Source: Zygnema cylindricum (lineage: Eukaryota; Streptophyta; Zygnematophyceae; Zygnematales; Zygnemataceae). From it: DNA of 64,000 bases. The notes under the pieces are model-generated. The model was not told the DNA's origin, did not search any database, and saw nothing but the letters and a program-made list of their open reading frames with translations. The translations under genes were made by a program, and so were the position numbers. Numbering within the stretch: the stretch's first letter is position 1; each line of letters starts with the position of its first letter. Below, in pieces: positions 1-64,000 of the stretch. The stretch is from positions 62,001 through 126,000 of the forward strand of contig JBBHKE010001389.1 in the NCBI GenBank assembly GCA_037447655.1, read 5' to 3'.

Positions 1-310
1 CGGTTATCTCGGATTCCCTAGAGCTTTCAATTAATTGTTTTCTATTATCATTTTGTACAATTGGTTATTAGTGTGTCAAAATCTGGTCTTCTCGAATTTT
101 GTGCAGATTTTTAACGTTGCTTTCTTGTATTTTTTGTTGCTATTTTTACTTGTTTGTTAGAATTCGGTTATTTCGGATTCCCTACATATTTTTATTGCTT
201 GTTTTCTTGTTGTTATTTTCTGCAATCGGCGTGCCAAGATCTGGTTATCTCAGATTCTTCGCAGATTTTTATTGTTGTTTTCTTTCATTTTTTTGGTTTT
301 GTTTTCTTTA
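1..310. repeat. About 80-bp degenerate tandem repeat, four units
   Basis: Related units begin near 1, 83, 165 and 243. Each pairs a 'ggttatctcggattc'-like block with a 'gcagatttttattgttg'-like block, with many substitutions between units. It sits at the window edge and may extend further left. Confidence 0.6.
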
Positions 311-920
311 TTCGAAATCCTAGACCCAACTCCTGTAAGGAATACGCCCAGACCGTGGTTCCTATTGGCTATCCATCGGTTTAGTATTCCTGTACTCTCA
401 AATTATCATTCTCCTCTCTCTTATTGTGTGTTTTTAAAAATCAAAAATATTGTTATATTTCATTTTAGTTTTTTGTTGGAGAAAAAAAACACAGAAAAAA
501 AAATACTATCTTTCATTTTCAGTTTTGCTTTTTGGTTTGTCTTTTCCATTTCCATTCCAATTTCCTTGTCATTTTCAGTTTTGCTTATAAATTTGGTGTG
601 AGAACGAAAATTTAAAGAAAAAAATATGTTAAACATTATTTACAATATCTAATCTATTCATTTCTGAATTTTCTCTCACATAGTTTGTATCCGGGGTTTT
701 CTTTTTACAAGTTGTAATCCTATTTCTTCTCAACTAGTTTCTTTTTCAGTTTTGCCTTTGAAAAAAAAAATGATAAAAAAATTTGATATATATCTAAAAT
801 TTGCACCTTGAAAATACTTTTGTTTGTTTTTTCAATTTAGTTCTTTGGTGTTTTCCCTCTATCTTATTTCTGTCCCCCAGCTTGTTGCCACTCTTTTTTA
901 GGTTTTTTAGGTCTAAATTT

Positions 921-1000
921 GTGGCAGATTTTAGGGTTTGGTCACAGATTTTAGGGTTTGGTTGCAGATTTTAGGGTTTGATTGCAGATTTTAGTGTTAG
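921..1000. repeat. 20-bp tandem repeat with telobox-like core
   Basis: Four consecutive 20-bp units of the type 'gttgcagattttagggtttg' run from 921 to 1000, the last one diverged. The core TTTAGGGTTT matches the plant telomere-repeat (telobox) motif. Its place in a retroelement leader suggests a promoter or leader minisatellite more than an interstitial telomere. Confidence 0.75.
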
Positions 1001-2188
1001 TTTGAAGAATTCGGGTTTGGGATGCCGCTAACCTGATTCTAACTTGCTTTGTGACTTATACTATATTTTACGATACTTTTAGTCTTCCTTTCCCGGTCCC
1101 GCACCATACGGAGATCTCCGTGGCTTCAAATTTTGGATTCGCTCTAGTTTTCGTTCGTAATTTGCATTGTTAAGCTGTGGTGTTTCACACGATTATTTGG
1201 AAATTGTGGGAGCGGATTGCGTAGCGGATTCACACTTTGAGGCTCTAGAAAGCCCGAGTTGTAGCAATCAGCTGCGGTTCACCTTTGATAATCAACAGAT
1301 TATTAAAGGTGTTGTGTAAGTATTACGATGCCGTGCGGGTGCAGGCGCGTGTTAGGATAGTTCAGTGATCGCTTAGAGGGTACGTGAGTGGATTGGGTTC
1401 AATCTGACCCAATTGTATTGATTATCTGCATTATTCACGCTTTTGTATTGAGCATCTACATTATTCACGCTTTTTGTATTGAGCATCTGTATTATTCACA
1501 CTTTCTATGTTTGCCATCTGGCAGTGAGTGGCTTTGTGATTTTCCTATTGTATGTTTGGCGTGGAATTTTCTAGTTAGATCTGGCCGTTGGTGCCTTGGA
1601 TAGAACTATTTTCTGCCTGTGGAACTTTAGATCAGCACCTCCGGGTGATTTTTTAGCAATTTTGTGCTTTTATAGTTCTGGCACTTAGGCCTTGCCCACT
1701 CGTTTCCAAGGTAGTGGTTTCGGTAAAAGCGGCTTCTTGATTAGATCTGGCCATCGTGGCCTTGCTAGAGACTATTTTAGATTGTTGCCTACGTGTTTAG
1801 TGTGGTTCTCACTTGTTGCATTTTGGATAGATCGTGTTGTGTACCCCGTCGTCGTGGTTCCCATTTTCCTTTTATGCCCACCGATTCGAACAATCTTAAT
1901 TTTCGTCCCGGGTCTACTCGTAGTGGCGTTGTTTTCCGCAAATCACTTGTAGACCAAACGGATCTAGCGAGACTACCTCATTCTCCTATAGTTTCAATTT
2001 TGGTATCGAGAACATCGTCTGTCCAATTAAGACTCACACCCGTCTCTTCTTTATCATCTATCTCCTCTACGCTATGTGTAGAGGAAATTGACGACAAAGG
2101 TTTCGAGGAATCCACTTCTAGTTCCATCTCTTTTTGGTCTTTTCCTAGTCTCATTTTGGTCACATCTTCGTACACGCCAGTAGGTGAC

Positions 2189-4569
2189 ATGGCTTCCTCC
2201 TCGGAGGCCCCATGAGCAAAATGCAATTCTGCTTTTCAGAGATGAAGGATACAATGTCCTTATCTCATTTCTGTATGCTGTATGATATCGAAATGCGCGA
2301 TTTTGCATTTCGCTATCACAATCGATTTGATCTTCGTGTAGCATTCTCTCTCCTTCGTCAGTACCTCAGAGGTTCGGCTCTCACCTTATTTTACCGCAAG
2401 TATAATAGCATACTCGCGATGACAGAATTTTCCCCTCCTTTTGCTGGCACACCAGAGGTCATAGGAAAAGTGGATATCCCATTTCAGGCAGCTTTTCCTG
2501 AGGTTCTACATGCCTAAGGTAATATCCTAGTTCCCGCTGTCCCGAAAATTCCTCGGCAATATGCTGTGGCTGCACGTGCTGCTGTCCCATCACGATTAGG
2601 GATGACGACTCCGTTGCGAGATCCCCTTTCTGTCATGTTCGATCTCCTAGAAGCGGAGTATCGAATGCATAATCCGGATCAAGTGAAAGAACTAATGAAC
2701 TTCGAAAGTAAACCGGGTGAAACCGCCCTCGCTTTACGTGCACGTATAGAGACGCTACGGGAAGCCTTATCGGACTTGATGTACGATGTAAAAGCTGTCC
2801 AGAAATTTGTTGGACAGTTTTCTGATCACTCAAAACGATTTATCCAAAGTCATCTTACGCAGATATATAGCTTAAAATTTACCTTTGACCAGGCCGCCCA
2901 ATATGCGGTTGAATATGAGATGCAGTCGTGTTGGTGGGAAGCGCATGATTGATCAGAAGTCGCTTCCCCACTCCCCCCACCAAGCAACACATGTCCCAAC
3001 AAAAGGCTTCCGAAGGTCCCGGCCTTGGGAGCTCCACCAGTTAAACCTGGAAATAGATTATGTTTTCGTTGCTGGGAAACAGGGCATGAGGCTTGCATGT
3101 GTCCAGATAAGACAGCCACATGCACTCACTGTCAGCAGATGGGACATTATGCCCACCGATGCCATATTAAAAACCTAGAGTTCTCATATCAGAATCAAAT
3201 CTAGAATGGGGGCATTCTCGCTTGTTCCGCCAAGCCGGTCACCGCGCCTAAAAAAAACGAGAAAGAATCAACTCCTCCTATAATTTCTTGTAGAGAGAGA
3301 GAAAAGATAGAGCTGCAAGTTACTTTTGCAGCTATGATGAAGGAACATTTCACCGCTTTCATGGGGGAGATGAAGCCATAGTTTACCGGAATGGCCCGTA
3401 CGGTCGTTCACACGCCAAAGTTGGCTGGTCGAACCCTTCGGGATTCCACCTTCCAACAACGAGTAGGGGCGTTTGACAAAGGCTCGCCGGATCATAATCG
3501 AGTCGCAAAAATATCAAACTCTCGCATTCCACTATCTTTTGAGAAGGAACCTCACTCTCCTCTTCCAGAAACGACTTCAGATATCGCAGCTGAAGCACTT
3601 ACAATCTTGGATAGTACAATCCTAGATGCTCATCGCGTCAAAGAACGGTTCAGAATCCTTTTGGCCATGATTGAGGACGTGACCAAGGCCTCTCGTTTTT
3701 CGGGTGAGGTCCTTGCAGCTGCCGCTTTACGCGCGTTGCAACTGAATCGCAATCTGACGCCAATCCAACCAATTTCAGCGGACGAACATAGCACGTTAGA
3801 TCCTCACATTAGCTTTCTGGATCACAGTCGACACTCATTCACATTCAATGGTGACGCCCCTTCCCTCCCTCTCATGGACAACGGAGCCAAACCTGTGATC
3901 CTTGGAATTGGATTTGCGTTGAAGCTTAGCCTCACGGTAAACCTGTGGATAGCCTAAATAGCCATGGCTCTAGCTTCCTCTCCAATTTTTCAATGACTGC
4001 GACAAGTGTGGGAGTTGGAGTGAGAAGTTAGAGATAGACTGCCTCTGCTTCTTTGTGTATTTCTATTTTGACCTAGAAAATACTTAAAAAGGGCCATCAA
4101 TTTCTACAATGCGCTCGTTACTAAGTGTAGCGATTACGAATGTTTGGTTGGCCAAGAAGTTATATTTTGGGTTGGCGGCGGTGTAGATATGGAAGACCTG
4201 ATATTCTCTTACAGACCCAATCACTTTCCTGAGCGGAAGATTTGCCTTCCACTTATTTTTGCACGGAGCCCATTGCGTATCATGGCTTTTTCAGCGACAG
4301 TACTTCCGGCTTATGCTAGTATAACCACATTTGATACTAACATTTCTCCATGCATTCTCAAGATTGTCAAGATGGCTTCTAATGGGATGTTGAGTTCACA
4401 AGGTGCAAATTACATGGTTATTAAGGAGCATGCCAAGATGGGTGCTTCACATTATTTGCAAGATATTTCGCAGGACGTGGATTCCAAGCGGATACTCATT
4501 AGAGAGGAGACTTTCGATTCACGTCTTCGCGGGCTTCCGGTTGTGTTTGCTAGCCCCTCCGCAGGCTAA
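2189..4569 (+). pseudogene. Family-G retroelement gag-protease relic, copy A
   Basis: This is the decayed capsid/nucleocapsid and protease part of a gypsy-type element. An ATG at 2189 opens MASSSEAP and soon shifts frame. The gag core follows (KDTMSLSHF near 2245; VKELMNFESKPGETALALRA near 2685). Two CCHC zinc knuckles lie at about 3060-3165 (CFRCWETGH and CTHCQQMGHYAHRC). The retropepsin-like motif LPLMDNGAKPVILG lies near 3865; the canonical D-T/S-G-A reads D-N-G-A. In-frame stops and frame changes separate the parts, and a SINE replaces about 40 codons of the protease at 3959-4084. After the SINE, NALVTKCSDYECLVGQ resumes the protease tail. The 4270-4569 segment is not shared with the methyltransferase-bearing copy. 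Minus-strand copies lie at 41213-43270 and 46113-47200. No RT is seen, so 'gypsy-type' rests on gag and protease layout. Confidence 0.8.
3959..4084 (+). repeat. SINE 3' body inserted in copy A protease
   Basis: Runs from 'agccatggct' to the terminal 'gacctagaaaatac', with the family's middle block 'gactgcgacaagtgtgggag' and 'agactgcctct'. The tRNA-like head is missing, so the copy is 5'-truncated. The retroelement protease reading resumes just after it. Confidence 0.8.
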
Positions 4570-4570
4570 A

Positions 4571-4980
4571 AGCTGGGGGGGGAATTAATGGATGTCTCTT
4601 TCGGCTTCCGACTGATTTTCCTTTTATCCCTTCTACCTATTTTATCTCTTTCATATTGTCATGTTCATTTTTGCTTTGTTATGTAATTCTTTTGCTTGAG
4701 GATTTTCATTGCTCGTTTGTTCCACCTTTTCGGTACAGCTGGTTGGGTTGCATGTTTTTTTGGTTTGATTCGACACATGGACGACATTTTTGTTGATATA
4801 GGAAGGGATTTGGAAAAAGGTAGGAAAAGTGCAGACACAAGAAAGCCGTTAGAAAATTTCATGTCGTAAAATTTAGCACAATCAACGAATCTCAGCATAT
4901 CTTAAAAACTAGGTATACTTTTTTTTGAAAACCACCATATGCGATTGAAGTTGGGATTACCAAGTTTTAAGTTTTTTTTT
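4571..4980 (+). other. No gene; purine run then AT-rich DNA
   Basis: A G-run followed by AATTAATG at 4574-4590 could be a polypurine tract after the copy A frame, but no LTR could be delimited. The rest is T-rich and ends in the pyrimidine tract that precedes the splice acceptor at 4990-4992. Confidence 0.3.
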
Positions 4981-4992
4981 CTTTGATTTCAG

Positions 4993-5160
4993 CCATTTCT
5001 CCGCATCCGCCTCCATACTCTCCTCCACCACCACCTCGTCGTCCTCCTCCATTTGCCCCCCACAAGGCCCATATCAAGTCCCCCAAAACCACCTCCTCCA
5101 GCACCATCTGCAACATCGGGTTTGTTGTCAATTCGTTGGCCGGCCGTAATGCTTGCTAAG
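4993..5160 (+). pseudogene. Proline-rich (extensin-like) linker exon
   Basis: A clean acceptor (pyrimidine tract ending 'tttgatttcag' at 4992) is followed by SPHPPPYSPPPPPRRPPPF. After about 17 codons a frame change is needed to continue as SSPPKPPPPAPSATSG, so a small indel near 5070 has broken the exon. The composition suits an extended, possibly hydroxyproline-glycosylated wall linker. It lies about 500 bp before the lectin exon, so it is probably the linker N-terminal to that domain. The 3' border is uncertain. Confidence 0.5.
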
Positions 5161-5666
5161 TTTGTAAGGCTGTAGTAAGGCTTTAATCGTGATGTTGTCA
5201 CTTTGACGTTACCTAGAATTCAGAGGGACTTGTGCCACGTCTTTTCACTCACAAGTTGAAAATCTTATTGGTCTTAACTATTTTTGAACCCCTCTAAATA
5301 CTAAATTGTGCATCTCACGAGAATGGATAAAGCAAACACGATGTTGTCCATAAAATGAGTATTGAGATTTTCTTACGTTTTATGTAATGAGATCGAGAAG
5401 AGCAAATAAAGCTCTATATAAAGTTATAAATAAATCTCTAATATTTTTATCTTGCTTTTTTTTTCCTATTTTTTTGTTTTCCAGTTTATTTCTTGTGAAA
5501 ACCTGGTATTATGTGAATTGGTGCACCTGTGTTAATATTATCATCAATAGTTTGATCTTCGATCGATTATGTGATCCTTTATACGACAATAAGATACCAT
5601 ACATGCTTGTCATTACTTTGTGCTTATCCATTTTCCTTCGTTTGGTTTTTGTATTTGATTCATCAG

Positions 5667-6427
5667 AATGCACAACATTCACATTTACGCAATTTGATGA
5701 ACCTACAAAGCTTTTATTTAATGGTTCATCTCGACTTGTTTCCTCCTACCTTTAACTTACATATGGTGGCGGCCAAGGTGGACGAGCATTATTCAAGTAT
5801 TTAGTCCCTCTTCTCCAAAATAATCGCACTAATGGGTGCGAAGCTGCTTCATTTAACGTGCAATTCTATTCCCGGAACTTCTACGACAACAAAACGTGCC
5901 ATGGCGATACCTTTCTTGGTTAAAATATAGACTTTTCCAAACTGGGAGGGTATGGTAGTACATTTGCACTGTGGTATACAGGTCAACCTGTTGTGGGTGG
6001 TATTAGCATTACCATTGACACTTATGGCAATAAGTACGATCCTGACGGAAGATACGTGGGAAAAAGTGAAAACTTTGCTTTACAGCAAGAAACATACAAT
6101 AGCACAACTATTTTTGATGATTTTAATCCGTCCACCAAGTATGCATGGGTGGATTACGATGGTGCACGCCAGATTTTGCAAGTGTACCTCAACACTGAAA
6201 ATGCTAAGCCAGCGACGCCTTTGCTTACATACAAAAAATCCCTTAGCGAGTTGCTAAGGCCATCTACGTGTGCAGCATGCCAAATAGTTAATAGAGCATA
6301 CGTTCAATTTGCAGTTGTGCAGTATGCCAAACAGTTACTAGAGCATACGTTTGATTTGCCGTTGGAACTGGCGGTTGTGTCGATACTCATGAAATTCAAA
6401 GTTGGAGATTTGAAAGTAGTTTCAAAG
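5667..6427 (+). pseudogene. L-type (legume) lectin domain exon
   Basis: The acceptor is 'gatttgattcatcag' at 5666 and the donor 'ttcaaag|gtatgt' at 6427. Reading one frame gives the L-lectin beta-sandwich in order: TFTFTQFDEPTKLLFNGSS, then LT....GRALFKYLVPL, YGSTFALWYTG, ISITIDTYGNKYDPDG (metal-binding type segment), AWVDYDGARQILQVYL, KPATPLLTYKKSLSELL, and in another frame GTGGCVDTHEIQSWRFESS. This covers nearly the whole domain of about 240 residues. Breaks: TAA at 5753 where the family often has Gln (l-Q-L-T), TAA at 5921, a 47-bp tandem duplication at 6271-6364 that shifts frame, and TGA at 6352. L-lectins in plants are usually secreted or are the ectodomain of receptor kinases. No kinase is seen; a C1A protease follows. 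Confidence 0.85.
6271..6364 (+). repeat. 47-bp tandem duplication inside the lectin exon
   Basis: 6271-6317 and 6318-6364 align without gaps with about six mismatches. 47 is not a multiple of three, so the duplication moves the lectin C-terminus out of frame. It is therefore one inactivating lesion, old enough to have diverged. Confidence 0.85.
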
Positions 6428-7332
6428 GTATGTACTAAAAATCAGACGGAGCATTATGTTTAGATTCCGTTTTCTCCATCTTTTGAAGTCCTTCAATGCT
6501 GAACCTAATCTCACTTTGGTTGGTTGACCAATCTTAAATTTTGTAGGAAAAAATTAAAGATTTGTCATTGTCCGCTAGCATGAACTTGAATTTGTATTAG
6601 AATACTTTACTTTGCAATAAAGCTTGTCTTTTGTGCAACAAATTAAACGAGGTTTTTTTCAAAGTTATGCATATATGGTTCAAGCATGCTTACAACATTG
6701 TATGCAAAGTTATTTTTTCATACAAAATTATAACTTTTGAAAACTTTCTTTTGTTAGGCTACTGCAATTATTGCAATCTCGTGTGTCTAGCTCGTTTTGA
6801 CTACTAGTATAAAATTTGTTTGAAACCATTAGAAAAAACATATTTTTGATAACCATAATTTTCGGCAACTGTAAAAACTTCGGCATTCTAAATATTTAAT
6901 GTCATAGGGGAATCAGACATATGGATTAGGGATCAAAGAGTGACCACTCCCAGAGTGGTAAGTTTCATCTCCCAACTGTTCCATGCACAGGCTGGGTGAT
7001 GGCGCCACATGTTTTTTCTCGGAGTAGAAGTCACAATGAAGATCAACACTTAGGTAGGACCTCTTTCATCGTAAACCTCTTCTTTCATTGATATTTTGTA
7101 AATAACCTACAAACACAGATTCGATCGAATATTCATCGAGTCCTGTAATTTGGCATGATGTTTGACGCTCTCTCTTTTTTGTATAGCAGTGTATGCTATT
7201 GGTCTAGATCATGCACAACCGCAAAACGAACTCACAGGCTTTAGTCCCTATTTCTTCCATGACGCTAACGAACTCACAGGCTTTAGTCCGTATTTCTTCC
7301 ATGCGAGCGTTGTGTATTCGTGGAGGTTTCAG

Positions 7333-7404
7333 ACCATATAGACCATAAAAATATCTTGGAGTTGGGTGAGTACCTACCACCAGTGAGGGACCAAGGCGCC
7401 TGGA
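7333..7404 (+). pseudogene. C1A papain-like protease, exon with mature N-terminus
   Basis: Acceptor 'ggaggtttcag' at 7332 and donor 'tgga|gtaagt' at 7404. The exon encodes KNILELGEYLPPVRDQGAW, matching the start of mature papain-type enzymes (P-V-R-D-Q-G). The final A joins GA of the next exon to give Arg, so the active-site stretch reads QGAWRSCW instead of the usual QGxCGSCW. The oxyanion-hole Gln is kept, while the first conserved Cys and the Gly before S-C-W are changed. The pro-region was not identified between 6428 and 7332. Confidence 0.75.
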
Positions 7405-8145
7405 GTAAGTACATTGCTTGTGAACTATTTGCAACTGGGTCAGTCTGAAAGAGGAGAGCATTCATTTTAGCTTTGTTTTTGTTTTCACAAATACCACAAA
7501 TCATTGTACTTTTTTTTTATCTTTAGGATTTTGCGTAGTTTGAAGGTATAGGAGTGAAGTTCAAATAGATGAGGAATTATTTTGCAGTTTTGACTCCTTT
7601 AGGAAACACATACCAAACTTGTCAAAAATGGGGTCTGTTTTTCAAGATTAAGATATTTAAAGAGAGTTGACCAAAAAGCTTTTAGAAGCTATAATACATT
7701 GTTTTTCTTAAGCTTATATAATTATTTCAAAAATAGTATAGAAAAATTAAAGCAAATTATACTGATGGTTATCAATGTTTCCCCGCAATAAGGTTTTGAG
7801 TCTTACAAAAATATAGATTGCTCAAAAGCATCCACCTTAAACGATGGACACTACTTTGTATCACACGACTTAGGAATAAGCGGAAAGTTTGACAAACTAA
7901 AAACTAAAGATTAATTTACAAAAGGCATAAACAGACAATTCATATGCACTTGAGTTGTCCCGTCATTAATTTCCTACTCCCTACTTTTCCATGTTGTCCG
8001 TAACTGTGGAATACGTTTAACAACAACGTACAAAATTTAAATTAAGTAATATTTAAGGAGGTAATGTTCAATGTCATAGGAATTTCTTTCTTTCTTTGAC
8101 AATCTAACAGAAGATCATCCACGATTTGCAATTTATGGTGTACAG

Positions 8146-8402
8146 GAAGTTGTTGGATCTATGCTGCAGTAGGCGCTATAGATAGTGCATACTATATTGC
8201 TAATGGAGAACAATTGACGAAGCCCCCTAGTTTCTCGGAGCAACAAGTGGCCAGTTGCCTCAACAAGGGCTGTGATGGCACCGGCTGGCCATCAATGGCT
8301 ATCAGCTTTCCAACTACAAAAAATCTCACAACCAGCTTTGACCTTTCAAAGCCTTGTGCAAGGCAAATAGTAGTTCCTAAGCATAACATTCATGATTTAT
8401 AA
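8146..8402 (+). pseudogene. C1A protease exon with catalytic Cys
   Basis: Acceptor 'ttatggtgtacag' at 8145. The exon reads SCWIYAAVGAIDSAYYIANG, then FSEQQVASCLNKGCDGTGWP, the classic segment with the nucleophilic Cys (codon 8151), the S-E-Q-Q-x-x-x-C block and G-C-x-G. The frame stays open to a TAA at 8400-8402, but similarity to C1A enzymes fades after about 8300, so the real donor probably lies earlier. C1A enzymes are endopeptidases of vacuole, apoplast or secretory route. The intron before this exon is about 740 bp. Confidence 0.85.
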
Positions 8403-8822
8403 GAAATCCACACAATTTTCAATAAAATCGACAGCAATAGTTTATATCTTAACCCTATCGAATGACGACATTGGCAAAAGCGCTTTAACATGTATTGTAC
8501 TTTGGCAAGGACTTTCCTCTGAGTCATAACTCTGATCACCGGCCTATTAATTTAAGCAGGTTTTAGTACTGGTTGTTATTAAAATTTCACTTCCTTAGAT
8601 ACCAGTGGGGCATTCTATCCTCGCATCCACAAGTCAAGACCAAATATTTACAGAAAAGAATTATGTCGTTGCTCTCTTTTTGTCAGAATATTACTTTTGG
8701 TGCCAGGTTGCCTTATTGATTATTACAAAAGAGCACTTCCTAATGATCAACATGGACGTGGGTATGGCCAGCCTACCAGTAATGTTTGCATAACATGATG
8801 GGAGCAAGTTAGACAATTCAGC

Positions 8823-8909
8823 TAGTTTGGCTTACTCCAGGCTGTCCTTCAATAACCGGTTTCAGTTTTCGTGGAGGCTAGTGGCTCTGCTTTTGTCAAC
8901 TACCGACAG
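8823..8909 (+). pseudogene. C1A protease exon, PVSV segment
   Basis: The frame reads LLQAVLQ, a TAA stop at 8853, then PVSVFVEASGSAFVNYRQ, ending at a 'gacag|gtacaa' donor (8909). This is the papain block 'A-x-x-Q-P-V-S-V-x-x-x-A-S-G'. Paralogues normally have Gln next to PVSV, so the stop fits CAA to TAA. The sequence between 8403 and 8822, which should hold the occluding or middle part of the fold, is not recognisable beyond a possible fragment near 8600-8650. Confidence 0.75.
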
Positions 8910-8975
8910 GTACAAGAACTCAACCATACGAAAAGTCATAATTGCGAGCTTAAGGCATGTCGTGTTCATTGTTTA

Positions 8976-9245
8976 GCAAGTAACATGAGTATGTTTTGGT
9001 GCATGGAGGGTGTGTTCAACGATACCTCTTGTTATTCAAGTGGAGTGGACCATGCAGTGCTTCTTGTGGGCTATGAGCTCGATACACATGAGTTATCACA
9101 ATCGTATTGGATTGTTTGAAACTCGTGGGGAACATCATGGGGCGAGCAAGGCTTCATGCATATCCAAATTAAGGGAGGGTTGGGTGTCTACCAGATCAAC
9201 ACCCTCCTAGGACTAATTCTAGTTGTTAAGGCTTCGGGTATATGA
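8976..9245 (+). pseudogene. C1A protease last exon with His and Asn
   Basis: Reads EGVFNDTSCYSSGVDHAVLLV (catalytic His in V-D-H-A-V-L-L-V-G-Y), then SYWIV, TGA at 9117, NSWGTSWGEQGFM, IKGGLGVYQINTLLG and a natural-looking end at 9243. Family members have Arg or Lys before N-S-W-G, so CGA to TGA explains the stop. Together with the earlier exons all three catalytic residues (Cys, His, Asn) are still encoded, but no open protein can be made. An intron of roughly 65-80 bp separates it from the preceding exon in the same frame. The exact acceptor is uncertain. Confidence 0.85.
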
Positions 9246-11112
9246 TTTTTTTGAGGCTCAACGTGGCCTCAACGAGGATAAAGATCAATGAGGCTAAAAA
9301 TTGATTTTTTTCCCTTACTGTCTTTTTTTACAGCCCTCTTTCTTAATTTTCAATTTCCAAATGAGAGTCCATCTTAAAGGAAGAATTTTGGAAGAGAGGA
9401 TGGTAGATACAAAGCATCATACAGGGCAAGTACACCATCTTAACAGAAATTAAAGGAATGATATCGTCCAAGAGAAATACATTCAAATAGGTTTTTTAAA
9501 ATAAATTATTCAAGAAAGACCTAGTCCGAAAGGAAGCTCAAATGGGGGACATATGTCAATATTTCTTGACCATCCCTCGCCTTGCTCTAATTTTAACAAC
9601 TCTTAAAGTATTTTCATTTTTGTAACTTTATCTCCTATAGTTACTACTTGAAACAGCATCGCACAAACACGATATTCTAACAAAATTTGGCGAAGATAAT
9701 ATTGTACCGTAAACTTTCTTCCACCTTGCCGCTTTTTTTGACTAGTCCTTCCAAGAGATATCCTAACATAAAACTTCAAGTGTAAGCGGAATGGCCCACA
9801 AGCCTCTACCGGCAATATGAAATCAGGAATAGAAAAATATATGTTCTGTACATGTCGACATATAATATAATTTTTTTGTTACCGTGTCGTGACGCTAAGC
9901 TTTTTTTTAGCATTTTCAATAACCAACAAATTTTCTGGATTCTTCTCGTGTGTTCCATAACGTCTCTTGGGATATTATTATGGGAAACACAAGAATTTGT
10001 GCCTGTAAAATCGTGACCCATAGATGCCCCCCAATTTTTTTTTGACGATGTACCTCGCCCGATTTCTTTTGGCGATCGTGTGAATTGCAACAATACATTG
10101 TGCACGAGGTGCATTTTGCGCTTTTAAATTTCCCCAAATGTGGCGCCGTATGAATTGCAGATGAATGACACAATGGAAATGCCATACCTCCATATGTTTC
10201 CATTTGCTGCATACTAATGAAACTGAAAGCTCTTTACTCTAATGTGAATCACCGCCTAGTTGGGTTCATAACATACTGAGGGGATGTGAAACACCGCCTA
10301 GTTGGGTTCATAACATACTGAGGGGATGTGAAACAGTAGTCAAAAACTGGTGCCCCGTGTTCATCTGATTGATCAGATGTTAATCAATAAAGGGTTGTGA
10401 GCATGAGTAAGAGTTTCATACTTGCAAAATTATAAGTGGAAACCTTATACTTGAGAAAAATGTAAGGGCAAAGAAAGTGCAAAATCGTCAGCTATAAGGT
10501 CTTGGAGGCTCTACAAATTCTATAAATTATCAAGTAAACTGATCACACTTGCATTAAACAGGATAGCCTCAATGACTCTTACACGTTTTATCAATTATTG
10601 TGCAACCAATACTCAGATAATTCTATAGTACAGAGTTTGAGTTTGAAGTCACAAGTCTCAGTTAGTCTACTAATTGCAGTTTGGAATATGTTTGTCGTAG
10701 TTAGTAAGGCAGGATGCTTATGCTCAACACATAAATACAAAATTAGTACGAATCTATTAACACTAAAGGTAGTGCGGTCTAACTGAATTTAATTGTGAGG
10801 AGAATATAAAAGTGATACCTACGAAGGATTATCAAAGGAATTTTAGGTCAGATTCAGGACTAGTGGTGAAATTAGGATTAGTGAGTAGCAAACTGTGATG
10901 AGTTACAATGTGTCATTAATTCCTGATCATAAAATAACTTCTACTCTAGCAATTTTTTTTCATATAAGTTGATTCGCGGTACATTTTGTACGGCCTGCGA
11001 TACCGAGATCTCAACTGTTCGTCTATTACCAACATTGTCGATGTTGCTTTCAGACGCACCAGTCAAACTTCTCAATTGGCTTCTTTTATTTTCACTAACG
11101 AGTAAAAGGAAC
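9246..11112 (+). other. Intron or intergenic DNA, no gene seen
   Basis: AT-rich sequence between the C1A and PAN blocks. I see no domain in either strand. The only structure is the 42-bp tandem repeat at 10242-10335. Confidence 0.4.
10242..10335. repeat. 42-bp tandem repeat, 2.2 copies
   Basis: 10242-10283 and 10284-10325 are nearly identical (core 'caccgcctagttgggttcat'), followed by the first ten bases of a third copy. The near-identity implies a recent duplication. Confidence 0.9.
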
Positions 11113-11321
11113 TACCTAAGCTTCTTAATGTTTGTGAGAACTGTTCAGCTAGGTGCACTTTTCTATATGGAATGACCTTCCAGGGAGTTGATTTGAAAAT
11201 CATCAATCATACTATCTCTGCAAGTCACTGTTGTGCCGAGTGCAAATTTCAGCCTGACTGTGTCACATTCCCCTTCCTAAAAACCACAAGCATATGCCGA
11301 CTGAAGGCGTCACGCGAATAA
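11113..11321 (+). pseudogene. PAN/apple domain exon
   Basis: In one frame: VCENCSARCTFLYG, then MTFQGVDLKIINHTISASHC, CAECKFQPDCVTFPF and SICRLKAS, ending at TAA 11319. The spacing G-V-D-L-K ... C-C-A-E-C ... C ... C-x-L-K-A-S is that of PAN/apple domains, which bind carbohydrate or protein in secreted proteins and S-domain receptors. The borders are not sharp, and the stop at 11319 may lie in an intron. It lies between the protease and EGF exons on the same strand. Confidence 0.7.
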
Positions 11322-11543
11322 ATTGTTGGAGACAACCAATCTATTTCAGGGATGCCCGATTCAGGTAAGCTTCTGCTGGAAGTTGGGAACTCGAACAACT
11401 TTTGAGCCCTCCTTTAAACATCGCCCTAGGCAAAGGTAGTTTGTGTGCAACAAATTAGTAAAGAGGTGGCTCGTTTCAACCTTTGAGGATACCTGTAATG
11501 GTAAAAGTGCCTCTTCCTGAGAAAGGGATATTCAGTACAAAAC

Positions 11544-11650
11544 ATATACATATACATACATATACATATACATATTTATACATATATATATACATATATA
11601 TATACATATACATATATATAAAAATATATATACATATATATATACATGTG
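11544..11650. repeat. TA/CATA microsatellite
   Basis: Irregular 'catata' and 'tata' units directly upstream of the EGF-like exon, within its intron. Confidence 0.9.
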
Positions 11651-11710
11651 CATTTCAAATTATCGCTACTTGTAGATGGTTTGCTTTTTGGGTTTGTTTC
11701 TACATATCAG

Positions 11711-11893
11711 AAACCGATCAATGCAACTTGGTCAACATTGACACATTCAACGATCGAAATAACGAGTTGTCTGGAAAGATGAATCCATGTGGGGGTGGAC
11801 GTTGCACCCCTGTGGGTAAAACATGCATATGTAAATGTCCGGCTAACTTCTCCGTTGTCACCAACAGCGATAGGACACAAACATGTGCACCAG
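11711..11893 (+). pseudogene. EGF-like exon 1
   Basis: Acceptor 'gtttctacatatcag' at 11710 and donor 'ccag|gttcgt' at 11893. The frame is open throughout: TDQCNLVNIDTFNDRN, then MNPCGGGRCTPVGKTCICKC, then PANFSVVTNSDRTQTCAPG. The C-x(4)-C-x(6)-C-x-C-x ... C pattern with a TCAPG ending is EGF-like. This exon shows no lesion and could still be translated if spliced. Confidence 0.7.
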
Positions 11894-12747
11894 GTTCGTT
11901 TCCAACCTTGCAAAGATTTTAGGATTTTCCTTTTGAGATGCTTAAATCCAAAAGACGCAAATTGTTTTGTACACGAATTTGTAGTCAATGTGTGGATGGA
12001 TGACACCCTTTGAACCACAACAACACAGTGCAACTTTGTGCATTCGGTAATTACCCAATCTTGTGTTTTTTTCGGGGCCGATAAAAATTTGTGTAAAACT
12101 ACACCAAATGGCTAAAATGCATTGCCTACTCGTCTATACCCTTTACGGATGGTGCTCATAAGCAAGAATGTGAACTAGGCGAAGATTTTCTTACATAGTA
12201 AACTCAAGTTCGTGAAACGGGTAATAATGTTGTTAGAGTTGTGGTGCCAAATGTATATGATCATCAACTTGAAGTCCTAGAATTTTCACAAAAAAAAGTA
12301 TCGTACAAGGGAATTCTGATATTATGTGGTTTATGGATGTCATAAAGAAAAAAATCACCAGCAAGACGAAGGTGAGGAAAATGTTAATCTTTGCTGTCCG
12401 TTTTTTGACAGTGGGACTTGCGGTGCATCTTGTTAGTTGTATAATTAAATAAAAGGAAGATCAAGAGCAAACACCTCATTGTAGGTCTGTTTTAAGTGAT
12501 GAGACTTTTAGAGTCTAGACCATTTTCATATTTTGTCCATTCTCATAGATATTGCAAATGTGGTGATTGGTTTCACAATTGATCTGTTTCGAGGATTTTT
12601 CAATTTATAGCTTATATTTGTGGAGCATTACAATAGGATTAGCGGTAATTGAGCAATACTAGACGGCTTCGGCCTGACATATCTTGGTCCACTAATATTT
12701 TATCTCTCACTGATGAGATAGGTTAGTACTCTGTAAAAATGTTGCAG

Positions 12748-12894
12748 TATCTCCATGTACGTTTATGGACAAAAACCCATGCAGGATAGGAGAATGTGTG
12801 GACTCTAAAAACCCTTCTTGAAGCTTCCACACGTGTATCTGTCCCCTCGGCTATGTTATGGAAGTCCACTTACGTGTGCATTCGGTATACCTCT
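12748..12894 (+). pseudogene. EGF-like exon 2
   Basis: Acceptor 'aaaaatgttgcag' at 12747 and donor 'ttcg|gtatac' at 12894. Reads SPCTFMDKNPCRIGECVD, then TGA at 12819, then SFHTCICPLGYVME. This parallels exon 1 (N-P-C-x-x-G-x-C ... C-x-C-P) and is probably a tandem domain. The stop fits CGA to TGA, and a one-base slip near 12880 is needed to reach the final Cys. Confidence 0.6.
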
Positions 12895-13693
12895 CCTCGT
12901 CCATTTCCCCGTAATAATACCAAAGGATGGTAGTTGATGTTATTAACACAAAACCTGCGTTCATTGTGAACAGGTTCTCAACTGTGAATTTTGCTATTGT
13001 TGTGAATTTCGCTATTGTTGTTGTTTTGTTGTAGCCTCCACTGACATTGGACCATACACCATACTAATCCCTCCATCCCTCCTTCCCTCCCTTTGCCAAT
13101 CGTAAAAAATGGTTTAGTTTTTATTTTTGTTATAAAATCACTGTCAAACTACAATTTACACCTTATCAATTCCTACACCCCCCTTTCCCTCCCTCCCCTC
13201 CCTCTCCCAACTATAAATCATGTTTTTTTTTGGTTTTGCTATAGCCGCCACCCTCACTCGACCGCGAAGTTACACTACCAGCTGGTTTCAATTTCAGCTG
13301 CACCGAGATCAGTCGGGCTCGTGGACTTAGTTTGGTGGACTTCCAAAAACAAAATCCGGTAGGCTATGTATCCGATATTTAGTAGTAAAGTTAGAAAGTG
13401 GGAAGTTACAGTTTTTTAATATATCCAAGGATCTAATAACGTTAAAAGGCAAAAGATTGATAATTTATTCAGTTGAGTGTGCTGGGTTATGTTGCAGAAA
13501 CTCAGTTGCGCAAGTCGTCTTGGTGCAAAAATAGTTTTGAATATTACAAATTCCCGCCCTTGTGGGACTTTCTTATAGAGCCAACAGTGTGAGTACAACC
13601 AGACATACTCATTCAACCTCATGTCTGTTTTACCCATTATATTTATTCGGTGTGTGTGTTTTTTCTTATACAATGAAAACCAGCCTGTAAACA
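12895..13693 (+). other. Intron-like DNA with CT-rich run
   Basis: No coding signal was recognised. A pyrimidine-rich run of 'ccctccctccc' type occupies about 13063-13215. The remainder is ordinary AT-rich DNA. Confidence 0.4.
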
Positions 13694-13694
13694 C

Positions 13695-14210
13695 TACACC
13701 GCGAATTGCAATTAAGAGTAACGAAATAATTAGAGTAAAAAAACGAAAAAAAAATAATTAAAGTTATTAACTCTATTTTGGGTAAACAACCCTTTTCAAA
13801 AAAAAATTAGTCTAATTTATCAATAACTCCTATTTGGGCGTTAATTTGGGCGCTGAATATATCTACTGTAAACTAGGTACACGTACAGAATCTGGCAAAA
13901 CGTACAGTATGACGTCATTATGAGGTTTGCACTATGTAGTTTGTTAAAACGCACTTACATGATAACGGCCAATCTTAAATCATTATTTATACTTTTTTAC
14001 TTAATAAAGTACAATTTTGCACGGTCAGACACCGACGGTACACCACACTATTTAAAACAGCACTGTATTAAAGTTATTAACGTTCATTCAAAAAGTACCT
14101 TAAATAATGTAAATAATAATTTAGAATAATGTACTCTATTTATGGTGATAGAGTCAAAATTTAGGGCAACGGAATTAGCGTACATAACTTTAATTATGAT
14201 TCGCGGTGTA
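13695..14210. mobile_element. Non-autonomous DNA element with terminal inverted repeats
   Basis: The left end TACACCGCGAATTGCAATTA and the right end, read in reverse complement as TACACCGCGAATCATAATTA, form matching termini about 515 bp apart. If the inverted repeat is taken to start at ACACC, both flanks read ACT, a possible 3-bp target duplication. The interior has no transposase-like frame. Related ends occur at 23521-24067 and 58692. Confidence 0.6.
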
Positions 14211-14331
14211 CTTACTTGGCAGGTTCAATGATAGCTTCAAGACAGTGGAAGTGCAGAAAAATAAATTGAGATTATTTATTAATTGTCATGCATAGTGCAT
14301 CACTTTTAGCTGCGTGAAGCTTATGAAAGTT

Positions 14332-15450
14332 TTAGTAGTTGTACTTATGTAATAATGTTTTACTTCTACTTTTTGCAAAAATTCTTGTAGTGATGGTTTT
14401 ACTTTGGTTGCCATCGATTAAGGGAAATATGCTCCAAATTTTCATTGCCCAAATGTTACGCATGCAGAAAGTCATGACGTACCTTTCCATGTCATGAAAT
14501 TCTATGGGCTCCATTGCCACACAGAATTCGCAGATCAAAAGAAGCTAATCTAGATAGTGCCGACTCCAAGTTTATACAAACCCAAATGATTGACCCCTTG
14601 ACAATCAGAACCCCATTACAGCTTCACCCCTGTGAAATAAGACTTTCTGTGTGCTCAGTTCCACCACAGAATGCAAAGTTAGAATATGAGTTTTGGACAC
14701 ATTCACCCACTTTGACTTTCCCCTAGAAATGCAGCCACCCTGGCAGGCAAATAGTCTGACCGACTACACCCCTATGTAGCTTGGACTCCCTTGAGTCCGC
14801 AGCAAAAAGAATCACTGAAAATGGTCAACTGAATTGATAGTTATGGCTGGCCAAAGTTTGCCATTTATACAAGGTGCTCTCTGGGAGAGGCAGCTACCTA
14901 CCAGAAATATTCTAAGTCCTAAACCCCTCTCTAAACCCTCTAGTACTGAGGTACGGACCAATCATCTTACTTTATAGTACATAAAGGTACATGTGCCGCT
15001 GTACCTTCTGTACGACCATCGTACGACATGGCTAAAAAGTCAACACATGTCCTTTTCGGATTCACTCTTGTAATCCCTGGAATTCCTGCTTCCAAATCTT
15101 ATCTCTCCACGTGGCGCCAGATCATGCCACGTCAGAAAAACGGTACCGTACAAGAAAGTACAGGTGCTGGAGTACTTTCTGTACGGAGAGTGTACGATAT
15201 TGCCACAATGTGACATTTGTCACATCCGGATTTGTTGCGTTCCGTTCCGGAGATTCCGCAACCTGTACGATGTCGCCACGTGTCATCCGGAGTGGTGACG
15301 TCCGCAAACCGCCAGATTATCCTTTAGCGTAGCCGGCGCTAATCACGGCCGTCCGATTTATTTCGTCATTCAATTGTAGCCGTTGAAAATTGGTGCGCGG
15401 TATTTGTTTCGCTATCGAAACAAATGCGCGGTATCCGTTCCATCCCTCTA
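14332..15450 (-). mobile_element. Copia-B 5' LTR with start of gag (minus strand)
   Basis: Reading the minus strand, a gag start (M-E-P-I-E-F, ATG near 14518) is preceded by the LTR tail, with the same landmarks as the copies at 47880 and 25600 ('ttgctgcggactcaaggga', 'cttggagtcggcactat'). Further upstream lie paired 'gtacttt.tgtac' blocks (14965-15010 and 15145-15185) and a hairpin at 15402-15425 flanked by GCGCGGTAT repeats. Only about 60 codons of gag remain. Neither a second LTR nor a target duplication could be paired. Confidence 0.6.
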
Positions 15451-15566
15451 ATGTACTCCGTACTAAATAAACTTTATCTATGCGCTAAGAATCAATTTCC
15501 TGTTAAACGAAATACTCTATGTATTACTATATATACCTATCAAACCCTATATGATGTAACACTAGC

Positions 15567-15824
15567 ATTAGACTTAACGGCTAAAGCTATCGGCAACAGG
15601 TTATTTGATGGACGACATGTACCAGGATCAATTCCTGGGTCCGTCAACATTCTTTTTAGTAAATCTATATTTATCTACACCTGTCTCTCCGGAGAGCTTA
15701 GGCAGCCATGGCTTTAGCTCCCTTTCCAACCTTCAGTGACTACAACAAGTGTGCGGGCTTGGAGAAGGGAGTCAGAGGCAGACTGCCTCTACTCTTTTCT
15801 ATCTAATAAAGACCTAGAAAATAC
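15567..15824 (+). repeat. tRNA-derived SINE, near full length
   Basis: The head 'agacttaacggctaaagc' resembles a Pol III box A region and 'accaggatcaattcc' a box B. It is followed by 'ggtccgtcaa', the body 'gccatggctttagctcc', 'cagtgactacaacaagtgtg' and 'ggcagactgcctct', and the terminal 'gacctagaaaatac'. The same body and end recur at 3959, 48705, 54655, 55065 and 63735. Confidence 0.75.
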
Positions 15825-17582
15825 CCAAATATCAACATGTCAGACATCGTTAGTCGTATTTTTTGAAATTATGATGCGAGTTCTCACCATGTTATTTCGA
15901 TCCAAGTGAGACTCTTTGGCACAGGTTGCAGATATACTTGTGGGAACAGTGGAGGGGACGAACTTAGTTGAAGGACATAGATAATAAATTGTAATTTTCT
16001 CAAGCCCTAGGAATGCTTTCACTAACAACATTCACTCATATTGACTGACATTTAGTGAGTGTCTCCAACATCGTTGGTAAGTGGGTTATTCGCAATATTG
16101 TCGGTTAGTGGGTTTTTATCCAACAGCTTAAACTTTGGAAAGTACGCACGAAATTGTCGAAAATACCAAAAAAATCCATCGTCAACCTATTCTGCACACA
16201 AAATTCATCCCGTGAAGGTCACCTGATGAAATTTCAATGTCTAAAATGCCAAAACATTATTATTGAGTCGATCCTGTGTTTATGGGGGTGCATGTTAAGG
16301 GTATTCATTACAGCCATCAAAGTAAAATTTATTCGGCAGTCAACATATGATGAAACTCTTGTAATCTGTCTCGTATTTTTTTTCGTGCAACTCTGGGCAA
16401 TTCTCTCGATTCTTTACTATATCAATTTTGGACTCATAGGAAATTGAAGCGTGGTGTTGACCCATGATTTTCAGGGAGACACTGTCGATTGTGTGGACAG
16501 TTGTTGCATTATTACAGATAATAAGGTGTGGTAGTAGCCCACGTGGCATTTGGTCATTTGACCGCCATTTAGTTGCTCATGTGTGATTTGCTTAAATGGA
16601 GAGATTTGCAGCATAGGATATTATCATTCACATGGCGAGAGAAAAGACAAAGCTTTATTGCACTAGGGACAGTCTGTCCAAATTACACTTTGTATTTTCC
16701 CATTTCTTAATTGGATTTTTGAAAGCCTTCTACCTTCTATTCCCTCTTCCCTTCTTCCCGTCTCCTAACACTTGAAATTTCTGCTTCTGTAACTATTCTG
16801 AGATTGGATCGGTGTTTCTTGATTCAAATCGGACGTAAGTGGTCCTAAGCTCCCTTGGTTACCCGAAATGGCCGATCCTGGATTTCATCTCGACTCTCTA
16901 CAATATCCAAAAACATACTTGGATATGCGCTGCATTGTTTCTCAGTTTTTGAGAAAATGATACCTTCATTTGCAAATGACAATTTCATCTCTAGGTGGTC
17001 GAAGCGGATAAGGAAAAGGAAGTTATCTCATAGTATAGGTATATAACAAGTGGCATTGTCACTGCTCTAAGGCAATTACACTTTCAGCTAGGGAATTGCA
17101 TGGCAGGGGTAACAAATAACTGATAAAATAGAGTATCTACGAATAAATTATAGATTTTTACGAAAACAGGAAAACAGACCCTTCCAGGACTACACTGTAG
17201 TGATGGTTTTACTTGAAGTAACTGTATGAGAAATTCACAAAATATGACCACTGTTTCGGACTGCCAACAGATTAATACTACCCTTAATATTTACACTGTA
17301 CGGAATATCGGTATTAGATTTAAAACATTTTAAGGCAATCAAAAGCGTTCAATTTGTGATTGGAAGCCAGATTTGCATTTTGAGGCAAGCAGTCGAAAGG
17401 TAATGGTCATACCTTCGACGATCATGTCACGGTTAAAAATCGGAATACTTTATGCTAAAAATACCGAACTCCTATGGTGATAGGCGGTGTAGCTCAAATT
17501 AAACAATTTGAGAAAAATCAGCTCGTCCTTTACTGGTTTTATCTACTCAACGTTGGACGTGCTCATTTTGTTTTTTTTGCAG
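15825..17582 (+). other. Intron-like DNA containing repeat C
   Basis: No domain was recognised apart from the dispersed repeat at 16380-16760. A frame at 16855-17046 has no recognisable features. The stretch ends in the T-rich tract and AG that precede the LysM exon. Confidence 0.4.
16380..16760 (+). repeat. Dispersed repeat C, plus copy
   Basis: Matches the reverse complement of 33940-34330. Shared landmarks: 'cgaagcgtg' type start, 'gggagacact', 'ccacgtggcatttggtcatt' and 'gagaaaagacaa'. The minus copy keeps a longer reading frame (see 34108-34560). Here the same frame has a TGA where the other copy has Arg. It may be a diverged gene 3' part or an element end. Confidence 0.65.
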
Positions 17583-17780
17583 GTGTGTGCTCTTAGGAGT
17601 CGAGTAATTCCGCCAGGACCATGTACTAATTGTTATAGCATGAAATCTGGAGAGACCTGCAATTCAGTGATAAAAGATAAGCTACGAGGCAATGGCACTC
17701 TCTTCTATTTGCTCAATCCTGGAATTTACTGTGACAGTTACTTGTTTACGGAACAAGCAAGCGTTCTTGGTCCGAAACAG
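17583..17780 (+). pseudogene. LysM domain exon
   Basis: Acceptor 'gttttttttgcag' at 17582 and donor 'cag|gtatat' at 17780 frame exactly 66 codons (phase 0-0, no stop). Key stretch: CTNCYSMKSGETCNSVIKD, then GNGTLFYLLNPGIYCDSYLF. The motifs Y-x-x-x-x-G-E-T-C and L-L-N-P-G-I-x-C are those of cysteine-containing LysM modules that bind N-acetylglucosamine polymers such as chitin. The exon is intact. It follows the EGF-like exons at about 4.7 kb, with transposon debris between them, and precedes the terminal exon at 20116. Confidence 0.75.
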
Positions 17781-18738
17781 GTATATCTTTGACTCGTTTC
17801 CAATATCTATTTAAAAAAAAAGACATCGATAAGGCTTTTTCCCTCACCTTATCTCATTCCCATAACCTTTGTTTCTCCTCAAGTTGTTGTCATTTAGCAT
17901 AACTTAATCTCTCCTCCTGCCTCGGTTGTAGTTCTCGCCACATCTTTGTCTACGTCGTATACCCTTGTTTTTTATCAGAGTTCTTTGATGTCTCCCGATG
18001 TATTTTACCCCACGGGGTGAGTACTTGTTTTGCGACTTCCTTTTATTACACTCAACTTAATCTCATAGTTTGAGATAGTCCATTATCCAAAATTATGTTG
18101 TGACAAGCACTATACTTCTGATTGTGTTTTCTATAAATGTGTAATTTTTCACTGATTTGTTTGTGCATTCTAGTCCCACATAGAGTCACTGTTGGTTGAA
18201 GTATTTCATGACAGTACAAGATAATGTAAGCTTCTTTCACTACATCATAATTTTCCCTGCAAAAGCATACAGGAGGCTTATTCGCATGGTAATCTTCCAG
18301 GACAACGTAATAAGTTGTGGTTTGGGAAAAGAAAATTCTATTCTTACTTGATACATAGATTATCCGTTCAATCGAGAAATAGATAAAGGTTTAACTTAAA
18401 ATTTTCACATAAGCATAACATGACCAATAGACGTGAAATGTACAAACAAAAATGGTCACAATTTGCGAATCTCTTTTCTTTAACAATCCTTTACAAAAAA
18501 AAAATGAAAATGGCCTCCATATTTTCCTACCATATGAAATGAACTTTTAATCGATGTAAGTGTCACCATTCTTATGTATGGTAACAATATTACCAAGGAG
18601 GTTGAAGACCTTTTTTGGACTAACGTTTGGAGAGGTTGTATATGTTATAACCGCAATTCTAAAATCTGGAGAAATCCCAATGTAGACATGTTTGAATTGT
18701 GTTTGTGCTTTATGACAGAGGAATGTCCGGTTGGGCTT
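17781..18738 (+). other. Intron-like DNA, no feature recognised
   Basis: AT-rich sequence between the LysM exon and the CT tract. Short cysteine-containing frames near 18600-18730 were considered, but they match no domain I can name. Confidence 0.35.
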
Positions 18739-20095
18739 AGGATCTCTCTCTCTCTCCCTCTCTCTCTCTCTCACTCTCTCTCTTCTCGTTCTCCTTCTCT
18801 ATCTCTCTCTCTCTCACCCTCCCTCTCTCTCTCTCCGCCCTCTCTCTCCTTCCCCTCCCCATCCCCTCTGTCCCTCTCCATCTCCCTCCGCCTTTCTCTT
18901 CCTTTGTCCCCCCCTCCCTCCCCCTCTCCCTCCTCTTACCCCCCTGTATCTCCCCCTCTACCACCTCTTCCCCAATTCTCTCCTCTCCCTCGCCTTTTCC
19001 GTCTCCCTCTTCCTCCTCTTCTCCTTCTCCCCCCTTTTCTCCCTTTCCCTTTTTTTCCCCCTCTCACTCCTCTACTTCCTCTCCCTATACCTCATAGTCT
19101 CTCTCTCCCTCTCCCTCTCCCTCTCCCCCTCTCACTCCCTCTCCCTCTCCCCCTCTCACTCCCTCTCCCTATCCCTCAAAGTTTCTTTATCCCACTCCTT
19201 TTTCCTCTCCCACTCCCTCTCCCCTTCTCTCTCTCTCTCTCCCTCTCCCTCTACCTTTTGCGCTCTGTCTCTCCCACTCTCCCACTCTCGCCCTCTTGTC
19301 CCCTCTCTTCCCCCCCTCTCCCCCTACTCTTACTCCCTCCCTCTACCCTCTTTTTCCCCCTCTTTCTCCCTCCTCCTTTCTGCCCTTCTCCTTCTTTCTT
19401 CCCTCACTCCCTCCATCCCTCCCTCTCCCTCTCTTCCTCTCACTCCCTCTCTCTATCCCTCAAAGGTTGTTTCATTTCTTATTTTTTCCCTTTCAAGCTT
19501 TTGTCCTCCTTTGTTTCTTCTCTTCTGATTCTCTCTCTCTCTCTCTTTCCCTCTTTCCCTCACCCTCACCCTCGCCCCTCTTTTTCCCTCTCCATTACCT
19601 CTCTCCCCCATCTTCCCAACGCTCTTAACAGTTTTTTCTTCCCTCCCTTCCCCTCCCCTCTTTCTCCCCTCCCTCTCTCTTTCCTCTCTAACTTTCTCCT
19701 CCCCCCCACTCCAGGTCGTCTCCTCCTCCTTCCCTGGCCTCCTCCCTCTTCCCCTTCCCTCCTCCCTGGACTCCCCCATGGATTGCCACGTGGCAGCTCC
19801 AGATGCCGCCAGTGATGCGCCTCTCTCCTCCTCTCCCTCACCTGAGAGACTGCCAGCTGGCACTTCTTCTCAGCCCCCCACTTCCCGCCACATGGCACAC
19901 TCCCCTCTCCCCTCCTCTTCCCTCTCTCCCTTTTCCTCTCTCGCTCCCTCCTCTCTCCCTCCCTCCTCTCTCTCCCTCCATCTTCCTCTCTCCCCTCTCC
20001 TCCTCTCTACCTCCCCTCTCCCTCGCTCCCCCTTTTCCCTTATTTTATTGTCTTCCTCTCTCCCTCTCCCCCCCTCTCTTCCTCACGTGCTCCTT
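18739..20095. repeat. 1.36-kb CT-rich minisatellite (pyrimidines on + strand)
   Basis: Almost uninterrupted C and T on the plus strand, made of 'ctctccctctccct' units. A less pure, G-containing segment lies at about 19770-19900. It ends about 20 bp before the terminal LysM-like exon, so in the pre-mRNA it would form a giant polypyrimidine tract. Long frames read from it (for example a 413-codon Ser/Leu/Pro frame) are artefacts. Confidence 0.95.
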
Positions 20096-20115
20096 TGTGT
20101 TTCTATTTTTTTTGA

Positions 20116-20350
20116 GAGAGATGTCTGTATCGACGCTTATGTCATTGGAAGCGGATCACAATTATGCAAGGTAGTTAATCCTCTAAGAAAAATTCAGGCG
20201 TTATTAAAGACTCACAAGTGTGCCGGTTTGAAAAAGGTATATTTCACTAAATATTCGTTCAGGGCTTTGAATAGTTATGCTTGCACACGTGCCAATCTCG
20301 CTCAGGTAATTAATCTTAGTCCAAATACAACTATTTGTGTCCCTAAATAG
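20116..20350 (+). pseudogene. Terminal LysM-like exon, copy 1
   Basis: In one frame: VCIDAYVIGSGSQLCKVV, then LLKTHKCAGLKKVYF, FRALNSYACTRANL and NLSPNTTICVPK, then TAG at 20348. The spacing T-H-K-C ... A-L-N-x-Y-x-C ... I-C-V-P is LysM-like, and G-S-x-x-L-C may close the preceding module. The copy at 25701-25923 keeps the same frame, the same cysteines and the same TAG, which argues that this is a real coding end followed by a 3'UTR. The acceptor is probably in 'ttttttttgagag' just after the CT tract. Confidence 0.55.
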
Positions 20351-21049
20351 GGAGAGGAGGAAACTCGAACAAGAATTCTTGAAATTGTATTTGAGAGATT
20401 TTAAAAAGTTTGATCAAAGGTGGAAGGGGGAGATGGTAATGGGAGGATTAATTGCGTTGACGAGATCCAATTTTTTTCAAAAAACTTAACTATTACTTCA
20501 TTTTCATAGGCTTGATTCTTCCGTAAGTTAAGACAATCTCTCATTTTATCTCTTTTTTGAGAGCCGATAGCTATGTGTGTAAGAGGATCAGTGCACTATA
20601 GAGATTAATACTTGAGCGATTTTATAATAGGGATTTCTCTAACTAAGGGATATACTAATGGCTTTGACGACTGCTTACTATCTTCTTTTGCTACATTATG
20701 TTTATGTTTCCTTCATATTTGCTTAAACTATCTATGAAAGAAAAGACGTTCTAGTTTTAATTTTATTTAAAACGTCGCTTATGCATAAGCTTTTGTTTTG
20801 TTTTGTTTGTTTTTTTCTTTTGCAAAGTTTTCCAATTTTTGTTTTCGTGCTATGTGTGAGTTCATGCATAGAAAGCATATTATCATTATTGTTAATGTAA
20901 TTTTGAATTAGAAAGATTGGGCAATTCAAATTTTGACAAATCACACGCAACACATCATACACACTACATACTTCACCAAAAGTAAATACTTTTTATACAA
21001 TTATCATTTTGCTTCAGAACCGGAATATTTTGTTTTTCACGAGGTTTCA

Positions 21050-21240
21050 CATATTATTCTATCCAACGGGGTTGGTATTGTCTTGCTCTATATCGTTTTT
21101 CTTTACATTGTTTTTCTTGATGTCGTTTTGCTTCATATTTCTTTTCTCAATATTGTTTTGCCCAATAAATTTTGATCGATGTTATTTGTTTAAATTATTT
21201 GCACGATATTGTTTTGCTCAGTGTTGCCAGTCCTTTATTC
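21050..21240. repeat. Degenerate 15-17-bp minisatellite
   Basis: Units resemble 'ctcgatattgttttg' and 'cttgatgtcgttttg'. Orthologous to the array at 26550-26603 and 32750-32965. Confidence 0.75.
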
Positions 21241-21268
21241 AAATACATTTTTCGAGAAACCTGTCATT

Positions 21269-21962
21269 TGTTATAAATATTGTGTGAATCGGCAGATAGG
21301 CCGAATTCACGTTTTTGTTCAGTATGCGTTTGGTTCAGTTGAGTCTGTGTTCAGTTTGTTTATATTTCAGTTTGTTTATTGTTCAGTTTGCGTTAGTGGT
21401 CCGCAAATTCACGCCAATAAATTATTGTTACATTTACGTTTTGATTGAGTGTTATGTACGCAGACAATTACATCGTGTTGTTTGGTTTCGTAAGTCAGTT
21501 CACTTTAGTGAGTAGGACCGTGGTACGATACTTCGGTCGAGCGCACGTTTAAGTTCGGCGTCACTTCTATTTCGTCGTTGAAGGTTCTAGTGCGTGTGAG
21601 TGAGCTATTGTGAAGGAAGTTTCGACGGTGAAGGTTCTAGTGGGTGTAAGTGAGTTTTTGTGAAGTTAGTGGAGTCAGTGGCGTGAGGAGTTAGAATTCG
21701 TGCAGTGTAAGTTTCGTGTCAGAATTCTTATTTTAAGGTTAAGTCATTTTGTGAGGAATACAATGTGAACTAAGTGTTAGTGAGGAGGCAACTCTGAGTG
21801 AGAGGAGTGTTTTGTAAAAGGAAAAGCTACGGCTAAATAATAATATATTTGACCGGAATTATTCTCTGTGGTGATTACTCTTTGTTTGTGTTCTTAAAAG
21901 ACGTCCGGTGTGCATGTTATTTCTGTCCGGTTAGTTTGGGTGCATTGATCCTAAACTTACCA
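21269..21962 (+). mobile_element. Solo LTR with 5-bp target duplication
   Basis: Starts TGTTATAAATATTGTG and ends CTAAACTTACCA (TG...CA), and is flanked by TCATT at 21264-21268 and 21963-21967. The equivalent place in the other segmental copy has no insertion. The 694-bp length is close to the 676-bp copia-A LTR and both begin TGTTA, but the sequences otherwise differ. Two 36-bp repeats with a 50-bp period lie inside at 21580-21665. Strand is arbitrary. Confidence 0.8.
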
Positions 21963-22090
21963 TCATTTTCTTTAGTCCGATGGCTCGGCACATTTGATTG
22001 GCTCCACGAGATGGTGTTGGGACCAAACATGAATTATGTTGTTCAACAGTATCTCCATTACTACCAAATGTTGTAGGATCACCCATTACA

Positions 22091-23520
22091 ATTCACCAAA
22101 AGACCTCTTATAGTACCTTCACAAATGGTCAACTTTGACCTACTGACATTTAGTCCCTATTAGCCACTCATGGCTGCAAAGACTGCTCACTTAGGGGAAA
22201 CACTTAGCACCCTAACAGCATTTTATATGCGAATTTTAACTAGGCACTTCACACCATGGACACAAAGATGGTCACAAATTCTTTTTTTTCTTACTTGGTG
22301 CACTCATATAGGTTGTATCTAAATTGGTTGAGTCGTATTTTATACAAATATAGAAGGAGTCAGATCGCAGTTGGCTATAGAGGCGAAAAGAGCAAAGACG
22401 TATGAGTTTCTGCGTTAATAACTTCTAACTGATTAAATAAGAATGGATCGATAATAATGAAATGCATTAAAGGTAAGCTAGCGCAAGCTGTAACATACAC
22501 ACGAGAGAGCACACGCCAATGGAAGCCAATATTCCATTGAAATGTTTTCTTCCACAATTAACTTTTGCACTTTTCTCTCTTTAAAACACTTAAAGGTAAT
22601 ATTACATTCCGGACAACACTTCTTGACGTTTAGAGAAGGCGCAAATGCACGCTTATCAAAAAACGCCAACAAGATATAAAAAAAGTAGAGAAGTGATAGG
22701 AACGATTTGACACTCAAATTCACCAAGTGTCAAAGTTCAGCAGAGAAAAAACATAACAATGGAGGCATCGAAAAACGTTGCATCACATTTAACAGACATT
22801 GGCTGACATTTACTAAAAAGTAAATTTCACGCTAAAAAAACAAAAATTACAATTAATTCCATTGACGAGAACAATGTATATTTTGTCTAACGACCAAAAT
22901 TCCATTCAAACAGAGTAAAATTGTACTAATTTATTTGAACGGACGTACATTTACAAACGCAAAACCAAACAACACAAAATTGTCGCATCTTTAATGCGTG
23001 ACTTCCATTGACGGTTTTAGCAAATATACGGATAAGTTTACTCACTACGCGTGTCTTCTATGCCGTGTATTCCATTGCGTCGCTTGTAGCTCGCGTCAGT
23101 AAACCATATTTTATTTTTCGTGGCTCATTGTTGTTGGAACCACGTAGGTTAGTATTACATGCTGAAAACCAAAAAATGTCTTCGAAGGCAAAGTCTGAAC
23201 GCAATATCTGTACCGGCAGAGGTAATTAATGACTCGGCAGAGGTAATTAATGACTCGTACAGAGTGCATTATACTGTACTATGTGAAATTTAAAAACGAA
23301 ATGACAAAAAGGCGGCGGCAAACTTTGATGGTGGGAACGTGACGGGATAGTTTCGGCGGATTCGCATCCACCCTGGCGGAAGGCACATGGCCTACGCTAC
23401 CTGTATGCACCTAATCACTTGTTCATCATTAAATTTTTTTATCTTTCCAAAGTGCCCAATTTTACAGGTTCGGTGTGTGCAAAGTGTCCTATTTGAGAAC
23501 ATTTGCCACCCAATGAAAAG
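22091..23520. other. No gene recognised
   Basis: AT-rich DNA without a convincing frame or repeat on either strand. A short direct repeat 'ggcagaggtaattaatgact' lies at 23216-23253. Confidence 0.4.
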
Positions 23521-24067
23521 CTACATCGCGAATCGTTATTAGTGTGAATAACTTTAATTTGGGTTCTTATAATTTTGATTTTTTTTTATCAAATAGGATA
23601 TATGATTTTAATTTGTCCTTGACATTATTTAAGGTACCGTAAAAAATAGTGTAAGGCCCGAAAGTATAATAAAATATAAATAGTGTAGTGTACGGTCGAT
23701 TTCAGACCGTATATAAATGTACCTTTTAAAGTGAAAATTTACAAAAAATGAATTAAATCAGACACGCACGCATAGGAACGTGCTCTAAAAAAAACGGGAT
23801 TAGTCTGACGCGTAAACTAGTATGGCATGTACTGATATTTAAAATTCGCGACGGCATACAATTTTTTATATTTTGTACAATATCACATATTAATGTATAT
23901 AATCGTCTGGCGAATATTCCATGTTTGTTGTTCCCAAATTAGCATTAACGCCGAAATTAGAATACACATTTTTTTTGAAAAATTTCAAATTATTAATTAG
24001 CATCAAGTAAGGTAAATTTTCTTCAACACTACTGAAACTTTAACACTAATAACGATTTGCGGTGTAG
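23521..24067. mobile_element. Inverted-repeat DNA element, second copy type
   Basis: The left end CTACATCGCGAATCGTTATT and the right end (reverse complement CTACACCGCAAATCGTTATT) match over about 28 bases. The interior is about 490 bp and non-coding. The ends resemble those of the 13695-14210 element. No clear target duplication. Confidence 0.65.
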
Positions 24068-24409
24068 AGACGTGGTGTCTCGGATAAAAAAGGCCATGCA
24101 TTCGACGTTCAATTTCTACGCATTAACATTAAAGATTCTTTAGTAAAGTTGTTTTTCTTGAATTTAAAAAAAAAATGCTACGAACTTGTAAAAAACATAC
24201 GGCCTTCAGTAAACAAACCCACGTTTTTGCTAATGGAAGTATGGCCTAAATCGTACGTGAAACTACTGAAGCTTAATCGAGCAAAAAAATACCAACCGCT
24301 TAAATAAAGTAATTCCGGGCAAAATCGATTCTTCCAAAAATGTTTACATTCCCCATCTCATTTGTTGAAATTGATGTATTTTTTAGGTCTGTATTGGAAA
24401 AATAATAGA

Positions 24410-24512
24410 GTAGTTTAGCAAAGGCAGCTTGCTTCTCGCTCAAACTCTCTAGTGCACATAATTGTTGCAATCACTAAAGACTAGAGAGAGAGCTAGAGCC
24501 ATGGCTGTGTAT
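24410..24512 (-). repeat. SINE body remnant
   Basis: Read on the minus strand it contains 'agccatggctctagctc' and 'agtgattgcaacaat', the middle of the SINE family, but both the head and the 'gacctagaaaatac' end are lost. Confidence 0.5.
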
Positions 24513-24589
24513 AATGTTCAAGGAGATAGAGAATAGGCTAATACTTAGTTTGTGGTCATCCGGGACCACGTCTGTAATTATCTGACGTG

Positions 24590-25700
24590 TTTATACACGG
24601 TGTACTGTGACGTTACTTATCTTTAGTTTGTACAGAAGCGTGTTTTGTTTGATTAGTGTCTAAGTTCAGATTCTTTCTGTATGACATACCTTGACATATT
24701 CAGGTATCCTCCTTTCAGATAGTAGATATTATTGATGCATGGAAGGTATGTCTTCTTTGCTTAGTTAGAGTAATGAGTGGTTGCTAGCTCTTAGAAGAAT
24801 AGATCTTTTAGGTATAAATATAGGACTTAGCCATTTCAGAATTAGGAACTTGTTGTATCAAAATTATGCTGTGTCATTTTTGATATATTTGACTGAGAAT
24901 ATTTCTCAGATCTGTCTGGAGATTTCTGTGTAAATTTGCACTTGTGTTCCTTTGTGTATTATCTGCATTGTGTCAGATTTGTAGGCCATTTGGTTGCCTA
25001 ATTTTTTCTTTGGATGTGTTCCAAATTTGTGTGTATTTTTTTTTGAGCATCTGTGAGAGCTTCTTGCTTATCTGAATTCTGTGATAACTACTCCAGCATC
25101 ATCTTCATCTTCAGTTGGTGTAGTAGTCACAGAAGAACACATCTCCCATTGTACCTTCTTGTACTATATAGTGTTCTTATTAGACTAGGGTTTAGTAGTA
25201 GGTAGTCGTGAGTAGGCAGACTAAGACTTAGTGATGTTTAGGTACCTCTCTCTAAGAGAGCTTATAACTATAAAGATTACCTTTGTCCAGCCATAACTTA
25301 ATGCTCGAGTGAGCAAATTCAGTGATTCTTCTTGCTGCGGACTCAAGGAAGTCTAAGCTACACAGAGGTGTAGTCTGTTAGAGTCTTTGCGTGCAAGGGT
25401 GGAACTTATTCAGTGGTAAAGTCAAAGTGGGGAATATTGTCCAAAATACACATATTCAACCTTTGCATTCTGTGGTGGAACTGAGCACACAGAAGGTCTT
25501 TTTTTCACAGGGGTGAAGGTGTATTGGGGTTTTGATTGTCAAGGGATCATTCATTTGGGTTTATATCAACTTGGAGTTGGCACTATCTAGATTAGCTTCT
25601 TTTGGATCTGCGAATTCTGTGGGCAATGGAGCCCATAGAATTTTAGGTTATAGGCCCACCATCTAGGGTGCCTATGTTTGATGGAATAGACTTCACTTAT
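24590..25700 (+). mobile_element. Copia-B 5' LTR and first gag codons (plus strand)
   Basis: 25180-25630 aligns with the reverse complement of 47880-48350 ('gtagtaggtagt.gtgagtagg', 'ttgctgcggact', 'cttggagt.ggcactat'). It is followed by an ATG near 25628 reading MEPIEF, TAG, VIGP, SRVPMFDGIDFTY. The minus copy at 47870 has Gln at the TAG. The element is cut at 25700, exactly where the segmental repeat copy 2 begins. 24590-25130 may be further LTR or an older insertion; its start is uncertain. Confidence 0.6.
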
Positions 25701-25923
25701 TGTCGGCGCTTATTTCAATGGAAGCGGATCACAACTATGCAGGGGAGATAATATTTCAAGAAGACACCAGGTGTTATTAAAGACTCACACGTGTGTCGGT
25801 TTGACAGCGACATATTTCAAAATTTATTCGTTCAAGGCTTTGAATAATTATGTTTGCACACGGGCCAGTCTTGGGTGGGTTATTAATCTTTTTCCAAATC
25901 TAACTATTTGTATTCCCAAATAG
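25701..25923 (+). pseudogene. Terminal LysM-like exon, copy 2
   Basis: Same frame as copy 1: LIVGAYFNGSGSQLCRG, then VLLKTHTCVGLTATYF, FKALNNYVCTRASL and NLFPNLTICIPK, then TAG at 25921. The cysteines and stop position are conserved between copies while many other residues differ. That pattern suggests past selection on the protein, although I could not measure substitution rates. Its upstream exons are absent, replaced by a truncated copia-B end. It therefore cannot be expressed as it stands. Confidence 0.55.
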
Positions 25924-26603
25924 GGAGAGAATAAAACTCGAACAAGAATTATTGAAATTGTATTAAATCGATTTCAAAAAGTTGGCAAAAAAGTGGAAGA
26001 GGATGATGGTAGTGGGAGGATTAATTGCGTTGACGAGATCCAAAAAAATCCGATGAACTTAATTATGTCTAAAATTTTACAGGCCTGATTTTTTTGTAAG
26101 TAATGACAAATTTTCACTCTACCTTTTTTTTGGGAGCCGATAGTTATGTGTAAGAGTTCAGTATAATTTAGAGATTAGTAGTTGAGCGATTTAATAATAG
26201 GGTTCTCTATTACTAAAAAAGAATAAGAAAGCCAAAGGGCTTTGCCGACTACTTATTGTCTTCCTTTCCTACATTGTAATTACATTTCCTTCATATTTTA
26301 TTTGTTTGTTTTTTTTTTGCAAAGGTTTCTAATTTTTTGTTTGACTTCATATGAATTCGGGTACATAAAGTTTGTTTTCATTACTGTTATTGAAATTGTA
26401 AATTAGTAAGAATAGTCACTTTAAAGCTTAACCAATTCCACACAACACATCATACTCACAAAAAACTTCATCTAATTTAGATGTTTTTAACAGGATTATC
26501 ATTTTTTCTTTAGAACTGAGGTTTTGCACATTATTCTAGCCACCGGGGTCGAAATTGTCTTGCTTGATATTGTTTTGTTTGGCATTGCTTTCCTTGATAT
26601 TGT
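25701..26603 (+). repeat. Segmental repeat, copy 2 (left part)
   Basis: Homologous to 20116-21200. It continues after the copia-A insertion at 32750-33070. The last part (26550-26603) is the 'gatattgttttg' minisatellite. Confidence 0.8.
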
Positions 26604-27279
26604 TGTTAATATTTACAATGTTAGAATCTATATTTACGTAATGTTGGTTCTTAGTTAGTGTGGTATAGATTTTGTCGCGCGTCGGTTTTATTTTGTTTGA
26701 TTTAAAACATCGTGCGTCACTTTGTGGATTCAATTTTGTTTCGTTTGATTTAGTATTTCGTGCGTGTACGTTTCACGTGCACATGATTTGATTAGATTAG
26801 ATTTGATTTATTTTTGTTTCGTTTAAGTTCTAGTACCGTACGTCGAGAAGTATCGTTTCGCGCGACATACGTCTAGTTGTTTCGTTTCGCGTAAGTTAAG
26901 TTTGTCGTATATGACTGTCAGTTTGGTTTCTAGTAGTTTCACTTTGTCTTGTACCACATTAACGTCTAAGTACATTTAGACACTTCTAGAGTTAGTGTTC
27001 TAGATTGTTTCCACGACTTAGTTTAAAAAGCCATCGTGTGAGTTAGATTTAACAATTAGGAATCAATCAAGAGTCAATTATGGAGGGATGAATTAAGAGA
27101 AGTGTAATGTTTAAAGGTTGAGTTAATATGAGTTTATTTTGTTGAGTATTCAATTTCTCTCTATCTTGGATTATGCGCCTTTTGATGTGTTCTAATGTTT
27201 GATTTCATTTTAATATGGCTTCCACATTGAGACATTTACGTATTTGTGAGCGCATTCCGATTGACTCTTATTCCTATCA
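26604..27279 (+). repeat. Copia-A 5' LTR
   Basis: Begins TGTTAATATTTACAATG and ends CTTATTCCTATCA. Contains GTCGCGCGTCGG and repeated 'tcgtttcgcg' blocks. Aligns end to end with 32074-32749. Confidence 0.95.
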
Positions 27280-27281
27280 AT

Positions 27282-27293
27282 TGGTATCGGAGC
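27282..27293 (+). other. Primer-binding site for initiator tRNA-Met
   Basis: TGGTATCGGAGC lies two bases after the LTR end. It differs by one base from TGGTATCAGAGC, the complement of the plant initiator tRNA-Met 3' end used by many copia elements. Confidence 0.9.
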
Positions 27294-27353
27294 AGTGTTT
27301 ATTCCACTTAGATTTGAGTTAAGAATTGATTAAGAATTGAGAGTTTATGAGTT

Positions 27354-30300
27354 ATGGTGGAGGAATACCCCGCAAAGAAATAAGACATTGAAGTCACTTT
27401 TGGAGTTGGAGAATCGGAGAGGCTATCAATGGCGAAGGAGAGTCTCACAATTCAGTTTGATCCCACGACTATGGAGGAACTTTTCGAATTTCTAAAGGCA
27501 AAAAGAGAAGGACAATCTTTCGGTAAAACTCCTACCTTTGGGGACAATTCAGATGATGAGAGTTCTAAGAAGAGTAAAAAGGGCAAAATGAAAGTACCTT
27601 TTTATGATAGTGATGATGATGAGTCGAGTTCAGATGAAGAGTCAGATTATAAGGTGTCGTCTAAAACTATCATGCTTAATGGAAATAATTATCCTGTGTG
27701 GAAGAGATATATTCAAGGAACCTTTACTCCAAAGAAATTGTGGAAAATACTTACAAGGGAAGAGAAAAGACCATAAGATGAAAAAGGAAGGAAAAGGTGG
27801 GATACTAAAGATATGGCAGCTATGACTGCATTATTTCCGAGTAGTAGTAGTAGTTGGGTTCATGAGCATATGTTAACTCATGATAACGCTCATGCTTGTT
27901 AGACCCACCTACAAAATTTGTATGAGAAAGGATTCGCCACTAAATCTAATTATGTATTTCATGACTTTATTCAGTTTAGGATGAAAAGTAATGAGTCGAT
28001 TGATGATGCTCTAAAATGATTTAATGTTTTGATAGAGCAGTTGAATAGCGCAGGAAAGTTTCCTCCTGAAGATGAAAAAGTATTTGTGTTTCTGAATGGA
28101 TTGCCATCTAAGTTTGATGTTACAGTAGAAGTTATAAGATCTACGGAGAAACCCACTTTTGATTTTGCTATTAACCTTCTAAAAGGTGCAGAGAAGAGTA
28201 AAGAGAAAAATAGTAGAGGATTTGGAAATAGTAATGTAAACCTCACCGATACGTCTGTGGTATATTCTCTACGTGGTCGTGGAGGTAGAGGAAGGTTTAG
28301 ACCAAGAGGGGGTAGAAACAATATTCAGAATTCCGGATTTGGAAGAGGTTATAGCGATGAAGGTGATGTAAGTCATGTTACTTGTTATAAGTGTAATAAG
28401 GAAGGACATATGGCTACTAACTGTCCAGATAGGGAAAAGCAATGCAATATTTGTCAGAAATGGGGACATGTTAGTGCTCAGTGTTTTCAACGAAATGGAA
28501 GTGGATCATCTTACTACTCGGAAAGAGGAAGAAATCGAGGTGGACATCGAGGACGAGGTCGTGGAAGATTTGTACAATCACGTAAAGGAGGCCATCAAAC
28601 CCACTATACAGATTTTCATGACGACCATGGCGATAAGTCTCTAAACTTTTCTATGATAATGAAAGAAAATGGAAATGTTGCTATAAATTCTACAAATTCC
28701 GCATGTGGGAGTCAAAGTTATAAAGATTGGATAGTTGATTCTGGAGCTACTCATCATGTTTGTAGTGATCTTAGTTTGTTTACGGATTTGAGAAAGCTTA
28801 CAGTTCCTAAGACTATTACGGTTGCTAGTAGACATGTTGTTCCAATAGATACGGTGGGAACTGTCAGATTAGATTAACCTGTTAAGAATATGAATGGTCA
28901 AGTTGTTGTAAAGAAAGTGAATTTGAACAATACTTTGTATTTTCTTGATGAAGTTGTAAACCTTGTTAGTGTTCCACAAATACAAAGGAATGGTGGTAGA
29001 GTAATCTCTTTTGAAAATGGAAGAATAGTTTTCCAAGATAGAGAAGGAAATCAATTTGGAGAAGGTTATGTAACTGATTGTATGCAAAGTAAGTTAAAAT
29101 GGATTAGACCACAAAAAGATGAGAGTTCATTAATTTCAGTTAATGCTATAAGTTCTGAAAGAGGAGATCTAAGTTTATGGCATCATGGACTTTGTCATAC
29201 TTCTGAGTCTAATATAAAGAATATGATGAAAAGTGCAGCAGTAAGAGGATTAGAGTGTGTATCAGGAGAAAAAGTTCAAGGTTGTAATGGTTGTAGCATA
29301 GGGAAACAAATAAGAAAATCTCATCCTGTAAAAGAGGTGAAGTATAGAGCTACTGCTCCACTTGAGCTTGTTCATGTAGACTTATGTGGAGACGTCAAAC
29401 CATTAAGTCTAGGAGGACATAAATATATCTTTGAAATTGTGGATGATTATAGTCGAAAGAGTTGGGTATATTTGTTGAAACATAAGTCAGAAGAGTTATA
29501 TAAGTTTTAAGAATTTGTTGTAATGGATGAGAGAGAAACAGATAGAAAGTTAAAAGCAGTCAGATCAGAAAATGGAGGAGAATTTGTTGCTTTTAAAAGC
29601 TTTTGTCAGAAAAGAGGTATTTAGCAGCAATTTACGGCTGCATACTCACCTGAGTCTAATGGAGTTGCTGAGAGGAAGAGTAAGACACTTCAAGAGATGG
29701 TTAGAGCTATGTTGCATAGCACTAAACATAGTGTGAGGTTTTGGGGAGAAGTTGTTCTTACAGCAAAATACATTTGTAACAGAAGACTAACTTCGGTTTA
29801 TGGAGATAAGACGCCTGAAGAATTGTGGAGTGGTAGGATTCCATCTGTTTGACATTTGAGGATTTGGGGATGCCGCGCCACTGTCTACACCGAGAAAAGA
29901 TATCGAGCCGGAAAATTCAGTCCCTGATCATGGAGGGGTATCTTTGTTGGGTATAGTCAAAATTCAAGTCAATACAGGATTTTCAATCCCGCTACTCGAA
30001 CGGTTGTCGAATCGAGAAATGTGGAGTTTCACGAAGATTTGGCGAAAGCAATGGAGTTCACAAAAGATAAACAAAAAAGTTTAGATTTTGAGGAAGAGAG
30101 CAATTTGGAGGAGCTCAAAATTGATGATGAAAGTGACCAAGAGGAGGATGAAGAAATTCCATTGAAAAAGAAGAAATCTATTAAAGTTGGTAAGAAATCT
30201 GAATCTTCCCAATCTGATTTTGAAAGTATGAAAAGTGAGAGTGGAAGTCAAAGTTCTAAGTCTAGTGAAAGATCCCTTAGCAAACAAAAAAGTGAATGTA

Positions 30301-32030
30301 GTTTGCCATCTGTAAGTGAGAAGGGTGAAAGAAATGATGTTGTTGAAGAATAAGTTGTTGTTACGAGAAGTAATCGAGCGAATAAAGGAAAGGCTCCTGA
30401 GAGATTAACCCTTCATATGAATGCTAAAGATAAGTCGGTAAATTTTATTTCAGATGCTAGGTTAAATGAGTTTCTTTTATAGCAATTACTGAGTGAGCCT
30501 CTGAATGGGGATCCTAAGTCCTATTTAGAAGCTGTAGCATCAAGTGATTGGAATGAAAAGTGGAAGCCAGCTTTTGAGAAAGAACTTAAGTCTATTATTG
30601 ATAATGGAACATTTGAAGAAGTAGTTTTACCTGAGGGAAAGAAAGCTATTGATTGTTAATGGGTATTTAAGACTAAGACGGGTGCATCAGGTGAAATTAT
30701 CAAATATAAGGCAAGATTAGTTGGTAAAGGTTTTTAGCAGAAAGAAGGTATAGATTATACTGAAACATATGCACCTTTGGTTAAGTTTGATAGTTTAAGG
30801 ATGATTATTGCGATTGCTGCAAAGAGAAAGCATATCCACCAAATGGATGTGTAAACTGCTTTTCTACATGGAGAATTGGAAGAAGAAGTTTATATGAAGA
30901 TTTTAGAAGGAGTCTCGGGCAAACCTGGACATGTGTGGATGTTGAAGAAGTCGCTCTATGGACTTAAGCAAGCTCCAAGGACATGGTACACTCGTCTTCA
31001 TAAGGTACTTTTGGATTTTGGCTTTGTTCGTACGTTTTCAGATTTAGGTGTTTATGTGAAAGGAGGAGTTGATCAAATTATTTTTAGTGAGTATGTTGAT
31101 GATTTTATTATGATTTCAGAGAGTCTTGAAAGGATTCAAGAATTGAAATATTTTCTTAGTAAATTCTTCAAAGTTACAAATTTAGGAGAAGCTAAGTACA
31201 TTCTTGGTATTGAGGTGATTAGAGATGAGTTTGGTTCTTTGAAACTTAGTCAGAAACAATATTATAAATAAGTCTTAGCTCGATTCTCTATGTTGAATGC
31301 TAAGCCTTTAAGTACACCTTTGGATCCTAGAGTTCAGTTGAGTAAAGCAGAAAGTGAGCCAATAATTGATGTACCTTATAGAGAAGCCGTTGGTTGTTTG
31401 ATGTATCTTAGTGTTGGAACTAGACCAGATATTTCAGCTGTTGTTAGTATTGTGAGTAAATATTGTCAAGCACCTAAGAAGTGTCATTGGGAAAGTGTTA
31501 AAAGGATTTTTAGATATTTGGTAGGAACGTTAAGTTATGGTTTAGTTTATAAGGCAGATTCAGAGTTAGATTGTTTTGGATATTGCGATTCCGATTGGGG
31601 TGGAGACTTCGACACGGGAAAGTCAACATCCGGTTACGCTTTTGTTTTATGTGAAGGTGCGATTTCATGGAGTTCGAGACTTCAACCTACGGTGGCATTG
31701 AGTTCGACGGAGGCCGAATATATGACGGCTTGCCATGCTGCCAAAGCTTCAATTTGGTTAAGGGAGATGTTAAGTGAGTTGGGAATTATCATTAAGTGTA
31801 TGAGGTTATTTTCAGATAGTATGTCTTGCATTGCATTGGCTAAGAATCCAGTGTTTCATAAGAGGACTAAGCATATTAGGATTCAGTGGCATTTTGTGAG
31901 AGACTTAGTAAATGCTGGTGAGATTGAGTTCATTTTTGTACCAACGGGTGAAGAAGCAACGAACATGTTAACTAAAGCTGCTATGTATGATGTCTTTGTG
32001 AGAGGAAGGCCTAAGTTAGGATTATTTTGA
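27354..32030 (+). pseudogene. Copia-A gag-pol polyprotein, interrupted by stops
   Basis: A single reading frame runs from ATG 27354 (or 27429) to TGA 32028. Gag carries two CCHC knuckles (CYKCNKEGHMATNC and CNICQKWGHVSAQC, 28381-28485). The protease shows DSGATHHVC (about 28738). The pre-integrase zinc site uses HHGLCH ... CNGCSIGKQ. The integrase has HVDLCGD, VDDYSRKSW and SPESNGVAERK. RT has KARLVGKGF and YVDDFIMIS (31092). RNase H has YCDSDWGGD and LSSTEAEYM. No frameshift exists in about 1,560 codons, but stops lie at 27381, 27774, 27900, 28017, 28875, 29508, 29622, 29850, 29925, 30351, 30480, 30657, 30735, 30852 and 31269. All can be read as CAA, CAG or CGA with C changed to T (one, 27900, could also be a former Trp). 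Confidence 0.92.
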
Positions 32031-32059
32031 GTTTGGTTAAGATTTAGTATAGATTCAAC

Positions 32060-32073
32060 ATTGAGAGGGGAAT
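32060..32073 (+). other. Copia-A polypurine tract
   Basis: 'attgagaggggaat' directly abuts the 3' LTR and would prime plus-strand DNA synthesis. Confidence 0.85.
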
Positions 32074-32749
32074 TGTTAAGATTTACAATGTTAGAATCTA
32101 TTATTACGTAATGTTGGTTCGTAGTTAGTGTGGTATAGATTTTGTCGCGCGTCGGTTTCATTATGTTTGATTTAAAATTACGTGCGTCACTTTGTGGATT
32201 CGGTTTTGTTTCGTTTGATTTAGTATTTCGTGCCTGTACGTTTCACGTGCACATGATTTGATTAGATTAGATTTGATTTATTTTTGTTTCGTTTAAGTTC
32301 TAGTACCGTACGTCGAGAAGTATCGTTTCGCGCGACATACGTCTAGTTGTTTCGTTTCGCGTAAGTTAAGTTTGTCGTATATCACTGTCAGTTTGGTTTC
32401 TAGTAGTTTCACTTTGCCTTCTACCACATTAACGTCTAAGTACATTTAGACACTTCTAGAGTTAGTGTTCTAGATTGTTTCCACGACTTAGTTTAAAAAG
32501 CCATCGTGTGAGTTAGATTTAACAATTAGGAATCAATCAAGAGTCAATTATGGAGGGATGAATTAAGAGAAGTGTAATGTTTAAAGCTTGAGTTAATATG
32601 ATTTTATTTTGTTGAGTATTCAATTTTTCTCTATCTTGGATTATGCGCCTTTTGATGTGTTGTAATGTTTGATTTCATTTTAATATGGCTTCCGCATTGA
32701 GACATTTAAGTATTTGTGAGCGCATTCCGATTGACTCTTATTCTTATCA
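32074..32749 (+). repeat. Copia-A 3' LTR
   Basis: Begins TGTTAAGATTTACAATG and ends CTTATTCTTATCA, followed by the target duplication ATTGT. About 22 mismatches to the 5' LTR, more transversions than transitions by my count. Confidence 0.95.
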
Positions 32750-33070
32750 ATTGTTTTCCTCGATATTGTTTGTTTTAATATTGTTTCGCTCGATATTGTT
32801 TTGCCCAAAGTTGTTGTGCTCGATATTGTTATGCTCGATATACTTTTGCTCGATGTTATATCGCTCGATATTGTTTTGTCTAAGGTCGTTTTTCTCGAAA
32901 AAAGAATTCTCGGTTTTTTTTTGCTCAATATTGCCAGTTCTATTTTTGAAGACATTCTTTTTGAGAAACCTATCTTTTTTGTGCGTCCGACGTCCCCACG
33001 CATCGGATTGGCTCCACAGGATACTATTGCGCCCTAAGAGGGGGATTATGTTTCACTTGTATCATTGAGG
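32750..33070 (+). repeat. Segmental repeat copy 2 (right part) with 15-bp minisatellite
   Basis: Continues the array cut by copia-A: units 'gctcgatattgtttt' up to about 32965, then 'gagaaaccta' and 'cggattggctccac' as in copy 1 near 21250 and 21990. Confidence 0.8.
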
Positions 33071-33939
33071 ATTTAATTCCATATATTATTCTAATAGGCT
33101 ACACCTATTATGAACTTATTTATTAGGCAAAAAATGAAAAAGAAAAAAAAAACACGCAAAGTTATTCTTAACATTATTTTTATCCTTCTCCTACTCCACA
33201 TCCATCAGTATCCTTGTCGTTTTGTATCCGTTGTTAAATTCACTTCTCTTTTTTTTATACAAACCCACACTGTCGGTCGAAGTGGATCCATTTGTACTTT
33301 GACCAATCTTAAATGTCAAAAACCACTTATTTTGGGAACATTGTGGAATCTTCTCCCTCTGCTCTCCCTCTCCCTCTCCCTCTTTTTGTACCTTGACCGA
33401 TCTTTAATTTCGAAAACCACTTGTGCCACAATTCGAGGGATGACCAAATTGCAAAAAAAAAAATCGCCCGAAAAGCGTCCCTCAAAATCCGGGATCTGCC
33501 TCAAAAAAAAGAAAAAAAAATAATAATAAAAAACTGAAAAAAAGTAAAAACTGCAACGGAAATGCAATGCGATAGTATTCCTTTGGATACAGCATTTCAA
33601 AATCCGTCTCTTATCATTCTTAAACCTCCACCTTCTTCCCCCCTCTTCGCTCCTCCCTTCCGCCTCTTATCCACTCTTCCTCCCCCTCTCCCTCCCCATC
33701 CCCCGCCCTCTGTTCTCGTACCCACTCTTGCTCCCCTTTCTCCCTCTCCATCCCCTTTCCTTTCTTCTCTTATCCACTGCCTCTCCCCCTCTCCCTCCCC
33801 GTCAAAAATCTGGCGTCGGCCAATTCGGACAACTAAGAGAACTTAGGACCACGCACATCCGAACCGGGTGAAGAAACACAAATCCAATCTCAGAATTTTC
33901 ACAGAAGTAGGAATCGCAGACTTAGGAGAGGGAAAGAGG
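33071..33939. other. Low-complexity DNA, no gene
   Basis: A-rich stretches (33125-33155, 33450-33545) and CT-rich stretches (33350-33385, 33625-33800). A block 'ttgtaccttgaccgatctt' type repeats at 33290-33340 and 33385-33430. Confidence 0.5.
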
Positions 33940-34330
33940 AAAGTTGCATTAACATGCGTAGATTAGAAAGTAGAGGCTTTTGAGAATCCATTATAAAGTG
34001 GAGAATTACAAAATGTAACTTTAGACTGCTTGTCCCTCTTGCAATAAAGCCTTGTCTTTTCTCACTCTTTGAGAATGATGCTAATCCCATGCTTATTATC
34101 AGCCTATTTAAGCAAATGCACAAACAAGGCAACTAACTGCCGGTCGAATGACCAAATGCCACGTGGAATAATCTACCACATCTTTAAAAATGCAACGTGG
34201 GTGACATTTACACACTATGCCTACACTACTATTAGTGTCTCCCCGAGTATAGTGGATCAACTTGACACGCTTCGATTTCAAATGTGACCTAAATAGAGAT
34301 AATAGTGAACGGGGAGAGTCGCCCACAGTT
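33940..34330 (-). repeat. Dispersed repeat C, minus copy
   Basis: Reverse complement of 16380-16760, as described there. The better-preserved member, overlapping a minus-strand frame. Confidence 0.65.
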
Positions 34331-34560
34331 GTACTAAAAATAACACTCCCACTCAATTCTGCGGCGACATCTCCATCGCTTTGACCAAAGACCATAGCTG
34401 ACCACGTACGTTTTTCGAAATTATCCGCGGTTCGCTTCTTAAAATCCCAAAGGCGCGTGATACCACTTTCGATGTCTTGTAACACATGTTCTAATTTCAC
34501 GTCACTTCCATAAAGTTGAGTTTCGTCGTCCCTTCCAAGTCTAGTCCGTACTGGACCGTT
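34108..34560 (-). pseudogene. Unidentified minus-strand coding relic
   Basis: An open frame of about 150 codons begins after a stop near 34565: VRTRLGRDDETQLYGSDVKL, then EHVLQDIESGITRLWDFKK, SAMVFGQSDGDVAAELSG, and ends YSTWHLVIRPAVSCLVCAFA. I recognise no domain. The final third is conserved in repeat C at 16435-16580, where the frame is broken. It could be the last exon of a gene or part of an unclassified element. No start codon or splice site could be fixed. Confidence 0.35.
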
Positions 34561-34788
34561 GAAAATTTAACTAGACAGACATGGCTTGCCGTAACTGCCA
34601 CACTAAAGTGCAAAACCGTCTATAATTAACCAGACTCCTATGATTTTTTGGAACAAAAACATAACATTAGCATGGATTGTAAATGATTTCAAAAATTTGA
34701 GCCATAAACTTCTTTGATTTGATATATTTGACATCAAAATTTGAGATAAAATAGTGTGGACAAAAAAAGCAAACACAAATGTTGAACT

Positions 34789-35420
34789 TTATACCACAAT
34801 CGACTTTATCAGTTGTAATAACCGTACCCTACCAACAGTGCCAAGTAATACTCGATACTCAAGTCCCATTCTCCTTCTCCGTTTTCGCCCTTTTCTTTTT
34901 GACTTGCCCGTTCCGCTAAACTTCAGACACAAGGTCCTCTCTAGAAGAGTAAAGTAAAAATTGAAAAAAACGAGGGATTTTAAAAAGAAAGGAGAATATT
35001 TGAGAAAAATGGCTGCCATATTCTTCCTCTTCCACAAATGCCAAACCTTGACATAGCCAATTACAATTTCCTCCTCTCCATTTAATTCTTTCCAAAGTCC
35101 CCTCAAGAACAATTGAGCTCTCATATACTTGATCCATTAAAGACAACAATCTTGCTGCCATCTGAAATGTCTCCTCTCATCGAATTTCTTCATCTAAATC
35201 CGAATCATCATCAAGCATATGTTTCCCTTTCCTAACTTCTATTTTCTTCCGCCCTCGTATTTATCCGCAAAATGTCCTCCATTCGGATCGAGATTCAGCT
35301 GACCATTAACTAATTGATTAAATAAACTTCCTATCAACGGTGGAAAACCTCTCATCTTATTGCCAAATGAAATTCTCCAAATATACACGCAACTGATTAT
35401 CGGTCATCGAACAGACGTCC
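34789..35420 (-). pseudogene. Unidentified helical protein fragment
   Basis: Minus-strand frame: GKHMLDDDSDLDEEIR, TGA, EETFQMAARLLSLMDQVYES, then VLEGTLERIKW and GLAFVEEEEYGSHFSQIF. An acidic stretch is followed by amphipathic helix-like sequence, which looks coding but matches no family I can name. The TGA follows CGA and sits where Arg is plausible. A second frame upstream (GFPPLIGSLFNQLVNGQLNL, near 35350) may be a neighbouring exon. Confidence 0.3.
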
Positions 35421-35439
35421 CCCTATTTTGAACGGCGGG

Positions 35440-37620
35440 GAATGATGTTAGAAGACAAATGAAGTCATTAACATTATTTGAGAGGTTCCTTGGGAGACGG
35501 TGGGTTAACCTAAGCATCCATGAAGTGGGCAGCTGAAAGGGAAGGAGTGAAAAGGGGTGGCTTCTTCATGTTTCCTCACCCCTTGGCCGCAACACTTGCC
35601 ACGTTCATAAAGTGAACATTTGTGGGGACAACGTTCACGTGCATAAATATTCGTCGAAGATTTTTCCTTCGGGCGATGGACGCCGACTTTTACAAAATTG
35701 GACGTACAACGATTCACGGCATCAACACTATTTGATTGGTGTAAGTATTAACTCGTATGCATTCACATGTAGATAAAAAGGGTTTCCATCCAACGTATTG
35801 TAGATTTTGTAACATAGGCACATGATCTTGGCCACTCGTCTTTTTCCCACGCTTGTTTTCCTTGCTTTTACGTCTACAATTGTCAAAACTCTGTGGCGAT
35901 TTTCCGCCTTAGTTCTTTAGCGCTTAGCATTTCTTTATAAACTAACTTAATGCGTACAATTTAATGTACAATGTTTGGGCCGAGGTTCGATAGGTTTCCA
36001 TTCACACGTTTTCTCTCATTAACGTGGCATTTTGCAAGGTCCAAATTTTTCAAGCTGTTGCTAAACCCTAATTAATTAATTTTATGGATTGCGATTGTAT
36101 TGCGATTAATATTTTTAGTTTGCCTTCTTTTAGCTTATTGCCTGTTGTGTTAGGATCTCGGTTCCTCGCATTTTGCAATTGTTGCCTTTATCTTATTTTT
36201 TGATTATCATAAATCTAACTCTGGTAAATAATATAGGTAGACCGTGGGGCCTAGTGGCCATCCATCGACTTAACATTCTTATGCTCTTAAAATTATATCT
36301 TCTCTCTTGTTTCTCTTTTTAATATATATGTAAATATATACATTTATATACAGTATTGAACATTATTTTAACCTTAGCTGATAATTACAAACATAGACCA
36401 ACATTGGTGGACACCTTGTCACATTGGGTGACATTGCTTCATATTCGGCTTTCATTACCACAAATTGTTGCATTTGGGAAGCTTTTGAGTTGTTTTCGGT
36501 CAAGAGTCATTATATTTTTGGTCATTTGCCGCTTAGATCGAAGTTACTCTCAGTTTTTTCATTTTCCTTTGTTGCCTACTTCATACGGATTTACCGGCTC
36601 GCATATTTGGAGTAAGTGAACACTACAATCTCTAAAGGAGTAAAGCTTGTGAAAGTTGTGAAGCAAACTTTGTGAAGCAAACTTTCGGTTGTTTCGACAA
36701 GTGGCATTACATCGATGGCACCCACTAAGGTGTCAAAGGTGTTTGTGAGTATTTCGATGTATTATAGGTGCAAGAGCGAGCCCAAATAGTTGATTGATTC
36801 TTCAAAGGGTTCATGCGTGGATTTTGTTCAAACAAACCTACTTGTATTGAGCATATGCGTCTTTCGCGCTTTTCTTGCTTGTAATCTGGTCGTGATTGCC
36901 CCTAAGTTTCTTGTGTTGTGTGAAGTATAATTTTTAAGATAGATCTTTTCGTTTGGGGGCATTGGATAGTTTCCCTTTTTACCTCTATTATACAAGATGC
37001 GCACCAATGGGTGCTTGCATAGCATTTTCTACCTTTATAAATATCTCCCTTCAACTTTGCCACTTGTTTACAGAGTAAAGGTTTTGCAAATACAAATTCT
37101 AGGTAGATTTAGCCAAGACTATTTCATATTGTTTGGATAGGTGAGTGGCGTGGATTGGCACTTGAGGCATTTCGTATAGGGCACATCCTAATCTAGTCGT
37201 CTTGTGTTTTCATAACTTTTATGTCCACCAATTGGTCAAATTTCAATTATCCGTTTTCAACCACTCGATCGTCAACCTCTTTTTGGCCTAAAAATCAAGA
37301 TCATCGAAAGTACATGGTCCTTTAGATCAATTTTCCTTTACTATCGCAGGTCACATTTCCCCATCTGTTTGATCATCCCTTACTTTAATGTCCTCCTTGT
37401 CATCATCCCTTACTTTAATGTCCTCTTTGTCATAAGTGGTATCCATCCATCTTGTGGAGGAGGCTAACGAGATTTCCCTTGATGGGTCATATATCGAATA
37501 CCTATCTTTTTAGTTTTCGCCAACTTCTAATCACGTAGTAATCTTGCCTATCCCAACTCTCAAAATTGTTGAAACGGCTTCATCATCGGAAAGAATAATA
37601 GTTAGACTTTTTTGGTTTCC
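35440..37620 (+). other. Second family-G leader-like region
   Basis: 36230-36330 and 36740-36880 are homologous to 330-430 and 1300-1480 (see the first entry), in the same orientation. No gag follows here. Around 37620 the similarity ends and unrelated DNA begins, so this is a truncated leader or solo remnant. Confidence 0.5.
37372..37431. repeat. 30-bp tandem duplication
   Basis: Two 30-bp units beginning 'atcatcccttactttaatgt' differ at one position. Confidence 0.9.
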
Positions 37621-39423
37621 CATTAATAAAAGAAACTATGACATTTTCTTATTTCTCTATGTTATGCAATATTGAGAGTCGTGATCTTGTATTTGTTGTT
37701 CTATTACAACCGAGTCAACACTAGCTGCTACTAAAATAGAAGCCATCTCATAATAAAATGATGAATAACTCAAGGTACCAACTTTAACCTATTGCAAAAT
37801 GCATTTAATATGGTCAAATGGCTCCTAACTACAACAGAGTGTAGTTAAATAATGTGCTCACAACTCACCAAATTTCCAAGCAAAACGCCCGAAATTATCA
37901 ACCAGTGAATATCTTTAAAATGCACATATGTGCCCTTTGGAATCCTTGCAAGAGGAATATATAAAAATGACTAAGTGTAACTATATTTATAAATAGCCTA
38001 CACTACTAAGTAACTAGCCAATCAAAACAATATTTCGTATCTGACTGTATTGTACTGTACTCTCACTGACAACATAAGTAACCTAAGATTGTATGTATGT
38101 AATTACATATGTACGCACAAACCTGTTTATGTCTTTTAACTAAAATCAAATGTACATGTTACTACTTAACTGAAATATAACAATAATCCTATTTCTCACG
38201 AGTTTACACCAACAAGGTAACCTTCTAAACGACAAATGTTGTCGTGTCTTAAATCTCTATGTGTGGTGTTACTTAGAGATTTTGTTTCGATTGTGTCGGT
38301 TGGATTATTTCATCCAACTGCGTAGTATGTCTTCACCATACAAGTTTTGATTCCACGATCGTATTTGTGTCTGTGGGATTTGGGATTCACTTCTTTTTTT
38401 ATGGCGACGCTTGTCACATTAAACCTTGTCTTAGGTTGAGATCTAATGTTTCTAGTTTTTACAAAATACTTTGACTTTGACCAATGACCTTTTAATATAG
38501 TACTCGTTTGTACTATCCAAAATATGTAGTAATCTAAAACATCTATCACATTAATTCTGATATATAGTTAAACTTATGTTCCCAAAAAGATTATAAGTCC
38601 TCAAGTTTCCTCTCATGAAGTAAGAAGAGGACTAAAGAATTAAAAAAACAACACTTCTATATACGCCCTTAGCCACTTAATCTACTAGCATCCTTGCAAA
38701 AAGTAACCAAAAAATAACCACCCAAACACCTTAAGGATTTTATTGTCGACTTTCTCTCTGACTTTTTCGGTTTTCACAGACTCATGCTCAAACCTCCTAA
38801 CACTCAAAAAATTGTCTATAGGGAATCTTTGCCATGAGCTCTCACTCCCCAAACTTTAGACTGACTCCTCACAATGATTTCGAAATTTGTCTCCCCACAA
38901 CGATTTCGAAATTTGTTTCTCTGCCTTATAATTTTTGTCAAATTCCATCGGAGTAGCGCTTTCCTTTTCATCTATCATTTCGATCTTTCCAGCATAATTT
39001 TTATTGGCTTTTTCCTTGTCAATCTGATAACCTTTTTACTCTTAACTCTTTGTACTTGTATTCCAAGAATACAATTAGTCTCCCTTAAATTTTGCATTCT
39101 TACTCTGTATTTTAAAACTGTCTTGATGCCTTAAATGGTTATTTTTATGATTATCAAGAAATTTTCAATATCATTCCGAACCAGTTCAAGCTCCACAATT
39201 TCCTAAGTTTGGGTCTTCATAATAGGCTTCATCGTATTGTTTGCTCTAGTTCTCTGATGCTATTTTTCAGGTTCTGAAAATGCCTCCTTTTCGGGTTATG
39301 AAAATGCCTCCTAAAGGATAAGATACTCCCCTTGGCTAGCAAATAGTACATAGCGGTTTCTAATATCATGACTAATGAGTTAAATCAATCGCCTGTTGAG
39401 GATAAGCAATTGGCCTTTGCACA
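37621..39423. other. No gene recognised
   Basis: AT-rich DNA. The only structure seen is short direct repeats: 'cgatttcgaaatttgt' type at 38875-38920 and 'tgaaaatgcctcct' at 39275-39315. Confidence 0.45.
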
Positions 39424-41210
39424 TGCTTTACACTCTCTCTCTTCTCCCTTTCCCTCTCCCTTTACCTCTCCCTCTCAATCTGCATCTCTCTCTTCTCCTC
39501 CCTCTCCTTTTCTCTCCCCCTTGCCCTCCCCCGCTCGCCCTCCCTCTCCCTCTCCCTTTTCCTCTCCCTCTCCATCTGCCTTTCCATTTCTCTCCCCCTC
39601 TCTTTCTCTACACAATCTGCCTCCCTCTCCCGTCTCAATATCAATGTGCTATTTCTCCTCCGTATCCCTCTCCCTCTCCTCTCAATCTGCCTATCTGTCC
39701 CCTCTCCTCCTCCGTCTACCTTTTAATCTTCCTCTTCCTCTCCATCTCTCTCTCTCTCCCTCGTTCTCTCAATCCTCTTCTCCAATTCCCACTCTCTTCA
39801 AGTTTGCCTCACCCACTCCACCTCCATCTCCCTCTCCCTTTCCCTCTTCGACCTCTCCCTCTCCCTTTCCCTCTCCCAATTGATCTTCGTTTCTATTTTT
39901 CTTCCTCTCCCTTTCCCTCCATCTCTCCCCCCCTCTCCCTCTCCCTTTCCCTTTCCCTCTCCCTTTTAATCTGCCTTTCCCCCTCCTCCCTCTCCCTCTC
40001 CTTTGAATCTTCCTTTTTCTCCCCACTCTCCCTCTCAATCTACTGCTTAATCTCCTTGTCCCTCTCCCTCTCCTCTCAATCTGCCTCTGTCTCCCCTCTC
40101 CCTCTCAATATGTTTTTTTACCTCTTTCTCCCTCTTCCTCTCCTCTTATTCTGCGTATCTCTCCCCTTTCCCCCTCCCTCTCCTCTCAATCTGTTTATCT
40201 CTCCCCTCTCCCCCTCCCTCTCAATATTACTCTCCCTCTTCCTCTCCTTTTTCCTCTCGATCCTCCTCTCCCATTCTCATTCTCTCCAGGTTTGTCTCTT
40301 CCACTCCACCTCCACCTCCTTCTCCCTCTCCCTCTTCTCCCTCTCCCTCTCCCTCTCCCTCTTCTCCTTTCTCCCTCTCTCTCCCTTTCCCCCTCCCTCT
40401 CCCCTCCTCTCTCTCCCTTCCCCTCCCCCTCTCCCCCCCCCTCCCTCTCCCATTTCCTTTCCCTTTTTCTCTTAATCCTCTTATCCCATTCCCACTCTAT
40501 CCAGTTTTTCCTCTCCCACTCCCCCTCCATCTCGCTCTTCTTCTACCTCTCCCTCTTCTCCCTCTCCCTCTCCCTCTCCCTTTTATCCCTCTCCCTCCCT
40601 CTCCCTTTCCCTAAACCTCTTACTTTCCCTCTCTCTCTCATTCTCCCTCTCCGTTTCTCCCCCCCTCTCCTTTACCCTATCCCTCTCCTTGTTAATATGC
40701 CTTTCCCCCTCCTCCCTTTTCCTCTCCTCTCAATCTTCCTAGCTCTCTCCTCTCCCTCCCAATCTACTTTTTCCTCTCCTTCTCACTCTCTCTATCCTCT
40801 CAATCAGCCTACATCTCACGTCTCCCCCTCCCTCTCCCTCTCAATCTTCCTCTCCCTCTCCCTCGTTTTCTTCTACTCCCTCTCTTTTTCCCTCTCCCTC
40901 TCAATCTGCTTTCCCCCCTCCTTCTTCCTCTCCCTATCCTCCTTATTGGCCTCTCTCTCCCCTCCCCCTCTTAATCAAATATTTCCACTCCTTCTCTGTC
41001 TCCCTCTTCTCTCAATCTACCCATCTCTCCCCCTCTCCCCCTCCCTTTCCCTCTCAATCTTCCTCTCCCTCTCCTTGTCTCTCTTCCTTCGCCTCTTATT
41101 CCTCCTCTCCCATTCCCACTCTCTCGGGGTTTGCCTCTCCCTCAAAACCTCTATCTTCCTCTCCTTCTCCCTCTTCTCCCTCTCCCTCTCCCTCTCTAGG
41201 CATTGGTTGC
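39424..41210. repeat. 1.8-kb CT-rich minisatellite
   Basis: Plus-strand pyrimidine tract with higher-order units marked by 'ctctcaatctgcct' or 'ctctcaatcttcct' every 40-130 bp. It joins the family-G copy B at 41211 after '...ctctctaggcattggt'. Reading frames of over 300 codons inside it are low-complexity artefacts. Confidence 0.95.
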
Positions 41211-41212
41211 CG

Positions 41213-43270
41213 GGCCGAGATAAAGGGTAAGCAAATTTTCCGTTCCGGAAAGTTGTTCAGTCTGTACGAAAATGTCTGATCATGCATATCAACCCCCCCC
41301 CCCATTTCGGAAAATGACGTCTTGACCGACCTAGCATTCATAATCACTACACTTGGTGACCAAGGCATGAGCATATATTTCTACGAAATCATTCGCTGAC
41401 TGACCCTGAAATTGAAAACAGATTGGTTCTATAGTAATACCGAAGACCGACTCTGTGGTATCTGCGAAAGTTAACAAACGTGTGGTAGTGGGTTGTAGCT
41501 TATCTGCTGTAAGACCTATTTTGATTGCAAAATCTGACCCTAGAATAACTAGTTTAGCGCCCATGTCCATGAGAGGCAACGCTGGAGCAACCCCATTAAG
41601 TGTAAAAACATCCAATTTGTTATCTAGGAAACTGATGTGAGGAGTGAGGCTAGAACTCTCTTCAAGAGTAATAGCTTGAAGAGAGAGGGCATTCCCATGG
41701 TTTTGAAGTGTTTGTAACGCCACTGCTGAACGGGTTAGATCTACAGTTTTTTCGTTGCTATCCAGCTCGGGAAGCAAAGTGGATAGGATTGACAAACGTT
41801 CTTTGACCTTATAGGTGTCTTGTATGCTCCTTTCCAGAATTGTTAATGCTTCAGTGGTAATGCTTCAGGCCGTTTTTGGAATAGGTGAGCGAGGTTCTTT
41901 AGCAAACGATAATGGGATACGCGTGTTAATGGATTTTGACTCGCGATTATGATCGGGGGTCCCTTTAAACTGAGATGCCCGTTGTTGAACAGTGGACTCC
42001 CGAAGAGATCGCCCAGCGAAAGTGGGCATATGGACCACAGTTCGAGCCATTCTAGTTAATTGCGGTTTGACTTGCGCCATAAGCGCGGCAAACTGCTCCT
42101 TCATCATAGCCGCAACAGTAGCGTGCATCTCGGCTTTCTCTTGATCCTTTCTGCTGATTTTTGGAGGGTTATCTTTCTCTACCCCTTTGGGTGGAGTGAC
42201 CAATTTTGCCGAGCGAGCAGGTATACCGCCGTTTTTGATTTGATTTTGATAACTGGAATCTGGATTCTTAATGTGACATCAATGAACATAATGACCCGTT
42301 TGATTACAATGAGTACACGTGGCAGTCTTATCCGGACAGCCGCGTGCGTCGTGACCACTGTTACCACATCGAAAGCATATATGAACACCAGGGGTTGTTG
42401 GTTATGTTCTTATGGTTGGAGCCCTTAGGCGTCTCGGATTGGGCCATGGGTTATGTGGATTGGGATTAGGATTCGGGTTTGTATTAGGAGAAGATTTAGG
42501 TCGCTCTTGAGCGTCCCACCAGCTGGTCTGTATTTCATACCGTACGGCATACCGTGCAACCTGCTCGAAGGTAAATTGGAGGCCATATGCCTCAGTCAAA
42601 TGGCTTTGATTGAAACGTCGAGATTGGGTAGGAAATTGCCCCACAAATTTTGAACTGCCTCTGCGTCTAACATGAGATCTGGCAGTGCTTCACGTAAATT
42701 TTCCATACATGCACGCAATGTCGGAGCGGTTTTGCCTAGGTGACGTTGGAAATTCATTAGTTCTTTAACCTGATTGGGATTCTGCATTTGATACTCTTCT
42801 TGTAATCTACTAAAGACAAACGATACTGCATCCCTTATAGGAACCACCATTGCAAGGCGAGCTAGAATTGCTGCCCGAACAGCACAAGCGAACTGATGAG
42901 GGACCTCAGGTATTTCCGGTGAAATTTTGTTACCTGCAGAGTCATAAACTGCAGGTACCGCTGCTTGGAAAAGAACTTCTAGACTACCTGTTATGGCTAA
43001 AGATCCAGAATATGCGGGTGCCATTTTTGTCATATCACAAATTGCCGCATATTTCCATGTATATAGAGATAGGGCAGATCCTCTAAGGTATCGCCCAAGT
43101 AATGAAAAAGCAACCCGTAAATCATAATGGTCTTGATATCGGAATGCGAGATCGCCCATCTCGGTATCAAAAAGCATGCGGAAATGTGACAAGGCCATAG
43201 TGTCCTTGAGACGCGAAAAACAAAACTGATTTCTACCTCCTCCGGTGTCTATGGACGAGGCCATGTCCAC
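41213..43270 (-). pseudogene. Family-G gag-protease relic, copy B
   Basis: Minus-strand gag starts at 43270 (MDMASSIDTGGGRNQFCF), with KDTMALSHFRMLFDTEMGD and VKELMNFQRHLGKTAPTLRA. After a frame change the two CCHC knuckles follow (CFRCGNSGHDARGC; CTHCNQTGHYVH, TGA, CH), then the protease core LPLMDMGAKLVILGSDFA and the tail ITIEPICFQFQG. It ends at KICLPFISARQPMP, where the GA/CT tract begins. This is the longest gag in the window. The catalytic motif reads D-M-G-A. Several stops and one frameshift break it. The codons for V-G-G-G-V-D-M carry a run of 11 C on the plus strand. Confidence 0.85.
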
Positions 43271-45699
43271 AAAGAGGGAATCAAGGTTAGTGTGTATATT
43301 TCCGCCTAAGGGAGAAAGCGAAGGCGGTAGATTTAGATCCTGGATATGAATAGAGTCTATGTCCGAATCTTCCCTCAGTAGTGGGAAGAGGATGAAGAGA
43401 GAGAGGATGTATATCTATGTGTAGTGGTAATACTAGATCTACAGTCGGGTGAACTCGTAAGCTGAGACTGAGCGGTATGACCTAATGACCTAGAAATTGA
43501 ATAGGAGTTGAGCGGGCGGGAATCAAATCCCGGTTCGGTCCACGGTAAAGACTGGAGCTTCTAGTGGTAACAGCTGGAAACAATAAATTGTTGCAGTCTG
43601 TTGGCAAGTAAACAGATAGTCGTCCGGCCATCCCATCCGGATGGAACTAGAAGCCAGACCCTACTCAGGGTCAGTGGGCATATGCCCACTACCATATCTA
43701 CAGATCAAATCACACAGGAATTTTTCAAATTCACGCAAATAGGCACCCACGCAAACATGCACCCCCAAAACGATTTGATCTATTCTGTATCACCGGGGTT
43801 AGTCTAATCGTGAACACCCCTAACAAGGCTGTTCACAGCCAGATCTAAGCAATACCACAATAAGTCACTTCAAGCCACTCCAAGAAGAAACATGTCACCT
43901 ATGCAAGGCCACTTGTGGCCAAATTTAATAAACAGGAAATTATTCTAGGCCCACAAGGCCATATGTAGTAAAATAGGAAACTATCCAAGGCCCACAAGGC
44001 CATATGTAATAAAACATGAAATTATCCAGGCCCAACAAGGCCAAACGTAATAGAAAAGAAGTCGCTATCCAAGACCAAACACAGTCAGATCTAAAGAAAA
44101 TGCAACCACAATGCCTATGGGGAAATGAAGGCACAGCCTTCGGTTGGATCCAAACCTCTCTACGTTATCGCGCTTAACAACCTATCACGCGCTTGCAACC
44201 ACAAAGACCTGATTACTCAAGTGAAGTGATCTGTAAGGGTCTGTCAGAGATGCTCCAACCTCCCTCTAATTCCGAATTGTCGAGAAGAGATCACAGCTCA
44301 AAATACCAACTTAGTTAGTAGCCTATTAGGGCACGCGTGTCAGCACTATGCCACGCCCTGCCCGTCTAAAAAGCAATGACAATTTTCGTTATAATTCGTG
44401 CAACCTAATATATATATATACATATATATATATATGTATTTTTAGATTTTTTTTTTTTTTTTTTTAAGTTTTATTTTTGTTATTTTTTTTTTAAGTTTTC
44501 TAGGTTTTATGAGTGAGTTAATCCGGTAGGAAGATAGAAGGGAAAACGATAACGGAAAGTTCAACAATCTCAAATTCAACAACTCAAAAACAAACTAAGC
44601 AACAAATAAAATGAAAACAAAGGATAACACAAATATACATTTTTTTTCTTTAATTAAAACAAATTCAAAAAAAATTAGACAGGAGACACAAAGAATAAAG
44701 AAAATTAGAAATGAAAAAAATTAAGTATGGGAATATTTGCGACCGTAGCGCTCAAGTCTTTTAATATTCCCTACAGCAGTCCAACCAAGAGACAAGAACC
44801 CTTCCTTAAATGGACAAAAGAGCCGAGATAGCTGGTATTCCCACAAAGCCAGATAGAACTGGAGTTAGACTGCAAAGTCAAAAGTCAGGTAAACTGCAAA
44901 GTCAAAAGTCAAGACTCTGAAAGCAAGAAACACCAAGTCCACAGACGCAATTCAACAACCACAACACGTAGAAGACAGTATAGAGGGAAACCTTGCACTC
45001 TGGCTTGGTTTGGTAGATTAAGTAAGGTCTTAGTACAAAGAGAAGGAGAAGCTCAGAGACAACTACTAGCATTAAACTATGGGTCTGAAAAAGGAAAAAC
45101 CCTAACTTAAAAACTAGCCAGTCACTAAATATTTAGGTGAAACCCTAACAACGGGGTTCGACAAATCCCGAGAATAATGCTTGTCAGAAAACGACAACCT
45201 TCCAATGTTGGATTCCCGTACTTAATTTGCAAAGGTTCTTATCTTGCCAAATGGCATTTATCCTATGTTTTCACCAATCCGTACGGCTACACTAATTCCT
45301 ATTTGTCTCTGAGCAAGTAGGTTTTTATGTTCAAACTCTGCCAGTTTCTAGAGACGACCGCTGTGTGGCCGCCTTAGAATGCCTTACATCTACATCTCGA
45401 GGATGAAAACCCTCCCTAAGCTAAGCAAAAATAATGCATGAACCTCCAAGGGTTCATGACTTCAAACACCTGTCAGGTTTGTAGCCGTTTGAATTCCTGA
45501 CGTCTGATGCCGTACCGCGGTCCAGTTCCACGCTGATTTTACATCGTGTTCCCGTGGTGCCGTACGGGAGTATATTCCGACCTTTTGTCCCGTACGTATC
45601 TCTAGTTGTACTCTCGGATATGAACCTGTCACGTCACTGAAACATCAATTAGTACACGATTAAATCATAATACCCGCTGACGTCTTACGGCATGACACT
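43271..45699 (-). other. Leader/LTR-like region upstream of copy B gag
   Basis: By position and by the recurring 'agatctggc..gccttg' theme (as at 1575-1770) this is the non-coding leader of copy B. It contains a 40-bp tandem repeat (43904-44072), a TA/CATA run with long T runs (44409-44490) and A-rich DNA. No coding sequence was recognised. A 'gggaatcaaatcccggttc' stretch at 43528 resembles a tRNA T-arm but has no matching box A. Confidence 0.45.
43904..44072. repeat. 40-bp tandem repeat, about four units
   Basis: Units of the type 'ggcccacaaggccatatgta' plus an A/T-rich half. Each unit carries a GGCC...GGCC inverted pair. Confidence 0.85.
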
Positions 45700-46110
45700 C
45701 TATCCTCTCAATTAGCCTACCTCTCCTGTCTCCCCCTCCCTCTCCCTCTTAATCTTCCTCTCCCTCCCCCTCGTTTTCTTCTACACCCTCTCTTTTTCCC
45801 TCTCCCTCTCAATCTGCTTTCCCCCCTCCTTTTCCCTCTCCCTATCCTCCTTATTGGCCTCTTTCTCCCCTCCCTCTCTTAATCAGCTATTTCCACTCTT
45901 TCTCTGTCTCCCTCTTCTCTCAATTTGCCCATCTCTCCCCCTCTCCCCCTCCCTGTCCCTCTCAATCTTCCTCTCCCTCTCCCTTTCCCTCTTCCTTCGC
46001 CTCTTATTCCTCCTCTCCCATTCCCACTCTCTCGGGGTTTGCCTCTCCCTCAAAACCTCTATCTTCCTCTCCTTCTCCCTCTTCTCCCTCTCCCTCTCCC
46101 TCTCTAGGCA
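45700..46110. repeat. CT-rich minisatellite, duplicate of 40793-41205
   Basis: From 'ctctatcctctcaat' onward it follows 40793-41205 nearly base for base (estimated above 90% identity), including the junction to the gag-protease relic. Confidence 0.9.
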
Positions 46111-46112
46111 TT

Positions 46113-47200
46113 GGTTGCCGGGCCGAGATAAAGGGTAAGCAAATTTTACGTTCCAGAAAGTTGTACGATCTGTACCCCCCCCCCAACTCGGAAAATGACG
46201 TCTTGACCGACCAAACATTCATAATCACTACACTTGGTGACCAAGGCATCAACAAATATTTTTGCAAAATCGGTCACAAAAAGACTCTGAAATTGAAAAC
46301 AGATTGGTTCTATTGTAATACCGAGCACCGGCTCTGTCGTACCTGCAGAAGTCAACAGATGTGTAGTAGTGGGTTGTAGCTTATCTGTTGTAAGACCTAT
46401 TTTGATTGCAAAATGTGACCCTAGGATAATTGGTTTGGCCCCGTTGTCCATGAGGGGTAACGCCAAAGCGACCCCATTGACTATGAACACTTCTAGCTTG
46501 TTATCCAAAAAACGTATGTGAGGGGTAAGACTAGCCCGTTCTTCAAAAGTAATTGTGTAAAGAGAGAGAGTGTTTCGATTATTTTGAAGGGCCTGTAATG
46601 CGTGTGCAGATTGAGTTAGATCCACGGATTTGGTGTCGTGCACCACATCAGGAAGAATGGTAGACAATATTGATAACCGTTCTTTGACCTTATAGGTGGC
46701 TTGGATGCACTTCTCTAGGATTTTCACTGCCTCAGCTGTAATGCTGAAGGTGGTTTCCGAAATAGGTGAAAGAGGTTCCTTCGCAAATGATAATGGATTA
46801 CGGTTGTTACTAGATTTTGACTCACGGTTATGATCGGAAGTCCCCTTAAACTGAGTTGCCCGCTGTTGAACAGTGGACTCTCGAAGAGATCGACCAGCAA
46901 ATGAGGGCATATGGACCACGGTACGAGCCATTCCAGATAATTGCGGTTTGACTTGCGCCATTAGCGCGCAAAATACTCCTTCATCATGGCTGCAAAGGTA
47001 GCCTACATCTCGACTTTCACTCGGTCCCTCCTGCTGATTTTGGGAGGCGTGTCTTTCTCTACCTCTTTAGGTGGAGTGACCAATTTTGCCGAGCAGGCAA
47101 GTATACCACCATTTTTGATTTGATTTTGATAACTGATTTTTAATGTGACATCGGTGTATGTAATGTCCTGTTTGGTTACAATGAGTACACGTGGCTGTCT
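46113..47200 (-). pseudogene. Family-G gag-protease relic, copy C
   Basis: Minus strand from the second zinc knuckle region (about 47200) through QLSGMARTVVHMPSFAGRSL and LPLMDNGAKPIILGSHFA to the protease tail ITIEPICFQFQS and the CT-tract junction. The long middle frame (46961 to 46146) is open. The G-G-G codons are an expanded run of 10 C on the plus strand. It resembles copy B at roughly 80-85% by eye. Its 5' part is replaced by copia-B sequence. Confidence 0.85.
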
Positions 47201-48480
47201 TATTAGTGTGTTAATCTTTCTCAACTCAGATTCTACATATCCTGCACTAACAAGCTCAACATATAACGCAGCAATATCATTGCAAAACTCTACCATGCTA
47301 CCGCCTTTATAAACATAGGCCTTTATTTCCTGTTTTACTAACTGCTGCCTCTGTATAGTCTCACTCTTATAAATCTGAAGTAGTGTTTCCCAAATTTCTG
47401 AAGACTTGGTTAGGTTTATAAGAGTGACAGCTATGGACTTAGACACGTTTCTAAATATGAGATGTTTTACTATAGTGTTTTTGCACTCCCAAATTTTTCT
47501 GTCATTTTCTTCAGTTTTAGGTTTAGCTATAACCCCTACAAGTGGATGTAGGAGAGAGTCTAGCTCCCCTCACCACAGGTGTTCCTTTACCCTTCTCCCC
47601 TTTTCTCTCTTCGATGGCAATAATTTCCCTTTCACCTTTCGTTGTATCAGAACTCCATTTGGTTTTTGGGGAAGCCCCAGTTGCATCTCCATAGTGAGTT
47701 CCACTGAAGCCCGGTGGCGGACATCTCACTTGTTCCGAAACAATTCCCATAAGTGTTTTCGAAAAGCAATCCCCAGTAAGTTGTTTTACTATAGTAAGTT
47801 GTAAATTCCCAGTAAGTGAAGTCTGTCCTATCAAACATAGGCACCCTAGATAGTGGGCCTATAACTTGAAATTCTATGGGTTCCATTTCCCCACGGAAAT
47901 CGCAGAGCTAAAAAAACTTATTTATATAGTGCCGACTCCAAGTTTATACAAACCCAAGTGACTGACACCTTGACAGTCAAAACTCGTATACAGATTCACC
48001 CTTGTGAAAGAAGACTTTCTGTGTCCTCGGTTTCACCACAGAATGTAAAGCTTGAACATGTCTTTTGGACAACATTCCCCACTATGCCTTTCCCTTAGAA
48101 ATATCGCCACCCTAGCTAACAAAAACTATAACTAGCTTCACTCCTGTGTAGCTTGAACTCCCCTAAGTCCGCAGCAAAAAGAATCACTAAATTTGCTCCC
48201 CTGAGCAGTAATTTATGGCTGGCCAAAGATGGCCTATAAATATAAAAGGTCATCTCGAGAGAGGCGCCTCAAACACGCTAAGTCTCTTAACTCCTACTCA
48301 CAACTACCTACTACTCTACCCTTAACCAATCAAGAGAGTGTATAGTACAAGAAAGTACAGTGGCCGATTGTACTTCTTGTACGACCATTGAACAACATGG
48401 CCTTCTAGTTAACACTTGTCAACTTGGGAGCCATCGTTCCTCCTCCCATCCTTTTCGGCGTCCAATGATGTGGCGCCACG
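47200..48480 (-). mobile_element. Copia-B 5' LTR and gag start joined to family-G gag
   Basis: On the minus strand an LTR (about 48480-47890) is followed by MEPIEFQVIGPLSRVPMFDR (47886) and gag (SSEIWETLLQIYKSE; MVEFCNDIAALYVELVSAGY). Near 47205 the sequence changes, with the frame still open, to the family-G zinc-knuckle region. The LTR shows the 'gtactttcttgtactataca' block and 'cttggagtcggcactat' near its 3' end, a possible primer-site region. The junction is a recombinant or nested-insertion breakpoint. Confidence 0.7.
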
Positions 48481-48704
48481 TGGCACAGCGCGCCACTATG
48501 TCCAAAAGCCGCTGAATATTCATTTGGGTTTGGTGGGGGCGACGTCGTCCGTCCGATAATGTATTTTACACTGTTAGATTCGCGTCCGCGAGCGTCGTTT
48601 GATTATAGATGACGTTTCGTCAATTTTGGTATGTTTAAGTGAAAGTGACGTTCTCTGTAACACTTTAATGAATTGCCGAACTACAAACGTGTATCGTTTC
48701 GTTA

Positions 48705-48938
48705 ACGCCTTAATGGATAAGGCGTAAGTCTCATAGTACTCTGCAAACCAAGGTTCAAATCCTATTTAGGGCAACATTTTGGTAATCTATCAATCTGTCT
48801 ACCTGTCTGCCTGTTTCTTTCTAAATAATGCTGCAGCCATGGTGACTCTCTCTCTCTCTCTTCACTCTAAAGTCTAAATTAAGAAGTGAATATTAATTAC
48901 TTCTTTTCAACATAGACAAATAGAGACCTAGAAAATAC
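48705..48938 (+). repeat. tRNA-derived SINE with clear box A and box B
   Basis: 'taatggataaggcg' fits box A and 'aaggttcaaatcc' fits box B (GGTTCRANNCC) 40-50 bp later, so the head derives from a tRNA. The body has 'gcagccatgg' and a TC microsatellite, and ends 'gacctagaaaatac'. Immediately after it the family-G protease resumes. Confidence 0.75.
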
Positions 48939-48949
48939 ACCCATTTTAA

Positions 48950-49205
48950 CAGGCACCACAGAACTGGTCCTCAGAATTACCAGTCTGCTTTCAATTCCAA
49001 AACCAGTCGGAGACAGATTTCGCAGAGATATATGCCCACCCCTTAGTCATAAAGTGCAATGATTATGAGAGCCTCGTTGGCCAAGGCGTTGTTTTTGGCG
49101 TAAGGGGGGGGGGGGGGGGGGTTGATATGCAAGATCAAACATTTTCTTACAGACCTAACAATTTTTCGTAACGCAAAATTTGCTTACCCCATATCTCAGA
49201 TTGAC
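48950..49205 (+). pseudogene. Family-G protease C-terminus, copy D
   Basis: Reads PVCFQFQNQSETDFAEIYAHPL, then KCNDYESLVGQGVVFGV, an 18-G run, VDMQDQTFSYRPNNFS, TAA, RKICLPHIS, TGA, then QPMP. It matches the tails of copies A-C. In the sister copies the codon before R-K-I-C is Glu, so that TAA is not a simple C to T change. It leads straight into the methyltransferase frame, which ties that frame to family G. Confidence 0.8.
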
Positions 49206-49210
49206 AACCC

Positions 49211-50610
49211 ATGCCTACTACAGCTCATTCTGCGTTAATCTTGCACGCCTATGCCATAGTTGGCATAGGAGCGGACATTGTTGAATCTTTAACAGCGAAA
49301 GAAATTGCATTGGACCCTTTGGGAATACCTAAATTATTTAGTACACCTGGATTTTTCATAAACTCTTCGGAGTTTGACCAACTTTATAAACTTACTATAC
49401 CGATTCTTTTATCTAGTATTCCGGATCCACCCTCCATTACGATGGATCGGTCCGAGTTCTTGCCCATTAAATGGACACCGGTCAATTTACAACCTCACCA
49501 AAAGGGTCTCGTTATCTTCGACCTTTTTGCAAAAATAGGGATTTCACTTCTCTCTTGCCTTCGGAACGGTCTTTTGATAAAACATTACTATTTTGTTGAT
49601 ATTGACCACTTGGCCGGATGCGCTCAGATGCACCACTGTCAAGTCTTGCACGAACAGTATCCTCATCTCTTACCCCAGTCTGCGTTTCACAATATGCATC
49701 CGCTTTGCCACAGGATATCCGGCTAATAGGAAATCATCACTTAATAGAATTGGAACCAATTGATCTCCTCTTTGCCAGATGGGAATGTCAGGGTATGTCT
49801 AGGGCCGGGAAAGGTTTAGGTCTCGCAGATCCGCATACTAAGCTGTTGTTCGAGGTGTTTCGTATGATCCAGATCTTCCAAAAACTGGATCGTCCTTTCG
49901 GATACATCCTAGAAAATATCGCAGCTTATAATGATCTCCGACCCGCGCTTCTCGTAGATTACAAACGCATTGAATCATTGACTGGACCACCGTTAATTAT
50001 CGATGCCGCACGCCATGGTTCGCTGGCCCACCGGGCTCGATCCAAGTGGACGAACTTGGTGGACATGGGTCAGCTCCGAGAAGCTAACCTCGCTGTCCGA
50101 CCACCTAACCTTTCCATTCAGGATGCATTTCTTCCATTTCATATGGTCCAGACATGTATACAGACAGACTATCTTCCTGCATTTGGTCTTAACATCCCGG
50201 GCCAGCCACTACGTGCACTGCCTACACAAGTTGCATATCCACACTCTCACGCATACTAACATAATGGATCGGGCATGCTTCAGTTTACTCATACACGCAG
50301 CTTAGAAGAACCTACTGCTGCAGAACGAGAACATCTTTTACATTTCATTCCAGCCGCCTCGAAACTCACCAAGCCGCAACGCTGCACCTTACTTGGTTAA
50401 GTCATGGACCCGCAATCATTGTCATTCGTCTTAGGCATGGGGTTTACAGCTGGTAGATACGCACAGAACAATCCTTCTAAATCAGCGAGGTGGGGCATAC
50501 ACCATTTAAACATACAACATCTAAGTCCGCACCTTCTCTCCGGGTACAACTTTTCAGCTCTCCCTCTTTCCTTGCGCTGCCAAGTCGGACATAGCTCACA
50601 CTATTTATGA
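49211..50610 (+). pseudogene. Retrotransposon-borne C5 DNA methyltransferase
   Basis: Encodes a cytosine-5 DNA methyltransferase-like domain that would transfer a methyl group from AdoMet to DNA cytosine. Motif I: FDLFAKIGISLL (about 49520). Motif IV: WECQGMSRAGKGLGL, catalytic Cys codon 49786; the usual P-C-Q is E-C-Q. Motif VI: FGYILENIAAY. Motif VIII: SLAHRARSKWTNL. C-terminal motifs: EPTAAEREHLLHF and QRCTLLG. The order and the L-F-E-V-F-R, E-N-I and A-H-R-A-R stretches recall DNMT3 and bacterial Dcm-type enzymes. The N-terminal part (49211-49726) is in another frame, with a frameshift near 49690-49726. TAA stops lie at 50257 and 50398 (the latter in LLG-stop-VMDP). It follows directly after the family-G protease. 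Probably inactive as it stands. Confidence 0.82.
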
Positions 50611-51059
50611 TTTTTTGGTCCCTAGTCATATGGGTTGGTCTCGCTCAACATACACAGCCGCTAGGTCTCAGGCACCGGCCCAAGTATCCCCACACTGGAC
50701 AGCTGCATTTCCGTCTAGAAGTTGGCATATATTGTGGGGATACCAACTATCTCGGCTCCTCCGTCTAGTTCAGGCAAGGTTTTTAACAGCTGGTTGGACT
50801 CCTGTAGGGCATATCTAAAGGACTTCAAAGCCTAAAGGCTACTATCGCAAATATAAAATTCCAACCTTACTTACCCGACCTTCCTTTATCTTTTGTTTGT
50901 TCCAGTCCATGTGTTTCGCATGTTTGTTTTTCTTGGTAGATTCATTTATTGTTTGATGCGGAATAAATGCTTTTTATGGTGGTTGTTGTCACAAATACTA
51001 TACATAGATGTTGATGGACTTTATTCTGGTGTTTTTTGACGACTCAAGCTAGGTTTAAT
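50611..51059 (+). other. 3' remainder of methyltransferase copy, no domain named
   Basis: 50615-50818 has an open frame (ARFLTAGWTPVGHI at its end) that may continue the retroelement polyprotein after a shift, but I recognise no RT, integrase or RNase H motif. 50820-51050 is non-coding and could hold the element end. Copia-B begins at about 51060 on the other strand. Confidence 0.35.
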
Positions 51060-54046
51060 ACATGCCATTCACAGTAACCCTGCCATGTACGACACCAATC
51101 GAGCCTTGCATCTCTCAATGGTATTATTTGGGTTCAGTTTTAGTTTAAACACCCATTTACGCCCAATAGGTTTTCTGTACGGAGGACAGTCCACTAGTTC
51201 CTAAGTATTTTCTTCCATGATGGAGGCCATCTCATCATTTATGGCTTTAATCCATCTGTCTTTCTCCGGACTGTTCACTGCCTTCGAGTATGACTGAGGC
51301 TCATCTGGCTGCGATAGCGTAGTTACCTTGTGAGCGGCCTGTTTTTCTTGTATCTTTTTGCTGCTCCTTCTCCCTCCCTCAAACTCCAAGCAGAAATGGA
51401 GAGAAGTCTTGGATTTCTCCTTACTGTCTTATCGGCTCCCCTGTCCATGGAAGTCGGTTCCGGTTCCTCCTCTTCTGTCTCCTCGAAGTCCACAAGAATA
51501 TGTGAGGTTTCTGGTGGATCTCCTGTATCTTCGACCCCCCCTGAATCTGCAATCCATGTTTCGCTCATGTTTCTTTTGGGAAAGATGGAGTCGACCTCAC
51601 CTTCGGACTCAAATTTGATTCTTATCTTTTTGGTACATTTAAAAGGGTCAAATTACTTCCCTTCATCCATGACAATTTGGTGTTTGACCAAAATGATATC
51701 TCTCTTTGCTAAGTCATAGACTCTTTATCCCTTGACATCGTCATCATATCCTACAAAGTATACAGGATTTCCCTTAGCATCTAGTTTCCAGTTTTTCCTA
51801 TCCGTGTCAAGACTGTAAACTTGGCTACCGAATGCTATAAGGTGAGAGATATCTAGTTTCCTTCCAACACATCTCTCATAAGGTGTGACTCCCTTTATAG
51901 CTTAGGTAAGGACTCTATTTTTATTTTAGTTGGCACAGCTCATGGCTTCTGCCCAAAATCTCTTTCCTATTTTCTTGTCGGCCAACATACTGCATGCACT
52001 ATATCCTAGTTATCGGTTCAACCTCTCACCTACCCCATTTTGTTTTGAGTTACATGGTACGGTTTTCAAGAGCTGATTTCCCTCATCTCTCAAGTATTCC
52101 TCAAACTGGTTAGAGGTATATACCCCCCAATTATCACTCTTTATTCTCTTAATGGGGGTTCCATGCAACTTCTCACTCCAGGCTTTATATTCTTTGAAGT
52201 AAGTTGGTGTTTCAGACTTTGTTTTTAGGAAGTAGACTCAAGAGTATCTATACCAGTCATCGGCTATTGTCAACATATACCTCTTTCCTCCAACCGAAGG
52301 TGCTTTTGCAGGTCCCCAGATATCTGTGTGGAAAAAATCTAGTACTTTCTCACCTCTATATGTGGCGGGTTTGGGAAAGGGAAGTCTATGAGCCTTACCT
52401 TGAGCACAGCCACTACAATCATCCACCATTTCATTATCCCCAAACTGAATGTCTTCTATTCCACCAAGCTTTTGTCATTTCCCTGAACATATCATAATGC
52501 ACATGCCCTAATCGCTTATGCCAAATCATGAACTTTGGAACACCAACATAGTAAGCATTGTTCTTTTCATTACTCAGGTTAAGCCTAAACATTCCTTAGC
52601 TACCATTATCTGTCGTGAAGTAGACTTCTTCCCTATACTTAGTTGTAAAGACTCCCTTTCTAGTGAAGGTATCAAACACTTTGTCATCTAACACAGACGT
52701 AGAGACAAGATTTTTACTCAGCTGAGAAATGTAGAGCACATCTGAGAAGGTGAGTATAGAAGTCTTACACTCCACTAAGACTTTCAGATCTACCGACCCC
52801 ACTAGATCAAATGTAACCACTCTTCCATCCCCATACTCTATCTCTTCAATAGGGATTTTTCTTAGCATGACAAAGAGGTGCTTATCACGACACATATGCA
52901 TGGATGCACCTTAGTTGATAATCCATCCTTTCTGTGGAGCTTCTCATTTGCTCCGAGAGCACACTTATGTTTCCGAGGGATCTCCATCTCTTCCAGACTC
53001 TCGTCGTGAAGAAGCTCCCCATCCTCCCCCTCAAAGGACTCGTCCCCGGTCTCTCTTCTCACTTTTGTGACCACAAGTGTCTTCTTCTTCCCTCCGCAAG
53101 AACCCCCTCCACGGTTCTCTTGGAGCCTTAGCTTCGACAGCTTTACACAATTTGCTATGAAGTGTCCCGGCTTATTGCGAAAGTGACAAAGAACCTTTAG
53201 GGACCTCGGCCCTCCAAACTTATCTCTCTCTCCTTTGAATGGTTTCTTCTGATCATTCCCCCATCGGTTTCATTTAGAGCTTGGATGATCTTTCCCCCTC
53301 TCCTAATCTCAATTGTGTTTTCTTGCACAAGTATCATCCGAACCACTCAGTCAGTTAATTCTTGTACTCGGTACACTATGTTTTCATACTCGTCGGGTAA
53401 CTTCATGATGAGAGTGTTAACTTTCATCTTCATTGTACTAGTCCACCCGGCACTCTCCATCTCCATATATAGACAAGGGAGATCATTACAATATTCTAAC
53501 ATCTTTGCCCATTTGAGAGTATAATTCCATAACTTCTGCTCGGCCAACTGGAGCTCTTGAAGAGTACCAACTCTATAGATTTCCACCAAACTCACCCACA
53601 ACTCCTCAGCCTAGTAAATGTGAAATTGGGGGGTTGCCAAAGCTTTAGTGAGGTGTCTTAGAATGAAGTTTTTGGTAGCCATGTTAGTATCTTTCCACAT
53701 TTGGGTATCGTTTTTGGGGTCTTCACGGTCGCCGCTCCGGGTGTCGTGGTAATAGGAGCAAGAAGCGTCTCCTTCTCATTCCCCTTGTCGAACACACTAC
53801 TGTCCCCATCATCTGCCTCTTTTGTTGCAGCACGTGCTGCTGTAGAATAACCTTATTCCACAAAACCCTGGTGGAGTTCCCTGAGGTGGACGTTTCACTT
53901 ATCCACTGGCAATACCCCTGTATCGTTTTTCGCACAAAGCCCCCATCATCATGGCTTCCCAATAGAAAAACCCAGATCCATTGAAGGTGGGCACCAAAGA
54001 GGGTGGGCCCATAACTTGCAATTCTCTGCCCTCCATTCGACACCAT
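51060..54046 (-). pseudogene. Copia-B gag-pol relic, cut within RT
   Basis: On the minus strand: gag (AEQKLWNYTLKWAKMLEYCN; LIMKLPDEYENIVYRVQELT), a CCHC knuckle (CHFRNKPGHFIANC, about 53186-53145), a protease-like segment ending GASMHMCRDKHLFV, the integrase zinc region (DDCSGCAQGKAHRLPFPK) and core start (DFFHTDIWGPAK), a linker with acidic repeats, RWIKAINDEMASIMEENT and the RT start KPIGRKWVFKLKLNPNN. It stops at about 51060, so RT catalytic motifs and RNase H are gone. Many stops and frameshifts. Its 5' LTR follows at 54047-54600. Confidence 0.8.
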
Positions 54047-54600
54047 AATCTTGGAAGCCTCTAGATAGATTTAAACTAACCCACTTTCAGCCACAACCGT
54101 TGCTGCCAAAGCAAATAAATTGATAGTTTGATTGCACCCCAGTTTGGACTCCCCTGAGTCCGTAGCAAAATGATTTGTTGAAAATGGCCAACCACTCGAT
54201 TAGTTATGAAGCGGCAACGATGCTAAGTTTATCTACTAACGTACGAACCAATCAAACAACTGTAGAGTACAGAAAGGTACTACGTCCGATGTACTTTCTG
54301 TACGGCCTGTGTACGGCAAGGCCATTGAGTAGACGCGTGTCCACTTTTAACTCGTCCTTTTGTTCTCCGGTATTCCGGCAACCGAATGTTATCTCTCCAC
54401 ATATCGCCACGTCACCCCACGTACGAAAACCGCCAAGGTGACCATTTTGAGATTTCAGCAGCGATATGTGCCGTCATATCATAAACCGACATTTAATATT
54501 AGCCGTCGAAACAAATGTCCGATTCATTTGTTTCGTGCAAGAAAATATTCGCACTATATATTACTTAGTTCTATGTTCTATCATTTGTCATTCCGTTAAT
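54047..54600 (-). mobile_element. Copia-B 5' LTR (minus strand)
   Basis: Shares 'ttttgctacggactcagggg' and the paired 'gtactttctgtac' blocks with the other copia-B LTRs. It carries a hairpin (CGAAACAAATG ... CATTTGTTTCG, 54507-54535) comparable to 15402-15425. The outer end was not fixed. Confidence 0.65.
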
Positions 54601-54654
54601 CGGATTCATGATCAAAACACAGTTTAAATATATATCACACCCTATGTATGCTAA

Positions 54655-54924
54655 CAAACTCCTACGATAGACCGGTTAGAGCTGACGGCTACGCCTCGCT
54701 CTGCCGGTCGGAAATTCGAGTCCTGCCGGACTCAACCTTTTGTTCAAAGTGACATAAGTCACTCTTTAGTCCTGCCTGTTGAACTAGGATTGTTATGGCT
54801 CAACCACCCTCTCTATCCTTCAGTGACTGCAACAAGTATGGTAGATAGAGAGATGAGGTGAAGGCATGTTGTCCGCCCTTTTCTTTTTCCTATTTTAGTG
54901 ATCTATTTAGACCTAGAAAATACT
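54655..54924 (+). repeat. tRNA-derived SINE, full length
   Basis: Head 'gaccggttagagctgacggc' (box A-like) and 'cggaaattcgagtcctgccg' (box B/T-arm-like), body 'cagtgactgcaacaagtatg', end 'gacctagaaaatac'. Confidence 0.75.
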
Positions 54925-55064
54925 TTATAAATCTAGTAATTTCAACGGCTAACATGATGACAAAACCAGTCCCATCTCTTAAGCTAAAATACTGTAGGGA
55001 AAAAAATTGACTTAAAGAAAAGAGTGACTATAAAATAAGGGGAGTGTTTAAAAATAAGTTTTAT

Positions 55065-55330
55065 GTATTTTCTAGGTCAAGATATAAATTAAATGGTGAT
55101 CTATCTTATGGCTAGGCTCCACCCTCTCTCTCCCCAATAATCATACTTGTTGTAGTCACTGATGACTGGTTAGAGAGCGATGGAGCCATGGCTGCCTAAG
55201 CAACCAAAAGAGGAAGATAGACTAGCTGTTAGCAAAAGGACTGACGGACCAAGGATTTGATCATGGTCCCTATATTTAGTAGCCAGTAGCCGGTGACATT
55301 GTCTTATAGTCTAGGACTAGTGCTAGGATA
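55065..55330 (-). repeat. tRNA-derived SINE, minus strand
   Basis: Starts (plus-strand view) with 'gtattttctaggtc', followed by 'cttgttgtagtcactga', 'gagccatggctgcc' and 'gacggaccaaggatttgatc'. It is convergent with the SINE at 54655-54924, with about 140 bp between their 3' ends. Confidence 0.75.
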
Positions 55331-55439
55331 TATAGGGCGTGTTAAATATTTAAACTAGTACTGGCAGATTAAGCCGGTGAACGGATTTATAGGATTGTAA
55401 AATAGAGACAGCGGTCGACTAATTTGAACGGCGCATATT

Positions 55440-55990
55440 AAATGACGGTTAACATTGGATGGATTCTATTCAAGCCGACATTTCGTAATAGCCGTTTTGG
55501 CTGTTTTCGGACGTTGTGTCACCAGGTGCTATGTGGCGCCTACTCATTCGATTACAGGATTTGCAGGAAACCTGGAGACAAGTCCAAAACTGACATGCGT
55601 CCCCTCCATGGCCATGTCGTACAATGGTCATACAATAAGTACATCGGCAGCTGTACTTTCTTGTACTATACAGTCTTTTGAGTGGATATGTACATTAGTA
55701 GTAAGGAGGTTTAAAGAGTGGTTCTATGCCTTAGAGTTTTTACTGGTAGATAGCCGCCTCTCTTTCTCTGTGAGAGCTTGTATAAAATATAGCATCTTTG
55801 ACATTTGATAATTTATTGTTTGGTAGGGCGTTTTCATTGATTCTTTTTGCATATGGCTCAAGGGAGTCCAACCTTCACAGAGGTGAAGGCAGTCAAGATC
55901 TTTGCCTACTTGGGAGGAAAATGATTCAAAAGGAAGAGGGTCATTTCAAATTATCCTAGAGGCTTCAAGTAAGCTGCAGTTTCTGTGCAC
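55440..55990 (+). mobile_element. Copia-B LTR fragment (plus strand)
   Basis: Contains 'gtactttcttgtactataca' (55658) and 'ggctcaagggagtccaacct' as in the other copia-B LTRs, but no gag follows. Probably a solo or truncated LTR. Confidence 0.55.
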
Positions 55991-58691
55991 CTATGGAGGT
56001 CAGAGAATTGCACAATACACAACTTTCCACCATTTTTTTCTTGAGCATAATGGGTGATTCCCCAACATATTTTACATATAAAAAAAACGTTTTTTTTTAA
56101 CTATTTATCCCTACGTGCCTCCAACCAACTTCATTACTACCTCGTAGTGCAACACCAAATCTAGTCAATAATACTAAAAGCCCAACCTTACCACTGCGTT
56201 ATTACAACATTGACTCCTATATCAAGACCAAAACCAATTCCTTTTTAACTCGTACTACTGAGCAAAACATTCATGTTTTACCATTGCTAAAATATAAACT
56301 ACTGTAAACTCATATACAAAGTAATATGACATAGGAAAGCGCGAAGCTTTAGAAGGTGCATTGTTCACTAGTCTCCCAAGCCCACTCTATCATTAATAGA
56401 GTAATTTTTTTTTAAACCACATCGTATTAAAGCATATTTTCGAAGCCATGACCTTTTTTATGTATTATATACATATTTGGAAGCTTTATTGTTTTCACTT
56501 GCTTTAACTTCAAATTATTCACGGCAACCCTTAATAATTGTTCTTCAATACTCTCTTTCTTAGGGTTTTACATGGGCATCTTGGTGTTGAACCTTATTTG
56601 AAAATAGGGCTCAAAAAGGTTGAGTAATAAACTCAAATTTGTTTAAACTATTCCAAAACTATTTATTTATCTTGTCATTCAGTCTTGCATCATATCCATT
56701 AAACTTATTCGTAGAGCATTTATGCCCTTGAAATTGTGGAGTAGTAAAATGGAGCTTTGGAAAAGTACGGAAAAGTACAAAATCGAAGTACAAAACAAGT
56801 ACAAATTGTAGAATGAAAACATGGATGAGTGCATGACAAAGTGATGGCATATAACATGACTTGTACCCTAAATTAGAGCAGCTAGGAAGTTTATCATTTG
56901 AATAACTATCTTCGCTTATGGGATAATTGCACCCGAATTTCTACCCTCGTTTTGGGGTCAAATAGTATAATTTATACAATTTTTTTGGGTAAATTTACTT
57001 ACGGTTTGCACTAGAACTGTATTATTTACTCTCAACATTAGGGTAAATTTTTTCAATTTAATACCGTATAAGGTTACATTGAAAGGAACTAGAAAAAAAC
57101 CCGCCCGATAGTGACACCCTCCCATATACGAAGAAAATGGTAGTGCCTAAAATAAGGCACTCTAAGAGGGTTGGTCAATAAACTAAACTATGTTGTTGTT
57201 AACGTTAATAGTTTTTTCCCCACACATGTCGAGTATTTCTCCATGCATATATGTCCGATTTTTGCATAGTTTTAATAGTGTTAAATATTCGATAATTATG
57301 AATCGTGGAAACTTATAAATTTGGTGAACCTAAATCCGTTCGGAAAATGGATATCCAAGCCTTGCAAATTCTTGTCATTAGTAACTAAGGTACATTATTT
57401 TTCCCTTCCTTTCTTTTCCCCTCCATTGTACACGCGTTTGGGTTGTCTTTCCCTAACAATATTTTATTTTCTCCTTTTGCTTGCGCGGTAAAGGTCATGA
57501 TATCGTTTCGAAACGTAAGTTACAAGCTAAGGTTAGAATTAAATTAAAACAATCGAACTTTAACTTTATACACATGTTTTATACGTTTTGTCTTGTCTCC
57601 TATGGCGGGTTACGTGCACCAGGAGGACCAAAATAGACTGAGTAAGAGGCTTAAAAAAAATGCGTTAGAAAATAGGGTGGTGAATGGTGCTTTACGTGGC
57701 AAACACATTATATGTAAGATACTTGAAAGCACGAAGATGAGAACTTAGATAGTAGTCGAAATACATCTTATTCTCGTGTGTATCCGTTTATATAGCTCGG
57801 TTACTTGCTATCTCAAAACTATATATTAAATTGAATGAAGTTTTGAAGAGCTAAACAAAAGAAATAAGTTTTGCCGATGTGGTATTAGGTTGTGCCTCGA
57901 CTTCCTTAGTTTTTCTCTCTTCCTAATCGTCCCCGGTCACGTCATCTTCCTCTTCAACATCCTCTTCATCCTCAATATCTCAATATCTCTGTTATTTTCA
58001 CTCCTTTATTCCCCCTCTTCCCCCTCGCCATCTCCATATCTCTCCCCCCTCCCTCCCCTTAATTTTCATCCTATGTTCCGATATCAATACGGGTGGCCAC
58101 TCCTACGAATCTGAATATTACCATCTGCTTGCGTCGGCAGAATTGGCTTAATATCTGTACTTTTTCCGTACAGTACACCAACGGTAACCGACAACTTAAC
58201 GGTAAATAGCCACGCCTACGAATAACATTGCGTTCGTCCGGCTCCACCTTGGCCATTGTGTACGATTAGACGACCGTCAAATCATTTTAGCGCTAATCAA
58301 GTCAAATCGCCAAACGCCGCGGTGTACTTTGCAAACATTTGTAACCGTCGACGGTTGACCGTCGGGAACCCCGTCAATACTCAATAGCGTGGAATTCGTC
58401 TATGCACTTGTGAGTCGAGGGTCTCCCTTTCGAAACGTCTAATAGAGACGAGAAAGTCCGTCTTCAATATCTGACGGGAAGTCAACCCCGTCCCAGTAGA
58501 GTACAGTACGGTACGGTAGCTAGGGACCTCGACGGCAACGAATCTAAAGAGTAAAGACCTAACGGACTAATTTTGGAGATTTTGACGGTCACCGAGAAAA
58601 ACGTTCGTGTGGAAAAGCCGCAAACCTATCAGATGTGACACCTACGACGCAGATATGACATATTACATATGCCAACCAGATTTTACGCACG
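55991..58691. other. No gene recognised
   Basis: AT-rich DNA. 56757-56812 has about five degenerate 'aaaagtacaaa' units. 57980-58080 is pyrimidine-rich. 58150-58200 has 'gtactttttccgtacagtac', like the paired blocks of copia-B LTRs, so an old LTR may lie at 58100-58560. Confidence 0.45.
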
Positions 58692-58930
58692 ATACACCGC
58701 GAATATTTTTTTAACCGCGAGTGTTAATGTTTTTTTTGCCACTTAATACATTTTTTCTCCGTACACACATGTCGGATCGTGGATCTAACTGTTGCGATTG
58801 AAAGGCAAGGTTTTCAGCTTCCGATTGGCGGTCTCAAATTGGAAATCCGACAAGTGTGTACGGAGAAAAGATGTTTTTATGTGGCGAAAAAAAAATTAAC
58901 CCTAATATCGATAAACGGCGTAGTGTAGCC
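58692..58930. mobile_element. Short foldback element
   Basis: An arm near 58737-58785 ('tttctccgtacacacatgtc') pairs with 58843-58895 ('gacaagtgtgtacggagaaa'). The outer ends 'atacaccgcg' and 'cggcgtagtgta' also face each other. About 240 bp, non-coding, MITE-like. The outer sequence recalls the 13695 and 23521 elements. Confidence 0.65.
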
Positions 58931-59960
58931 GATATTAATAAGACAAAGCAACGTAAGCGTTGTAAGTTTGAGTTTATTCGTTACCAATCTTTAACATCGC
59001 TTTATTTGTGTGGCAAATATCGTTCGTTGGATTGAGTAAAATGAACGCCTCCGGTTGAGCTGTTGTTCCTAATCCCTCTTTTCTCCCTTGATCGAGGTTT
59101 AAAACTCTTTAAAAAACATCCCGCTTAATTTGCCCCGTCAGTTCTTCTGATGCAATAATGACACTGAACCCTAATGCTGTACGGTTTTAGGGCACAGCGT
59201 ACATTATTTTTCCAGAAGCCTGTACGCCTGTAAATTCGCCCTTAAATTCAAATGAGGGGAAATCTACCGTGGTGGATTAACCCTATTTATCTGATAATGC
59301 GTCTCCCAACCCTAATGTATAAAAAATGCGTATAATACGTGATCTAGCGCACTAATTTATTTCACCAATTCACATCCTTGTTTCAGTGTTTGCTTATGAT
59401 ACAGTTTAAATAACGCATTTTTGTTCTATGAGGTTGACAAAGCGAATTAGTTAGGTCGACGTTCCATCGGCAGGCTTCTGTAATTGTACGGCTGACAATA
59501 CAGGCTGTCATTTTTTGAACAAGTGGTCATCGTGTAGTGTCTGTGAACAACTTGTCGTATACGTGGTCTAGATTCATAAATCGTCAAAGATTTTACAAAC
59601 CGACCAATTTCTATGTAGAATCTAAAAACACTCGCTTGCGTACAGGTACATTCGTACCATGTACATGCATACCTTGTACTTGATTGTACTTGCGTACCAG
59701 GTCATTGTACCACAGAAATCATTACTCTTTGCGCGGAAAACCACGAAGCTGGAAAGATCGCAGAAAGAGCGTGACAAGTGACAGCGAAATATACTTCGGC
59801 AATGATTTTTAGACTTGTTAAGGCACATGGCCTGTGCCACGTGAGAAAATTTTGATGTATTACATCATGACACGTACCTCAATTATCCACGTGCTACGAT
59901 CCTATGCATAAAATAATTGACTAGTCACGTCGTGGAGGTGTGTAGTCAATTACCGAACCG
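58931..59960. other. No gene recognised
   Basis: Mixed-composition DNA without coding signal. 59638-59712 is rich in GTAC (about seven occurrences). Confidence 0.4.
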
Positions 59961-60316
59961 GATGGGGCGAATGCTTCGCGGATGAATGCCCAAGTAAAAA
60001 CAAAACGGTCGTTATTACCTCCCAGACCTTTGGAGAATTTGTACTGTTGTAATGTAACAACAAAATAAGTGGTACGTTATAGTGAAAAGTGGTACGAATT
60101 TCTGTAAACAACCTCATTTTTCCTCCGATAGAGCTTCACCTTTAAAGTGGCGTTCCATCAGTCGAAAAGTGGGGTAGTCTACAGAAATCCACTCTTTTCC
60201 GTACCAAACCGTATCGCTTATGTTGTTTTTATACGCGAAACAACATTACAAAGAATCCGAAGGTCTAGAAGGAAACACTGACCGTCGGATATTCATTCGC
60301 GAGGCATTCGCTTCAT
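59961..60316. mobile_element. Foldback/MITE element with long inverted repeats
   Basis: The left arm starting 'ggcgaatgcttcgcggatga' matches the reverse complement of the right end 'gcgaggcattcgcttc'. Matching continues inward ('agacctttgga', 'tgttgtaatgt'), and a second inner pair ('gtacgaatttctgta' with 'ctacagaaatccactc') lies nearer the centre. Total about 355 bp, no coding content. Confidence 0.65.
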
Positions 60317-61631
60317 TTTTCAGGAGGAGGGTTGTCAGCAAGAGAAAAAAATGAATCACGACACGTAAGACGATTAAGCTACGTGTCACTATGGACAACC
60401 AACAAAAATTCTCAAGATTTACACATGATATGTACCTTTCAAATGCAATCTAACATAAATAAAAGTAATCTCGACACGCTCCTTCGTCGCGCTATATCTG
60501 GCAACGTCCTTTCGTCACACTACTTTCAGTATGTTCGAAAGAGAAACCCTAAAAAATGAGCTGGCGTAGAAAACTGGCGCCTGCAAAATGTACAAAAGTT
60601 CTGTCGTATGATGACTTCGTACGCGGGTACATGGTACACAAGTGAAGATTTTAAGTTAAATTTGTGGGTGTTAAAAATCTGAAGGATGTTAAATATTGGA
60701 TCGCAGCTTACGTATGCCACTCAGTTTAGAACACGTGGTTTACAGACTGTACTTGATGGAACATAACCCAGCCAATAAGTGAACTAACCCAGCCAGTGGA
60801 GTAGGCCGTACGATTACAGAATTTCCTGATGGAACGCCACCCTTAGCCTAATGAAAATTTTACGTCAAACGGGTTTTGAAACAAAGTCGGGTACAAAGCT
60901 GTTTTATCCACGATTCATAATTGTTCATTGCGCACTGTGCTTAGTATTCGTGCGTTCGTCATTAATTTAAAAACACTTGTATTTAGCTCACAACATTTTT
61001 TGGCCAGAAATCACAAAATACTGTTAACAATGCTATTTACGGACGTGAAATATAATCTGCCACGTCATTTTGCACTAAATTAGTGTTATTCATTATAATT
61101 TCGCATTAACACTAGTAAATCCTTAGAGCCGACAAAGATGAGCGTTACAGTTAGGATGGATTTCGGTCAATCTGTAAGCGGATGTGTGACCAAGATAATT
61201 TATGTGAATTTAACCAACAATGGCCAAATTTAAGGGAACACGAATTGTGTGCGAGCGCTTCTCTATGTACCCTTTGCACAAGATATAAGGGCTTGTCTAA
61301 ACTTCCAGTGTGCGGTTTTTTAATCCATAATTTCATAATTTCCTTGTGTTTTTCTTGCAATTCAATTTGACCGTAAGTGTGCTAACAATATAGAAGACGT
61401 CTAACACAACATGGCAATTTATCTTAAGTTCCCCAAGGTGGCGATTATGAATATAAAACATACTCCAACATGTTCAAAAGCACGCCCTTCGAGATTGTAG
61501 GATTAGGTAATAGTGAACCTTCGTCAATAAAAACGTGGGGTTATTTATAAGATGTCATACTATAATTACATGTTTATTGGAAATATATCAAGATTCTCTA
61601 AGTTAATATTAGTAACCACGGAGAATCCAAA

Positions 61632-61635
<4 letters not shown>
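60317..61635. other. No gene recognised
   Basis: No domain on either strand. A duplicated 'taacccagcca' lies at 60766-60800. Confidence 0.4.

Positions 61636-61691
<56 letters not shown>
61636..61691. repeat. (TA)n microsatellite
   Basis: About 28 uninterrupted TA units. Confidence 0.97.
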
Positions 61692-61696
<5 letters not shown>

Positions 61697-63734
61697 TTTT
61701 ATTTGTTTTCACCCGTGAAAATTGACCGTCTACAATTTGCACATTTAAAAATGAGGATAGATTCCATGACGCACAAGCGATGACAACCTTAAACGCTATG
61801 TGCCTCCGAACAGGGTGGATGCAAATCCACCAAAAGCCACGAAAAAACGTTTTCTTGATGATACCATTTCACTCTCCCTTTCCCATCCGATGACATTTTT
61901 TATAGAGGATTTCACGTTTTAAAACATTACAACACATTTCGCACAATAATATAGTATGTGCGTATATACCTTAATACATTCGTCCAATTTTAAATTTTGT
62001 ATGCACTTATAAAACTTACAATAAAACTATATATTTTAATAAAGGTTCGTCTCTTGTGCCAGAATAAGGATTTTTTCTTATTTTTTTTTCTCAAAAACTT
62101 AGCGACGTAATGACATAACCTACAACGCTATATGTAAAGCTACAAATTTGAATAACATCTTGCGTCAATTTTTAACTTAAAATATACACATATGGTCGTT
62201 TTATATTTATCGACCCTCAACCACGACATGGCAAAACATTTTCAAACTTCACCATCAAACATATCGGACCCTAGTTTATATATTTGACATTAATCTGGAT
62301 ACGCACTTCCATATTGTTTCCAATATAGTCTGTGTTCACATAATCATAGTTTCAACATGTGTAACAGGCTCGCGTAGCCTACTTTTCCGGGTTTTTATTT
62401 ATATGAAACAAATTCGATTGCAATATCACATGTCGACACAATCAATTTCACATATCGACACCGCTAAATGAGACTTTTCTGTTCGTTTGTATGCATTTAT
62501 AGTACGAATTGTTATTTTGTACGCTATATAACCTTTAAATATTCCAAATAAAAAATAACAAATTTGATTACCAAACTCACAGTGGTAAGACTATAAAAGT
62601 ACAAAACATTAATACAACAAACAATAAGTGGTGACCATGAAAGATAACAAACCAACCTCTAAAAGGATGAAAAACACAAAAATAAAACCTTAAAGGGAAA
62701 GCAAGTACAACATAAACCAAAAACAAAAACCTAATACTAGCATAAGTCTAGCTCACACTAAAGGTCAAAACCACGAATATCATTTATGCACGCCTGGTGT
62801 TGGGGGGATAATTCTCGCTATCATCGATTGTCATTCGCCACCGTGCTCTGCTGAATAAATGTTTTGTAAGTCCCACAATCCTGGACTATCATACACCACC
62901 GTGTTATGCCAGACAAGGGCAAAGCTTGTGAACGTCCAAGGGCGATAAAGAGACCTTGGCCATAGAAAGCCGAGATGATAGTTGGAAAAGGGTTGCCAAG
63001 TCCCGTGGCTTCAAAAGATTGTGCAGCGCAGTTAGGTAAAAAACTGCGAAGGAAGAGTCTAATGTCCCTTAAGATCCCTATAGCAAACGGTATGAAACAG
63101 TTACTTGGGTCGCGGTGCTCGTAGTCGCGTCCTTTGGAGGTCGTTGCATCCTAAGCCCCAACACCAGTATGCAATGTTGCGCGTGAGGAAACATGGGGTC
63201 ATATAGGATTCGTGAGAACAATGTCACCTAATGTTTTGGCCACTACGTGAAAAAACACACGATGCACAAGAGGGCCATTCCGAATTAGAGTAATTGTCAC
63301 TAATTTAACCGTACTATATCACCTTAAAGGAAAAATAAAACTATTCATTTTATGTTAAGTTAAAGAGCTAAAATTGTGGGGTTCCTAATTAATATTATCA
63401 ACAAAAATAAGGGGCACGGTGTATTTTTTGTAAAATAAGCTAATCGTTAGTGTTGTGCATCATTAAAAAACTTATCGCGATAACACCGATATCAATAGTT
63501 ATCGGTTATTGAACGGTCAAATGTCCCAATATATCGGCCCGAGACCAACAAATTCCATATCGGCGATAACTTAAAAAATATAATTGTATGCATACTATAG
63601 TACTTTATAATATATTGTATTACATTATTTACATTATATAGCGTGACATGCCAAGTATACGTATGTGTTTCGTATCTGATTAACTGATAATTATTACAGA
63701 CAGCGTAGCATGTTGAAAGTTATAGATTTCTAGA
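61692..63734. other. No gene recognised; possible old coding relic at 62780-63190
   Basis: Mostly AT-rich. 62780-63190 is richer in GC. Its minus strand gives broken coding-like stretches (AVFYLTALHNLLKPRDLAT; LSMAKVSLSPLDVHKLCPCL) with stops at two or more points. I could not assign them. Confidence 0.3.
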
Positions 63735-64000
63735 GTATTTTCTAGGTTTAAATATGTCTTTATAAAAAGGAAAGAAAAAGACGGGCAGCCTGCCTCCACC
63801 TCCGCTCTCTAACTCCCATACTTGTTGTAGTCACTGAAGGTAAGAGAGAGAGGTTGATCCATGGCTGCCTTAGTTCAACAGACAGCTATTTTTAGTAGGT
63901 TACTAAAAATATACTTGACGGACCAGAGGTTTGATCCCGGTACCTGCGGTTCGTCAAGTTGACCGGTAGCGGTCAGCTTTATCCTAATAGACTAGGACCA
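63735..64000 (-). repeat. tRNA-derived SINE, minus strand, reaching the window edge
   Basis: From 'gtattttctaggttt' through 'cttgttgtagtcactga' and 'gatccatggctgcc' to a tRNA-like head. On the minus strand the head has 'tagtctattaggataaagct' (box A-like) and 'accgggatcaaacctc' (box B-like). The 5' end may lie just outside. Confidence 0.75.

Follow-up and report, generated by a model that had tools for sequence, protein, structure and literature searches.

A retrotransposon family of Zygnema cylindricum with a captured cytosine-5 methyltransferase in its polyprotein

The window, a stretch of 64,000 nucleotides from Zygnema cylindricum (assembly GCA_037447655.1, contig JBBHKE010001389.1, positions 62,001 to 126,000), contains at 48980-51094 the remains of one member of a retrotransposon family that is present in many copies; this member is decayed and has lost internal sequence. 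The recognizable parts of this copy and the insertion next to it are as follows.

48680..48940 (+): SINE-like insertion just upstream of the protease remnant, its head resembling a tRNA (read by eye)
48980..49198 (+): C-terminal remnant of the protease region (tblastn, 67% identity to the intact genomic frame)
49205..49723 (+): open reading frame (ORF) with the N-terminal part of a cytosine-5 (C5) methyltransferase, including a decayed motif I (the intact frame matches 49481-49699)
49606..50256 (+): ORF with methyltransferase motifs IV (RWECQG), VI (ENI), and VIII (AHRAR) and the region after them (PF00145 and DNMT3A matches)
50260..50466 (+): C-terminal methyltransferase motifs (ERE..., MDPQSLSFVLG), in the same frame beyond stop codons (tblastn)
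50493..50728 (+): what is left of the linker that joins the methyltransferase to reverse transcriptase (RT) (tblastn, two pieces, 71 and 77% identity)
50732..50853 (+): 3' end of terminal repeat A (79.5% identity to A of an intact copy; also matches window 44846-44754)
50857..51094 (+): terminal repeat B, ending ...ACGACA (70.9% identity to B of an intact copy)

The C5-methyltransferase motifs that a first-pass annotation had recognized here are real. The ORF at 49606-50256 matches the Pfam family DNA_methylase (PF00145; 1.1e-6, 28.8 bits, cut-off 22), DNMT3A chains in the PDB (1.2e-7), and two DNA methyltransferase families in PHROGs (6.4e-9 and 2.6e-7), and on these scores the resemblance is well beyond chance. 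The ORF at 49205-49723 taken alone has no Pfam or PDB match. By tblastn with the intact genomic frame, the region from motif I to motif IV lies in two pieces (49481-49699 and 49699-49824), and that from motif IV to motif X lies at 49825-50466. The same annotation had the tail of a gag-protease element running directly into the methyltransferase frame. The order is as it described, but the single open frame is not, since in the methyltransferase a frameshift separates the motif I piece from the motif IV piece and in-frame stops stand at 50257 and 50398; motif I itself is changed (FAKIG, versus FAGIG in the intact frame). Likewise, the protease is present, but gag is not found beside the window copy, where the protease match starts at about 48980. 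The DNA at 48979-49217 is 75.3% identical to that at window 41427-41197.

Downstream, tblastn gave no match to RT, RNase H, integrase, or PHD finger beside the linker remnant, and this copy lacks the remainder of pol. The feature had been taken to end at 50610 but extends to about 51094, because repeats A and B of the element itself form the end of the copy; homology in its tail (50732-50825), considered as possible coding sequence, is repeat A. The insertion at 48680-48940 carries a motif that we take to be tRNA-like, and its tail resembles, by eye, that of an insertion at about 3955-4085 in another copy of the family. ARAGORN found no tRNA genes in the window. Between window 49205-50725 and the most complete genomic copy (L009), C-to-T or G-to-A differences occur at 25 of 156 CpG sites and at 56 of 652 other C/G sites (Fisher p 0.0075). 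This excess of about twofold fits methylation-driven decay but is only suggestive of it, because L009 is not the ancestor of the window copy.

Further members of the family lie elsewhere in the window.

2203..4566 (+), or 2203-4583 at its widest: fourth, more diverged copy, internally deleted (tblastn; gag 62%, zinc knuckle 73%, protease 53%)
41295..43270 (-): third copy, with gag, zinc knuckle, and protease, then a CT-rich array (tblastn)
44734..45697 (-): repeat A of the second copy, starting TGTCATGCCG, right behind a CT-rich array (84.6%)
46167..47204 (-): second copy, in which zinc knuckle and protease adjoin a copia-type gag, with the junction at about 47204 (tblastn)

No methyltransferase match was found by tblastn in the second, third, or fourth copy. 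In the fourth, gag and protease span 2203-4266 (+), and the protease tail runs into an apparent integrase C-terminus with the ...SAG stop typical of the family's end and a polypurine tract (join read by eye); given this apparent junction of protease and integrase end, the part from methyltransferase to RT has been deleted. CT-rich arrays at 39435-41200 and 45698-46140 follow the protease in two minus-strand copies, and the start of repeat A right behind the array in one of them suggests non-autonomous derivatives.

Other elements are interspersed with these copies. The copia-type gag at 47204-48402 (-) is accompanied by an LTR-like repeat, with similar DNA at 25131-25702 and 14495-14891 (Retrotran_gag_2, 5.1e-10 for 47003-47569 by Pfam), and its junction with the family's zinc knuckle looks like a chimera or a nested insertion. 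Direct repeats at 26603-27283 and 32073-32753 are 96.8% identical and probably LTRs, and the frames between them (27384-32027) look by eye like a copia polyprotein. The only clear host-type domain among the scanned frames is a legume-lectin domain (PF00139, 2.5e-7) at 5924-6460, which would suit a plant host.

Searching the assembly that holds the window (352,776,454 bases, 2689 contigs) with the enzyme as the query gave 151 matches from the 150 scored of 1467 candidates, on many contigs. Identity among the matches listed ranges from 58 to 100%, and many have no stop in the matched stretch. Eleven places were taken at 10 kb, mostly picked for long open frames and therefore no random sample. 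The longest open frame, of 2395 amino acids in L009, encodes in order gag, a zinc knuckle, a protease, the C5-methyltransferase, RT, RNase H, an H2C2 zinc domain, a DDE integrase (rve), and a PHD finger. Pfam matches above the cut-off cover the H2C2 zinc domain, the methyltransferase (PF00145, 2e-11), RT (RVT_1, 1.4e-29), RNase H (RT_RNaseH, 2.6e-34), integrase (rve, 1.7e-11), and PHD finger (PF00628, 1.5e-9, 38.1 bits, cut-off 24); the zinc knuckle and protease score under it, and gag, which has no Pfam match, is named from its position and the zinc knuckle behind it. By tblastn with the domains of this frame, methyltransferase, RT, and integrase are found in the same order in all 11 places, gag and protease lie ahead of the methyltransferase in 10 (absent in L020), and the PHD finger lies behind the integrase in 9 (absent in L013 and L020). 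In most of the places this order is spread over several frames through stops and shifts. Overall, the capture of the methyltransferase is real: the enzyme occurs in many copies as part of a retrotransposon polyprotein, whose domain order (gag, protease, RT, RNase H, DDE integrase) is of the Ty3/Gypsy type.

With its broken frame and with several nested elements around it, the window copy might suggest that a host methyltransferase gene had been interrupted by retroelements and that the protease had come to lie beside the enzyme by accident. We regard this as extremely improbable and reject it: gag, protease, and methyltransferase stand together in 10 of the 11 places, once in a single open frame with RT, the enzyme matches are on many contigs, and at its end the window copy carries repeats of the family itself. 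The proposal that a retroelement had captured a C5-methyltransferase thus stands, with gag, protease, methyltransferase, RT, and integrase in one polyprotein between split A and B repeats. These split repeats had escaped the first-pass annotation, as had the PHD finger, the sister families, and the extent of the defects in the window copy.

The terminal repeats are arranged like those of DIRS-type elements. In L009 the layout is A1, coding region, polypurine tract, B1, GC, A2, B2; A1 and A2 are identical over 931 of 931 bp, and B1 (about 243 bp) and B2 are 99.6% identical. The repeat order is the same in L017 (A of 1475 bp, 99.5%) and in L012 (111 mismatches between A1 and A2 in 1106 aligned positions), so that the arrangement A1-coding-B1-A2-B2 is complete in three of the four copies with flanks. 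In the fourth, L011, B1-GC-A2-B2 is seen, with A2 matching at 705 of 931 positions before B2, and the 5' A repeat was not found in the flank. The junction CATGCACGACA-GC-TGTCATGCCG is common to all four (L009, L011, L012, and L017). Instead of an identical simple LTR at both ends, L009, L012, and L017 have A only at the 5' end and B-A-B at the 3' end. The outer ends of the element are TGTC...GACA, flanked by 4-bp target duplications that are exact in L009 (TTGG) and L017 (CCCT) and imperfect in L012 (TCAT/GCAT). That the repeats of L009 are still identical indicates that the family was probably recently active.

Despite this repeat order, there is very little chance that the element is a true DIRS retrotransposon using a tyrosine recombinase: no tyrosine recombinase is among the Pfam matches of the open frame, which holds an rve (DDE) integrase with H2C2, and the 4-bp target duplications and TG...CA ends also speak against it. 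We infer instead that the split repeats arise through a circle. Ordinary LTR copying would yield a cDNA with an LTR of the form B-GC-A at both ends, bounded by the polypurine tract on one side and the end of A on the other. This cDNA would be joined end to end, and the integrase would open the circle at the palindrome GACA-GC-TGTC inside the repeat, which would produce the observed order A1-coding-B1-A2-B2.

The enzyme itself is, by score, of the Dnmt3 type. When a profile of ten copies was compared with the PDB, the best 29 of 40 sequences were DNMT3A/B/C (1.5e-9 to 1.1e-6), followed by HaeIII (0.0032) and HhaI (from 0.0057). C5-methyltransferases of phages (237 records, best E 1e-14) and plasmids (90 records, best E among the 20 listed 5e-8) also match, so that a bacterial or phage source is possible. 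Peptide-pattern searches of viral and prokaryotic collections gave no match for one pattern and 13 and 18 stretches in two others, none of which was confirmed. A reduced form of the C5-methyltransferase tree suggested by the first-pass annotation had 20 rows; its comparators were a 151-residue DNMT3A fragment, three enzymes of phages, and two of plasmids. It united the retroelement enzymes in one group (100/99), within which copies with Glu-Cys-Gln (E-C-Q) in motif IV form one branch (100/99) and groups with Pro-Cys-Gln (P-C-Q) form the other (89/96), but it placed them only weakly (57/89) among these few comparators, with a program warning of long branches meeting, and their source did not emerge from it.

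Gag packages RNA. Since the polyprotein also holds gag, the target of the enzyme might be RNA, either that of the element or the tRNA primer, rather than DNA, and RNA methylation was raised by de Mendoza and colleagues for the LINE type of element (PMC5890265). We consider an RNA target improbable, because the solved structures nearest to the enzyme are those of DNMT3, which acts on DNA, and DNMT2 is not among the 40 PDB sequences listed.

The motif IV sequence E-C-Q in place of P-C-Q had been noted as either a lineage trait or a decay mutation. Counted with one fixed pattern, with same-place duplicates removed and the window copy included, the residue before the catalytic Cys is Glu in 23 of 24 readable places, Val in one (L037), and Pro in none. 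Five copies missed by the pattern (L013, L015, L027, L028, and L035) also show Glu, and five others (L018, L020, L022, L030, and L038) have no readable motif IV. A PF00145 search of the assembly (782 candidates, 123 scored) led to further methyltransferase groups; a script that accepts only Pro or Glu before the Cys read 30 of its loci as 20 P-C-Q, 6 E-C-Q (the window's family), and 4 unreadable. The P-C-Q copy L076 has an open frame of 1520 amino acids with methyltransferase (8.2e-13), RT, RNase H, and integrase, along with a weak PHD match (0.0044) and an upstream protease frame (22.3 bits, cut-off 24.3), both under the cut-off. A second P-C-Q group (L077), seen in part, has methyltransferase and RT in one frame of 901 amino acids. 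With Glu in 23 of 24 readable places and P-C-Q kept in sister families of the same genome, decay is rejected; on the copies read, E-C-Q is a family trait, fixed in the branch to which the window family belongs.

Glu for Pro beside the catalytic Cys could lower or alter activity. It is possible, though rather unlikely, that methylation has been lost or made poor by this change and that the domain now serves as a nucleic-acid-binding or structural module. The near-uniform Glu would fit such a role, as would a comparison in the viral collection, where AGWECQG, a narrow pattern, occurs in 7 stretches with no methyltransferase-like frame, versus 40 stretches with AGWPCQG, of which 27 pass as methyltransferase-like and one more (L122) does so by eye. 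However, apart from motif IV, where Pro has become Glu, motifs I, VI (ENV), VIII (RxR), and IX-X are kept in the aligned stop-free copies, as is the catalytic Cys, and a P-C-Q sister family shares the order methyltransferase, RT, RNase H, and integrase.

Pairwise dN/dS values (NG86; pairs with dS outside 0.03-1.5 or with fewer than 40 codons dropped) are low for the methyltransferase, with a median of 0.217 among 16 stop-free copies (30 of 120 possible pairs, which are not independent) and of 0.236 among 13 copies with a stop (37 of 78 pairs). Medians for the other domains are 0.268 for RT-RNase H (7 copies, 5 pairs), 0.191 for the PHD finger (8 copies, 7 pairs), 0.267 for the protease (7 copies, 5 pairs), and 0.369 for the integrase (5 copies, 2 pairs); gag gives 0.039 (2 copies, 1 pair). 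These values speak for constraint in the past of the lineage and not for present activity, because stop-bearing copies behave alike, the pairs share history, and few pairs passed the filters.

PHD fingers are a kind of module that often reads histone marks. At E <=0.01 the PHD end of the polyprotein matches 91 distinct PDB sequences, and among the best 60 of the 91 the top match is PHF12 (5.9e-17). With a methyltransferase and a PHD finger in one polyprotein, the element may be a writer as well as a reader of chromatin marks: the methyltransferase would be packaged with RT and would form 5-methylcytosine in freshly made cDNA or where the element inserts, and the PHD finger at the end of the integrase would bind a histone tail and guide insertion. 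As a joint explanation, a polyprotein with methyltransferase and PHD finger, packaged methylation, PHD-guided insertion, and integration through a permuted circle is, in our judgment from the sequences, fairly likely. More speculatively, and with a good deal of doubt, the family may represent a clade of LTR retrotransposons equipped with an epigenetic writer and reader. In one very successful branch of it, the fixation of Glu under constraint would point to an altered chemistry or substrate, for example an RNA-DNA hybrid or single-stranded cDNA, and the DDE integrase would insert a circularly permuted product opened at the internal palindrome.

As a rule, retroelements are on the receiving end of cytosine methylation, yet this family, which was probably recently active, encodes a methyltransferase and a probable histone reader. 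It is directly testable whether the element methylates cDNA of its own or selects the chromatin that it enters, and the change of Pro to Glu, fixed beside P-C-Q sisters in the same genome, is an experiment of nature with the catalytic loop. Should the proposed circle be true, a DDE integrase uses ends other than those left by reverse transcription.

Among known systems, DNMT3A/B/C provide the best-scoring solved structures and resemble the enzyme in motifs IV to VIII, but the window family differs in its Glu in motif IV and has a linker and a target region of its own; the Pfam matches of the L009 open frame include neither a PWWP nor an ADD domain. Chromoviruses are Gypsy elements with a chromodomain at the integrase C-terminus that is thought to guide integration. 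The family resembles them in having a probable chromatin-binding module in that position, but this module is a PHD finger, and no chromodomain is among the Pfam matches of the L009 open frame.

Captured C5-methyltransferases have also been described in the SymbioDIRS-Dnmt3 and SymbioLINE-Dnmt retroelements of Symbiodinium, and the SymbioDIRS enzymes methylate CG in yeast (PMC5890265). Those elements have DIRS or LINE backbones with a tyrosine recombinase or an endonuclease, whereas the backbone here is that of gag, protease, RT, RNase H, and DDE integrase. The window family matches, by description, the published KnitGypsy-Dnmt3 type of the charophyte alga Klebsormidium nitens, in which a Dnmt3-like enzyme lies inside the Pol polyprotein of a Gypsy element, DIRS-like repeats are combined with Gypsy domains (figure legend), and key residues are conserved under purifying selection with Ka/Ks below 0.2 (PMC5890265). 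The position of the enzyme in a Gypsy Pol, the DIRS-like repeats, and the conserved residues are shared on that description, as is purifying selection, although our median of 0.217 is slightly above the published bound. A host among the streptophyte algae would make kinship with KnitGypsy-Dnmt3 likely; for land plants, it has been stated in print that transposons encoding a methylase do not occur (PMC6338049). The main text of the KnitGypsy-Dnmt3 paper mentions no PHD finger, gag, or chromodomain for KnitGypsy-Dnmt3, whereas a PHD finger is present here, and a literature search of partial coverage found no report of a PHD finger and a methyltransferase in one Gypsy element. Retroelements with a captured methyltransferase are a known kind, of which this family is a new form by virtue of its PHD finger, its fixation of E-C-Q, and the sister families that share its genome.
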